From: Salvator merianae
Taxonomy: Eukaryota; Chordata; Lepidosauria; Squamata; Teiidae
Length of the DNA: 64,000 nt
NCBI GenBank assembly: GCA_003586115.2
Contig: QVOM02000116.1
Coordinates: 43,471,024 to 43,535,023 of the forward strand
Direction of reading: 5' to 3'
Positions 1 to 64,000 of the stretch are shown piece after piece; the first letter of the stretch is position 1; every line of letters starts with the position of its first letter. Below the pieces are notes generated by a model, which had not been told where the DNA came from, made no database searches, and saw only the letters and a program-made list of their open reading frames with translations. The position numbers were made by a program, and so were the translations under genes.

Positions 1-856
1 TTACATCAGTAATCTTATCCACTTAGCATCATTCAAGGGATTTTTTGAAAAAGAAAAAGTAGTCCATTCAATAACATTCCTCAAAATAAGAATTTAAGTG
101 CTGCTGTGAGAGGGGAATTGGCGTTACACTGGATTCGGTTGCTGGCAATAGACTCACTCCAAAGAATTCCACAGTGGAATCCTGCAGCATTCCTAGCACC
201 AATGTCTTGTTGCAACAGCATCTACAATAGGACTCCTTCCATGTCTAAGGTCTTAATACTGCACAGGGGAATAGTAGCCTATAGATATACTGTGATCCTA
301 CTATGTTATCATATAGAATAATTCCCCAAATATCATGCAAGGCTCTAAAGGTACAATGTATAGAGAATCAGCTTAGATTGATACAGACCTGTACACCCAT
401 GATTAACATATTGTATCTAATGACTTGAAAAGACTTTAAAGCCATGGTTCTTATATAATAAGAAAAACAGAAAATGCTTTAGTACAGTCAGCCTCTAATA
501 AGAAATACTGAAGTTGCAAGGTTTTTAATGTTGCAACGGAGTAAACAGTTCATAGATTCCTAATGAGGTATAAGGAAAAGCCAACGTGGATGCTTTCTCC
601 GTGTTACTGAAACAACTCCCATCACCCCCAGTCATCAAAGCCAATAGTCACAGATAGCAACACCATGTTAGACTATAATAAATCTTCTTTCATTTATGTG
701 ACAAGGAAGGATAGAGAAACAGCATCCTCACTGGCACATCTAAGGCAGGTATGCTACAGATATTAAAATTATCAAAAAAGTACCAGAAGTTTGGCATCTT
801 CTTGCTGATACTGGCAACTAATGCATTATTCTTATTCACATGCTGAGAAATCTTAC
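1..856 (-). other. PFKP: Part of PFKP intron 20
   Basis: AT-rich. I searched for the remaining C-terminal exon(s) (FEHRIPKEQWW) on the minus strand and did not find them. No repeat family was recognised. Confidence 0.7.
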
Positions 857-956
857 CTCTTCGATAGCATTCTTTCAGCATTTTAGAAAGCCACAAAACA
901 GCTTTTGCTGCTATTTTTGTTCCAAAATTTCTATCAAATGGAGAAGGAGCACCACC
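857..956 (-). CDS. PFKP: PFKP exon 20
   Basis: 100 bases, 33 codons plus G, beginning [14 protein letters not shown] and ending LKECYRRG (split). This is the last exon visible. The C-terminal part with FEHRIPKEQWW is not found between 1 and 856, so it should lie beyond the window edge. The acceptor is tttcacag and the donor gtaaga. Confidence 0.95.
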
Positions 957-2187
957 CTGTGAAATTCAAGATTTCAGTTTTAACATCAAATAATAATGTT
1001 AACAGTTTATAATGTTCTACTGAGGTAGAAAGAGGGACAAAATGACATATAAATTTTACATATAAAATTACATATAAATTCTTCACAACTAAGGATTTAG
1101 GATGAAAAGACCCATCTAGCCAGCTGGCCAGACACTGCACTGACTTCTCTTAATACACAGGTGATCTTTTGCTTTTATCTTATTTGTCTCATGTACACTG
1201 GAACACAGTTGGGAAATGTGTCTCCACATAATTAATATTTATTTATTTATTTATTTATTACAGAGAACTCTAGGCAGCACTAGGAATTTGGTGTGTCAGC
1301 AAGGGTTCTGAAATGAGATCTGCAGACACTCAAACCTTTGAAACATCAGTCTAAAGGTATGCTAACAGCTTCGTGCCTGATACACTAATGAGTATTAAAC
1401 CAAGTTCAAATGCAATTAAAATTGAGGAATATGGAATTTAATAGTAACAATTTAATGGCATATGTATCCTCCCTAGCCACACAAATGGTAGATCCAGTTT
1501 TCAAGATTCAGTGGAAACCAGTAGTCAGGTGCGTTAAACCTGTGTCATGATTTGCAATACAGCAGGGGTCCCCAACCACCGGTCCGCGGACCAGGATCGG
1601 GCCGTTGGGGGTTTTTTGCCCGTCCACGCCACCGCCGCAGACCAGCACTAAACACTGACAGTGTGCTCTGCTCTGCGGCGGCTCAGAGAACATTATGCAA
1701 GGCGTGACGGGGCGGGGAAGCGGGCTGGCCTCAGTAGACGTGGCTCCCGGCAGAGAATATTATGCGGGGCGTGCTGGGGCGGGGAAGCGGGCTGGCCTCA
1801 GTGACGCAGCTCCCGGCACAGCACATTATATGGGGCACGGTGGGGTGGGCCGGCGATCTGGCCACAGTGTCGTGGCTCCTGGCATAGCTCCTGGCGGGGA
1901 ACTGGTCTACAGCGCTGTAGTCACATTCACATTATAAATGTCATAATTAAATGATAAGTATGCACTAAACTCCAACCCCCTCCATAACCCCACCCCATAT
2001 GACCAAAGCCCCGCCCCTGCCCCACCCTCATCCCGCCCTGCCGGGCCATGAAAAAATGGTCTTGCTTGAAGCCGGTCCCTGGTGCAAAAAAGGTTGGGGA
2101 CCACTGCAATACAGAATACAAATACAAAGCCAGCATCTGCACACACTTTCCAGCCATAAAGAGGAGAATTCCTACTGGTGCCCTTAC
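957..2187 (-). other. PFKP: PFKP intron 19
   Basis: 1231 bases. It holds a TTTA microsatellite at about 1231-1260 and a 544-bp hAT element with intact target duplication (own entry). The rest is unremarkable. Confidence 0.9.
1563..2106. mobile_element. Non-autonomous hAT transposon, 544 bp
   Basis: The ends are CAGGGGTCCCCAACC and, inverted, CAGTGGTCCCCAACC (14 of 15 equal). It is flanked by a perfect 8-bp target duplication caatacag at 1555-1562 and 2107-2114. The 8-bp duplication and the CAG...CTG ends are the hAT superfamily signature, and the GGTCCCCAACC end is typical of Charlie-like hATs. The interior is GC- and CpG-rich, unlike its flanks, and has three tandem units of 66-67 bp starting at 1689, 1756 and 1822. 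There is no transposase frame. Confidence 0.9.
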
Positions 2188-2299
2188 CTGCTGCATGTGA
2201 CCCAGGACATTCTTTCTGCAGTCAAACACTCCTTTCCCTTCCTCAGAATACAGCTGGTAAATGAAGTCAGTAGTGTAATTGACATTACAGTTTTCATTC
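2188..2299 (-). CDS. PFKP: PFKP exon 19
   Basis: 112 bases: G, then 37 codons from [15 protein letters not shown] through [15 protein letters not shown] to LGHMQQ. It includes the Arg of CRKN and the HMQQ allosteric-site motif (PFKM 655 and 661-664, recalled). [16 protein letters not shown] favours PFKP over its paralogues. The acceptor is ttctatag and the donor gtaagg. Confidence 0.96.
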
Positions 2300-2455
2300 C
2301 TATAGAACACAGGCATAAGCATCATCAGTTTGTTTAGTGCAAATACAATTATGCTTTCCCAGGGAAGATTCCTTCCCCCCCTCCCAAAAATCAGTTTGCG
2401 TTTTGCAGTAATTAAATTGAATTAAACAATGCAAGCTGGAGAACTGTTGATGTAC

Positions 2456-2517
2456 CTCAGCACCAAGCCACGCTGAATGCTCGTCTTCATCTTTTCTGTC
2501 AGATGTTCTACATTGGC
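2456..2517 (-). CDS. PFKP: PFKP exon 18
   Basis: 62 bases, 20 codons plus AG, ANVEHLTEKMKTSIQRGLVL and a split Arg. It encodes a helix of the C-half leading into the GLVLRNE strand. The acceptor is ccctcag and the donor gtacat. Intron 18, which separates it from exon 19, is only 156 bases (2300-2455). Confidence 0.95.
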
Positions 2518-3335
2518 CTGAGGGAATATAACATTTTCCAAAACAAGTTAAAGCAGTGTAAAGGTTAAATCTTGTTAACCTTTGAGTTTACAGTAACTGA
2601 AGGAGTGTTCACTCTGTATCTCTAACTTAAGTCTACACCCCAGCTGTGCACATTTCTGTGCTAGTCAGGCCAAGCCTATCATTCTATAAATATCTCTTTC
2701 CAGCTGTATAAAGATATTAGTGCTCCAATCTTATATAGCAAAAGAAAACAATTCCCACTAAGTGTCCTCAAATAAATAATTGTTTTCTCAGCTTTATTCT
2801 GCTAGCATCTATAATCATATCAGCTTCCTTTACAGGGATTTTGCAGGGATTACCTAGGCATGATGAAAACTGCTTTGAAGACGTAAATGGTGTGCAGAAT
2901 AGATATCAGACACAACATTTAGACAGACAAAAAGCTTGACTGGTCAAGACTTGTGTAAAAATAAAATGACTCAAATTTTTGTGAGCAATTAAGTGATACT
3001 GTAACCACTGGGTTCTTCCACATCTCACTTTGGGAAAAAGGGAACAATGTTCTTGGGAAGATATGAAGTACTTTCTCTCACACTATAACCACAGCCCATC
3101 TCCAAATACCCAGCAATAACTCTGTTACTTCTAAGAACTACCATCCAAAAGTGTAATTTATGAAATCCCTGCCTGTGGGTCACGTGCTTCCAAAATCATA
3201 CCTTCCAACTTGAGAAATGGGTAGCAGGATAATGATAGTGGTGGCTGTGGTTGTGATAATAACACAAAGGGACACTTTAGCAGGGCTCCTTTTATCTTGC
3301 TATGCCCAGGTGGTGTTTTCCACAGTCCTTCTGGG

Positions 3336-3517
3336 CAGTGTCGGCCTGTTGCTTTAAGGGCTGGTGTTTGGAACCCGCAGGAAGAGAGCTATCGCTGTTT
3401 GCGGGGCCTCGGGGCACAGCTGCTGTGACAGTACGGAGGCCCAGAGGCCTCGCAAATAGCGATCATCCCTTCCTGCAGATTCCAAACACCTGCCCTTAAA
3501 GCGACGGGCCAATGCTG
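3336..3517. mobile_element. Fold-back hAT-type MITE, copy 1
   Basis: 182 bp, nearly all inverted repeat. The arms run CAGTGTCGGCC...GCTTTAAGGG and CCCTTAAAGC...GGGCCAATGCTG. It has a perfect 8-bp target duplication cttctggg at 3328-3335 and 3518-3525. It is homologous to 16140-16302 and 51275-51454. It has no coding capacity. Confidence 0.88.
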
Positions 3518-3898
3518 CTTCTGGGCATAGTGTAGCATTAAAAAAATTTCACTACTAGATTCCTTTTCAGGGGTACTGGACTCCATACCTTAATCTGGGA
3601 TCCTGGAAAGCAGACTGTGTCAACCCAAATTTGCTCTCCTCTCCAGATAGATATTCTATATCATATATATGGAAAAATAGAGAAAGGCTGCCCAGTAATA
3701 GAAACTATGCTGACAAGAACAGATGGTAGGCTTTAATGTATCTGATCCCTACCAATACTCATCCTTGCCTACTGCTGATAATTAGTCTGAGGGGCCTTCA
3801 GCAGTTTGGGGAATCAACTGTCAAGCAGATGTCATGGCTACTTTACTGAATTTCTAGGCAATAGCCACAAACAAAAAAGTAACTAGTTAGGATGAGGA

Positions 3899-4028
3899 GA
3901 ACATAAGAGAAGCCCTGCTGGATCAGGCCAGAACCCATCTATTCCAGCATCCTGTCTCACAACTTCTTCTGGGCATTCTCAAGCAGAAGGTAAAACCCTC
4001 ACCTGCTCTTGACTCCTTGCAAATGGCC
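3899..4028 (+). repeat. Dispersed reptilian repeat ('gaacataaga...ctgctggatcaggcc')
   Basis: It shares extended similarity with 52494-52650, including CATAAGA, CTGCTGGAT, CCATCTA.TCCAGCATCCT and CACCTGCTCTTGACTCC. I know this sequence type as a common interspersed repeat in reptile genomes but cannot name its class. Confidence 0.7.
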
Positions 4029-4074
4029 TGATTTATTACTGTTGGGTCTTTCACAGTCCAACAGTAATAAATCA
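4029..4074. repeat. Perfect 17-bp inverted repeat (hairpin)
   Basis: The arms tgatttattactgttgg (4029-4045) and its exact complement (4058-4074) are separated by a 12-base loop. It begins exactly where similarity of the preceding dispersed repeat to its second copy stops. Confidence 0.85.
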
Positions 4075-4994
4075 GTCACATCAAATACAAGATGATCCCT
4101 CCTAATGCTAACCAGTGACTCCCCACCCCCAGAACTGACTCTCTCCATCCTACCAAGCACAAGTTTAAAACAGGCCTTTGTTATTTCTCAAACATTAGTT
4201 ATGCAAAAAGTTGAAAGTATTAGCCAGAGATGGGAAACCTGTGACCCTATGGATGTCATTGACATTCACTCACTACCGGATATGCTGGGTGGGTTTGAAT
4301 TAAAAACAGAGTCTAACAACATCTGTAGGGCCAGACGTTCTCCTTCTTGATGCAGTCATGCTGTCTTGCAGAAAAGTGGAGAAAATCGTACAGATGGACA
4401 GAAGGGTTAAAAAAAATAGGCAATCTGGCAAAACTAAACAGAAAAAAAAAAATCATGATCGATACCTCTGACATCAAAATCGTAGTAGCTTCTTTTAGAT
4501 TGAAACCATAGCATAAATATAAGCTTCTGTTCTTTAACTCCCAGTTTAGGAAGGTTTCCTCAGAAACACTTCTGAAAAGCTTCCTCATTTCTCACTGCAT
4601 CTTTTGTGAGGTGATTATTGGGTACAAAGGTAGCTTTTTGGAAGCACTGCAAAGAGTAAATCCCGCAACGGACACAATTTCTGATGCTGCTGCACAAACT
4701 TGAGGTTGTGCAGCTATCAAGGCACACTTTGTGACAATGCTGTTCAAACAGTTTCTGATAGCACATGGGTATCTTGTACCATTTTTGCTAAATGTGGCAG
4801 TTCAGGACACCTGTGAGAAATCCTTTCACATCACCTGCAGTTCAATGGTATTCAACAAAGAGGGTTCTCTGTTATATTTACTGGTCACCAAGCAAAGCAA
4901 AGGTAAATTATCAGGTAGGTATCTGAATTTGAATCTGCCCACAGACACTGATTTACATACTGTACTGCTAAAAGATGATGTAGATTTTGCATAC

Positions 4995-5159
4995 CTGAAG
5001 TTCCCGAATATCAAATTTCTCTTCAAAGATATATGCAGCATCAGCACCTGCAGCCAGAGCTCCCATATTTGCCAAGTAGCCACAGTAGCCACCCATGGTC
5101 TCAATGATGAACACACGACGCTTTGTTCCACTTGCGGATAGTTTGATTCGGTCGCAGGT
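4995..5159 (-). CDS. PFKP: PFKP exon 17
   Basis: 165 bases, 55 codons, phase 0-0, beginning [20 protein letters not shown] and ending KFDIRELQ. It carries the allosteric-site Arg of RRVFIIE and the METHGG-position motif TMGGYCGY (PFKM 566 and 573-575, recalled). The acceptor is tttgttag and the donor gtatgc. It accepts either exon 16A (...TITD|TCDR) or 16B (...AIVE|TCDR). Confidence 0.96.
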
Positions 5160-5631
5160 CTAACAAAAGATGCACTGTTAGTGATTTCTGAATCAAAATG
5201 CTCATCATCACCAAAAGTTGATAGCTTAAAACTTTTCAGCTGCCCAACAACTTTACCCAGTAACAGCTATCACACACTACAGAAATTAATTTAAAAGGAT
5301 GAAAAGCACTGTCCTCTATCCATGATGCCTCTGGATTCCTAGTTCCCTGTACTGTTATTTTAAAGACAGCTAGAACAAATCCTATTTGCCATCAGGTAGG
5401 AGAGGCTTGGATTAATCACAGTGAAAGCATACTAAAACCAGCAGATTATTAACAAAATATAAATTAACCTAATGGTGATGATCTTGATGTCTAAGCAACC
5501 ATTCCAGTGAACCGAGTTTTACACTACTTCTGGACAATGCTCAAGAATTAACACTGATCATCTAGAAGAGGGAAAACACATTTTATAGCTGGAAGTCCAG
5601 TAGATTATTGGGGTAAAACTCCTTGGGTCTA

Positions 5632-6180
5632 GGGCCCTTTCTGCACTTACCTGCTGTTGATCCAGATCAGTGGGTCTGAATTAGCCCAGCTCACTGATCT
5701 GGATTGCGGGGACGTGTGGGTGGGATCAGCACTATCTGCACTGACAGAGCTGATCTAGATTAGCCCACGTTGGATCCACAAAGCTTGTGTGAGCTTTGTG
5801 GCTGCAACCCCACACCTCCAAAGGCTAGGAACAAAAGTTCCTAGCCTTGGGTCTCTGAGGGGTGGTTTCTGGTAGTACCTTATGGCACGCCACTAAAAAG
5901 GCACTCCCCGGTACTCCCGGAAATGGGAGGCATGCCTTCTGCACACTGCTCATGTTCTGGATCTGGGCTGCAAATCTGTCTAGTAGACCCAACTGATTGG
6001 ATCTACCAGAGATTCAGATTAATGCCTCCCTTAATCTGGATCTTGCTCTGTCTTATGCAGACGGAGCGGACCAGTGAGGGGCATGGCCTCATGGATCTGC
6101 ATGAATGTGCAGATCTATATGGCTTAGAAGTGAACTACACAGACTCTTAATATGGAGTAAGGGATTGTGCAGAAAGGCCC
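5632..6180. mobile_element. Non-autonomous DNA element, TIR GGGCCTTTCTGCAC
   Basis: The ends are GGGCCCTTTCTGCACTTAC and, inverted, GGGCCTTTCTGCACAATCC. The interior has several short inverted repeats, such as CTAGGAAC...GTTCCTAG and repeated GATCCAGATCAG-type blocks. It is related by ends and interior to 32475-32867, and by ends to 53128-53354 and 12230-12617. A clear target duplication was not resolved. It has no transposase frame. Confidence 0.65.
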
Positions 6181-6237
6181 TAGGACTTGGCCAATATGCT
6201 ATTTTAGGTAAGGATCTGAAGAGGGAACATTAGCTTA

Positions 6238-6474
6238 AGACAGAACTGCATGTTCAGCTAGTTTTGCCACAGCATTTTCCGCTGATAAAAATCTCTCAGC
6301 CATTTGTAGTTCAACAATAATGCATATCTCTTTGGGAATGGAAGTTTCTGCAGCAAAAGCAGCTTCAGCTATTGTGGCTATCTTTACATTTATTGGTTCA
6401 TACGCATGGATGTTTGTCATGCCAGGATTATAAAATGGACTTGTTGCTGATATAGTGTTACAACAAACTGCAAC
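6238..6474 (-). pseudogene. Unrecognised open stretch, 79 codons
   Basis: An open frame ending ...KLAEHAVLS and a stop, with an Ala/Glu-rich, protein-like composition (NIHAYEPINVKIATIAEAA, SIPKEICIIVELQMAERF). I do not recognise the family. It is not part of phosphofructokinase and has no obvious splice context in phase with exons 16 or 17. It may be a relic of a retroelement or retrocopy, or chance. Confidence 0.25.
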
Positions 6475-7622
6475 TTAGATTAGGTCTTTGAAAACAAGCT
6501 ACTGGATAGCAATCTAAGCACCTGTACGAACTCAGGCAATTTCTGCCAGTTCACATCCACATCTGCAACTTCCCTACACAATTCTCAAGGATCTCCAACC
6601 CCAAGCAGATTTTTTTTTTTTTTTTTTTGGAAATGCTAGAAGGCATACCGTATGAATTTTATTTTATAAAATTAAGAACATGAAAAATGAGAGCATTGGA
6701 CCAGTGGCCAATTAAATCCAGTACCCTGTTTTCACAATACAACCAGCTGCATGAAGAAGCTCACAAGCTTACAGACTCTTAACAACTGGCCTCTAGAAAT
6801 ATACTGCATCCCCTATGTGACACAGCTATTGAAATGGATAGCTACTGACAATCTTTGCCTAGCATGAAGAGGACCAAGCCATTTTTGAAGCTTTCCAAGC
6901 TGATTGGCAACACAGCATTTTATGGAGGTGAAGTTCAAAAATTAGCTATGCGTTACGGGGGGAGGGGGTGTGAGCTTCATTGGGTGATCCCAGTTCTGGT
7001 GTTTTGGAAAGAGGAGGAAAAAAAATTATCCACTTTGTCCACACCTTTCATAATTTAACATAATGTCTTATCTCATCTTCTTTTTAAGAAAAAAAAAAAG
7101 GACAACCAATTCAATTTTTCCTTGAAAGGGAACCTACATCTGTTGGTTAGAGACAAATATAACCAATTGCCCAAATACTCTCCTCCCCCCCAAAATGTAT
7201 GAGGCACCAAAAGACTCTTCATTCTCTTCTGGAAACTTTTGATTTGCATCACTACAAGCCCCTAGTTGAAATATCTAAAACAAAACAAAACAAAAACCTT
7301 GCCCACTTCGTACCTTTCAAGTGAGAACTTGCAAAGAACAAGTGACAGTGACAGCTGTATCCATATCTTTGGCAAAAGAAAAATTAGCTTTGGTGGCTAA
7401 TTGTCCCATCCATGCCAGAACTTGGATTTGGGGGCATTAATCTCGCTAACAGAAATCTGATGTGGGGAATCCCAAGTATGTGCCCAGAGTTTAGACAAAA
7501 TGGCTTTCAGAATTGGAATCTACATTTCTTACAGAGGCAGGAATGCAATGAAAGAAGGTTCGTAGAAATGTTTCTCTTCTTTCCACTTGCCAACACATTT
7601 TTTTAAGTCTCTTCCATCTTAC

Positions 7623-7775
7623 CTCTACAATGGCATTCAGGGAAGTGTCAGCACCGATACTGAAGTCAGTGCCAGGCACATTGTTGCTAATAGTAGCAGG
7701 CAACATACAAATAGGGATGCAAAATTCCTCAAAGCGGGTGCGTGCTTCGTATAACTGCAGACAGCTCTCAAAGGC
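7623..7775 (-). CDS. PFKP: PFKP exon 16B (duplicated alternative exon)
   Basis: 153 bases, 51 codons, phase 0-0, with no in-frame stop. The acceptor is actgcttcag and the donor gtaaga. It begins AFESCLQLYEARTRFEEFC and ends SIGADTSLNAIVE, containing PATISNNVPGTDFS. By hand alignment it is identical to 16A at 31 of 51 positions, and many differences are conservative (Y/F, K/R, D/E, V/I, S/T, A/S). It lies between 16A and exon 17, so it could replace 16A or be added in frame. Several residues (E3, LQL, EAR, ISNNVPGTDFS, NA..E) are as I recall them in the liver isoenzyme PFKL. The intact frame and sites argue against a dead copy. Expression cannot be seen from DNA. Confidence 0.88.
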
Positions 7776-10064
7776 CTGAAGCAGTGGTACAAGGAATGAT
7801 TAAATAACAGACTTTGCACTCTTGGCTGTGTAGAATTATTAGGCGTTCTGCTAGTGCTCTTTGTGTGTGGCAGAATAAGGTTTGGCTTTCCAGTGCTGCA
7901 AATATCCCCAAACTGGTGATTCTAAGAATGCTTTTTCTTATGAAAATCCATTTGCATTGGTGCAGAAGAAAATCAGTACAGGTTAGTAGAAAGATGAAAC
8001 AAGCAAACTGTGGAAGGGTCAGAGAAATCAGTGATGGAACAAGATATTCCATGTTCTGAAAGGTGGAGGAAAATATCAAAGTTATGTATATCCTGCTTTT
8101 GAGAATCATTTTCTAAGACGGTCTCAAAACAGCTGTAAAATTGGAAGAAGCTGCTAGTAGCTACAGATGCCTTACTAGCTAGACATTACTTTTGATGACT
8201 AATCCTCACTTCCTATCAAGTCATCTATATATGCTAGAGAAGTTGGGAAGCAGGTGAATCTGACACATGGCACTGGTCTCTGGCTCATACATAGGCATGC
8301 CAGAGCTAAGAACTCTTCCTTCATTTCGTGGAGCTCAAAAGCAGAGGGAGTTTCTGATGCCGCAGTGAACAGAATCCTTCACTGCAAAAACCCTGTTCAA
8401 AGCAATATTTTTGCAAGATGCATTTATCTACAATATGTATTTATTTCATTAGATTTGTACCCTACTCTTCACCTCATCACACATGCTAATAAGTACATGC
8501 TGTGCATGCTTACAAGATTTTTCCCTATACCAAGAACAATATCAGACAAGACTGAGCTCCACAGAGTTCCACCGACAAGGAAAATGTGGAAAATCACATC
8601 ATATACTTTAATAATTTGATTCCAGATGATTCAATACTCAGTACTTAATAAACCAGCAAATATTTTGCTATACAGAAGCAACAGCCTATCCTGTAATTTT
8701 CCAGATCCATTTTCCTGTGTTTTTGTCAGAATATGTTTTTCCGTCTCCCATTTTTCACACCTTTTCCAAAAATTCTTGATGACGGCAAATAGCAACTTTT
8801 TAATAGCCTATAATCTCCTTAGTGTGTACTTAATCCATTTCTACAAATGTGCTCTATCTTTTGCTCTAAACATAGACAGGAAACACTCTTTTGGTTGCTT
8901 CTGGTATCCTTTTTTAAGTGTTTGGTCATCTGCATTTTAACCTTTTTAGAGTATGTTCATGTTTGGAAAAAAAAAAAAGGCTCAAAACCCCCAGTGGTAT
9001 GTGACACTCATATTCTCATCCCATCTCTAATCCACTTTTTCTAGACTAAACCGGGGTGTGTGTGTCAGACTGCCATGTGAACATTCCCATCTGCAAACTG
9101 CCTCTGAGCTGCCTCAGAGATGTTTATTTTTACCACATTTAAATGCAGCCGAACTCTCCTATGCATTCTTTAGAGTCTCAGCATACTAAATAGCTCCTTA
9201 AGTACATTTATACTGGTAAGGTGTTCCATCTTCAACTTCTTATTGGAAAGCATGCCATAGTAACTTCACTATTCCCCCTTTCAATATTCCATGCCTATAC
9301 TATCCCACTTCTAGTCGGGAAAGTCAACACAGTATGCCCTTATTTCCCATAATCCACACTATACGCACTATGTGCTGTGTTTGTGTCCATTGTCAACACA
9401 ATGTCCAAGACGATATGGTCACTTTACACACACAGTTCCTGCCATTTTAACTACAACTGCCAGTTCTTCCTGATAAGAAAGATTAAGCTCAGTTTCAACT
9501 ACTCATTCTTCCATCTTTCAAAAGATTAATTTGACAGTGAGGCATTGCAAGAAAGAGTATACTGAAAAATTCCAGTAGGCTTCCAACAGGCATCAGGACA
9601 GTTAAAGAGCCTGTTACAAAGAAGGCTTGTTTCTGTGAGAGCTTTGTCTGAGGGAAGCATCCCACACCTTTTGATTGGCTAGCCAAACAAGAGCATACTC
9701 CTTTTGCTTCTGCCTCCTCCTCTGTTCTTATCCAGCTATCTCATAAGAAAGAAACTCAAATGTTTCAAAGGATTACTGTTTGCAAAATATGAGGTGCCAC
9801 TTTTTAAAAAGTCAGTGGCTGCCTGAGACATTTTAGCAGGCATAGGTTAAAAACCAGGATCCTTCTATACTGCATGGAGCTCCTGGAGTCCCTGTAAACA
9901 GCTCAAGTGAGGGATTTTAGCGAAGGATAAAAATAAGACAGCCACTTGTATAACGCCTAAAAAACACCATAAGCCTTTGGTGCAGCCACTTTAGAAATGC
10001 CAGTAATGGTTTCATTCTCTCAACAAATTATAATGTTGGACATGGAGTAGCAAAAGGTAACTAA

Positions 10065-10202
10065 GGCTGCATCCAGACATCACTTATTTATTCCGCTATA
10101 TTTGGATATTCTGCAATAAAGCATGGATATTTTGGAATATCCATGCTTTATTCCAGAATATCCAAATATAGAAAAATAATTAACTGATGTCTGGATGCAG
10201 CC
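10065..10202. mobile_element. Harbinger-like MITE, copy 1
   Basis: 138 bp, almost a full inverted repeat, with ends GGCTGCATCCAGACATCA and its inverted partner. It is flanked by TAA at 10062-10064 and 10203-10205. The 3-bp TWA-type duplication suggests the PIF/Harbinger superfamily. It is homologous to 58140-58268. Confidence 0.8.
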
Positions 10203-12229
10203 TAAAATGCACAGCATACTGAAGCACTTTTGCAAGGAAGGAGGACTAAAGTATTTGAGTGTTTGTAGTTCATTAAAAGAGGTACCTGTGTGATAGGGAT
10301 TTACAAAATTATGCATAGTGTGAAGGAGGTGGATAATGAGTTCTTCTTTTCCCCCCCCTTTAATTCTATAAGAACATTGGTCATCTAATTCAACTGCTCC
10401 GAAAGACAGCACTTCTTGATGTGTTGCAATGTGATGATAGTTTAGGTAGCCATAGAACTGAAGTCAATAAATTAATGGAACACAAGTCTATGCTGCTACT
10501 CGTGACACTCTGCCTGTCAGCTCTAGGAATGACCATGGACAAATCTACCACCATCACTACATGCTGTTTATATACTTCACAGAGGCAACTATTTGGTGGC
10601 GTGGAAAACAGGATCCAGAAGTGTCAACCTGGTCACTGCACTGCCATTTTTGAAGCTCTAATACCAGGCACTGCCTGTTTGCATATTTCACTGACTCTGC
10701 TTTTCCTTTGCTCTAGAGGTAAGCATGTAACACTTGGAAATAATTTGAACCGGTGTTGTCTGAAAGCCATTTGGAGCCTGAGAAAAACCAGGAGTTTGTG
10801 TGGATGTTTGATGTAAGGGCTACTCCTGTCAACATAGGTGGGAAAGTGCTGAGGGATATATATGTCTGCTGGTGTTATTTTCTGGATGATCTGTTATTTG
10901 TAAATCCTGACATGCTGCTATAAAGATAAGTCTCCCTGTCTTTGAGTCTGACCTGTGAATAATAACCTTGATAAGAAGTCTATGTAACCTAGCATTATTT
11001 TACAAAGCAAGCACTGCAGGTGAAGGTCAGGGGACTACATTTATCACAATTTAATAACAGGAGCATACTGGCTTCTAACCCCCCCAAAATTATGCATAAT
11101 CAAAAAGAACAAAGAAAAACCTTAATAGCAGACAAAAAGTGTGACACATAATATTTATTAAAAAACAAGGGATTGTTTCTTGTAAAAAAAAAACCTTGGA
11201 ATATTAATATTCAATACGTACATACACATGCATGCTACTGCATTAGGAGTTTTCCTATCTTAAGGAACTAGTTTTGCACTAGTGTCTTCACACTGCCCCC
11301 GATTCCAGGGTACATCTAAAGCACATAGTCAGTTCTAATATGATGTAAGCTAGGCAAAGTGCATGTTACAAAAGATCTACAGCTATTGTCTACCTATAGA
11401 CTAGACATGCGTAGCATTATCTGCATTCTAAGTGTAAAGCAAAAGATGAAGAAAGAAAGAAAACTTATGTAGGCCCAAAGAATAATCCGTTTTAAAGAAA
11501 AACCAATGAAGAAGAGAAAGCACAGCAAGAAATATGCAGGGAAGTATTACCCACCTTAGTTTGTGAACAAGACTTGAGGTGGAGAACTTTATGTACCAGA
11601 ACTAAGAAAGTTACCATGTGAGGAAGACGCCCTGCCTATCATCAAGTATTTAGTGTCCTGCCAAGAATAACATCAGCTTTTTGTCTTCTGCTGCATCTGT
11701 TAAAACAGGTTGCAGCCCATAAGGCTTACATCATGGGCAATCATAAAAGTGTTCCCATAATCTTTAAAGACTTGCACATCCGTGCTTGTTCTTTATAACA
11801 GAAACCTAATGTCAGGACCTATGGCTAGATGCTTAAGCACTGTGGTAGCAATGATGGAGGGGATTGGGACCATACTGGTTTGTTAGAAGAGCTCTCATGA
11901 GGGTGTGTAACAGGTCCAAAGAATGGGTAGATGGCAGGAGTCTGGAGGGGTTTGCAGTCTGAAAGCAGGATCATATATCTGCCCCTGCATCTGCTGTTAC
12001 CATTCTAAAACAAAGGAGGCAAACTTTACCCAAAGTTTGGAAGTTAACTGTGCCCACTGGCAAGTCTGCAGGAACAACACACATGGACCCCAAGAAAGGA
12101 TCATAAAGTGATCCAACACAGTTGCAAACTAAGCATGCTATGGCCCTTACATCTGTCTGCTCGTGTGGTTTACAGGGAGGCCACACACCCTGCTAGCATG
12201 CTGAGTTTGCATTAGATGCAGCATAGCCC

Positions 12230-12617
12230 AATCGAAGTGGCCAAAATGGCTGCCCAGACTGGGATACCAGTAAACCTGTTTTAACAGATCTGTCAGTGGT
12301 CTAGAAGGTGTAAAGTGGCCCAGGAGGCATGCAGAAGGGTGCATGCCTCTGTGGGCCAGTTCAGCAGGGGGACCCATTTCAAAATGGGTCCTGTGGGGGC
12401 TTTGAGGCTTGGAACTTTGGTTCCTATCCATCACACAACCCAGAAGCTGACTCCAAAGATTGTACAATCTTTGGAGCCAGTGCGAGGGCTGTCGTTGAAC
12501 AGCCTTCCAAGTGGAAAGGCTCCTTCCTGGACACTAAGAGGAATCCAGTATCTGGAATGCTGCAGACTAGCCCAGTCCTGCTGGACTGGGCCAATAAGGT
12601 AAATGCAGAAATAGCCC
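12230..12617. mobile_element. Truncated relative of the GGGCCTTTCTGCAC element
   Basis: The right end reads gtaaatgcagaaatagccc, a diverged form of that family's end. The interior shares blocks with 32475-32867 (GATACCAGTA.ACCT, GGCTCCAAAG). A perfect 26-bp palindrome sits at 12451-12476. The left end is missing or too diverged, so the start is approximate. Confidence 0.5.
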
Positions 12618-13248
12618 ATCAGTCACAGTGGGAAGCAGAAACATTCCTCTGGGTATGAACTGTACTGCAAACGTGTTGGTTCACTTGACTGTGGTACCAA
12701 AATACTGTGCATAGAATGCAATGAAGATTTTTGAGGTGACGTGTGTTCTTTAGTGTCCACTGAACCATCAAAAAGTATAGAACTTTCAGCCAATTTGATC
12801 CATCAGACGTAGTTCAATTGTGGGCATTCTGCCTATCTCTGCTGAAGGGCAATTTAATTATTATCTTTTGGTTGTCAAACCAACTTTGCCATCTGAGTTT
12901 TAAAATTATCTGCTTTTCTTGAAAGATCTCCTTTTTTTCCCCTAAGAACTTATCTTAGACATATTTCTGTATGATTTAGCATCACTTTGACATTATCTCT
13001 AAGCAGCTTTGAGGATCAAATTGCTGAAAAGAAAAGACATGTACTAAAAATAAGAACCTGTACAAATCAGTAAAAATCCATGAATTTAGCACATGCTGCA
13101 TATGTGTACAGCTTCACACTTGCTTCTAGTTTCTGCTGTAATCAGATTTTCTGGTGTTCTGGTTCAAGAAATGCTCCAGCTCCAAGCATGTCAATAGCAA
13201 GATGAAGGCTATGTTAGTGAGCATGTACACAAGAGAAGAAAGACTTAC

Positions 13249-13401
13249 ATCAGTGATAGTGTTCAGAGCAGTGTCTGCACCAATGCTGAAATCAGAACCT
13301 GGTACATTGTTGGATACGGTTGCAGGAACCATAACCATAGGAATACAGAATTCGTCATATTTCTCTCGGGCAGCAGAGAGTTCCAAAAGTCCCAGGTAGG
13401 C
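13249..13401 (-). CDS. PFKP: PFKP exon 16A (canonical alternative)
   Basis: 153 bases, 51 codons, phase 0-0. It begins [19 protein letters not shown] and ends [13 protein letters not shown], containing [14 protein letters not shown]. It matches the standard PFKP sequence. TVSNN aligns with residues 528-532 of human PFKM (recalled), which bind fructose 2,6-bisphosphate in the C-half. The donor is a strong gtaagt. The acceptor ...cccattag has a poor pyrimidine tract, because a perfect 8-bp hairpin occupies -8 to -27. A homologous exon of identical length and phase (16B) lies 5.5 kb downstream in the transcript. Confidence 0.95.
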
Positions 13402-14902
13402 CTAATGGGCACACATGGCAATGTGTGCAAAATGAGAGGGGACAAAAAAATAGTACATTACAGCAATAGGGGAAGGATTTGGCAGGGGATCTGAATACTG
13501 TAATACACACACACTTTGACTGGAGACAGATTTTTTTTTGCTCTCTTTTTCTAAGAGAGTCCAAGATTATTTGAAAGAGAAATCATGCTCACTCCATTTT
13601 CATCCTTGGTAAAGCACCTCTTTCCCTTTATTCCAAGTTCTGTTGGAATACAGATGACAGAACAAAAACATTGCATACTCTATGGACATGTAGCCACCCT
13701 CAAAGCCTTTTGTACAGCTTTGAAACTATTTTCTGTCTCCAGCCACAAAGAGACACTAGCAAAGACCTGATATAAAACAGATAAATACGTAAGAACAACA
13801 CAAGCAAATACCTCTATCATGAACTGTTGCTATAATTCTAAGTATTCTGCAAGTTGAATCTAGTAGTATATTGAGCAAAGGAAATGTAAAGTCCCATATA
13901 CAAGTTACTTTTTTCCCACTAGTGCAACAAATTATATCATGAAATATTTAGAATTTGGACAGCAGGCTAGATTTTTAAGCAGAGGCTAAATGACATGGAG
14001 TAATTAATTTTCTGTGTAATAAAGAAGTGTGACATTTCCACTGAAAAAAAGACAGACTCAGGGCAGAATTCTAGCTCCTATTATCAAACAATGTGAATTC
14101 GTTTCTAGATAGCATTAGATTTTTATTTTCTGCTTTCCCCTTTTTGTGCCGCTGGTGGCTGGTGGAATGATGAAACAACAATTTTGTTAGACACAATGGG
14201 CCCTGCTATTTTGGCCCTCACTGAAGCTAATGAATGAGTACATCCATTCTCTTAACAGAAAATATTTCCAGAGTATGACCTGAGGATCCCAAGGATCTGC
14301 TATCTTCCTAGTGCAGTCAAGGGGAAGCATCCTTCCAGGGCGTAAGTCAACATCAATCATTCCTACAAGTCTAACTTTTAACCTGTTCCAGTTCAGTACT
14401 GATGCAATGCTCTTGCATGGAGCCAGATGAAATTAAAGACTCAGGAGCCAAAAGATATCTTGTTCAGTGGAAGCTGTGCCAGTGCATACTTTTGACCCCC
14501 AAAGAAGTACAGAGAAAGGGATTTCCTTTCCTTTAAAGATTTTACTAAAGTTTTTCTTTCCCGAGTAATATCTTACACTTCAACAGTTGCATATGGTTGT
14601 AGCATTTCTTAGAAAAATAGCAGCAAAGAGCTCTCCAAAAGAGGATTACTGGCACAAATGCAATTAGCTTCAATTACTCATCTAAAAAGTAGTCTTATGG
14701 CATGTTAATATTCAAATCATAAAAATTTAACTGGGTTTTAAATCTGAATTTTGGCTTGCTTTATTCATTCATTCATTGGACTTGCAGACCGCAGATTTCA
14801 TAAGGATACTGTACAGTTTACAGATAAAACACAAAATTGCTTAAATTACTTCATAGCATTTCCCACTAGCAATAAATAAAAATGCAGCATCAAGGAACGT
14901 AC
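13402..14902 (-). other. PFKP: PFKP intron 15
   Basis: 1501 bases. Apart from the hairpin next to exon 16A, no repeat family is recognised. There is a short ATTC run near 14762. Confidence 0.8.
13409..13428 (-). promoter_or_regulatory. PFKP: Hairpin in the 3' splice site of exon 16A
   Basis: In the transcript it reads GCACACAU-UGCC-AUGUGUGC: a perfect 8-bp stem with a 4-base loop, from -8 to -27 relative to exon 16A. It occupies the place of the polypyrimidine tract, which is otherwise poor here. Folding could limit U2AF access and make 16A dependent on other factors. The structure is seen. The regulatory role is inferred. Confidence 0.45.
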
Positions 14903-14990
14903 CTCAAATCCACCAATAACTAAGAGAGCACTGATGTTATGAGTTCGCATTTGTTCCGCAATCTTCTCCAAATACTTTCCAGGGAGCGTA
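14903..14990 (-). CDS. PFKP: PFKP exon 15
   Basis: 88 bases: T, then 29 codons, TLPGKYLEKIAEQMRTHN to LLVIGGFE. It ends in phase 0 immediately before the duplicated exon. Either 16A or 16B can follow without changing frame, both restoring GGFE-A[YF]. The acceptor is attttag and the donor gtacgt. Confidence 0.95.
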
Positions 14991-15503
14991 CTAAAATTAT
15001 AAACACATTTTAAAAGGCTTTCAGCAATACTTTTTCACAATCCTGTATGGTGCCCTTTACAGTTTTATAAAATCAGGACAGATTTTATGACAGACATATT
15101 CAGATTGTATGTTTCAGAACATTACAGAGAGCCTGTTGTTCCATGCTTATGAATGCATGGGCTCATTTGTGTAATTTTAATGTCTCTGACATGTAGCCAT
15201 AAATAAATATAAGAAATAAATCCTAGTTTTCCCTCCCTTTTTTGTCTATGACATATAAAGTTAAAATATTTATATTTCAGGATGAATTTGCAAAATCTCA
15301 CTTGATGATACCTTTAAAGTAAGTTTTCCCTTTTTAAAAATAAACACAGAACAGTGACTGGTAAAAAAACAACAACAGTGTTTGAAGAAGATTCTTCTGT
15401 ATGAAAAAATAACTGGTTGAAGAAGAGAAGAAGTCTGACTGGATAAAGAGTAAGTTCCTGAAGAATGAGAAGTTTTACAGATTATAATTAAGAGAACCTA
15501 AAG

Positions 15504-15895
15504 TAAGGTGACCAATCGTCCTCCTTTAGGGAGGACAGTCCTCCTTTTGTAAGTTCCGTCCTCCCTCGAAAAGTGTCCTCCTACATGTCCTCCTTTTTGA
15601 TATTGGAAGACTAATCTGTAAATGTCCGTATTCGATCGATGCAGAGTCGATCCATTGCGCGTATTCATTTAGACAATATTATCTAAATGAGTACATTTTT
15701 CTTACAATTATTATTAAAAATTAATAAGCATGTAAGCATAATTACAATATAAAATATTACAAATGTTTTTATTATGCATTTATCATATTATAGTGTATTA
15801 TTGTTGCAATGAATAAAATGTTTCTTCTATTTACGATATTGTTTGTTCAATTTATTTTTGTCCTCCTTTTCATTGTAAAAAAGTTGGTCACCTTA
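15504..15895. mobile_element. Non-autonomous DNA transposon with TAAGGTGACCA ends
   Basis: 392 bp with perfect 11-bp terminal inverted repeats TAAGGTGACCA. It is flanked by cctaaag at 15497-15503 and 15896-15902 (8 bp, acctaaag, if the terminal A is counted as target). This is hAT-like. The left part is packed with GTCCTCC/TCCTCCTTT repeats and the right part is AT-rich. There is no coding frame. Confidence 0.85.
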
Positions 15896-16139
15896 CCTAA
15901 AGCAAATGTCCGAGCCAGGGGGAAGTTCTATAACAAGATCTGCTGAATTAGATTTCTAATGTTTTTCAGTGCGTTCTTTTAAATTTGTTTTATTGTTGCA
16001 ACTTGCCCTGAGACATCCAGGCTTAGGGTAGGATAAAAATGCGGATGCATGAATATATACAGAAATAAACATTCATTAAGTATTCATTCATATTTGTACT
16101 CTGCCCTATCATTACATATCAATTAGGGTGACTAAAATG

Positions 16140-16302
16140 CAGCAGTGGCTGCTGGGTTTAAGGGCGGGTGTTCGTAACCTTCGGAAGGTGTACGATTGCA
16201 GTTCATAGGGCCTCTGTACTGTTCCAGCAGGCCCCGCGAACAGCAATCGGATGCTTTCTGTGGGTTATGAACACCTGTCCTTAAAGCCAGCGGCTGCCAC
16301 TG
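16140..16302. mobile_element. Fold-back hAT-type MITE, copy 2
   Basis: 163 bp, inverted-repeat arms, ends CAGCAGTGGCTGC and CAGTGGCAGCCGC (inverted). It has a perfect 8-bp duplication ctaaaatg at 16132-16139 and 16303-16310. It is homologous to 3336-3517 and 51275-51454. Confidence 0.88.
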
Positions 16303-17009
16303 CTAAAATGTATAAATTAAAGGGTCTTCGTAGAAGAGAGTGCCAATAGTATTTTTGGGGGTGGCGAAGGAAGGAGAATATTATGATTGTCACGAACCAG
16401 TGGGATGGGGAAAGATATATTAAATAAAGAGTATATGGCAAGTAGACTCTAGGCAGTCTTTTCATTTTATGGAAGAAACAGTTTCATGCCTACAGCCTGG
16501 CCTTCACAGCATCACAGCAACCAACTGTCTGCATGTGGCACGAACAGCCTTGCTTGACATGAGGTGGCAAAGCTTGCTTTTTATCTAGTACAGCTTAGCA
16601 TAGCAGCTGTGGCTGTTCCTGCAACATGGTAGGGCACTGGGGGGATATCGGAGTGATGGTGGTGGCAACAGGGTGAGGGTGGTAGGGTCGGGCCCTTCAA
16701 GCTGCTTGGTGGGCAGCCAGCAGTGATAGCTTGTGTTACGCTGCTGCTGACCTGGACCACAGCCCCTTGCGTGGGTACACTGGTGGCTGAAACAGACTCA
16801 GTGCTGGGATTATGTGCTGACAGGATAGTCCTGTTCCAGCCAGGAAAGTCCTTGGAAAAACCAGGAATGCGCTTTGGCGTCTGGTCTCCGAGGATTTAAG
16901 ATGGTCTCCATCCTTCTAAAACAGAAGGTGTGACTGCGGCCTAAGGGTCAAAAAGTACAAAAATCATAACAGTTTAGTGAAAACACAACACAGGACATCT
17001 TTAAATTAC

Positions 17010-17080
17010 CGTTTTGTGCCGAGAATTGATCCTCCTTGGCCAGTCCAACCTCCAACATCTCCCCAGCTGATTTCTTTGAT
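17010..17080 (-). CDS. PFKP: PFKP exon 14
   Basis: 71 bases, 23 codons plus CG, reading IKEISWGDVGGWTGQGG then SILGTK. The split codon CG|T makes the Arg of GTKR, an allosteric fructose 2,6-bisphosphate contact in the family. The acceptor is gattatag and the donor gtaatt. A 107-bp tandem repeat lies 279 bases upstream, in intron 13. Confidence 0.95.
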
Positions 17081-18715
17081 CTATAATCACAAGGAAGGGA
17101 TGTTAAATGTGATTTTTTTAAATAATAAAAGCTATAGTTTAGAACAGATGTTACTAAACACTTATATGAACAAAGAGATTTATTGCATCAAAGCCCCAAA
17201 TGTTAGCACAGTACCTAAGATTCTTGTAGCACTTAATTCCAACAGTATTTTGACTTTTCCAGCATAAAATACAGATCACCACCTTAGAACTGTGAGCTTG
17301 GGCTGTCTTGTATAATTGTACAAATATTTATGCCTCTTTCAATGGTAGCATTATCAGGCTTGCCTGACGGGAGTGGAGAAGAGGAAGCAGACTAGGAATT
17401 CTGTCTTCTTGCATCCAGCACTGGGTCTTCTCTTCTCTAACTGCCACCAAAAGGCTGCATACCATCTTGCCCAAGGGAGTGAGGAAGAGACAGCAGGCTG
17501 TGTTGCTCCGCCATCTTGCTCCCAGAGGTGGCCCCTCCCTTCTGCAACTGCCACCACAAAGCTATGGACCATCTTGCCTGAGGGGAGTGGAAAAGAGTCA
17601 ACAAGCTGTTGGGAGACTGCAAGCAGAGCAAGGGGTCTGCTCATGTCCTGCAGGTGGGCTTCTTTGTGCAACTCGTTGGTCACTGTGAGAACAGATTGCT
17701 GGATTAGATCGCTGGGCAGGGGGCACTTCTTATGTTATCATGATCACCTTCTGTTATGAGTATTATACTACAACAGAAAGCCCAAGACTGGGACAACTAT
17801 AAACACAAATTTTTACAAACACTGCTTCCGGAAATAGAAATCAAATGTAAAAACACATTTTGTGATATTTCCTTTCAGCTACAGTTATCTAGCCTTATTT
17901 CTAGATATTTCATACTCCCACAACTATTCAGGGACAGGGCACAATGCCAAAAACAACTCCTGCCAAGGTCTCCTAAAAGCTGTCCTCAGATAAAACATAC
18001 AGAATATGATAAAGGAACATATAGGAAGCAAATTCCTTTTCATAATCATCGTTAATCACAGGCTTTTCTGTTTGTTTGTTTTTTTAAAAATAGTACTTTT
18101 AGAAGAATTACAGGAAAATTTGCAGCAAATTAAGCGACAAGCTCTAGGACTTTAGGGAAAGGAAGCAAACATAATTGTTTTACAATAGTCTTGCAAATAA
18201 ACATTGCCTCCCCCTCAAAAAGATCTAATATTCCATGTTCGTTAACATAATTTTGGTACTTTATTTTATTCTATTTTAGTGATACAGAAATAAATAAATA
18301 AATATAAATTAAAAAATATAAATGAATAACTATTCTACTATCCCCCCCCCCCAAATTGGACAGCAGACAGATTTGATGCTTTTAATCAAGAGCCTCTATG
18401 AGAGATGCTCACTGCTATAAATGCACTGTGTTCTAGAAAAATGAGAAATATCTCCCATGAAATTTCATAAAATTATTCTCTAAATTTAACAGATGCTCTA
18501 TCCAATGAGAAACTCATTCCATTCTGCTTTCAATTCCCTTTAGGTAAAACTTCAAAGGAAAAAAATAGCTTTAATTTGTTTTAATCCTATCTGCGTATGA
18601 CACTGTACTAAACTTAAACAAAAAATTAAAACCTGTTGGGATAGATGAGCCGCAAGTGTTTTGAAGAGATTACCCAACGCACTAAGATGTAAGATAACCT
18701 TTAGAATATACTGAC
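17081..18715 (-). other. PFKP: PFKP intron 13
   Basis: 1635 bases. It holds a 107-bp tandem repeat (17359-17680). The remainder is AT-rich with short A and C runs (18343-18353). Confidence 0.85.
17359..17680. repeat. Tandem repeat, three units of 107 bp
   Basis: Units start at 17359, 17466 and 17573, each beginning CTTGCC. They share GGGAGTGG(A)GAAGAG and CAACTGCCACCA.AA blocks. The third unit decays toward its end. No target duplications were seen. Confidence 0.8.
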
Positions 18716-18862
18716 CTGACCTCTAGAAAAGCCTTCGAATCCATCAGTGACTGCAAACATTTTGTGTCCTTCAGTTATACCAATTCTTACAGCAGATCGA
18801 ACTGCAGCATTCATTCCAGCTGCTGGTGCACCAACATTTAAAACTGCTACATTAAAATTAGA
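18716..18862 (-). CDS. PFKP: PFKP exon 13 (start of C-half)
   Basis: 147 bases, 49 codons, phase 0-0, beginning [18 protein letters not shown] and ending GFSRGQ. It opens the regulatory C-terminal half: [14 protein letters not shown] mirrors the N-half LTSGGDAQGMNAAVR but lacks the catalytic glycine-rich turn, as is normal for this half. The acceptor is ttcttgcag and the donor gtcagt. Confidence 0.96.
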
Positions 18863-21127
18863 CTGCAAGAAATGAAGGGAAAATGTTTTCAATTAAATGT
18901 AATGCATGTGGGATGTCAGAACCCTCTCACATTTTTTCCTCCAAAATGGTAAGCGGGCAACAAAAACTCAAGGTATTTACTAGAATTTTTAGTATAAACA
19001 ACCACTTGTATTTAACATATCTAGTCCGAATGTTAAGATTTCAGCAGCAGCTCTTACAAAGCTTAAGTACAAGAGGAGGGAGTTATTATGAAGTCAGACT
19101 GAATATTTAGTTTTTTCTTTTTTCGCTTTGCCATTGCTGACAATTGTATTTCAATGATCTGTGATGGCTGAGCTGATGGAAGTTGTAATTTAAAACATAC
19201 ATAGGGAGCTAGGTCAAGAAACAATAACTTGTAGTAGGCATATGCTCTGGTTCAGCTTGGCTTTTCTTGAACCACTCCATATATGAGCACCCAGTCATAC
19301 TATTAAATATCAAACTGGCTGAACCACTGAGCCAGGGAGACAGTGCCTTGGTATAAGAAGGATCAATCACATCAAGGCTTCCATTCACCTTCCAGTGCAA
19401 CGTGTGTAAGTAAATAATAATTGGAAGGGAAGATTCTATCAGTTTGATGACCTTAGCAGTAAAAAGTTCCCATCATACCTTCTGCCTTTCTGTCTGCTAG
19501 ATCAATAGGGTGTAGGGCATAAAAATGCTTTACTTTCTGTTAAGCACCTTTGGTAAGTAATGGAAATGTCCTGGTTCGGTTCATAACGAATCTAAGCTGA
19601 ATACAGACAAACTATTCATTCCCAAAATTTAAAACTGCCTTTCATAGAACTTGCCAGTTGGTTTGGATTCAGGTTCAAGGAATGCCTGTTCATGCCTACA
19701 GCCTCCTCCCAGTCTTCGCTTATGTCCTCAGTCTATCCCCCATTGTATCTGTGGCTTCCTCCCTTCCTCTCTCACACCTGTATCTCACCCACCTGCTGGC
19801 CCAAGCTGAATTGTTACTGCTAGCCACACAGTTCTTCCAAAGTCCAGTTGGCATGCTTCAACTTGGTCTACCAGGACTTCCAAATTGGAGAACCAAGGAT
19901 CCTCCCGGAAGGCCATGTGTGTCCCCGCTTCACTGAAGGTCTTGAATGCAATCAGTCAAGTTTGAGGATTTCCAGGAAGTAGAGACAAGCACATCCACAT
20001 GCTTGGCTTTCTGGGAGGATGTATAGTTCTTTTCTTAAAAGGTGCAAGTGAATTACCTTCTGCCTCCATTTCCTCCCTTCTGCTTCTTCCTGAGGTTTTT
20101 GTAATGGTTGGATTGTCATTCCCTCCATATCCTCCCATGTTTTTTCTATGGCTCAATGCCTCCAGGGCAGCTGGCCTCCCCCAGAGATCCTCTTCTTCTG
20201 CCCCCCTTCCCCAAATGCATAAATGGGGGAGCCAAACCATGCAATAGCAAGGAAATAGAACCACGTAAATAGAAGGTCACAATCAGTCAGGCGTGCAATA
20301 GCAAAAGCACACTGACCAAAACATGTAAATTGAGATCAGACTGTAATTCCTCTTATGCTTTCAGCAAAGTTGACATGAATTAGGTATACAGTCCTTACAA
20401 GCTGAAAAGCAAATATGAAAAGGAAAAAGGGCAAAAAGAAAGATAAAGCACAGGAGGTGGCACATTCTCATTTTTTCATGCAATATTCAAAAAAGACCAC
20501 AGGTAGCCAGACTTGCTTTAAACTGGCAAGGATGCCTTGCTTTATTTATGCAACTGAATCTAAAGCAAGCTCAGCATCAAAATCAGACTGGCTGATATGT
20601 TCTACAGTGATGGGGAAACCAATTTAAGGATGCACTGATTTGCCCAAAGACTAATATTGAACAGACACATAAAAGATATGATTGGCACATTTTCTGGCCC
20701 CATTAGTAAAACTGTCTGAAATAAAAGTTTTAAACTAGTATGAATGAAATTCCTAAGTTTATATGCTACAGCAACCTGCAGAGGATGCCATGAATCACTA
20801 TAGTCACCACATTAAGTAACTTAAAGGACGCCACACACAGACAAGCAATGATGAGTCATGAGCTGAGCAAACATGAGAATTTTCAGTTCTGTATGTGGCT
20901 CAAATGCAATAAAACCCAGTTGTAAAATTGCATCCAGTCCACAACCAGTATGCACTTAAGGGTATCTCCAAGTCCTGCCTTAGACAACATAAAAGGAATA
21001 TAGAAATCCATAAAGGGCAGAATAGAAATCTAAAGAAATGCAAATAACACTCGAACAGTTAAAAGGCTCTGGTCCTAATTATAACTGAATTCTCAGAAAT
21101 GGCAAATAAGGAGGTAATCCTATATCT

Positions 21128-21310
21128 TCTTGTTGGGTACTGGGCTGGGCATGACTTCTGCTTGTCTACTTGGGTCCTTCCGTGGGCCCCTGTATGCTGT
21201 TTTCCTGGCAGATATACAGAAGTGGTTTGCCATTCCTACTTCTGGGGAGAGGCTGAATCCATGACCCTCTGCTTTTTAGGCAGTTTGCTCTATAATGAGT
21301 TACAGCCACT
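21128..21310 (+). repeat. Dispersed SINE-like repeat, copy 1
   Basis: It shares TTTTC.TGGCAGA.ATACAGAA.TGG, GGTTTGCCATT and CTACTTCTGGGGAGA with 55990-56190. The sequence type is common in lizards (GTTGGGTAC...TCTGACTC start). I cannot name the subfamily. Confidence 0.6.
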
Positions 21311-22497
21311 CTTATTTCTTAGCTTTCCCATTCAAACTATAGGACAGGGTTCACAAAGCTGAAGCTTTTCCTGTATTTGCTTTGACTATAGCAAAATATT
21401 TCCAAACCCTTTCTTTGTTTTTACGGATTGGTTGCAAAAAAATCCCTGGCCTGCAGTATGAAGACACATAACAAAGGAAAGGACTAGTTTTATCTTCATA
21501 TTAGCCGCTTGCAAGAATTGGGCTAGAACAATGATTCCTCAATTCTCTCAACAGTCTTCTCATGGCATCCTTTGCTATCTATGTGCTTTTTGGTTTGAAA
21601 GCTACATGAGAACTTTGAGCACATGACTTTAGAGAAACTAATCTACATTTAACTAGGCAATCTAATCTTGCAGACCAAATGAGCAATTACCAGCTCCCTT
21701 TAGAGAAAGTTAAGGCCGTGGGAAAGTTCATGCAAACAGACACACTAATCAATCCATACCAATTTTTCAGTAAATGCCACATATTCGAAGCATGTAAAGA
21801 ATGTTTCCTCCCCTGGGCATTCTTCCTATTGCCTTGGGGCAAAATGGGAGCAGCTCCCTGGAGACCTAAAGCCCTTCAAATTCCCTTCACCTTTTTCCCT
21901 CCTTTCTCACAAGTCCTGGTAATTACTCCATTCTTACACCAAGTGCAAGAATGGTTGGGATTCTTAGAAGCCAGCCAGCTGCTGTGCCGTCAATGAAAAA
22001 TCAGAGTCACTTCAAGACGTCTCTTAATGACCCTAAGAAAGCAGGGAGTAAAGCAAAAGAGCACAAGCTCCCCCATGCTCACTCTACCTTCTTGATCTGA
22101 AAAAGTGCAGCCCTGCTGGAGAGTCTGGCAGTAGGTCAGGTCTCAAATGGAGCCCCTTATGACACTTGTGGTAGGCCCAATGAGGAAGCGTCACAGCAAA
22201 GGAGTGTTTTCTGCAGCCCAAGTCTGTCTATATACTAAGTCATATAAAAATAGTGGAATTGGAAGATGAGGTGTCTTATGTGTTCCATGCAACATTTCAA
22301 TGGAATCACACATTCATTTTCTTCTGCCTTTTCACCTTCTGTTAAGATCACAATACATTGGAAATCTTTGCATTTTTAAGAGAATAATTTAAACATCTCA
22401 AGGTCACTTCTTATGCATGGCAAGACTTGTGTGGCAAAACTAAAAGCAGGACTTGAATGTATTTGGCATCTAACTGTAAGCAAAAATGTGCAGAGTT

Positions 22498-22547
22498 GGA
22501 AGGAAGGAAGGAAGGAAGGAAGGAAGGAAGGAAGGAAGGAAGGAAGA
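22498..22547. repeat. GGAA microsatellite
   Basis: About 12 perfect GGAA units on the plus strand. In the PFKP transcript this is a TTCC pyrimidine run. Confidence 0.95.
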
Positions 22548-23660
22548 GAAAACCAATAATAAAACATGTTTTATTGGTATGCAATAGTAATAGTACAGCC
22601 TCCAAATCTAATAAGCAGAAGAACTTGACTAATTTGTAATTTTTTTCATTATTGCCTGTGAGATACCATTCTGTTAAAGAGAACAGAAAGATACAAAAGT
22701 ATAATGCTACGGCTGCAGGAATTGCCTACTGGTCTAGCCATTACACAAATTCAGTATGTATAGATTGCTTCTCCAATATGCATAACACTGGCCAAGATCT
22801 GATTTTAAAATAGTACTTAAGTGAAGGTGGCAAAATTGACTGAAATTCTCTGAAGACACATTTATAGCATTAACAGCTGACTACAAGACCTGCCCAACCC
22901 AGCTATACTTCAGTGGCTATCAAACATTCCACATATAGCCAATGTTATGTCTCTCTTGTGCGATATAGGAATGGTGTCAGCTGCCCCTATTTCATTCCAG
23001 TCATGTATAAGTCAGAGCAATGCTTTAAATTAAAAGGTATTTTTTAATATGCATCTCAAATACTGCATCTCAAAATGTATTTGGTTATTTTTTTCAACCT
23101 GACAGATTCACAACATACTCCTAAGCACCAGCCACACCAACTCCACATGGAGTTGACTTCAGCCAAATTCCAACTGACCTTCTGTTTCAGCCATGACTGG
23201 GGTTTGGTTGGAGCACGTGTCATTGACTCCCCTGTAACTCCTCTTGGGAGGCCCATAAGCACCAAATCTGAGGTGAGCTAGGGCCACCATGTTTCTACCT
23301 GCCTCTGAATCTCTGGCAAAAGGGTACAGGTGGGCCCTGCACCATCTAACACACACATAGATAAGGGATTTAGACTCAGCTGCAAGGCCCTTCTCGAAAA
23401 GATAGTTGGTAATTTAAAAAGAACAAATAAATCACAATACAAAAGCTGCAATCTAGGACATTTGTGTAATACATACCATTGGCTGTCATGCCACAATTCA
23501 CTATACAGGTCTATGGTAAACTATACCAAGGTTAGCAGAAAATGTTTTCATGGAGATTTACACATACAGTTCTAAACAGTCTGTTTTTTTAAAGCTGGCT
23601 CAAACAAGAGTGCACAAATGAAGGACAAATCAAGCAACTAAGCAATAATACAATATGTAC

Positions 23661-23730
23661 CTTGGGAAGCTCTGCAGCTGATTTTTTGGTAGACAGTAGC
23701 TTGTAGGTATTCAAGTTGTTCTGAAAACTC
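23661..23730 (-). CDS. PFKP: PFKP exon 12 (interdomain linker)
   Basis: 70 bases: G, then 23 codons, SFQNNLNTYKLLSTKKSAAE then LPK. This is the linker joining the two phosphofructokinase halves, usually the most divergent part, and it is divergent here. The NTYK motif is shared with PFKP rather than PFKM or PFKL. The acceptor is ttttacag and the donor gtacat. A strong hairpin lies 81-126 bases upstream of the acceptor. Confidence 0.92.
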
Positions 23731-23810
23731 CTGTAAAAGAAAACAGCATTTTCATATTATTGCTCTTCATAATAATACATTTTCTCTATGTTGTTACAGG
23801 CCATGCAATC

Positions 23811-23856
23811 TGTAGAGCTTCCACCAGTGACTCCTGCCACTGCTGGAAGCTCTACA
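23811..23856. repeat. 19-bp inverted repeat near exon 12
   Basis: The arms tgtagagcttccaccagtg (23811-23829) and 23838-23856 pair with one mismatch around an 8-base loop. In the transcript it lies 81-126 bases before exon 12. Confidence 0.8.
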
Positions 23857-24409
23857 ATGTGTTTGGAGAAAGTAGTTACTAAAAACACAAAACCCCAGCT
23901 CTATACTATACTATAGATGTGTTAGCAAGCTGAACTGAGTTTTAAAGTGAGATCACAAGGAAAGTCAATGAGCCAGCTCACCCTGGCTCTCACCATGCTT
24001 CCTCTCCTTCATCCATTGGCTGCTGTGTGCCACTGCCTGCCTAATTCAGCTAGTGCCTACCTGCTGGCCTGTGCCACTCTCACCTGGTGCATTGTTCTAA
24101 AGCACCTCTTCTGGGTGCTTGCCTTCTCAGTCCCAGCAGTCCCTGCTTACAAGCTGCCACAGTCCACTTCCTGTTCTGTGAAAGTCGCAAATGCTGGACA
24201 TGTGCTTGGCATGCCCATTTCCTTCCTGGAAATGGAAGCAGCACTGCACATGCAAACAACCCAGTACGCTGGGGCCTGAGGTTCCAGAGGGCAAGCATCC
24301 ATGAACAGCACTTCCGAACAACATGGCACGTGGCAGAAGCAGGAGCCAAAATGGGCAGGCAGTGGAATGGGCTGAAGTGGGCAAGCAGTGACAGAGACTG
24401 ACAGTATAG

Positions 24410-24835
24410 CAAGGGAGTCTAGTGCCACCTTAGAGACTAACAAAGAAAAAGAAGTTGGTAGCATGAGTTTTCGTAGACTAGGCTGTGATCAAACACAGCA
24501 AAAAAAAAGCATCTCTGAGGCATCTTATTGAAGGCTTCGAGGTGGGATTGTTCACATACCAGTCTGCCCTTCCCCTACTCATGAATATTCTGTGAGGGCT
24601 GCACACTGTCTCTTTGAGGCACCTCTGAGGGACCCCTTTTGTTATGTCTGATCACAGCCGCAGAGATAGGATTGTTCACACAGCAGTCTGGCCTCTCTCT
24701 TCTCATGAATATTCTATAGTAAGAAAGGTGGATTAGAGAAGGTTGGGAACATGAGGAATACACACTATCTCTGTGAAGCACCCCTTTTGTTATGCATGCA
24801 CACAGCCTCAGCCTACTTCATCAGATGCATGGAGG
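24410..24835 (+). repeat. Dispersed repeat interrupted by a nested insert
   Basis: The outer parts (24410-24480 and 24808-24835) match the reptilian repeat with CACCTTAGAGACTAAC, GCATGAG.TTTCGTAGACT and CTTCATCAGATGCATGGA. A second copy is at 45047-45185. The interior 24481-24807 is absent from that copy and has ends GGCTGTG...CACAGCC. Confidence 0.7.
24481..24807. mobile_element. Nested DNA element with duplicated half
   Basis: 327 bp inserted in the surrounding repeat, with short inverted ends GGCTGTG/CACAGCC. It contains two similar halves, about 24543-24659 and 24669-24807. Each begins GGATTGTTCACA..., has CTCATGAATATTCT in the middle and ends CCCCTTTTGTTATG...CACAGCC. Confidence 0.6.
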
Positions 24836-25146
24836 GACTAACAGGTAGGAGACAGCCAAAGGAAGGAGGCAACAGTACAAGGGGAGAACGGGGTGGCTTG
24901 ACAAACTGAACTTGAACTGGCTGGCCTGCTTGACAAGTCAGCAGGTTGGTTCACTGAAGCCAATGAGCCAGTTCTAATAATGGAGAGGTTTGGCTCAATG
25001 GAAATCAAACTTACCAGAACCAGCTCATGCACACCTTTACTCTCTACATTTGAAAAAGGCAAAGGATCACCAGTAATTACCCTTCTGAGGAGATCTTTCA
25101 AGATGTCAATTTTATTCATTAGTGTGCAACCCCAAAACAGAGTGTC

Positions 25147-25290
25147 AGCATAATGCGGTACCGGACCAGAACTTAGGTGTCCCTGGGTTCAAAGCACTGG
25201 GTATCTCTCGGCCAGCCACTGCCTCTTACTGCATGGAGAATTATGTGTACCATGTTGAGTTCTTAGGTGGGACATAAATTGCATAAAGAA
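25147..25290 (+). repeat. tRNA-derived SINE fragment, copy 1
   Basis: It shows the order found in squamate tRNA-SINEs: AGCATAATG head, TGGGTTCAAA B-box, GGCCAGCCACTGCCTCT body, then GAGTTCTTAGGTGGGACATAAAT tail. Family assignment is from memory. Confidence 0.65.
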
Positions 25291-25493
25291 TTATAAACAA
25301 AGCAGATGCTTATATAACTTTCAAGAATATGTGCTCCATACCCTTTCACTGAAAGGCAGCACAAATTGCTCTCAATGAGGAACATTTTAATATTAGCAGA
25401 TGTCGGTGTGTGGATGCTTCCTTTAATATACAGGCATTTTCCCTCACATATGGGCAAAGGTCACATAGGATATTTGTTTTAATTGTTTCCTCA

Positions 25494-25515
25494 CACATGC
25501 ACACATGCACACACA

Positions 25516-25560
<45 letters not shown>
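25494..25560. repeat. Compound CA/GA microsatellite
   Basis: About 12 CA units followed by about 13 GA units on the plus strand, lying 61 bases beyond the donor of exon 11. Confidence 0.95.
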
Positions 25561-25563
<3 letters not shown>

Positions 25564-25620
25564 CTAATATTTAGCTAGGATTCAGTGGAAACATCAGAGG
25601 AATGAGGAATGGAGAAGCAC

Positions 25621-25685
25621 CTTCCACGGAGTTGCACAGCCTCATTGAATTTTCTTTCATCCATGGCTTTCTGTACATCTTGCGT
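25621..25685 (-). CDS. PFKP: PFKP exon 11
   Basis: 65 bases, 21 codons plus AG, reading TQDVQKAMDERKFNEAVQLR then G. It encodes the helix leading into the linker between the two halves. The acceptor is tttcaaaag, with the pyrimidine tract slightly upstream, and the donor is gtgctt, a weaker than average match. The last Arg codon is completed by the first G of exon 12. Confidence 0.94.
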
Positions 25686-28168
<2,483 letters not shown>

Positions 28169-28454
28169 TTAAAAGAAGGTAACAGGATTATGAGCTAGAG
28201 TGCGTTCACAAATTGCCTCAGCAATCCATGAAAATCCCAGCTTAAATCCTTAAGAATGCCAGCATTCTCTCAAACCTATGATCAATTCGGACTGATTGTT
28301 AGGAATCCAGCACTCCACACAAAGCTGCTTTACCCAAGGGCAGGCAGAATTAATTTTTAGGTCTCTTATGCCCAGGCAGATGATTTGAAAAAGGAAGAAA
28401 ATACGGCAAAGTTAAAAAGTTAGTGTGGCTGCATACAACACGCTGTTTGCCTGG

Positions 28455-28650
28455 TAGTTCCATTATTGAAGACCAGATCAGTAGAGAATAAATTGTTAGT
28501 CATTCATGATCTGATTGCAAATGAACAGGCTGACCTGATATGTACTACTGAGACCTGGGGGGGGGGGGGGGATGATCGGGGAGGTCTCATGCTTACCCTG
28601 GGTATTCTATGCAGCACCAGCCTAGATCAGAGGGGGTGTTTCCATAGCCC
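28455..28650 (+). mobile_element. L2-type LINE endonuclease fragment
   Basis: The frame reads TRSVENKLLVIHDLIANEQA then DLICTTETW, the N-terminal apurinic endonuclease start (the N...K...D.....LDI..ITETW pattern) of L2/CR1-type LINEs. It is broken by a run of G residues and then loses similarity. Confidence 0.8.
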
Positions 28651-28799
28651 ATAAAGATATCATCTCTTTCAGCAGCTGCCAAATCAGCTCTGTGACTGGG
28701 GGTGACTCTGTGCTGACCAATACAACAGACCTGCAATCTTACTAGGAGCCTCCTTTCCACATGCTGGTGCAATCTAAGGAAGGCCCTAGAGATAGGAAG

Positions 28800-28990
28800 A
28801 GACCACTGTAAAAGAGTGTCTCCCGATACCAGTCCCCAGAGTCACTCCAGCAAGATACCATGGTTGATGGCACTGAAGGTCCCTCTCCCAGTCATCCATC
28901 AGTCCAACCAAGGCAGTCTCAGTGCCATAACCTCACCTGAAGCCAGACTGCAATGGACTGAGATAATCTATGTACATCACATAGGAGACA
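28800..28990 (-). mobile_element. L2-type LINE reverse transcriptase fragment
   Basis: On the minus strand one frame gives QSGF-like then GYGTETALVGLMDDWERDL, the ..GT.TALV.L.DDL segment of L2-type reverse transcriptase. It continues with frameshifts toward a degenerate FDTIDHGIL block. It lies opposite in orientation to the endonuclease fragment beside it. Confidence 0.65.
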
Positions 28991-30797
28991 GATATTCTCA
29001 CAGCAGAGCCTCTATCTGGGCAGCTCAGTGGGTATTAATCCCCCTCCCAATTGTGCATGTACTCAGATTAGGAATAGATCTCACATTTTTAAGATGAACA
29101 AGAATGAAGCTTTAATCTAGAAGCCCTGCAACTATATGCATGCATGATCTCTTTTACCCTGGATAGGAAACTGCAACATAAATAGATTTCAATATATAGC
29201 ACCTGAGCATTCAGTTTATGAAAAAGAAATGGTAGTGGGCTTAGAAACCATCCATGCCTGAAGTATACACATATTTGCATTGTTTAGAGGTGAGGAAAAA
29301 TCAAATTCATATACTTCACAGTATTTGTAAACATGCATGAATCAGCAGTAGAAACCCATGATTAACTCTCATCAGTATTGGGGGGGGGGGGGTAATCTTT
29401 TTACCACAACCAAATGAAAGTTTTACAATTTTAGGATACCCCTGAGGAAAATCCTAGTAGGTTTGGCTGCAGGGATTTTTAAAAAGTCCGCTGTCAACAA
29501 ATTCTGCAATTTTTCATTGTTACTGACAAGTGTTAAAGTGTCAAGAACTGGTGATCGCAGCACAAATATGACAAATTGTGAGTAAGGGGGGAATAAAAAC
29601 AGTGAAAAACATTCCACACTGTGCTAAGGTAAATTTATGTCCTCCTCACTGCATGTCAGGTACATGTCAACCTACGCATCTTAGCACAATCTCCAGCCCG
29701 CGATAAATTTCTCTTTTTCTAGAAATTATGAGTCATTGACTGAAAACAGTCAGTGAAAACAGTTTGTTCCAACTAACCTTGCTGATAGATTATATTAAAA
29801 CTAATGAAATCTGTAGCAGGGTCAATTTACAGCAAATTCAGTTTGCACTGTTTTTTTCTCTCTGGTATCTATAAATAGTTCACAAAAAAACAGAATCAAA
29901 AAGAGAAAAGTCTGCAGACACTTCCTATAAATGTCACATAAATGTAAGCAATAAATAAAACAGTCCTATAGCCAGAGCTTTTTTTATGTCCTAGCATTTG
30001 GTAAAGAGGATTTCACCAAATTTCCATGCCTGATCAGAAATCTAAATAAACAAAAATTTTGCCTTGTTTTTGACCAAAATGAAATCTTTGTCTCCAGCTG
30101 AGTGGTTGGAGCTGTACATTGTCTATTAGTGCTGCTTGGGTTTCTTCTCTGAGTTCTGTTTTCATCTATTTACTGATAAGGGTCCTACATAAAATAATCC
30201 CAAGGGCAAAGGGTACTGCCGAGTTGGGTAAGTGGTTCTAGCTGGAGACTGGTTCCTGGCCCTGCTTGATGTATATTGTCCTCCTGACTTTTATCTTTAC
30301 TCCTTTTATTTAAATTGTTTCCTGTAGGGGACTCCCTGGGCCAAGGAACTATTGAGCAAACTGAGCCCTGGGGCTTAAAGACTGCTGTCTCTGTTCCAGT
30401 CTGATTCTGCATTACTATTCTTCAGTTGGTATTTTACACCCTCATTACTTAAGTGTGTGTTGTGTACTGTTATTTTATATATTTGCAATATTGTTAAATT
30501 GTGCGTCCTTGGCACTGTTTTGGAAAAAAGCCCAAGCAGAGCTTAAGGCTCCACTTCTGCATCTTAATGAACTATATTTCTAGGAATGTATCTTGAAAGG
30601 TAACTTTGTCTTCCCCACACCAGCAAGATCATGCAACACAAGTCTTTGCTTAGCTCACAATATTTTTTCTGAACTTGATTCAAGGTGTTGATCTTTGCTT
30701 TAAAAATCTACAGAAGCTAAGACTACAGGGTTCAGATCAGGCCCCAGGTGACCTTCCCTAGGGAGTCAGTCAGTTCCACAACAGAGAAGATATTACC

Positions 30798-30843
30798 AAA
30801 AACACCCTACACCAGGCATCAAAAACACCCTACACCAGGCATC
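30798..30843. repeat. 23-bp direct duplication
   Basis: Two perfect adjacent copies of a 23-base unit beginning aaaaacaccctacaccaggc. Confidence 0.9.
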
Positions 30844-31605
30844 AGACAGAGGGGGGGACTCTGCACTGAACATCTAAGACCCTTCCCTGAGTTCCCCCTC
30901 TGGCTTATGAGTGCTGACTAGAGACAGAACCTTTTCAGTGCTGGTCCCCTATTGTGCAAGTTGCTAACCTGATGTCTGATCTGATTTTTTTTTCAGATGG
31001 CCGGTAAAAGCATGTTTTTTCTCCCAAACATTTAAGGACACTGAAATGATATCTAGAGGTTTATAGGAATGTCAGTAGTACATGCGTTTTCTGTGCATTT
31101 AGATGTAGGGCATTTTAATATTTTAACAAAGACTTTTTATTTGAATTGTTGCATATTGTCTTGCTTAATTTAGTAGAGTGAGTGACAGATTAAATTTTAA
31201 ATATTTATCTATAGATGTCAGACCAAGTGAAATTCTTCCATACCAGAGAATATAAATTATAAATCAAAATCTACAGAACTCAAAATCCTACTTTGAGTAG
31301 TAGAAGAGGCTCTCTTCTCTTATTTACTCTAGACTCTACTCATTTTTAGACTGGCCTTCACCTGGGTCCCAGGGTGGATTACAAAAAGTACACCTAATAT
31401 AAAGTTCTGGGCAAGGTCTACAACAGAATGTCTCTCCGTAATGCCAATGCTTCAAACAGGCATCTACATAGCCACAAAAATGGGTTCTGTGCCAGTGTAC
31501 TGAAACATGCAGGGTGTACTACAACATATTTCAAGGCAAATATTTGCCCCAGAGACCACAAGGATGGTGAAGAGAATCAGCTTTGCAATTGATGTCTAAT
31601 TGCAA

Positions 31606-31608
<3 letters not shown>

Positions 31609-31640
<32 letters not shown>
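31609..31640. repeat. CA microsatellite
   Basis: About 16 CA units on the plus strand. Confidence 0.95.
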
Positions 31641-31641
<1 letters not shown>

Positions 31642-32474
31642 TCCTGCACAAAGATACAGAGGGAGAAAACTAATAATGGTAATTTTCTTCCTATAGAACT
31701 CTCCATTCAATGACTCGACCTTTTTATTTTCCTCATAACACTTAGCTTGGTTAATAAAAAGTGAACCACTCCATAGCAGATGCAGGCAAATGCAGTGTAC
31801 AAGTGGGCTAGTGGCAAAATAATTTTAAAGGTACATCCAATTCTTCTAAAGAATGTTTAAGTGGGAGGACCAATCTAACTCAGTATTCCTTTTGTTCACA
31901 GGGAAGTTCAAGATAACTAAATTTAGGACAAGTTAAGACTACCTTGCAAATGCAATCCCTAAAGCACACTATTTAGCTTGGAGATGATAAATGGAAAGCT
32001 ATTAAAGTCCCATTTCTATTCCTAAGGTCATTCCAACTTGTTCAGAACAACCATTCCAAATTATGAGTCACAAACTCCTCATCCAATTCTGAATGTGCTT
32101 ATACTGGAGGCCCAGCATCTCAAGAGACTAAAATCTCCTTAGAAGTTCTAACACAAATACCATACAACTACTATCAATTATTTGTATTTTCCTGAAACTA
32201 GGAACATGAAAACAATTTTGGACTCTTGCCACTAATCTTAGCTTAAAATAAGTCTGGATCAATTGTCCTGTACAAGACTTCTGTTCCTACGAGGTCCATG
32301 AAATATGTATTGCTGACCTAAACTGCTTACAGATTTTCAAACACTTCTACAAGCACTGCGTGCACTGGGATTCTACCTGTTCTCAAAAAATGATCCTTAT
32401 CATAATCTTCACCTTAGTTTCAAGCAAACCATAACATCTATTAATTTGGAGGTCCCCCAATAAGTAAAAACAAA

Positions 32475-32867
32475 GGGCCTTTCTGCATTTACCTCTGTTC
32501 TGGATTGGACAACAGTTGTAGTCCTCTTCTAAGCCTCTTTTGTCCACACGCTTCTGCAGACTAGAGAGACCCTGCCCCCTCTGGTATACTCCATCTGCAT
32601 GAAGCAGAGTGTATTCCAGTTCAGGAGGCCCAAAATGACCTCCTAGTCTGCTTCTGGACCAGAATACCAGTAGACCTCATAACAAGGACCTTGTTGCACC
32701 ATTGAAATAGGTTCCCTGGGGCTCCAAGGCCAGGAACGTTTGTTCCTTGCTGTTAGAATTTGGGGGGCTGGCTCCAAAGCTCATGTGAGTTTCAGAGCAG
32801 CATGGGGGCAAGACTGCAGGATTTGGATCACCTGATCCAGACTGTGCACAGTAAGTTCAGAAATGCC
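32475..32867. mobile_element. DNA element, TIR GGGCCTTTCTGCAT
   Basis: The ends GGGCCTTTCTGCATTTAC and, inverted, GGCATTTCTGAACTTAC are diverged forms of those at 5632-6180. The interiors share GGAAC....TTGTTCCT and AGCTCATGTGAG-type blocks. There is no coding frame. Confidence 0.65.
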
Positions 32868-33966
32868 TTATAGATTAAGAAACATGATGGCAAGAAATTA
32901 CTGCAGTAATGAAGATGCTTGTCAGATGTAAATACACACACACATACATTCATAGCAGGGTTGTTCAAGTCTCTGTATTTTTCTTTTCTTTTCTGAAAAA
33001 CACTTCAAGGTCCAGAAGCATATTTTGGATCACAAGTCACCCTCCTCAGAAGTGGTCCAGATTTATAATACAGCTGACACCATTAGATTTTGTAGCAACT
33101 GATGCATACAGATCTGATCTACACAAGCAGCTAAGGCTGATGAGGACTATGGCATCCTAGAATATTTGCACTCATGTATGGCTAAACTAGGTCAAGCAAA
33201 ATAAAAAGACTAAAGTTAACATTAAAATGCCAGTTGTATCTTGCCTCACCCCATCATTCACCTTGATGGCAACTTGATTTTGATCATTATAGGCCACAGT
33301 CTTCAGGCTACACAGTGGTAACTAGAGATCTGGTTTTCTAAAGCTTCTGTTAACCTGATCTATTACAATGTGGTCTCCATATACTTGAGAAGTTACAAGT
33401 ATGAAACTGTCTATGAACTCATAGTTAAAACCTGCCTTAAAGTAAGACGAAATTCTATTGATGATTGCTTTAACTGATGTATAGGAAAACGGGGAAAGCA
33501 AGCATTTTCAGACGATAGTCTAATTTAAGAACCCAATTAAGTATATATAGAATCATTTTGAAAACTTAATCAATACTGCGAGAGTATCTGATGGGTACTT
33601 TGTTCAGGAACTGCTTTGATGTGGCAGAAAAAAATAACTCAAGGGGACTATCTGGATAGCTGGATTTTCCCCTTCTTATTTCTGTACACACACAGAGAGA
33701 AAAAAAACCCGTGTATACAGAAGAATTCAGATACATTTATTTCTTTAAAAGCAGAAACTCAGTTGTTATGTTCATTAGACTACATGATAATACTACAAAC
33801 TAATATCACATTTATTGTACAGACTTAAAAAATCCAAACATAATTCAGTAATATACGTATAGGAAGAGAGCAAAGAGAAACTGTATGTGGTTTAACTCAG
33901 ACTACATGAAACAGAATTAGGTTAGAACCCCACTAGTGTAATTTAACTGCAGCATTTGATACTTAC

Positions 33967-34062
33967 ATCCTTAACTTGTTCTGAAGTTATAGCTTTGTTA
34001 TGACAGTCAATGGCCCCTTCTGCTACAATAATGATATTCAGCCTTTTCTTTCGTGCACGGTT
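33967..34062 (-). CDS. PFKP: PFKP exon 8
   Basis: 96 bases, 32 codons, phase 0-0, beginning [19 protein letters not shown] and ending SEQVKD. The Glu of AEGA is the substrate-contact residue of the active site (Glu264 in PFKM numbering, recalled). The acceptor is tcccctag with a good pyrimidine tract, and the donor is gtaagt. Confidence 0.95.
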
Positions 34063-34999
34063 CTAGGGGAAAAGAAATCCAGGCAAACTGATAAAACTTC
34101 TAAAAGGAGTAAAAAGCTAAAGGAAGCAGCTGAAAATGAAACTTTTTAAAAAGAGTAATTACAAATACTAAATATGCAATAGCCTTTCAAAGAAGGCCTT
34201 TCTTTCCCAATCGTTGTTCAGTGTACACATAATTGGCCATAACCATTTCCACAGAAAGTCCTCCATCCCAGATGTGCTGTTTCAGGAAAACAAATCAACA
34301 CAAGCCCATAAACTGACAGATATTTGTGCACTGCAGAATCTCAGAAAAGCATCTGGAGATATATTCTAGCAGACCCACAGTTAGCACAGGGCACATGTCT
34401 TTATTGTCCATCTAATATTCAGGGACTGATCTGCACTGTAGCCACAAAGGCAGTGTTGCAGGCAAAGCGGAAGTGGTTAACGAGGAAACCGGTTTCCTCC
34501 ATGAACACTTCAGAGATAAATATGAGGTTCTAAGAGCATAAAAGGTTTTGTCCTGGTTTACTGGTGCTGGTAGCCTTGTTCAAACTGTACACTTGCTGTT
34601 TAACTGCCTGGCATTTAGTCATTCAAAAATACCTATTTAGTCATTCAAAAATACCTCTTTTGTACTTGCAGGTTGGCAGCAAGGTTAAAATGAAACTATA
34701 GTACAAAGAAGTCCAAACTATAGCACTGTAATTAGCTCCCAATATATGCTGAATGGTACCTTCATCCAAGTAAGTGGAGAGGAATAAAGGAATATTGTTT
34801 ACGTCATAGCAGGAAAAAAAATCGGCAAAGCATGACTCCCATTTTGGCTCAGCCTGACCATATTCTGTGCCATCTGTTTTTCAGGAACAGAAACAGGGCC
34901 CTGTCATTTCTGAAGTTTTCATAGAGGAATCTGAAGTGCTTCCAAGGATGCCTAAAATTTCCCAGATACCATCTGAAAACCACTGCAGCAAATGTTTAC
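34063..34999 (-). other. PFKP: PFKP intron 7
   Basis: 937 bases. It holds a perfect 22-bp direct duplication (34613-34656, unit atttagtcattcaaaaatac..). No transposon is recognised. Confidence 0.8.
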
Positions 35000-35108
35000 C
35001 TCAGAGAGCTTCTCACACATATGATCTTCCCAGCCTTCTTCAGGTGGATATTCAGGAATAAAGACGTAATCTGCACCGCAGGCTAAGGCACTAACAAGAG
35101 CTAGGTAC
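35000..35108 (-). CDS. PFKP: PFKP exon 7
   Basis: 109 bases: G completing the Gly split from exon 6, then 36 codons running [19 protein letters not shown] to DHMCEKLSE. The acceptor is gtcctag and the donor gtaaac. It encodes a beta strand and following helix of the catalytic half. [14 protein letters not shown] matches the family's WVFLPESPPEEGWE. It ends in phase 0. Confidence 0.95.
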
Positions 35109-35196
35109 CTAGGACACAGTCAGAAAAATCAGAATGAAAACTTGAACTAGGCATCTTTGCCACTGCTAATAAATGTGGTGTGCTAGGCATACGTAC

Positions 35197-35241
35197 CCAC
35201 AGTGTCTTCCCATCACCTCCAGGACAAAGGTCCTCTGGTGA
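35197..35241 (-). CDS. PFKP: PFKP exon 6 (45-base exon)
   Basis: 45 bases: T completing Ser, 14 codons (HQRTFVLEVMGRHC), then GG. It is too short to stand out as an ORF but is unmistakable. It holds the substrate-binding Arg of QRTF and the MGR motif of the active site. The acceptor is taatag and the donor gtacgt. Intron 6, which separates it from exon 7, is only 88 bases (35109-35196). Confidence 0.95.
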
Positions 35242-36808
35242 CTATTATTAAAAAGAGAAAGAGAAAAATCATGAGACAGAAAAATCAATGCTACAACAAA
35301 AACATCAGCATACTGATGAAATGTACAGAGAAGACAGAAAAGACAGGATACCTTCTACTACAATAATTATAATTTCCCTTCCTTCCATGAATTCTCCCTG
35401 CCCAGCTGCTCACTTGTGGGGTTAGAGTAAATGGTTAAGCTGCTTTTATACAGGAACATGCAAGCCGCAAGCCACTGCATCACACTAAAATCTAAAGTAG
35501 TTACTGAGGGAAGGCTGCATGCTATTTCCTAACCATTTCTATTTGATAAGCTCAACAACCCTGGTTTGCGGGAAGTAATAGTGCCAGAAATAAATCTAAA
35601 CAATAAATAAATAATTTGTAACACTAAGTTTCCTTAAGTTAAATCTCAACTTTGTGTTTTTGTTTGTTTGCTGCACTAAATACCAGACAAAGCAATAGCC
35701 AGCCTAAAAGCACCCGATGCATTAAATTAGCCTTCCCTGCATGTAGCTTTCATAGCCAGGCATGTGTCTGATGATGTGATAAATACCACTCAGAGTGATG
35801 ACAGAGCTCAGCTGCTGCCCCAGAGGACTCCAGAAATACCTTCTAGAGCGCTACTTCCCTTTGGCTATATAGTGCCAAGGGCAGAAAAACCCCAGTGCGG
35901 CTGTTTAAAATCTAATGGCTTCAATGAGATTAAAGTTATGGATGCAACACAAAACTTTTTAGCATTTTGTTAAAAAGAAATATTGACTCTTAGGTTGCTA
36001 CCCCCACCCCCACCCAGTTTCCCAGTTCTCTGGGGTAAACATGAGGAAGAGATTGGAAGCATCCATTCACTGCTTTAGACTAATCATGAATTTGCCACTA
36101 CATTTGGCAAACTATTGTTTGTCGATACAAGCTAGGATCATACAACTGCAAGTTGACATTGGCTTGTTTTTACTACAGCTTAAACTAGCTATATTTTATA
36201 CTTTTCAGATACAATAACCTGCCATTAAATAAAGGAAGGAATTAAAAAGTACTGTTGTCTCTTATATACTTTAATTGTTTCATCCTGGGAAACCACTATA
36301 TAAATCACATTGGGAAACCAGAAGTGATTGCTTGCTCCACCAACTACCAGTTTCTAATTACCAGCAGTGATCTTTATAATGTGATTTTTGCATAGCACAG
36401 TTTCATGCTATGCAAAGAAGACTGCATTTCAGAGGGCATATTTAAGCAAACCTGAGCTAGCAAAATTCTATGTGCTACCAGCATCATCATCAACCCCCTA
36501 TTGAATGCCATGTCTCATCTCTGTAATGGAAACAAAAAAGCTTAATTGGATAGAGTTAAAGGGGGGAAGATTACTCAGAACACTACATGTGCAAAAAGCC
36601 CCATCCCAAGCATTTGAAATGATCAGATGGATTATGCTTTCCATTCAAGAAATTTAATCCCAGCTCACTCCATTTAACTGAGTTCCTAAATTCAGTAGAC
36701 GATAGCATTTCTGGTGTTTGCCCTTGAAAGTTAACCAACATAGGCCCTAAACTCCTACCTTGGTTGCCAGTGTGACACCTGAACAGCCTACCAACACAGA
36801 ATATTCAC
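35242..36808 (-). other. PFKP: PFKP intron 5
   Basis: 1567 bases. It holds a small perfect hairpin with 11-bp arms (36387-36416, tttgcatagca). Nothing else is recognised. Confidence 0.8.
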
Positions 36809-36974
36809 CTTTGAGCAGTGGTCATGATAGCATCCACAACTTCAATGATTCTGTGCAAGGCTGAGTCGGTACCAATTGTCATATCGGTACCACAGAAGTC
36901 ATTGTCAATGGAGCCAACCATTCCCACAATGTTGAGGTAAGCATACTTCTTAACAGCTTCGTCGTCAATCTCAC
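36809..36974 (-). CDS. PFKP: PFKP exon 5 (catalytic Asp)
   Basis: 166 bases: GT, then 54 codons, then AG. It contains the catalytic motif [20 protein letters not shown]. The first Asp of SIDND corresponds to the proton acceptor of the family (Asp166 in human PFKM numbering, recalled). It ends ...AIMTTAQ plus AG, completed as Ser by exon 6. The acceptor is ttcatag and the donor gtgaat. This motif is the N-half counterpart of the segment encoded by the duplicated exon 16 in the C-half. Confidence 0.96.
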
Positions 36975-38140
36975 CTATGAAAAGAGTGAAGCAAAAAGGT
37001 AATCAGAAGTGCCTGACAAACATCAATTCTCACATCCAAGTTACAGCAATTTAAGATGTTACTGAGTTTTCTTACAGTCTCTATGGTTGTAAAAATGGAA
37101 TGAAAATTCTTTTGCAAAGGATAAAATTAACAACTGTTACCCAGTCACTTTCCAATAAATGGAAGTTTTATTTCTGCCAACGGGTATATGAAGAGGATGG
37201 AAGATGGACTGAAAGGATAGAAATGCTCTCACAAATCAGTAGAAAATAGGTTTCTATGTATGCTCTTTTTAAAAAGCACACCTCCAGAATTGGGTACCTC
37301 CTAACTTCCCAGATCCTGTGACCCTGTGACACACAGTACCTCCATTGTCTGGGTTCAAAGAAAAGTATCTCCATAGATTCAGTAGGAACTGAGAGCTAGA
37401 GATGAGTGTCTCTGGTATATTAATGGCACTTCACACAAAACCTCACTCCCAATGGCTTCATAAAGATGTTAAAGAGCAAGAGAGACAGGGAATCTCTCAT
37501 GTGAACACCCAAGAGGTTGAACAAAAGCTGTCAGCTGCTACTTTATGGAGTCTGTCCTAGAGTCTGAAGCAGAACCAGTATGAAGCAGAGTCTCTGATTC
37601 CCAACCCCTAAAGTCACTCCAGCAAGTCCCACAGTCAATAGTTCCTAAAGGAACCGAGCGATCAAGGAAAACCAAGAGGTCCTTCTTGTAGTTTCACCTC
37701 AGGTGCAGTGACATACAAGTTCTTTTCTGTGGTGGCCCCCATCCCTCTGGAGGTTTGCCAGGCACCTACATTATATGGTTTTCACTGCCTGGTTAAAACA
37801 CGCCTCTTCACTCAAGCCTTTGATGTTTAGCTTCTTCTGAGTATTGTTGTACCAGAGAGGGAGGGAATATTATATCCGAAACATGTTTTATTTATTTATT
37901 TATTTATTTAGATTTCTATCCTGCCCTTTATTGTGATCCATCCTGGGACTTTTGGGTGAAGGGTGTGATAAGAACCATATTCTTCCTGTCCCAATAATTA
38001 CGAAGATCTTCAGTCAGAGTGACCAAGGCTATCTCAGTGCTGTAACTCCACCAAAGCCAGGTAGAAAAGGGTGTAAATGCTATGGGATTATTCTTCAGTG
38101 CAATGGAGCAATTCACACAAGCTTAAAAAGAACAACTTAC
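36975..38140 (-). other. PFKP: PFKP intron 4
   Basis: 1166 bases. Its half nearest exon 4 (37590-38090) is rearranged L2-type LINE sequence. The rest is unremarkable. Confidence 0.8.
37590..38090 (-). mobile_element. Rearranged L2-type LINE fragments
   Basis: On the minus strand 38090-37950 reads TEIALVTLTEDLRNYWDRKN and 37690-37590 continues as LLVFLDRSVPLGTIDCG. These are consecutive parts of an L2-type reverse transcriptase. Between them (about 37700-37930) lies a plus-strand 3' fragment (VAPIPLEVCQAPTL-like) and a TTTA tail, so the copy is interrupted by another LINE piece. Confidence 0.65.
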
Positions 38141-38330
38141 CATTTTTTGCTAATTCTTCTAACAGTCCACTCCATTCCTCACGAAAGAGATTAGCACCTG
38201 TTAAGCTGCCGTCTCCACCGATTACACAGAGGTTGGTGATTCCACACTTAACCAGGTTGCAAGCTGCCTTCAAACGACCCTCCCGAGTCCGGAAAGCTTT
38301 GCAGCGAGCACTGCCAATTACTGTTCCTCC
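38141..38330 (-). CDS. PFKP: PFKP exon 4 (ATP-binding)
   Basis: 190 bases, 63 codons plus one base, starting [10 protein letters not shown] and ending LAKN|G. It carries two ATP and Mg contacts known in the family: the Arg-Cys pair in SARC and the GDGS motif in [13 protein letters not shown], whose Asp binds Mg. The acceptor is ttgcag and the donor gtaagt. The remaining GT of the last glycine codon is supplied by exon 5. An L2-type LINE fragment on the same strand ends only about 50 bases past the donor. Confidence 0.96.
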
Positions 38331-40750
38331 CTGCAAGATAAAACGGAAAACTGGGTTGAAGGAACAGGATGACAGATTTCATTTCAGTTGCTGTAGGCTA
38401 ACGCTTTGCTCCATTCAAGAGCTGCTCAGAAATCTCCACCGTTCTCTTTCCTTACAGAACAGAAGAGGTGAAACTAAGGTTGGTAGGAAGGAGTCTATTT
38501 GATTAACTCTTTCAGTGGAAGTAAGAGTATGCTGGTTTCCTACAAAGAATGCTTCATGTAAAATCAGTTGGATATTTGTGGTAGAGGACAAAAGGCAAAG
38601 AATGGAGAAATCTAAATCATTGCTACGGCAATGATTTACCTGCAGCAATGATTCACCTGCAGCAATATCTAGCATCTCTCCTGCTAGTAGATCATGTTTG
38701 TTGGCACTCATCTGTAAAGGACTACAGGCAAAAACTACAAAGATGAGGGACACATTTAGTCAAATTTCAGATTAAGGAAAAAACCCACATCTGAGCTTAC
38801 TCAAGATAAACATGGTTAGCATCCTGTAACAAAGATGGCTGACAATGATCTGTTCATGCAGCAGCCATTTTTCTTAAGCAAAATGGCCCATCTCTTAAGA
38901 AATTCCCTCCTTCTAGCTAAATCTGCTATTGAAGAAAAGGAAATGCGCACAAACACTTTTGTTGTGTGGGCTGCCACCTTAAAAAAATAAATAAAATCTA
39001 ATTGGATTGTGTAGTCAGTTCCCTTCCTCAAGGTGAAAATAGCTATTGTAAGTCTTGCTGTCAGAACAATAAGACCATATAGCCAGCACTTATGGCTGCT
39101 TCAGATAGACTGAAAAAAGTTTAAATCTCCATTCAGACATCAAACTCATGAGCTGGCGCTGGACAAACCTCTGTCTTTCTCCCTCTACGACACATGTTTG
39201 TTGAGAGGGGAAAAAACATTATTCATTCTCATAGACTAATCTTGAACTCCATAGGGTTAAAGACAGGATACAGATTCAGAACAGTAATATTGGCTACACC
39301 AGTTATTGCGAAAATCAATTACTTATACTGAACAGACTTTCATCCCATGCCCTTGACTTCCACGTAATGCACAACGTTTTTGTTAATCAAGTAGCAGTAG
39401 CATGAATAGAAATTAATGGGCTACAGTTAAATATAAACTTGATTTATAGATAATAGGTGCAATAAATAATGAGCTTGTTACTGGGAAATGGACAAGTTCA
39501 AGGGTATTTTTCTTATCAAGAACCCACTCATTGCTATAATGAGGTTGGCTTCACCTGCCTCACATGACAGCATCCCAGTTTCTGCTGTTTATATGTTTTC
39601 TACCTAGACTAGTTATTCTTCACTTCCTCAAAACTCTTAGTGCATATGTAAACACAGTAAGGATGTGGTCTGACACTGTAAATTTAATCTGTATCAGAAG
39701 AGTACGAGGACTGAGTTTGTCTTCCGATTGTTCCCACATTCATATTTTAACACGGACTCCATTCGGACTTGCTAGTTCTCACACTGATGTTTCCCATGCG
39801 TGGCATGGATCTGGAATGGCTTGAGAACTCATTAAATCCAAATGCAATCTGGATTTTGCCAGTTAATCCAGAAAAACTATGGAAAGGCAAGATCACGTCA
39901 GGCCAGCGGGAACTGAAGACGGCCTGTAAACTGATCAAATGCTGTGTCAGAACGCAACCTAAGTTTAGAATCAGTGTGTCTGCCAAGTCCCATGAAAAAG
40001 AAAATCTGTTAGTGTAATTCTGCATACTTTTTATTTTTAAGCACTCCTTTGCTCAATGTTTAATCACTTTTACTGATCTTGTCAGGAGCTTTCCCACTTA
40101 TCAGAGAAAAAAGGGGGAAAAAACTTTTTATGGACAAGAAAATTATCAATGTAGAACTCCCATGTAATTAACTCAAGATTAATTCCTCTCTTTCGCTGTC
40201 TTTTTTTTAAAAAAATATGACTAAGGACTTTGCCCACGTTCTCCTCTCAGAACTTTGACAATTTACTGTGGCGCTAGATTCATCCTTTCCAAAGTCATTT
40301 TTTGGCACTGTTGCACACATACGTGATGCCAGTCACAGCAGCCAGAGTGTAACTAGATGAAATTTGCTGCACACTTAAAGCAATGCTGAAGCAGTTATTA
40401 AAGTGACACAGGAACTATGTACAGTGTGACTCACACAAGGAAAGGGAAATTTTTTTAAAAAAAACACAAGAGAGAAACACAAAACTCTTTGTTGATCTCC
40501 TAGTGTGTATACATGTGGAAACAAGAGAATTAGCCAAGTCTGGCATGCAGAGTATGTCAATAATGTGACAAAAAAATATTGGATGGTGACAAAGCAAAAA
40601 TACAAATTCAAAATCTAGTTTCAAACATTTTTAACATGAAATAGAAAACTGTTTAGTATTTTAGTTAAGTTTATTCTTTTTTTTGCCCTTAGACTTTTAA
40701 GTGTGACATAAAAAGAAAGCAATATTAAAATTATATTAACTCAGACTTAC
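38331..40750 (-). other. PFKP: PFKP intron 3
   Basis: 2420 bases. It holds a probable Harbinger-like element (39661-39959). Nothing else is recognised. Confidence 0.8.
39661..39959. mobile_element. Probable Harbinger-like MITE
   Basis: 299 bp. The left end GGATGTGGTCTGACACTGTA and the inverted right end GGTTGCGTTCTGACACAGCA align with a few mismatches and continue alike (..TTTAATC/..TTTGATC). It is flanked by TAA at 39658-39660 and 39960-39962. Confidence 0.55.
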
Positions 40751-40828
40751 CACTTGGAGGATGCTTGAAACACTTTCCCACGTAACTTCTACAATATTGT
40801 CAGCACCGTCAACCATACCTTGATAACC
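40751..40828 (-). CDS. PFKP: PFKP exon 3
   Basis: 78 bases, 26 codons, phase 0 at both ends, beginning GYQGMVDG and ending SSILQV. The acceptor is ...gtcacag and the donor gtaagt. The length equals the usual family exon. It encodes the segment after the first beta-alpha unit of the catalytic half. The window reads GADNIVEVTWESV in the middle, where mammals have GGSNIAEADWESV as I recall, so there is modest divergence in a surface stretch. Confidence 0.94.
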
Positions 40829-41392
40829 CTGTGACAACAAAAAAAAATTTTTTTCAGAGAAAGCACAATTTCCAATTTATAACACTTTGCACACAAAATC
40901 ATTTTTGAGAATTAAATACTTCTGAGTTAACTGATTGATACGATTTGATACATATTTGAGATCTGATTTCACAGACGTCAAGCCAATGCATTGTTAGATA
41001 GACTGAAAGAGGTTGCCTACATATTCAGTCTCATCTGTCCCCCAAATGTCCCAGCAGAGCACAAAAATGCTGAATGTCATAGTGATGGTAAATTTAAGCT
41101 AGACCTGACATTTTTGCAGATTCTTGCTAGACTCCTTAAAAGAAGAACTCTTAGAGATTAGATAGCCAGAGAAATGAAGCTTCAAAAAAAGCCCCAAAGA
41201 TGACACTTAAGAAAAGTAAAATAAGAAGCTCCTATATTTTTTTTTCCAATGTAACAAATGTCTCAAGTTCTTTTGTACAGAACAGCACAAATGCATATAC
41301 CATATATGAACTTACCAATAGCCCTACAGCTTCATGAGTTACTCAGAAATAAGATACATCCATACCAGGCGAGTTTAACATAAACCAACATT

Positions 41393-41993
41393 TACCAAAA
41401 AAAGGGAAATGATTTAGGAACTCAGTGACTGAAACTCAATACATTATAAAAATATACCTATAAGTGGCAATCAAAATAAGCAACAAAATTGAAATTACAC
41501 TATTCAGGTGTACTAATAAGCTAATGGGTTATTATAATACATTCAAAAACCACTTCCACAGTGCCCAATATTCAAACATACAAAACAATAAGAAGCAGAT
41601 AATTCCAGTGAGGATAAGTAGCCACATACACAAAACACAAACAGTGCCAAACATTTATTACACACAACTTCCTTCTATAGCTTTATCAGCCTCTTGGGTC
41701 TAAGGTAGTTTAGACTAGAGAAGGTTCATAGGCAGGAATGTACTGATACTGGACATCAATCCTGTCTGTTTCTGGACTCATTACATCTCTGCCCATCTAC
41801 CACCCTGAAGATACACAGCCTTGACTGAGTTATATAATGGTGTCTATAAAGTGCTCAAGCCATTTATCAATACTATTGAACATTTGAATAATATTACTTC
41901 AATTTTGTTGCATATTTTGATTGCCACTTATAGGTATATTTTTTATAATAGTTTTTAATCAATGAGTTCCTGAACCCTTTCATTTTTTGGTAT
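41393..41993. mobile_element. Long inverted-repeat element, about 600 bp
   Basis: Arms of about 100 bases (41393-41505 and 41880-41993) are near-identical in inverted orientation. For example tatacctataagtggcaatc on the left matches its complement at right, extending to ACCAAAAAA ends. The centre is unique and non-coding. The superfamily is not determined, and no target duplication was found at the approximate ends. Confidence 0.75.
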
Positions 41994-42747
41994 ATTCTCC
42001 AGGCTTCTGATCTGGCTTTTGCACTCCCATGAACCAACATTTACCAGTCTATCCAACTTACAGCTGGTTCTCAGATGCTCCAATCTATATCTCCTTTCAA
42101 CCTCAGTTAGTACGGTCACATATCAAGACTAACTGTTCCAAGTTTATGATAAGACTAAGTTTTGGATTCCTTCCGAGTGCTTCTGAGCTTGGAAGTGCTC
42201 CCTTAGTTAAATAACTTTTTTTTCTTCTTCTTAAGAAGATGAGTATAGAAAAATAGTCGCAAAGGGGAAGTTGCTTAGATCAGCACTACGGTTGATACCC
42301 ACTGTGAAAAGAAAAGTTAAGAATGCCCAGAGAGTGGGAAATTAAAGCAATAATGTTGTAGTAGCAATATTTGACCAGGAATATAAAATCTGATAGGAGA
42401 CACACACAACATAAAGCTGGAAATGTATATATATGAGAAAAGACTTCCATCCTCTTTCTCTGTAACTATTAACATCCCAAACCATTCATTTACATGTTTT
42501 GGGCTTTTTACATTGAAAGATAGCATGGAATAAATGTTTTCCTGAGACAAATGTTTCACTATATCTTTCAGAACCTATTGTAAGGAGAAACCCTTACACA
42601 ATTGAGGTTACATCAGAAAACCCTCCATCAATGACACTTCAGGAAGAAACACTGTAGCATCATCTTCCCTTTCCCCTCTTGAGTACCAAATGATTACCTT
42701 CCCTCCCACACAATGCCCTACTAACTGATGTCGGCAGGAGGAAGAGA

Positions 42748-42915
42748 ACTGATATAGCATAATGGCCAAAATCAACTTCAAAACCAAGGTATTCCTAGTT
42801 CAAATCTTGCCTCTTCCAGAACTCACAAGGTTGTCCTTAAGGAAGTTTCTCTCATTCTCCACTCTGTGTGAAACACAGGGACAAATATAACTTTCTATTT
42901 TAATATGGGGAAATT
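42748..42915 (+). repeat. tRNA-derived SINE, copy 2
   Basis: TAGCATAATGG head, TAGTTCAAATCTTGCC B-box region, then AAGGAAGTTTCTCTCATTCTC, which corresponds to the CA-GTCACTCTCTC body of squamate tRNA-SINEs. It is degenerate. Confidence 0.6.
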
Positions 42916-45046
42916 CAGGCCATGCTCACATGCAGAGGAAAAGCTCCTCTGAGGTAGTTTAGACTACAGAAGGTTCCCAGGCAGGACTGTGCCCCTGTAA
43001 TGATCATTCTAGGCTAGGAAAGAGTGATTTGAGATATGATGGGAATACGAGGGACAAAGATGACCAACAGTAGGAAGCATTTGAGCTACTTCTGATATGT
43101 ATGAACACAAAAACTTTGTAAGCACCAGAGAGACCCTTCAGAGGCCACTATGCTCTTAGAAGCCAGGTTCTGGGTTGGCATTTCATGCCCAAAACATTAT
43201 ACATGTGATACATACCATATATTTAAGCTTAATCTATTAAATTTGTGACTTGTGTGTGTGTAAAATCAGTCTGTATGTCTGGCAAATATCACAGAGGAAG
43301 TGTATTTGCATTTTGAAAAGCCTAACGTATTTTAAAAGAAAAAAGAGAGAGAGAGAGAAAAGGTCAGAGAGGGATTCCTTGTTCTCACTCATACATACAC
43401 AATTACAGAGTTAGCAGGGGACACTAGGTCCAACCCCTGCTCCATGCAGGGAATCTCCTTCTCAGATAGCTCACTGTAAAGTATTTGTAGTATATACTAT
43501 TCCTAATATGTTATTGCTTCTTTGCATATATCCCTTTTCCTGAGTCCTGCTGAAGAACACCACAGAACATGAAAAAAACACATAAGATCATAATGTCACT
43601 GAAACTTCATAGAACTCAAACCTTAAACTTTGCAAACTTATAATTCAGCTAACTATCAAGCAGCAAAAACAGTTTTCTGTAACCACTGTGCAAAACAGGA
43701 CAGGACCTGAAAACAATGCATTCACTTCTGTAAATGATAAGAAGTTACACTTTGCTCACTCAAAGAGGATTTTTATGCAGTATTCTGAAGCAAGCTTTAA
43801 CAGTGTAAATATTTTAACTGATACAAGTTTGCAGTGTATGAACTACACACAGCCAGTAAAGTTATTTCATGTGTACACTGCTGGGTTCCACAGGAGCACA
43901 GTTATCTACAAGTTTCCTACATGTTTTTCCCTCTCACAAAATGCTGGTTTCAGAAGAAAAACTTCTTGGATTGAAAACTATCTCACAGGCACCAGCCCCA
44001 GCTACAGTTTGAATCCACATTCAATTCTTTTTCAGAATGAGAGGTGTCATTTCCTTTCCACATTATCTAAATAAAGGTGGATATTCTGGGTTAATGCAAA
44101 GGAAAGACTGCCCAGTCACTTTGCTGATTTGTTCTCTCACTCTGAAAGTGGATTGAGGGAGATTAAAACTTAGGTGTAGCTGAGCCCACTATCACTTTCC
44201 AGAGCCATCCTTTATAACTAAATGCCATAGATCTTGGCTTCCAATGAGGCTTTCAAGTTTTATTTCTATGTAACAGCTTTCCCTATATAATCTGTCTGAG
44301 GTCATATAAAATGAAATGGTTTTAGCACTTGAGTATCTCATCCTGCCACAACACTTGCACCGAGAAAGAGTATTCGTGGCAAGATGACAAGAAAATCAAG
44401 CTCCGAACATTAAGTGCCACACTAATTGCAAGTACAGAACCCATTGGCAGGGCTGTGATGCACCAAAGGCTGTTAACTGAAACGAGGGTATTCAACTTGA
44501 TTTCTGATGTAGAACGGGGAAATGCCTGTCCTTCCAGCTTGTCCTCTGGAATTTCCTAGACTACGTGCCACTGCTCTGGACCTGACTGATTATCCCCTAG
44601 CGCCTACAACAAACACTTCTTTGTAACAATATACACTATGATCTATTCTTCAGTTAATGAAGCATTCAGGAATTATGAAGCATGATGACCCTCATCATAT
44701 GCTCCAATTCTCCCTGTTCATCAGGGAAAGTCCTCATTTTCTGGTCCCCAATTTCTTGAAACTACATTAAACTTGTTGCTATTCTAATCCACATTGTTCA
44801 CACTCAAGCAACCTTTAAGCTTTTTCCCAGGGTATGTGTCTATGTGCAAAACACATGTGATGAGGTTCACTTTGCCATATTTTCTAACCAAATATCCTAT
44901 TTCAAAGACTTGAGATGAGATCCAGACTATGGCATACATGGGGGGGGGGGTAAAAAATAAAGCCATTGGACTTCATGTTTAAAAGTTCTCAAATTATGAA
45001 TGCTAAGACAAGAATAAACCTCATGTACTTAAATCATGGAGGCAGA

Positions 45047-45185
45047 ATTCAGACGTAGCCATCTTAGCCTGTATCAGTAAGCAAGGGAGTCTAGTAGCAC
45101 CTTAAAAACTGACAGAGAGAAAAAAGTTGATAACATGAGCTTTCATAGATTAACTCTACTTCATGAGATAAATCTTGGAGATTAA
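45047..45185 (+). repeat. Dispersed reptilian repeat (uninterrupted copy)
   Basis: It matches the outer parts of 24410-24835: GCAAGGGAGTCTAGT, AGCACCTTAAAAACTGAC and AACATGAGCTTTCATAGATT, followed by CTACTTCATGAGA. Confidence 0.7.
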
Positions 45186-46079
45186 TGTACAAACTCCAAG
45201 AGGTTAAATTAATCAGACGTCACAACAATTCTATGGAAGTCAAGGTAGGATGACTCAACTTCCTAACTCCCATGAAGCACCTATTAGTCAGGACAGCAGC
45301 AAGTGGCTTTTACCTTTTCCCTCTTTTTTCTTTAATCCCTCAGTTTTTAATCTTACTTCACAAAAATATGGTTTTAATGGGAGGAAGAGTAACTCTGCCA
45401 GCTCCCACTGTTCAATATGCTTTCCTAACACTCCTTTTTGCCCTTAACGTTAGCCAGGGACATGGTTCAGCTCTGTAACAAGCCAGAAGAGAGAGGGGAA
45501 AATGAGGAGCAGTCTATCCCAGCTTCCAAAAAAGATGCTCATTCCTGGTGCTCAGCAACTCCATCACTTAGACAGGAATCTTCCAGAAATGGAGCAGTTC
45601 ACTTAACATTTAGGGAGTGCTGCTGCCTAGGCAGCTATAGCAGCCAAACACTTCATTCCCAGAAAAAAGGAAAACCTTTACTACAGACCTCTTCCTCCTC
45701 AGCCATAGACCCTCAGGATTATGCTCTAAATGTGTAAAAGTTTTCAGGAGAGGATTAATAAGAGTTAATGGCAGCCGTGACTCTTTCTGGACAGATGAAG
45801 CTTGGCCACTACAGTAACTTCATAATCATATGACAGTACATGGTGCTACTCTTGCACCAGCTTTGCAGGCTCCAAGCTATTTCTTTCTTTCTTAAAATTT
45901 GTATTCCACCCTTCACCAGCTGGTCTTATCACAGGTCACAACATTCTAGAAAATAACATAATTAAAACACCACCCTCCCACCCTAGCAGACCATATTAGG
46001 AAGCAGCTAAACATCAAAGACATAGGTAAAGAATTTTTAACCAGATGCCAAAACCTGTATAATGTTGGTACCTGGCATA

Positions 46080-46250
46080 TCTCCACTGGGAGGTTATTTT
46101 AAAGCCCAAGACAGAGAAGGCCTTCTCACGTGCCATCATCCCATGAACCTCTGAAGGTGGCAGAACTGCAAGAAGGCCCTCTTCTTGAGATCTTAATACT
46201 CAGACATATGGGAGAAGGTGTTCCTCCAACAAGACAGCAGTCAGAAGGCT
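46080..46250 (+). mobile_element. LINE 3'-end-like scrap
   Basis: Frames here read EGLLTCHHPMNL and similar pieces resembling the C-terminal tail region of CR1/L2-type LINEs (REGPL..., ARE.P...). The similarity is weak. Confidence 0.35.
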
Positions 46251-46746
46251 TAGCGGAACCCAGAATACTGTACATCTTTTTATTATTATTTAATATATCA
46301 CTTCACATTTTACATTTTAGCTTCACATTATCAATCTATCTTAGTTCCATAACTATCTCCCTTTCCTCCCCCACTTACACACATACGGTACACCTATGTT
46401 AAAACAATTGACCAGGATGCTATTAAGCCACACTTAAATTTTCAATATTGACATACAAAATCCTAAAGCCCATAGGAATACATTACTGAGAAAGTTGCCT
46501 TCTGCTGTACAGAGCTGGCTTATAACTTTTTCAAACAAGGCCATGTTGGTCATGCCACAACCAACAGATACATCCCTTGCAATCCAGCAAAACTCAACCT
46601 TCTCCAACCTTCACCTACATAGCACAGGGGGCAACACCTGTGCTGAGGATTACATAATTTCTTTATGCAGGCAATATCTGACACATTATCATCACACATT
46701 GTTCAGTTATTGTGATGGTAATTTTATTACGTTTTCTTTTATTAAT

Positions 46747-47512
46747 ATGCAAACGATACCACTCTGGCAGCAGAAAATGAAGAAGAATTAAGGAGTCTCT
46801 TGATGAGGGTGAACCAAGAAAGTGCAAAAAGCTGGCTTGAAGTTTAACATTTTTTTTAAAAAAAAATTGAGATCATGGCATCTGGTTCCATCTCTTCTTG
46901 GCAATTAGAAGGGGGGAAGAAATTGAAGCAGTGTCAAATTTTATTTTCTTTAGCTCAAAGTTTACTGCAGATAATAACTGCAGCCATGAAATTAAAAGAC
47001 ATTTGCTTCTTGGGAAGAAAAGTTATGACAAGCCTGGACAGCATATGAAAAAGCTGAGACATTGCTCTAGTGACAAAGGTCCATATAATCAAAGCTATGG
47101 TTTTCCCAGTAGTAATGTATGGCTTTGAGAACTGGACCATAAGGAAAGCTGAGGGTCAAAGAATCAACACTTTCAAATTGTGGTGCTGGAGAAGACTTCT
47201 GAGAGTCCCTTGGATGGCAAGAAGATCAAATCAGTCAATACTGAAGCAAATCAACCCTGACTGTTCACTGGAAGAACAAATACTGAAACTGAAACTCAAA
47301 TGCTTTGAGCACATATTGAGAAGGCATGGCTCACTGGAAAAGGCCCTGATGCTGGGAAAGAAAGAAAGAAAAAAAAAAAGATGGATAGATAGTGTCATGG
47401 GAGCAATGAACATGGACTTGGGCAAACTTCAGGAGGCAGTAGAGGACGGAAGGGCATGGTGTGCGGTCGTCCATGGGCTCATGAGGAGTCAGACATGACT
47501 TAATGACCAAAC
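46747..47512 (+). mobile_element. BovB-type (RTE) LINE 3' fragment
   Basis: Decayed frames give MQTI..LAAENEEELRSLLM, then SDFIFFSSKFTADNNCSHEI. A continuous frame at 47070-47498 reads MVFPVVMYGFENWTIRKAEG, LWCWRRLLRVPWMARRSNQS and AWCAVVHGLMRSQT. These are the C-terminal reverse-transcriptase hallmarks of BovB LINEs. The 3' end GAGTCAGACATGACTTAATG is also BovB-like. The upstream part has frameshifts. It is an ancient, inactive fragment. Confidence 0.9.
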
Positions 47513-49439
47513 AACGAATCTTTCATTATGTCAGACATTTAGCTACAACCTTGTCACCTGAAATACCTAGGATACGTGTGCTTTTATCCCAGGCTGGGAC
47601 ACAAAAGCAGCAAACCACTCACCTTTTTCAATGACTGACATCCTCTTCTGTGGACTACCAGCATGGTATTTGCAGCTTTAAGCACCATTTCAGCCACTTT
47701 CAGCTACATAGCAGTACATATTACCCTTAGTGATATATACCAAGCACTTCAGAGATCTTATCAACAAATAATGCTAAAAGAAAACAGCATCTTTGTTTTT
47801 TAGTTTTAGATTAGAAAAGGAAAATCTTTGCTCTTCCAAATACTGTTGGATGTAATAGGTTGTTTTAGTTGGGACACACACAAGTTGAAATCCAATCCCT
47901 ACAAAGGGACACCGATTCCTCATATCTTTTTTTAAAAAAATATGTACTAAAATATTAATCCCGGCATCATCTTTAAAGATACCCCTCTTTATAAAGCATG
48001 CTTGCTGCCTGCAGTGGATATACTAATCTAGAACTTAAGCAATTAAAACTGGTAACTGCTATTAAATTCACTAGAGGCATTTCTTTTAGAAATTAATTTA
48101 AAAATCTAGATCTCGAGTTTCTAGTTGAAGTGGCTTCTTTCTCCCTCAGCCATTACTACAGGGCTTTCAGAGAACCATCTTGCCATAAGTCAAGGAGCAA
48201 ACTAAATTTCAGAAATCTTTTTTCCTTCTTGGTTATAATTGCTCTTTTATCATGTAGCTTACTTAAGTGCTACTGCTATACATATATATTATGTTAACAG
48301 CTTCAATGGGGTCAGTAAAAAGCTGAATAGAAATATGGATTGACCTTTGACATCCACAGTTTGGTCTTGCTTATTTGCAAATGAAGACTGGAGAGTCTAA
48401 CTTATTGCACATATGGTAGGGTCACGCCTATTCACAATTTCTTATTTGTACATGACACTTTGGATAGAGTTTTTGAAGAGCAGAGAAATTTCAGTCAATC
48501 TACTTGCTGATGGCAATTTATAATGGTTTCCTGGAACAGAACCATTGTAAAATTGAAGATTTACTGTATTGTAAAATACAGATGTTTTAAAAAATTGTGC
48601 AATGTTTAGAATCAAATTTATTCTCCAACACTAAAATGAACATTCACATACAAAATACTTTCGCCTTCCAAGATAACTCAAGAAAATACAGTTTTCCTGT
48701 GTACTTAACCTGAAATCAGCCCCAAAAAGCAATGTAACTACAACTTATCCATGTTTGCTGAGTATAAGCCAATATGACTACTGTACTTTCTCAGTCCTAA
48801 ATGTTTAGCTGACACAGAGTAGCTGTCAATCTGATATGGTGGTAGTCTAGTTTTTCCCACAACTTCAAATATTACTTGGCAGAAAAAAAATCTAACTTTA
48901 ACAGAGTAAAACAGGACAAAAAGGAAGCATAATAAAGTTGATTATAAAGGGAGAGATAATTCAGTGTAGCCAGCCAATGTAAGATGTTGAAAAGTACATT
49001 GCATTTAATGGTGCTTTAATAGTAAAAAAAAGCCACACACTGAAGCAGCAGAAGAGAAGAAAACTTCCAAGGTGTTTAAAAATTATTAATACCTGCATAA
49101 TTTTTAAAATTTTATGTCTTTCTTCTTATGGTTTACATCAAAAAAGCTGAGTTGCAGGAGACAGGAATGTGTTTTAAGCTATGCTGATCAATACCTGCTG
49201 AATTTATCCCTTCATACTACTGGAATTAAAAGAGATCAGAGATAGATGTCAGCCCCTTCACAGTATGCTGTCCTGCATGTCACAGTCTCTTACAACTAAC
49301 CATACCCCTGCCTCCCTAAAACAACCAGAGCAACACCAACGTAATGCTGGCATTGGCCTTTGCTGTTAAAAATTATGGGAGTTGGAGTTCAAAATTCTGG
49401 TTCAGTTCCCAGAAATTAGTGGGAGTTTGTCAGGGGTTC

Positions 49440-49535
49440 AAATGGGGTTCTTCTTCCCCTATCTAGCCTAAATACAGGAACTGAACCTGAGATATTTTGC
49501 ACACAAAGCAGAAGCTCTACCATTAAGTCAAGGCC
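49440..49535 (-). repeat. tRNA-like SINE head
   Basis: The minus strand shows an A-box-like TTAATGGTAGAGC (within 49511-49530) and a B-box GGTTCAGTTCC (49478-49488). They are 30-50 bases apart, as in tRNA-Ala-derived SINEs (GGTAGAGC...TTTGCATGCA-like middle). Confidence 0.65.
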
Positions 49536-51274
49536 TGACTTGAAGAAATATTATCCAAATACTAAAGAGTATTTAATTGTCAGTTTCAATTGCATGCTGA
49601 AATATCTTCCACTTGATAACTGCTGGTGTTTGGTCAGTTAAATCTTGGGGGATTCCGGAACTGGAGGTCTGCTTGGCCAAAGCATGCAATCACAGTTCTT
49701 CTCACCATGCAAGATTCGGAAGCTGTCTAGACTCGGATAAGAAGAAAAGAATATCTGATCTTGGTGCAGTAGAGCTTCTTAGTGAGCAGCGTAGGACGCT
49801 GCTATCAGAAGGGAGAGGTCAGACTGTGTTTGTTGCTCAAGGACAAAAGGTGACTGTTGCAACGGTCAGGGCAGTCCTGGGAAATGCAGGCCATAGAGGT
49901 CTTTAATGTGCGTTCCTAGGATGAGTCTGGGCACAAGTATGAAAGAAAGGATGAAGGAAATGATGAGGGTCCTGGAGGTCTAGAATATGGGAGTTGAGCT
50001 TGTGGCTATTTTCTGCGTACAGTTTGGAGTAAGACAAACAATGTTCCTTCCTGCTTTAATTTGACCATAAACTGAAATGGTTCTTTTTGCATTTGGTGGA
50101 GGAATGGGAAAGCAGAACCATCTGCCCAAAAGCCACCCTCTTCTGATAGTTCCAAGGAATTCCTCCATGCCTTGTATCAGTTGCAACAGGAGATAATCAA
50201 CGTGTCACCAGCGATAGAGTTCCTCTCCCTCCTCTTAGTATTTTCATCAGCTGGGTTTTTTTTTAACTTTTCTGACTGTGTGCGTGCCAGAACTTCTGAT
50301 GCTGTTCATACTATGGGAAGAAAAGCTCAAGAAGCCCTTTGTCTGTCAGCTCAGGAATTATAAACTGGGAAACAGGATTTCTCACTCAAGTGTTACTAGT
50401 CAGTATTTTAGCATAGCCCTGGCTACTAAGAATTAAATTTAATTCCTAAATCTCAAAGCACTGATAGTTTTGAAGACCAGGAAAAGAAAAGATCCTGCTA
50501 GCCAGAAAAGAAAGCAGCTTCTTTTAAGCAAGAAAGAAGAATACTTGTGAGTGAAACACAAGATTCCAACACTGGCACAACACATTAGATATTCAGTTGC
50601 TGTGGCAATGCTACAACAGGGCTAAGATGCACGACACTCAGTTTGCATATTTGTGGGCTTCCCTTTTCTTGGGAAATCAATTAAAGGAGCACATCGGCGT
50701 AAGCTAGCAGTGGACAAAAGAAACGGTTCTGGGGGAAGGAGAATAACTTCCTGATGAATGTTGCATTATTACAATTGCATCCCTTCAGATGCAGCAGATT
50801 TCATTAACAGAGAATCCCAGAGGCTTTCTGTACAGGTTTTTAAGAGGTTCAAAGACTTAATCCACACATTCATTTCACACACTAAAATATATTTTTTGTG
50901 CACATGTATGTCAGGGGTGTTGCTTTACTGTCATGCCTACAGAGATCCATATGCAGTATACCCAATTATGTGCAAAAGCAAAAAAAAACACCCAAAAACC
51001 CACAACCAAAACCAAACAAAATAAATCTGTACCCAGAATACAAACAGTGAGAATAAGGGTGAAGAGCAAAGTATAAGGAGCCTGGCAGGAGAACGTTAAT
51101 ATATGCCTTAGTCCTAAGACATGCCAAATCAGCTTCAAAAATAAAATCAATCCTGATTTTCATTTATTTATTTACTTATAATATTTATATACTATCTCAT
51201 CATTCAAAATATTAACGTTTTTAAAACGGCTAAATATAAATACAACCACCAAGTATAAGGAACAGAATGAAGAC

Positions 51275-51454
51275 CAGTGGTGGCCCATTGCTTTAAGGGT
51301 GGGTGTTCGGAACCCGCAAGAAGGGGGCAATCACTGTTTGCAGAGCCTCCATACTGTCACAGCTGCAACAGTATGGAGGCCCGAAGGCCCTGCAGTGATC
51401 TCTCCCTTCCTGCAGGGAGAGAACACCCACCCTTAAAGTGATGGGCCGCCGCTG
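51275..51454. mobile_element. Fold-back hAT-type MITE, copy 3
   Basis: 180 bp with long inverted arms (CAGTGGTGGCCCATTGCTTT and partner). It has a perfect 8-bp duplication atgaagac at 51267-51274 and 51455-51462. It is homologous to 3336-3517 and 16140-16302. Confidence 0.9.
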
Positions 51455-51689
51455 ATGAAGACCGGATATGGTAAGGAAGCTTATTGCTGATACATGACTC
51501 TACGGATTTCAGGCATCTCAGATGTACATATAAATACCAATCTTGAAAGCAGTGCATATTCTCTTGAAAGCAAGGCATCCATAAATCCAGTTTAACAGCA
51601 TGATTCCAGGATACACAAGTGATGCATGAGGGCATCCAAAATGCAGCAGCAACTTGATGTGTGGGATGGAGCTGTTAGGAGCTGTAGTT

Positions 51690-52285
51690 AAGAAACATCT
51701 GGAGGGTGTCAGGTTGGACTTCTGTAATGCGTTCTATATGGGTTCGGAAGCTGCAGCTGGTGCAGAATGCAGCAGCTAGACTTTTAACTGGCATTCCTGG
51801 CTGGACACACATCATGCTGGTCCTAAAAGGACTGCACTGGCTGCCTATCTCCTACTGAGCTCAGTTCAAGGTGTTAATATTAAACTATAAAGCCCTAAAC
51901 AGCTTGGGCCCCAAATATCTAACAGAACACCTCTTCCCATACAAATCTACCTGTGCCCTAACATCTGCCAGTGAGGAGCTCTTGGTGTGCCAGCCCCTTC
52001 AGCATTAACAGGGTGGGGACATGTGGGAGGCCACTCTCAGTGATAGCCCCCAGATTGTGGAATAGCTTCCCCTCAAGCACCCTCATTGTATGTGTTTAGA
52101 TGTGCGGTGAAGGCTCACCTCATTACCTTGGCCTCTGGCTGAGGGGACAACATCTCCTTCCCGATGCAGGCACTTTTACTGTTTTAGCTCATCTATTTTA
52201 TGTTTTTATAGTGATTTTGTTTTGACTCACCCTGAGACCTTTGGGTATAGGGCGGTACATAAATATAAATAAATAAAATTAAAAA
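51690..52285 (+). mobile_element. L2-type LINE 3' end
   Basis: Decayed plus-strand frames spell RKLQLVQNAAARLLTG-like, LVLKGLHWLPISY then FKVLILNYKALNSLGPKYL, the C-terminal part of L2-type reverse transcriptase. The 3' untranslated end CTTTGGGTATAGGGCGGTAC and an AAATAAATAAA tail follow. Frameshifts are present. Confidence 0.85.
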
Positions 52286-52493
52286 ACAGGAGTCTGACTA
52301 GCCTGTCCAACACAAATGCATAACTTTCATTCATGCAGTGACTCTGTGGTGAGAGTGGAAGAGTATCTGCCAATTATATTCTAGTGGGATTCGGCTAATG
52401 AAGAAATGCAGGAGGTTCCCATAGTGGACACAACAGCAAGAAACTGCTAAGCTGGTCAGAAAAAAGAACTTCCTTACTGAACCATAATCTTAA

Positions 52494-52650
52494 ACGTAAG
52501 AACATAAGATCACCTCTGCTGGATTGGACCACAACCCATCTAGTCCAGCATCCTGTCTCACACAGTAGCCCACCAATTGCTTCTGGGCTTTCTCAAACAG
52601 AACAAGAAGGCAAACCTTCACCTGCTCTTGACTCCCTGCAAACGGCCTTT
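52494..52650 (+). repeat. Dispersed reptilian repeat, copy 2
   Basis: Second copy of the 3899-4028 repeat (AAGAACATAAGA...CCATCTAGTCCAGCATCCTG...CTGCTCTTGACTCCCTGC). It ends about 215 bases from exon 2. Confidence 0.7.
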
Positions 52651-52864
52651 AGAGGCATCCTGCCTGTCTCTCTGCCTTGGAAGAAAGACAGAAAAACTCA
52701 GAACACTCCTTCATTCCCTCTCTTTGTCTGACCTCTCCCCATATCTTGTTCATCTCTACTTGCCTTTTTATATTTTCAGTCATGCCTGTAGGATAAAGAA
52801 ATTTGGGCATACAGAATAAAACACTTAAGAGTTCAGCATATGTAGAATAAATGTAAACACCAAC

Positions 52865-52938
52865 CTCATATATAAAATATACTTTTGCACTGACATAGAT
52901 TCCCATTCGCACAACTGCCCGGACAGCTGCATTCATAC
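52865..52938 (-). CDS. PFKP: PFKP exon 2
   Basis: 74 bases: GT completing a glycine codon, then 24 codons (MNAAVRAVVRMGIYVSAK...). This is the start of the N-terminal, catalytic half, directly after the GGDAQG nucleotide-binding turn that exon 1 should supply. The acceptor is a clean ...tttacag. The donor is GAG|gttggt, a GT with a poor +3 to +6 match, so this 5' splice site looks weak. It is followed by a 12-kb intron. An in-frame glycine-methionine junction (G|GT ATG) fits the known family boundary. No exon 1 was found in the 11 kb upstream. Confidence 0.93.
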
Positions 52939-53127
52939 CTGTAAAGGAAGAAGCAAAAAACATCAAGGTTACCAAACTTCAATTCCTTATGATAAAAAAA
53001 ATATGAGAACGCTAACTGTAGAACTGTCCTATAAAATGACACTGCACCGATATAGTAAATTTGGACAAAACCAGTGCGACCACAGTGGCAGGGTGACTCC
53101 ACACTCTCTGGTATAGCAGTCCAGCAA

Positions 53128-53354
53128 GGCCCTTTCTGCACTTGGCCTTATTGTGGATTATATCCCAGAATAGGGACCTGCTATCCACGTCCTAGTGAAA
53201 ACTATGAAAGGTTGATTCTGGTCATTGACCGTACAAATAAATTCTATTCTATGAAAGATCTTGCCCAAGGCCTACCATAGTCTGCACTAGCATGCAGATG
53301 GCAGGTGCCTATTCTGAGATATAATCTGGAATAAGTCCAAGTGCAGAAAGGGCC
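53128..53354. mobile_element. DNA element with about 55-bp TIRs (GGCCCTTTCTGCACTTGG)
   Basis: 227 bp. The left end GGCCCTTTCTGCACTTGG..CTTATT...GATTATAT and the inverted right end agree over about 55 bases. The outermost bases match the 5632-6180 family, but the interior is different. No target duplication was resolved. Confidence 0.75.
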
Positions 53355-54317
53355 CAAGTGTACTAGGAGTCTCCTTTCCACACACTAGTGCATTCTAATG
53401 GATTCCCCCCTCACGCAGGGGGACACAAGTATGTGGAAGGCAGGCTCCTAGTATGCTTGCTGATCTGGTATATTGGACAGTGTGGAAGCACCCATACAGC
53501 CAAGGACTGCAGTCTTCCTATTTAATTCACCCAGCTTCAAGGCATGGCTGAACATTTGTTCTGGTTGGATGGAAATTCAGGAGTCTACAAAGACATACCA
53601 TCATGTGTATTTATCACGCTATTCATACCTGTATAGCAACAGCATGGGAAATAATATAAAAAGAAATGCAAGAAAGATTGTTTTAAAAAATGTTCATCCC
53701 ACCAAAGTGGGCTGCTGTGGTTCCCCAAAAATCTTATTTATGCTGGCTGCCAAGCCCTGACAAGGGCCTTCATTTCTTTCTCACAACTTGAATACAATTC
53801 AAGACAAGGTAAGCCATGGAAGTGAAAGGGACTCTTTCTTTACCGCATGTGAATACAGCCTTATACTTAAGAGCATGCCTTCCATTGAGCACTGGGGCAA
53901 GTGGTAGTCAAGCAAGTACATTTGAATTAAAGTACCATTTTAAGAAGTAGAAATAACTTAATGACTGTTGTGGCCCAAAGGTAATTTCCTATAATAACAG
54001 AAATACATACAATTACACCTTCAACTATACTGTGCAACTATTTTGCTGCTCCTCCACCTCCATCCTCCCACCCTCCTGCCATTGTGTTTGTGATATTCCT
54101 CTTTCGATCGTTTATGATTGCTTTTATGGCATCACTGCAGGGAGGCATTTATAACCAGCCCAAGGGTAATTTCCAAATTTTGTCCAGGCTGCACAGATAC
54201 GTTTTTCCAACTTCACTTGATCAGCAACTGAACCAGAGGCATTAGAATTCACCCAGAAAAAGCATAGTGAGAGACTATTTCTGCAAACAAGGTCACTTAC
54301 TCTATGAACTCTTTGCG

Positions 54318-54351
54318 TCTCTGGACATTATAATATTATAATGTCCAGAGA
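54318..54351. repeat. Perfect 34-bp palindrome without spacer
   Basis: The left half tctctggacattataat is followed directly by its exact complement. There is no loop and no obvious repeat around it. Confidence 0.9.
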
Positions 54352-55989
54352 AGCAGACAGCGCACAGAGAAAGTGGCCTTATGCACCTAGACATTGTGGA
54401 AGCAGAATGGCCTCCAGAAATTGCAGGCTACAAGGCCCCTGCATGGGACATTGTTCTTTGATAGGAAGGGGTCTAGAGATCTCCCTTTTGCATGCTAGTA
54501 TGGATTGGGGGGGAGGGGGCTTCTCTTTCCTAGCACACTATACCACTACCTAGATAGTTTGATTATGATATTATTTATGCCCTTCTCAAAGGGATCTAGA
54601 AAGAATCCTTTATATATACCAAGTGAGCATCCTAACAGTAGAGATGCATACAATTAAACAATGACATAGAATCCTGTTCTCCAAATCTGCAGAAGTTGTT
54701 CCCACCAAAATTCACCTGCCTGTATCTAATCCCCTGGTACAGTCTCACGTAAAATTGTTTTAGGCTGAGATTCATATTTCTGATGCTCCACATAATCTAC
54801 TGCCCATTAGCAGTTACAAGCCTTATGTATCAGTGCCAGGTTTCACACAACAGCAGAACCTGCACCATTAGCAGGTAGACTGGATACCAATGTCAGACCT
54901 CCCTACGGTAGTTTACCCTTACAGCTCTCTATAAAGCACTATGGACACAATGAGCACTCTCAGGGTGCAGGATCGTACATATCCTGTGCCCTAGGAAGAC
55001 ACTTCAGCCACATAGATGTGCGGCCAGAACGTCTCCAGTGTGGTCTTATGGTGACTTTAAGGAATAGTGCGGATCGTGCGGATTTCTACCAAAGTGAAAT
55101 GCTGGGGCCTTTTCTCCATCCTGTATTTGATAACAAGGCTCCATCTGATTCTGTCATAAAATTCACACGATTGACTACCTTTGAACAGAACAATTGAAGT
55201 TAAAATCCTAAATTCCTCATCTAAGAATAAATTCTACTGAACTCCTTTGGTGCATTCATTTGAGAATAAGCAGGCATACTATAATACTAATGAAAAACAC
55301 AATATTTTCCAGCAGAAATACCATCATATCTTGCAGCTCTTATAATCCCATCAGTCATGACTAAAGATTTATAATGTATATCTTCCCAAAGGACAAGATC
55401 CTCACAGTAATACGCTTGTCTCACAATCCTTCCCATAATCAGCTTCCTCCCAGTCATAAAAGGGAAAAGAAAATTATCAAGTGATGTTTATTTTCTTTTT
55501 CTTTTACCTGCAGTGCTATCTTAACCGGGATTACTGTGCATGCTTCATAGCTATTGTAGTGCATTTCTGATTCAGGTAAAGTTAAGATGTCTAGTTCAAC
55601 ATTATGCCTATTTCCACGTAGCTTTTTTTTTTTTTACTATTTGGATCGTTGTGGTTTGTTTCCGTTTTGTTACCTGGACTATGCCTTATTCTCTAATGGA
55701 AATGTTCTCTAGCAGAGTATCTGCCTTTATGTGTAAATAAAGAACATTTCTCTCATCACTTAGCAGTTAGAGCTAAATTCAGTATATCTGAGAATAGACA
55801 GCAAAGTTTCAAGGTCAGTTATGGGGAAATATTGCATGTAAAGAGCAAGAAGTTTCAGCATTCTGTAGCCATCAGGAGCTGGTTATGTGTCTTTAGAAGC
55901 TCACATTAGGTCATAAACTTTATGGTCATGTGTTTGCTATCAGCATCTACTCAAAATCAAGACTGAACTTGGAAATTAAAGGGTGCTTG

Positions 55990-56190
55990 TCCCATGTTTT
56001 GCTGGGTACCATTGAGTTGTGTCTGACTCATAGTTGACTGCATGGGCACCTCCATAGGCACCTCTATGCAGTTTTCTTGGCAGAGATACAGAAATGGTTT
56101 GCCATTGCCTACTTCTGGGGAGAAGCTGGGTTCCAAACTGACCACCCTCTGCTTTCCAGGATGCTTGTGCTACTGCTAAGCTACAGTCCT
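55990..56190 (+). repeat. Dispersed SINE-like repeat, copy 2
   Basis: It has GCTGGGTACCATTGAGTTGT and TCTGACTCATAG at the 5' side, then TTTTCTTGGCAGAGATACAG and GGTTTGCCATTGCCTACTTC, and ends near CTGCTAAGCTAC. It matches 21128-21310. Confidence 0.65.
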
Positions 56191-58139
56191 AAAAGATTTC
56201 ATTTCCCTCTGCTGTCTTCTTCTGACATTAAACTTTTCCAGGCTGCTAAACACATTTTTGACTAAAATCTAAATGCAATATCACATTGATTTGTTGGGCT
56301 GATCAGAGAGAAGTGAGAGGGCTACAATTGCCATGTTATTGAAAACCTCAGAGTTTTCCAAACACTTTCTACAGGAGCTTGCTTTTACTGCTGGAGCATC
56401 ATATGTAATACAGAATGATTTCATTTGGTTGACTAATTAACATCCAACCTTGTTCCATATATGCATCCATTAAACAGGCACAGCATAACATAAGCACTGA
56501 ACGTATATGCTTAGTTCAATCTCTAAGGGTGAGGGAAGGAAGAAGTACCACACAAATCCAAGTGTGCAATGCTGAAATTTTAATGTTACTACTTATTTAT
56601 ATAAAGTGAAGGACTACACAAATCATTTTCAGACTGGCCTAATCTTTAGCAACACAGTAAAGGCTTTAGTTACAGAACACATTCACAAAACTCAGATGGA
56701 TTCAGGCTAAATGCATGTCCTTTCTGCATGAGTTAACATAAAGTGACTTCACCGTGGCACTACAGTTGGGAAATCATATGGTTCGCAACAGGGTGCAGAG
56801 TTGCAGTAGGTGAAAGAGAATTATGAGACTTTAAATGCAAAGTGCCCTTACAATGTTTCACTGTAGAATACCCAAACTTTCTGGGGTTTTTTTAACGAAT
56901 GTGCATTGAATCAGATCCCTATAAGCCCAAGAAGAAGCAGGTGTCCCATGTACTTCAAGAAGGAATTCTGTAATTTTCAGTTGCCTGGACAACTGGCAGT
57001 GATGTACCCTCCTGACCCAACCAAACATAAAGTTGTGTTGGCACTGAAAATAAATGGTGAATGATGGACATTACAATTCTGTGTGCTATTTTGCAGCAAT
57101 CCATGATGGAAGAGGCCTGTTTCCACTAAAACAGACAGGGATTGTCATAGAAAAAAAGGATCCAAACTCAGCTAATGCAAACCCAATGCCAATACTTGAT
57201 GCCTTTAGGGTCTGTGTCACTTCTCAGAGCCCCTATGACTTTTGTTATTTCTAGCCCTCATTTAAGCCTAAAACTTCCAATCAAGCAAAAAGAATGCACA
57301 GAGACCTGAAGCAATGGTATTTCTACTCTTGCTCTAAGAGACAAATGAAAGGTTGTGCGAATCGAAGCTTGATTTGATTATCCGTGGTTTCTTCATTGCC
57401 AGCTTATTTCTATATCAATATGATTATAGTCTGGTTTGCAGACAATTATTCATTGATGTTGAGTGCAGTACATTGTCCTACCATAAAAAAAACCTCAGGT
57501 TCTAGCTCAACCTACAAAAAGCACAGCACAAAAACCTAATATCGTTCTTGCACATTAGACCCTTATCGCTTATTAATATGTTGATTCGTTTATTAAAACA
57601 TTTGTATCCCCTTTAAAAAGCTTCCTAGGACTGAGGACATCCCAGTCTTAAGGCTCATAGTCTAGAAAAAAAAGACATAGGGCTTGGGCTGGAATGAAGA
57701 ATAACTTGCCAGCATTAGAAAATTAAGAAGAGGAAGGAAGATACTCTGCAAGCCCAAATCCAGGAGATACATACATATGAAGTCATTAATTTAATTAGAG
57801 GTTAAGTGCCCCTAGCAGTAGGCGAGCATGTGGTCAAAAATTTGTCTGAATCAATAAGAACAGTCTACCCTTTGCTTCTCTTCAAGTGCATTTCTGCTAC
57901 AAATTCTAAGTCTCCTAATATGGAAAACTTTGCTGCTGAATATATTCCTCCTCTTGACTTGGGTTACAAGAAAGTCTCTAAAATGCAAGAGGGGAGGTTT
58001 CAAATTTGCAGGCTCAACTTTGGTTTATTCATTTAGGAGGACAATAACATACACCAGCCAAAGTTTGGTATAAAACTTGTTCTCAGCTGTGCATTCTTCC
58101 TCACAAAATTCCATGCTTAGCTATTTCAGAATTTAATTA

Positions 58140-58268
58140 GGCTGCATCCAGATGTTGCTTACTTATTCTGCTATTTTTGGATATTCCAGAATAAAGCACT
58201 CCCAGGAGCGTTTTATTCCAGAATATCCAAAAAATAGCAGAATAAGTAAGTGACATTTGGATGCAGCC
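58140..58268. mobile_element. Harbinger-like MITE, copy 2
   Basis: 129 bp, nearly a full inverted repeat, ends GGCTGCATCCAGATGTTGC and partner. It is flanked by TTA at 58137-58139 and 58269-58271. Homologous to 10065-10202. Confidence 0.8.
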
Positions 58269-60077
58269 TTAGAGGCACTGGAAAAAAGTAATTTTGTTGC
58301 TTGTATTTTTTCACACTAAACAAGTTCCATCTTCATTAGTCATTACTTACTCAGAAATCTACCAGTAAATCCAGATATATTTCTTTATCCTACTGTGAAC
58401 GGATTCTGCCTGCTGGATGCAACTACTTGCATATTCTGCATTTGATCTGTTTCAAACAAATTTCATTTTGGGGTGAGTATTGTGAATCCATTTATGATTA
58501 GTTTCCTTGACGATCTCAGCTGCTTTTTACTGCAAAGAAAGTCCCTTGTTTGCCAACTCTGTGGTTACTAAAACCCAGCAGAGCAACATACTAGCAAAGC
58601 AGGCCTAAAATTTACCTTGTATCAACCTCCTATTTTTGGTGGATTTAATGTGAGATGTACAAGATAGGCTTCCCCTTTTCTTCTTGGCCAGAACAAAAGT
58701 GTAACAGGCTGACAAAGAACAGTTGGAGTATTCCACCTTCTGTTGGTAGCCAACTCACTCACCTGGAGGAAAGTTCTTGTTGTCAGTGAAGAACAGGGAA
58801 ATGCTCAGGGACAGAAGCATGTTTATGTTCCTCATCTTTTGGATTTGCATTGCAATGCATTGTTAAATACTACCCTTCTAAAGATGCTCATGCCACCAAA
58901 AGATATCAGTACACACATTGTGGCAGATCTAAATCTAAATCAATGCCTTTGAAGTCAAGTCCAAGTAATCTCCAGTAAATGTTTAGCATTTTCATGCCAG
59001 ACTTTTGACAGATTCAGCCACTCTCAAAAGCACAGAAACTATAAGCATCCAGTCTGGAAAAAATACCCTTTGATCAATTAACAAATGAGAAAAATAATCA
59101 CGTACTGTAAATCACAGGGCCAGTATAGAACAGTGAGGAGGAGGCTGAATCAGGAATTAGAAAAATACTATTTCAAATACCATCTTCCTTAAATTTATTA
59201 GTGGAACCCTCTGTCAATATCTACTTTGATTTTGTTTTATCCACTGCTCAAGAAGAAGGAAAAAATAAAGCCCTTTTGCTATATTTAAATGAACGCTTGC
59301 ACTGAGAGTAAGAATATGTTTTAAAAGGTCAGAATTACTTTACATTGCATTACTTTCTGTTTTGTGAAGCCTCATCTGAATTTTTGAAAAATTAAAGAAG
59401 ACTTTAACAGTCTAATATTATCTCAAAGATCTCCACAGACTTTATTGAAATAATAAGTGAAAGTATACCCATGACACTGAACCCTCCAAAATCACTATCA
59501 TATCATTATCATTAATAAAATTGAAAAAACCCACGTAACTGCCTTGTTATTTTGACATGTATAGTTGGGCAAGGTTGCTTAGCCAGGCATTTTAACCACA
59601 ACATCCCATTTCCTTTATTTCAGCAAAGTGATGAAAAACAAAATTTTCATTTCAAACATGTAGCTATTTAAGCTTGGGACAAAAGTTGGGTTCTTCTGCT
59701 ACTGTGTTCTACCAATCTGCATGTGTACGGTGATCATCCCAGCATGTCACACACTGGTAAAAAAAGGCACCCAAGAACCTGTTAATATCCCAGAACACCA
59801 CACATTGCACATTCTGTCACAACACTGTCCTTCTGATTGGCAACAAATCATGAAACTGGAAAGGACCATTTGGAGCATGAAAGCCAACTGACAACTCCCA
59901 AGTACAACCAAGCCACAGAAGAGTGATGGGTTTATGGCTGTCCAGATGCTGGACTACAACATTCATCATCTCTAACTACTGATAATTCTGACTAGGGTAG
60001 GGATGTGCTGAACTTGCATCTGTTTGAACATAAAAGGGGATTAGAGGCCAGGTGTGTTCTTCAACTTCACTAGCTTA

Positions 60078-60345
60078 CATGACAGGAAACCCAAGAAGTG
60101 GGGAACTTACCTGCTTGCTGTCTTTGAAGTCATTATAGAGACTTTTGTGGACAGGCCTTGTAGCATGCCATGGTGCACATGACATAATCGCACATGCGCA
60201 AACACATGCTGAGGCTCTCTGCACATGCGTGAAGGAGTGCATACCATGGCATGCTGCAGGACCTACCCACAAAGGGTCCTATAATGGAACCACCAATGCA
60301 AGCAGCAAGCAGGTAAGTTCCCCATTATGTGGGTTTCCTCACGTG
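60078..60345. mobile_element. Fold-back element with about 40-bp TIRs
   Basis: The ends GGAAACCCA..A.TGGGGAACTTACCTGCTTGCTG occur at 60085-60120 and, inverted, to 60338. The interior has CATGCCATGG/CCATGGCATG inverted blocks as well. It is non-coding, and the outer limits are approximate. Confidence 0.7.
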
Positions 60346-60589
60346 AAAGCAAGCGAAACGGAAGAGAGACAGAGCTGTTAGGTCCTTGGCCTCTAAAACC
60401 CTTGTGTGTTCAAATGTTCAGCAAAACCCTAGACTTGTAAGAGGTGGAGATTAGTGACATCTGGAGTTCACAAGTTCTCTTTTCATGGCTTATATTTAAA
60501 TATAATCTGTCAAGAACACCACACAGAAAACCTTAACAAAAGGAGTGATAATCAAACATACTGTGTGAAATATGAATTGGGCAAGAGCA

Positions 60590-60850
60590 GTGACAAGTGC
60601 TCACAAGGTTGACCCTTTTCAGTGGTGGCACCTAGACTCTGAACCAATTTCCTCAGGGAGGTCCACCTGGTGCCATCTTTATATGCCTTTAGCTGGCAGG
60701 TGGACTTTTGTATTTACTCAAGAATTTTATAAACCTTGTTATTTTAAATTATAAAGTTTTACATATACTGTATATATATATTTTAAAAAAATTTGTAAGT
60801 CACCCTGAGAACCTTTGAAATTACAAAAGAAATTACAAAAACTGAGACAA
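60590..60850 (+). mobile_element. L2-type LINE 3' scrap
   Basis: The frame VAPRL-TNFLREVHLVPSL-YAFSWQVDF resembles the LWN.LP.EV...PSL tail of L2-type LINEs. It is followed by GTAAGTCACCCTGAGAACCT. Confidence 0.6.
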
Positions 60851-61394
60851 AGATAAAGGGAATAATTTTTTTAAAAAAAGTTCACTTCATAAAAGATATA
60901 AGGTGCTCATAAGGGCACTAATCATAGACTGGTGATTCCCAGTGAGTCAGCAGTCTGTCAGCTCCTTGATGCTGAGTCACTATGCTTGCACGAGTGGGCA
61001 TAAGAGAAAATACAGAGACGTTCATGCTATATATGTCTTTAAATCAGCAGAGTTAGCTGAGATAAGAGAAGGCTTCAGTAGTTTGCACAGTGTGAAAAAA
61101 ACCTTCCTTTGCCATAGTATTTTAGAGCAAAGGTCCATAATGGTGGCTTAGCACAAGCCAAGCTAGGATGCTGGCCTCAGAATGGGGATATGCTGGTTCA
61201 ACAACTTGCACAGTCATAAAGTTTGTTGTAGGCTTAAGCAGTCGGGTGTAGTAAGCACATGAAAATGAGGCTATGTTTTGCAGACATTCCCTGAAGATCC
61301 CTGATGGGAGGTCTTGGATATTGATAGCAAATGCTAAGATTTGGCCACACTTATCTTAGTTCGCAATCAAGTGTTGAGGGGATGGAGTCCCATG

Positions 61395-61640
61395 CCAGAG
61401 TCTTCACAGTGATAGCCCCCAGGTTGAGGAATGCCTTTCCTATGGAAAGGCACCACGTTCCATCATTTTACACTTCCTGGCAAATTGTGAAAATGCTTCT
61501 TTTCCCATGCCATCAGATGAAAGGGTATTTCTCCTTCTCTGGGCACTGTGTTTTTTAAAGTGTTCTAAACTTTGTTGTGAATTCTTCTAACCCACCCTTA
61601 AGGTAGAGCGCAAGATATAAATGCAAATAATATATATAGT
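61395..61640 (+). mobile_element. L2-type LINE 3' scrap
   Basis: The frame reads VIAPRLRNAFPMERHHVPSF, the L2 C-terminal pattern. It is followed by CCACCCTTAAGGTAGAGCGC and ATATAAATGCAAATAA as the 3' end. Confidence 0.65.
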
Positions 61641-62399
61641 AATGGGTCCTGATTTTCTCAGACACTCCTCTTTATTTTCCTTCTCTAATGCATAATTCAC
61701 CCAAGCTGAATTTTGTTTTTATTATTTTATCCATCTTCATGTGTGCTCCAGCTTCTCCTCCTTTCCATCTTCTCCTCCATCTACCTGGGTCATGGTGAGA
61801 AAACACAGACTTCCTCTAAAGCAAGCCTGGAATGCCGGTGGATCTGTGTACACCCTTTGATGATCTCTCTACTTTAACCTCCAGGAGTACAGCACTTCAT
61901 CAGAAGTTAACATTCACCTTCCATGACCTTGAAATATTATGACTCAAAGGCAACCACTCCCTACTATTCTCCTTCCAGGTAAACACAGGGTTTTGCCTCT
62001 ATACTTCCGGTTTCCAGTCAGTTTTAATAAAACAGAATCCTGCCTTCCCCCTCCAAGGCACACCTCCTTTTTCTTTCCTGGAGGGATCCTGCTCATCCCC
62101 TGCCAGACAAAAGAAACATTCAAAGTGCTTAAGCTGGATTTAGGCCCTTCACTCCTCTCCAAGGAAACAAAAGAGTCTGGTTGAAGTCCAAGTGCTGCCT
62201 GCAGCCTTGGAGCATTTGCTGTGCAAACTTCCTCCTCTTGTCTCTTTGCTATTCAAATGCTAAGGTTGCCACTTGAGTCCTTTAGGTGACCAAGTCTAGG
62301 CAACAAAGCAATGCAGAGACAGAGAGAGAGAAAGAGAAGTTCAAATGTTGCAGGGACTGCCCCTGCCCTGGAGCAAAACGTTTTTTTGCTCTCACTCAG

Positions 62400-62408
<9 letters not shown>

Positions 62409-62438
<30 letters not shown>
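62409..62438. repeat. CA microsatellite
   Basis: About 14 CA units on the plus strand, preceded by a short CG-alternating stretch (acacgcgcgc). Confidence 0.95.
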
Positions 62439-62440
<2 letters not shown>

Positions 62441-62879
62441 CAGCTGCCTCGATTATATAAGCTTCCAAAAAAAAAAATGAGTGCCAGGACACACCCTTCA
62501 AATAAAGCCGTTTTATTTCCCTGGAAAAATTAGGACTTGGCACTGATTTCTCTTCTCACATAGAAAACCTCGTGAGCAAAAGAAATGTAGATGGCTGACT
62601 TCTGAGTCACATTCTTCCGTTGCCTTTGTGAATGTGAAGGGGGGGAAGCCAAATTAGCTTCTGTGTTTCGGGGGGCAAAGAGCCCTAAAACAGCCTGATC
62701 TAGTTGAAATTTACTCCAGAGGAAGCCTCGCTGAGTACAACGAGTCTTTTGTAAGTGAGTAAGGTGTGAGTTGGGAAAAGAGACCCTTCTTACACCTAGT
62801 CAAATCTCTGGAAGGCTGGTTGCACTCTGTACATTCTCAGAGACCCAGGGTAGGAAGGGAGAGAAATCAGAGGCATATC

Positions 62880-63830
62880 TGTCCGACGGGGCGGGGGAGA
62901 AATCAGAGAGACATGTGACTTTTAAATCCCAGTAGCCCATTAAAACTATACGCAGACAGCCGCTGGATGGACGCGTTTTTGCCATCATCTCCATCAAAGT
63001 CAGAGCAGCAGACCACGATGCCGCCGTCGCTTCCAGGCAGGCAGCGTGACGTAGAGAAGCACAGTCCTCCGCCGCCGCAGCCAGCGACACGCAAAGGATC
63101 ACGTACACACTGGAGGAGGAGCCGACGAAGACGGACGGCTCCCTTCCGCGCAAGATTACAAGGCGGTGAGAGGGAGGGGGCTGGTTGAAAGAGGCGAAGG
63201 GAGACTCATGCCGGCCACAATTTTTAGGCGCAATTACGGTGTCGGTCAGGACCCAGGGAAACCAGTGGGATTTGCTCCCGAGGAAACGCTCCTCTTTCTG
63301 CATCTGAAGGGCGCAACAGCTGCTCTGTGTCTGCTGCCCGGAGCTGCAGTTTCGCTGGCTGGCTGCTTCCTTAAAACGACGCACACATGGCGAGCGAAGG
63401 CAGCAGCAGCCTTCCGCCCCGGCTCTCTCTACTAGGAAGGAGGATCGGAAGAGAAATTGGTTCCGGACCTTCCTCCCCACCTGCCAACAGGGAGGCAGGC
63501 TCTCCGCCCCACCGAATTCCAGACCCCCTATTCCGCTGCCGCTTCACATCCACGTCCGACTTTCCCACGCCATAACCGCCTTCTCCCCCTTTCTGCGCAT
63601 TTAATTTTTACAATCGGCCAGCAAATCTTGGAACGAATCGTTTTCCACCCCTGGATGCCCCAGAAACGGAATCCAAACCAGCCTCTTGATGGCGTCCGCG
63701 CACACAATTCAGTGCGTTACCCAGACAGCAAGGCGAACTGTCCCGTTAACTCAAGAGGAGTCACGCGTCTAGAATTCCAGACGGTACCCGATCTTCGTAG
63801 TAGTAATGTGCCTCAACTGTTGGGGAAATT
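62880..63830. promoter_or_regulatory. CpG island
   Basis: CpG dinucleotides are dense here (for example six in 63001-63060 and seven in 63121-63180) while the rest of the window is CpG-poor. Such islands usually mark promoters. It sits 10 kb upstream of PFKP exon 2, on the side where exon 1 is expected, so it may be the PFKP promoter region, an alternative promoter, or a divergent transcript's start. Open frames in it are long because stop codons are rare in GC-rich DNA. Confidence 0.6.
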
Positions 63831-64000
63831 ATGAATGGGGCAGAAGATGCTGCCTTGGTCAGCTCGGACCTGCACGGCTGTCAAGCACGTGCCTGCGATT
63901 TCTATAGCGTTACTTAACAGGTAGTTACTCGAAAGGAAACCTCCCTGTGTTCAGCAATAGTTACTCACAGGAATAAGAAGAAAAAGTGAGGAGGCAATTG

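Follow-up and report, generated by a model that had tools for sequence, protein, structure and literature searches.

A tandem pair of alternative exons in the PFKP gene of Salvator merianae and its possible origin before the vertebrate phosphofructokinase paralogues

PFKP encodes the platelet-type form of the glycolytic enzyme phosphofructokinase. The PFKP gene of the reptile Salvator merianae holds two intact homologous copies of exon 16, here called 16A and 16B, and their order and conservation can be followed through public gene models from lamprey to squamates and mammals. The two exons are very probably the reptile copy of an alternative exon pair already known in PFKP, of which normally one is spliced between exons 15 and 17. 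Inclusion of one exon at a time would yield two forms of the enzyme with as many as 20 differences within 51 residues of the C-terminal, regulatory half, residue 539 in the effector loop being valine in the A form and isoleucine in the B form. The exchange is presumably used in S. merianae, it may change the response of the enzyme to effectors, and trans-acting splicing repression is the putative means by which the two exons are kept apart.

Structure of the exon pair and its gene

The window, namely, the whole stretch of 64,000 nucleotides that was analysed, was searched by tblastn with a human PFKP sequence as query to place the exons, and splice sites were then read (Table 1). Exon numbers follow the human PFKP count. 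The open frame over exons 2-20 comprises 669 residues whichever isoform is taken; a search of the window revealed neither PFKP exon 1 nor the last exons. The gene is PFKP, as the preliminary description had proposed: outside exon 16 it is closer to PFKP than to PFKM or PFKL, and the window falls inside the PFKP clade (100/100) in a tree built without exon 16.

Table 1. Position of the gene, the exon pair and the neighbouring exons in the window
Feature	Position	Strand	Remark
PFKP gene, exons 2-20	857..52938	-	tblastn placement and splice-site reading
Exon 15, constant exon upstream of the pair	14903..14990	-	
Exon 16A, 153 nt, phase 0-0, peptide with TVSNN	13249..13401	-	type found in solved human PFKP chains
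Intron 16A-16B, 5473 nt, U2-type ends	7776..13248	-	
Exon 16B, 153 nt, phase 0-0, peptide with TISNN	7623..7775	-	closest solved chain is PFKL
Exon 17, constant exon downstream of the pair	4995..5159	-	

Exons 16A and 16B are a tandem duplicated exon pair, being adjacent, internal, equal in length and phase, and homologous in their products. Exon 16A is bounded by gcccattag/GCC and GAT/gtaagtct and exon 16B by ctgcttcag/GCC and GAG/gtaagatg, each with an AG acceptor and a GT donor; the context is consensus-like, and the splice sites of both exons are predicted to be functional. The introns on the outer sides of the pair measure 1501 nt (15-16A) and 2463 nt (16B-17). The preliminary description had reported two 153-base, phase 0-0, GT-AG exons in tandem between exons 15 and 17, with peptides identical at 31/51 residues and free of stops, and these particulars were all confirmed from the window sequence. 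The two exons agree at 94/153 bases, and at 35, 40 and 19 of 51 for the three codon positions, as expected from an old duplicate under protein constraint. The further statement that most differences are conservative only just holds, given that 11 of the 20 have a positive BLOSUM62 score (three zero, six negative). When either exon was compared with the whole window by tblastn, the other copy was found at E 4.5e-21 and 1.3e-20 and the next-best matches at E 5.2 and 0.41; thus, the likeness of 16A and 16B is not due to chance. No third exon-16 copy was found by tblastn within the whole window.

The TVSNN/TISNN loop corresponds to a fructose 2,6-bisphosphate site in PFKM. Its TVSNN form corresponds to PFKM 528-532 because the PFKM segment begins at residue 501, so the numbering given previously was correct. 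PFKP residue 539 is exon position 29. The assignment of the loop as an effector site agrees with Lam et al. 2021 (PMC7954323), where a supplementary figure legend names residue 539 as FBP-binding and records its change from valine to isoleucine. The first third of the exon holds 11/20 of the differences between 16A and 16B, and the proposed protein effect, namely, V539I together with this changed segment start, is based on position and on the published prediction.

Repeats and possible transposon remnants were observed elsewhere in the window. A GC-rich unit of 66 bp occurs in three tandem copies at 1684-1884, within the intron that separates exons 19 and 20. At 15510-15890, the intron that follows exon 14 holds an AT-rich stretch with GTCCTCC-rich flanks and GTGACC/GGTCAC near the ends, which is perhaps a DNA transposon remnant. 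Two dispersed repeat pairs, 24408-24480 with 45080-45152 (82%) and 3898-3961 with 52499-52562 (86%), look like interspersed elements.

Earlier reports and conservation of the pair in vertebrates

The exon pair is already known. In the accessible passages of Lam et al. 2021 (PMC7954323), human PFKP is listed among genes with exchangeable homologous exons and set beside PKM, and the mutually exclusive exon event is considered likely to alter allostery; passages of Martinez-Gomez et al. 2022 (PMC9741552) repeat the human event. That event concerns the same gene and the same change from V to I at FBP-binding position 539, but another species, and it was matched to the window by gene, residue number and change, not by the sequence of 16B. 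PFKP isoform models of many vertebrates, in RefSeq and other sources, contain the same two exons in the same A-then-B order. A word search found no mention of PFKP, PFKM or phosphofructokinase in the main text of either Hatje et al. 2017 (PMC5740500) or Abascal et al. 2015 (PMC4465641). The preliminary description had treated the pair as a discovery, a view that was not borne out because the event is published for human PFKP and annotated in many vertebrates, and its presence in S. merianae is nothing unusual among vertebrates. Its proposal of two isoforms differing in the allosteric half is supported by the published human exchange.

Three protein searches, from which the best 120 of 1824, 6579 and 5426 matches were taken, provided 245 distinct proteins. 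Two of the searches were swamped by tandem models; the third, with a shorter query and a length limit that excludes proteins above about 796 residues, brought the invertebrates. Among the matches listed, A followed by B with the motifs exactly 51 residues apart was found in 142/245 proteins, and at least two copies of a SNN.PG[ST]-like motif in 138 of the first 143. The listed vertebrate PFKP models mostly contain both exons together, which had not been foreseen. Models with A and B came from lamprey (P0140), great white shark, elephant shark, manta ray, sturgeon, bowfin and many teleosts; from frogs, salamander, turtles, alligator, gull and squamates; and, among mammals, from red deer, grey seal, ground squirrel, horse and two cats (P0146, P0147, P0148, P0150, P0152, P0157). 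The pair lies 51 residues apart in the shark proteins P0086 and P0125. A search for the 16B peptide in other vertebrates had been suggested, and public protein models contain the peptide, preceded by A, in groups as far apart as lamprey, sharks, birds, squamates and mammals; the pair is conserved in distant vertebrates, the fetched proteins covering lamprey, sharks, teleosts, amphibians, sauropsids and mammals. As for invertebrate chordates, the pair was not found in the amphioxus proteins P0221 and P0223, which show one form each. No B-only protein was identified among the proteins parsed, in a search order that favours tandem models. A low-quality model from Coryphaenoides rupestris (P0001) shows A, B and then a second partial B, which may be a model error or a further duplication.

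The two exons differ in their apparent rate of change. Phrynosoma platyrhinos (P0003) is 100% identical to the window in 16A and 94% in 16B, and for Phrynosoma, Alligator, Rissa and Macrochelys the identity to window 16B ranges from 88 to 94%. At the level of the whole protein, and with the tandem exon of the models counted as a gap, the window is 81-86% identical to nine models from sauropsids (squamates, alligator, turtle and gull). Across 24 species including the window, each represented by one hand-chosen protein, mean pairwise identity was 0.865 for 16A, 0.731 for 16B and 0.918 for exon 17, and 16A identity exceeded 16B identity in 237/276 species pairs. Exon 16B evolves faster than 16A, most of all in mammals, where identity within four species (P0146, P0147, P0148, P0157) was 0.66 for 16B versus 0.935 for 16A; among the other 20 species 16B identity was 0.77. 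The pattern looks as if the role of 16B had loosened or changed in mammals. A comparison of 76 distinct A with 99 distinct B peptides revealed three positions that are fixed differently at >90% in each form (A/B), namely, 533 V/C, 539 V/I and 546 S/T.

Choice between 16A and 16B in splicing

For all four splicing outcomes (A, B, both and neither) the reading frame is kept and stays open across exons 2-20, so exclusivity cannot come from frame, in agreement with the preliminary description. A short intron is ruled out as the cause by the 5473 nt between 16A and 16B, and a U2/U12 clash by the donors, which are both GTAAG, and the lack of a U12 branch motif. The mutually exclusive class does not require such enforcement, and membership is therefore not excluded by its absence. 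With none of these three features imposing a choice, splicing-factor repression is the likely route. In PKM, splicing of exons 9 and 10 is controlled by PTB and hnRNP A1. These exons (PKM1/PKM2) resemble the PFKP pair in that they are exchanged in a glycolytic enzyme and alter its fructose-bisphosphate control (passages of Lam et al. 2021), and PKM differs from PFKP in enzyme family. Tandem homologous exons separated by repression are also described for U2AF1 exons Ab/3 and other U2AF-responsive tandem exons in PMC5224494, of which the accessible passages do not name PFKP and state that SRSF3 loss raised transcripts holding both homologues in most tandem-exon cases.

Two sequence features near the pair may serve as leads from this one genome. 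The AG-free zone before the acceptor is 87 nt in 16A, the second longest of 20 exons, and 34 nt in 16B, and a long AG-free zone is a feature discussed for duplicated exons in the passages of PMC5224494. Eight classes of splicing-factor motifs were counted in the 300-nt flanks, of which only TTCT/TCTT was then tested; this motif, which is dense around the pair, occurs 40 times in the four flanks (P 0.007 versus window tiles and 0.0012 versus other exon flanks, uncorrected for eight classes, the class having been chosen after looking). As for complementary docking sequences, six inverted pairs of at least 18 nt were listed in the region 5160-14902, and the strongest of them was rejected as a candidate, being a palindrome of its own and transposon-like. 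At 10064-10203, inside the 16A-16B intron, lies a near-perfect palindrome with 68-nt arms that are 91% complementary and separated by 4 nt; given a related copy at 58137-58198, it is a small inverted-repeat transposon-like element. A search of Rfam at the gathering threshold gave no match.

Public annotation suggests that exclusivity is not absolute, A and B standing back to back in the 142/245 proteins among the matches listed, but the list is biased because the two exons of a tandem protein both add to its score and bring it to the top, and it says nothing on the frequency of double inclusion. Many of the listed tandem models are named as one of several numbered isoforms; should some of them represent genuine transcripts, exclusivity would be a tendency rather than a rule. 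An alternative explanation goes further and holds that 16A and 16B are routinely spliced in together, the main second product being a protein longer by 51 residues. Frame would allow it and the tandem models are consistent with it; we nevertheless consider it improbable, because protein lists favour tandem models and the solved human PFKP chains carry one copy only, of the A type. Structure prediction with AlphaFold2 gave a mean pLDDT of 55.7 for the alligator tandem protein (20 tandem models), with values <50 over 531 to 730, versus 76.3 for the single-copy amphioxus enzyme (20 invertebrate sequences, equally large alignment), in which the exon-16 residues reached 92-94 at 511-540 and 69-73 at 541-560. 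These values weakly hint that tandem copies may not fold well, in a contrast that is weak because the two alignments differ in diversity; the confidence for the tandem protein was too low for its structure to be used as evidence. Hardly credible is the explanation that 16B is an unused, decaying copy, for which its faster evolution and its low identity within the four mammals could be cited. In the window 16B has an open frame and consensus splice sites, it is closely similar to 16B of other sauropsids, and its TISN core is nearly invariant in the 99 distinct B peptides, whose source gene models favour intact exons; use of the exchange in human is published in the accessible part of PMC7954323. 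An exon pair normally included one at a time thus accounts best for the observations.

Relationship of exon 16 to the PFK paralogues and age of the pair

Exon 16 appears to contradict the gene tree, with 16A placed with PFKM, 16B with PFKL, and the flanking sequence uniting PFKP. Against solved chains (PDB), 16A scored 102 bits with PFKP, 79 with PFKM and 64 with PFKL, and 16B scored 77.5 with PFKL, 72.7 with PFKP and 69.6 with PFKM. In an exon-16 tree of 62 segments, based on 51 columns and on one PFKM and two PFKL sequences, PFKP-A grouped with human PFKM (98/97) and PFKP-B with PFKL of human and sturgeon (98/92), and ten invertebrates lay outside both groups. The PFKM exon-16 sequence is identical in human and rabbit. 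In the tree without exon 16, PFKP including lamprey formed one clade (100/100), and the flanking exons 15 and 17 alone kept PFKP together (96/93). In the window, 16A matches PFKM at 36/51 and PFKL at 29/51 residues, and 16B matches PFKL at 34/51 and PFKM at 29/51. All 76 distinct A peptides are nearer PFKM, and 98/99 distinct B peptides are nearer PFKL, with one tie.

Constrained trees were compared to evaluate this placement. Uniting A and B cost 18.7 lnL units (28 rows), and in a parametric bootstrap of the united hypothesis, for which a shorter search was used, 0/100 simulations reached the observed cost (maximum 2.75). Placing PFKL outside cost 5.6 lnL (0/50 simulations, highest 2.7), placing PFKM outside 13.8 lnL (0/50, highest 6.3) and the opposite pairing (A-PFKL, B-PFKM) 24.6 lnL. 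Joining A and B cost 9.8-27.7 lnL in 12/12 runs (four row sets by three models), and 16.6 and 4.9 lnL with the full C20 mixture. The AU test on A and B as one clade gave p 0.119 for the 62-segment set and 0.087, 0.096, 0.116 and 0.123 in further runs. A quick mixture run with seven rows dropped (three species of A and B, plus Paragonimus) gave a joining cost of 0.87 and an AU p of 0.478; the B+PFKL branch decreased to 87 (unstarred), and A+PFKM stayed at 99. Parametric tests of this kind are liberal, and the AU test is weak on 51 columns. Among single residues, window 16A has V539, S546 and T558 in common with PFKM, and these are seldom seen in the invertebrate rows. I539 and T546, which B has in common with PFKL, predominate in the invertebrates as well, and the B-PFKL side may consequently reflect shared old states.

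The simplest reading of the conflict between exon 16 and the gene tree is that the pair is older than the vertebrate PFK paralogues, PFKM and PFKL keeping one exon each. We regard it as fairly likely that the pair was already present when PFK was a single gene, ahead of the duplications early in vertebrate history, and that PFKP then retained both exons, PFKM being left with the A type alone and PFKL with the B type alone. Passages of Steinke et al. 2006 (PMC1508162) trace the PFK paralogues to the two early genome duplications and pair liver with platelet; our tree without exon 16 groups muscle with liver, weakly (86/86). The association of A with PFKM and B with PFKL implies that the exon duplication came first under either order. 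A competing and less probable reading, to which some credence is still due, places the exon duplication within the PFKP lineage, later than the separation of PFKM and PFKL and earlier than the lamprey split, and takes the likenesses to be convergence, retained old residues or noise. In its favour, none of the AU tests rejects A and B as one clade at 0.05, and I539 and T546 are possibly ancestral; it is opposed by the cost of joining A and B in every one of the 12 runs and under C20, by the simulations that never reached this cost, and by the rarity of V539, S546 and T558 in the invertebrate rows. If the origin before the paralogues is true, what began as alternative splicing of one gene turned into the use of different genes, and PFKP would still have both old versions of the effector site, with one each in the muscle and liver enzymes. 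Exon exchange would then directly test how much of the isozyme difference in effector response sits in 51 residues, and the PFK family would clearly illustrate how splicing and gene duplication can substitute for each other. The partition of the exons among the paralogues was not found in the titles, abstracts and passages searched; supplements and most subscription papers were beyond reach, so we make no claim that it is unpublished. An exon-16-like segment is also repeated in fluke PFK models, three times in Paragonimus kellicotti (P0121) and twice in Calicophoron daubneyi (P0144); the copies are identical or nearly so and are perhaps assembly or model errors.
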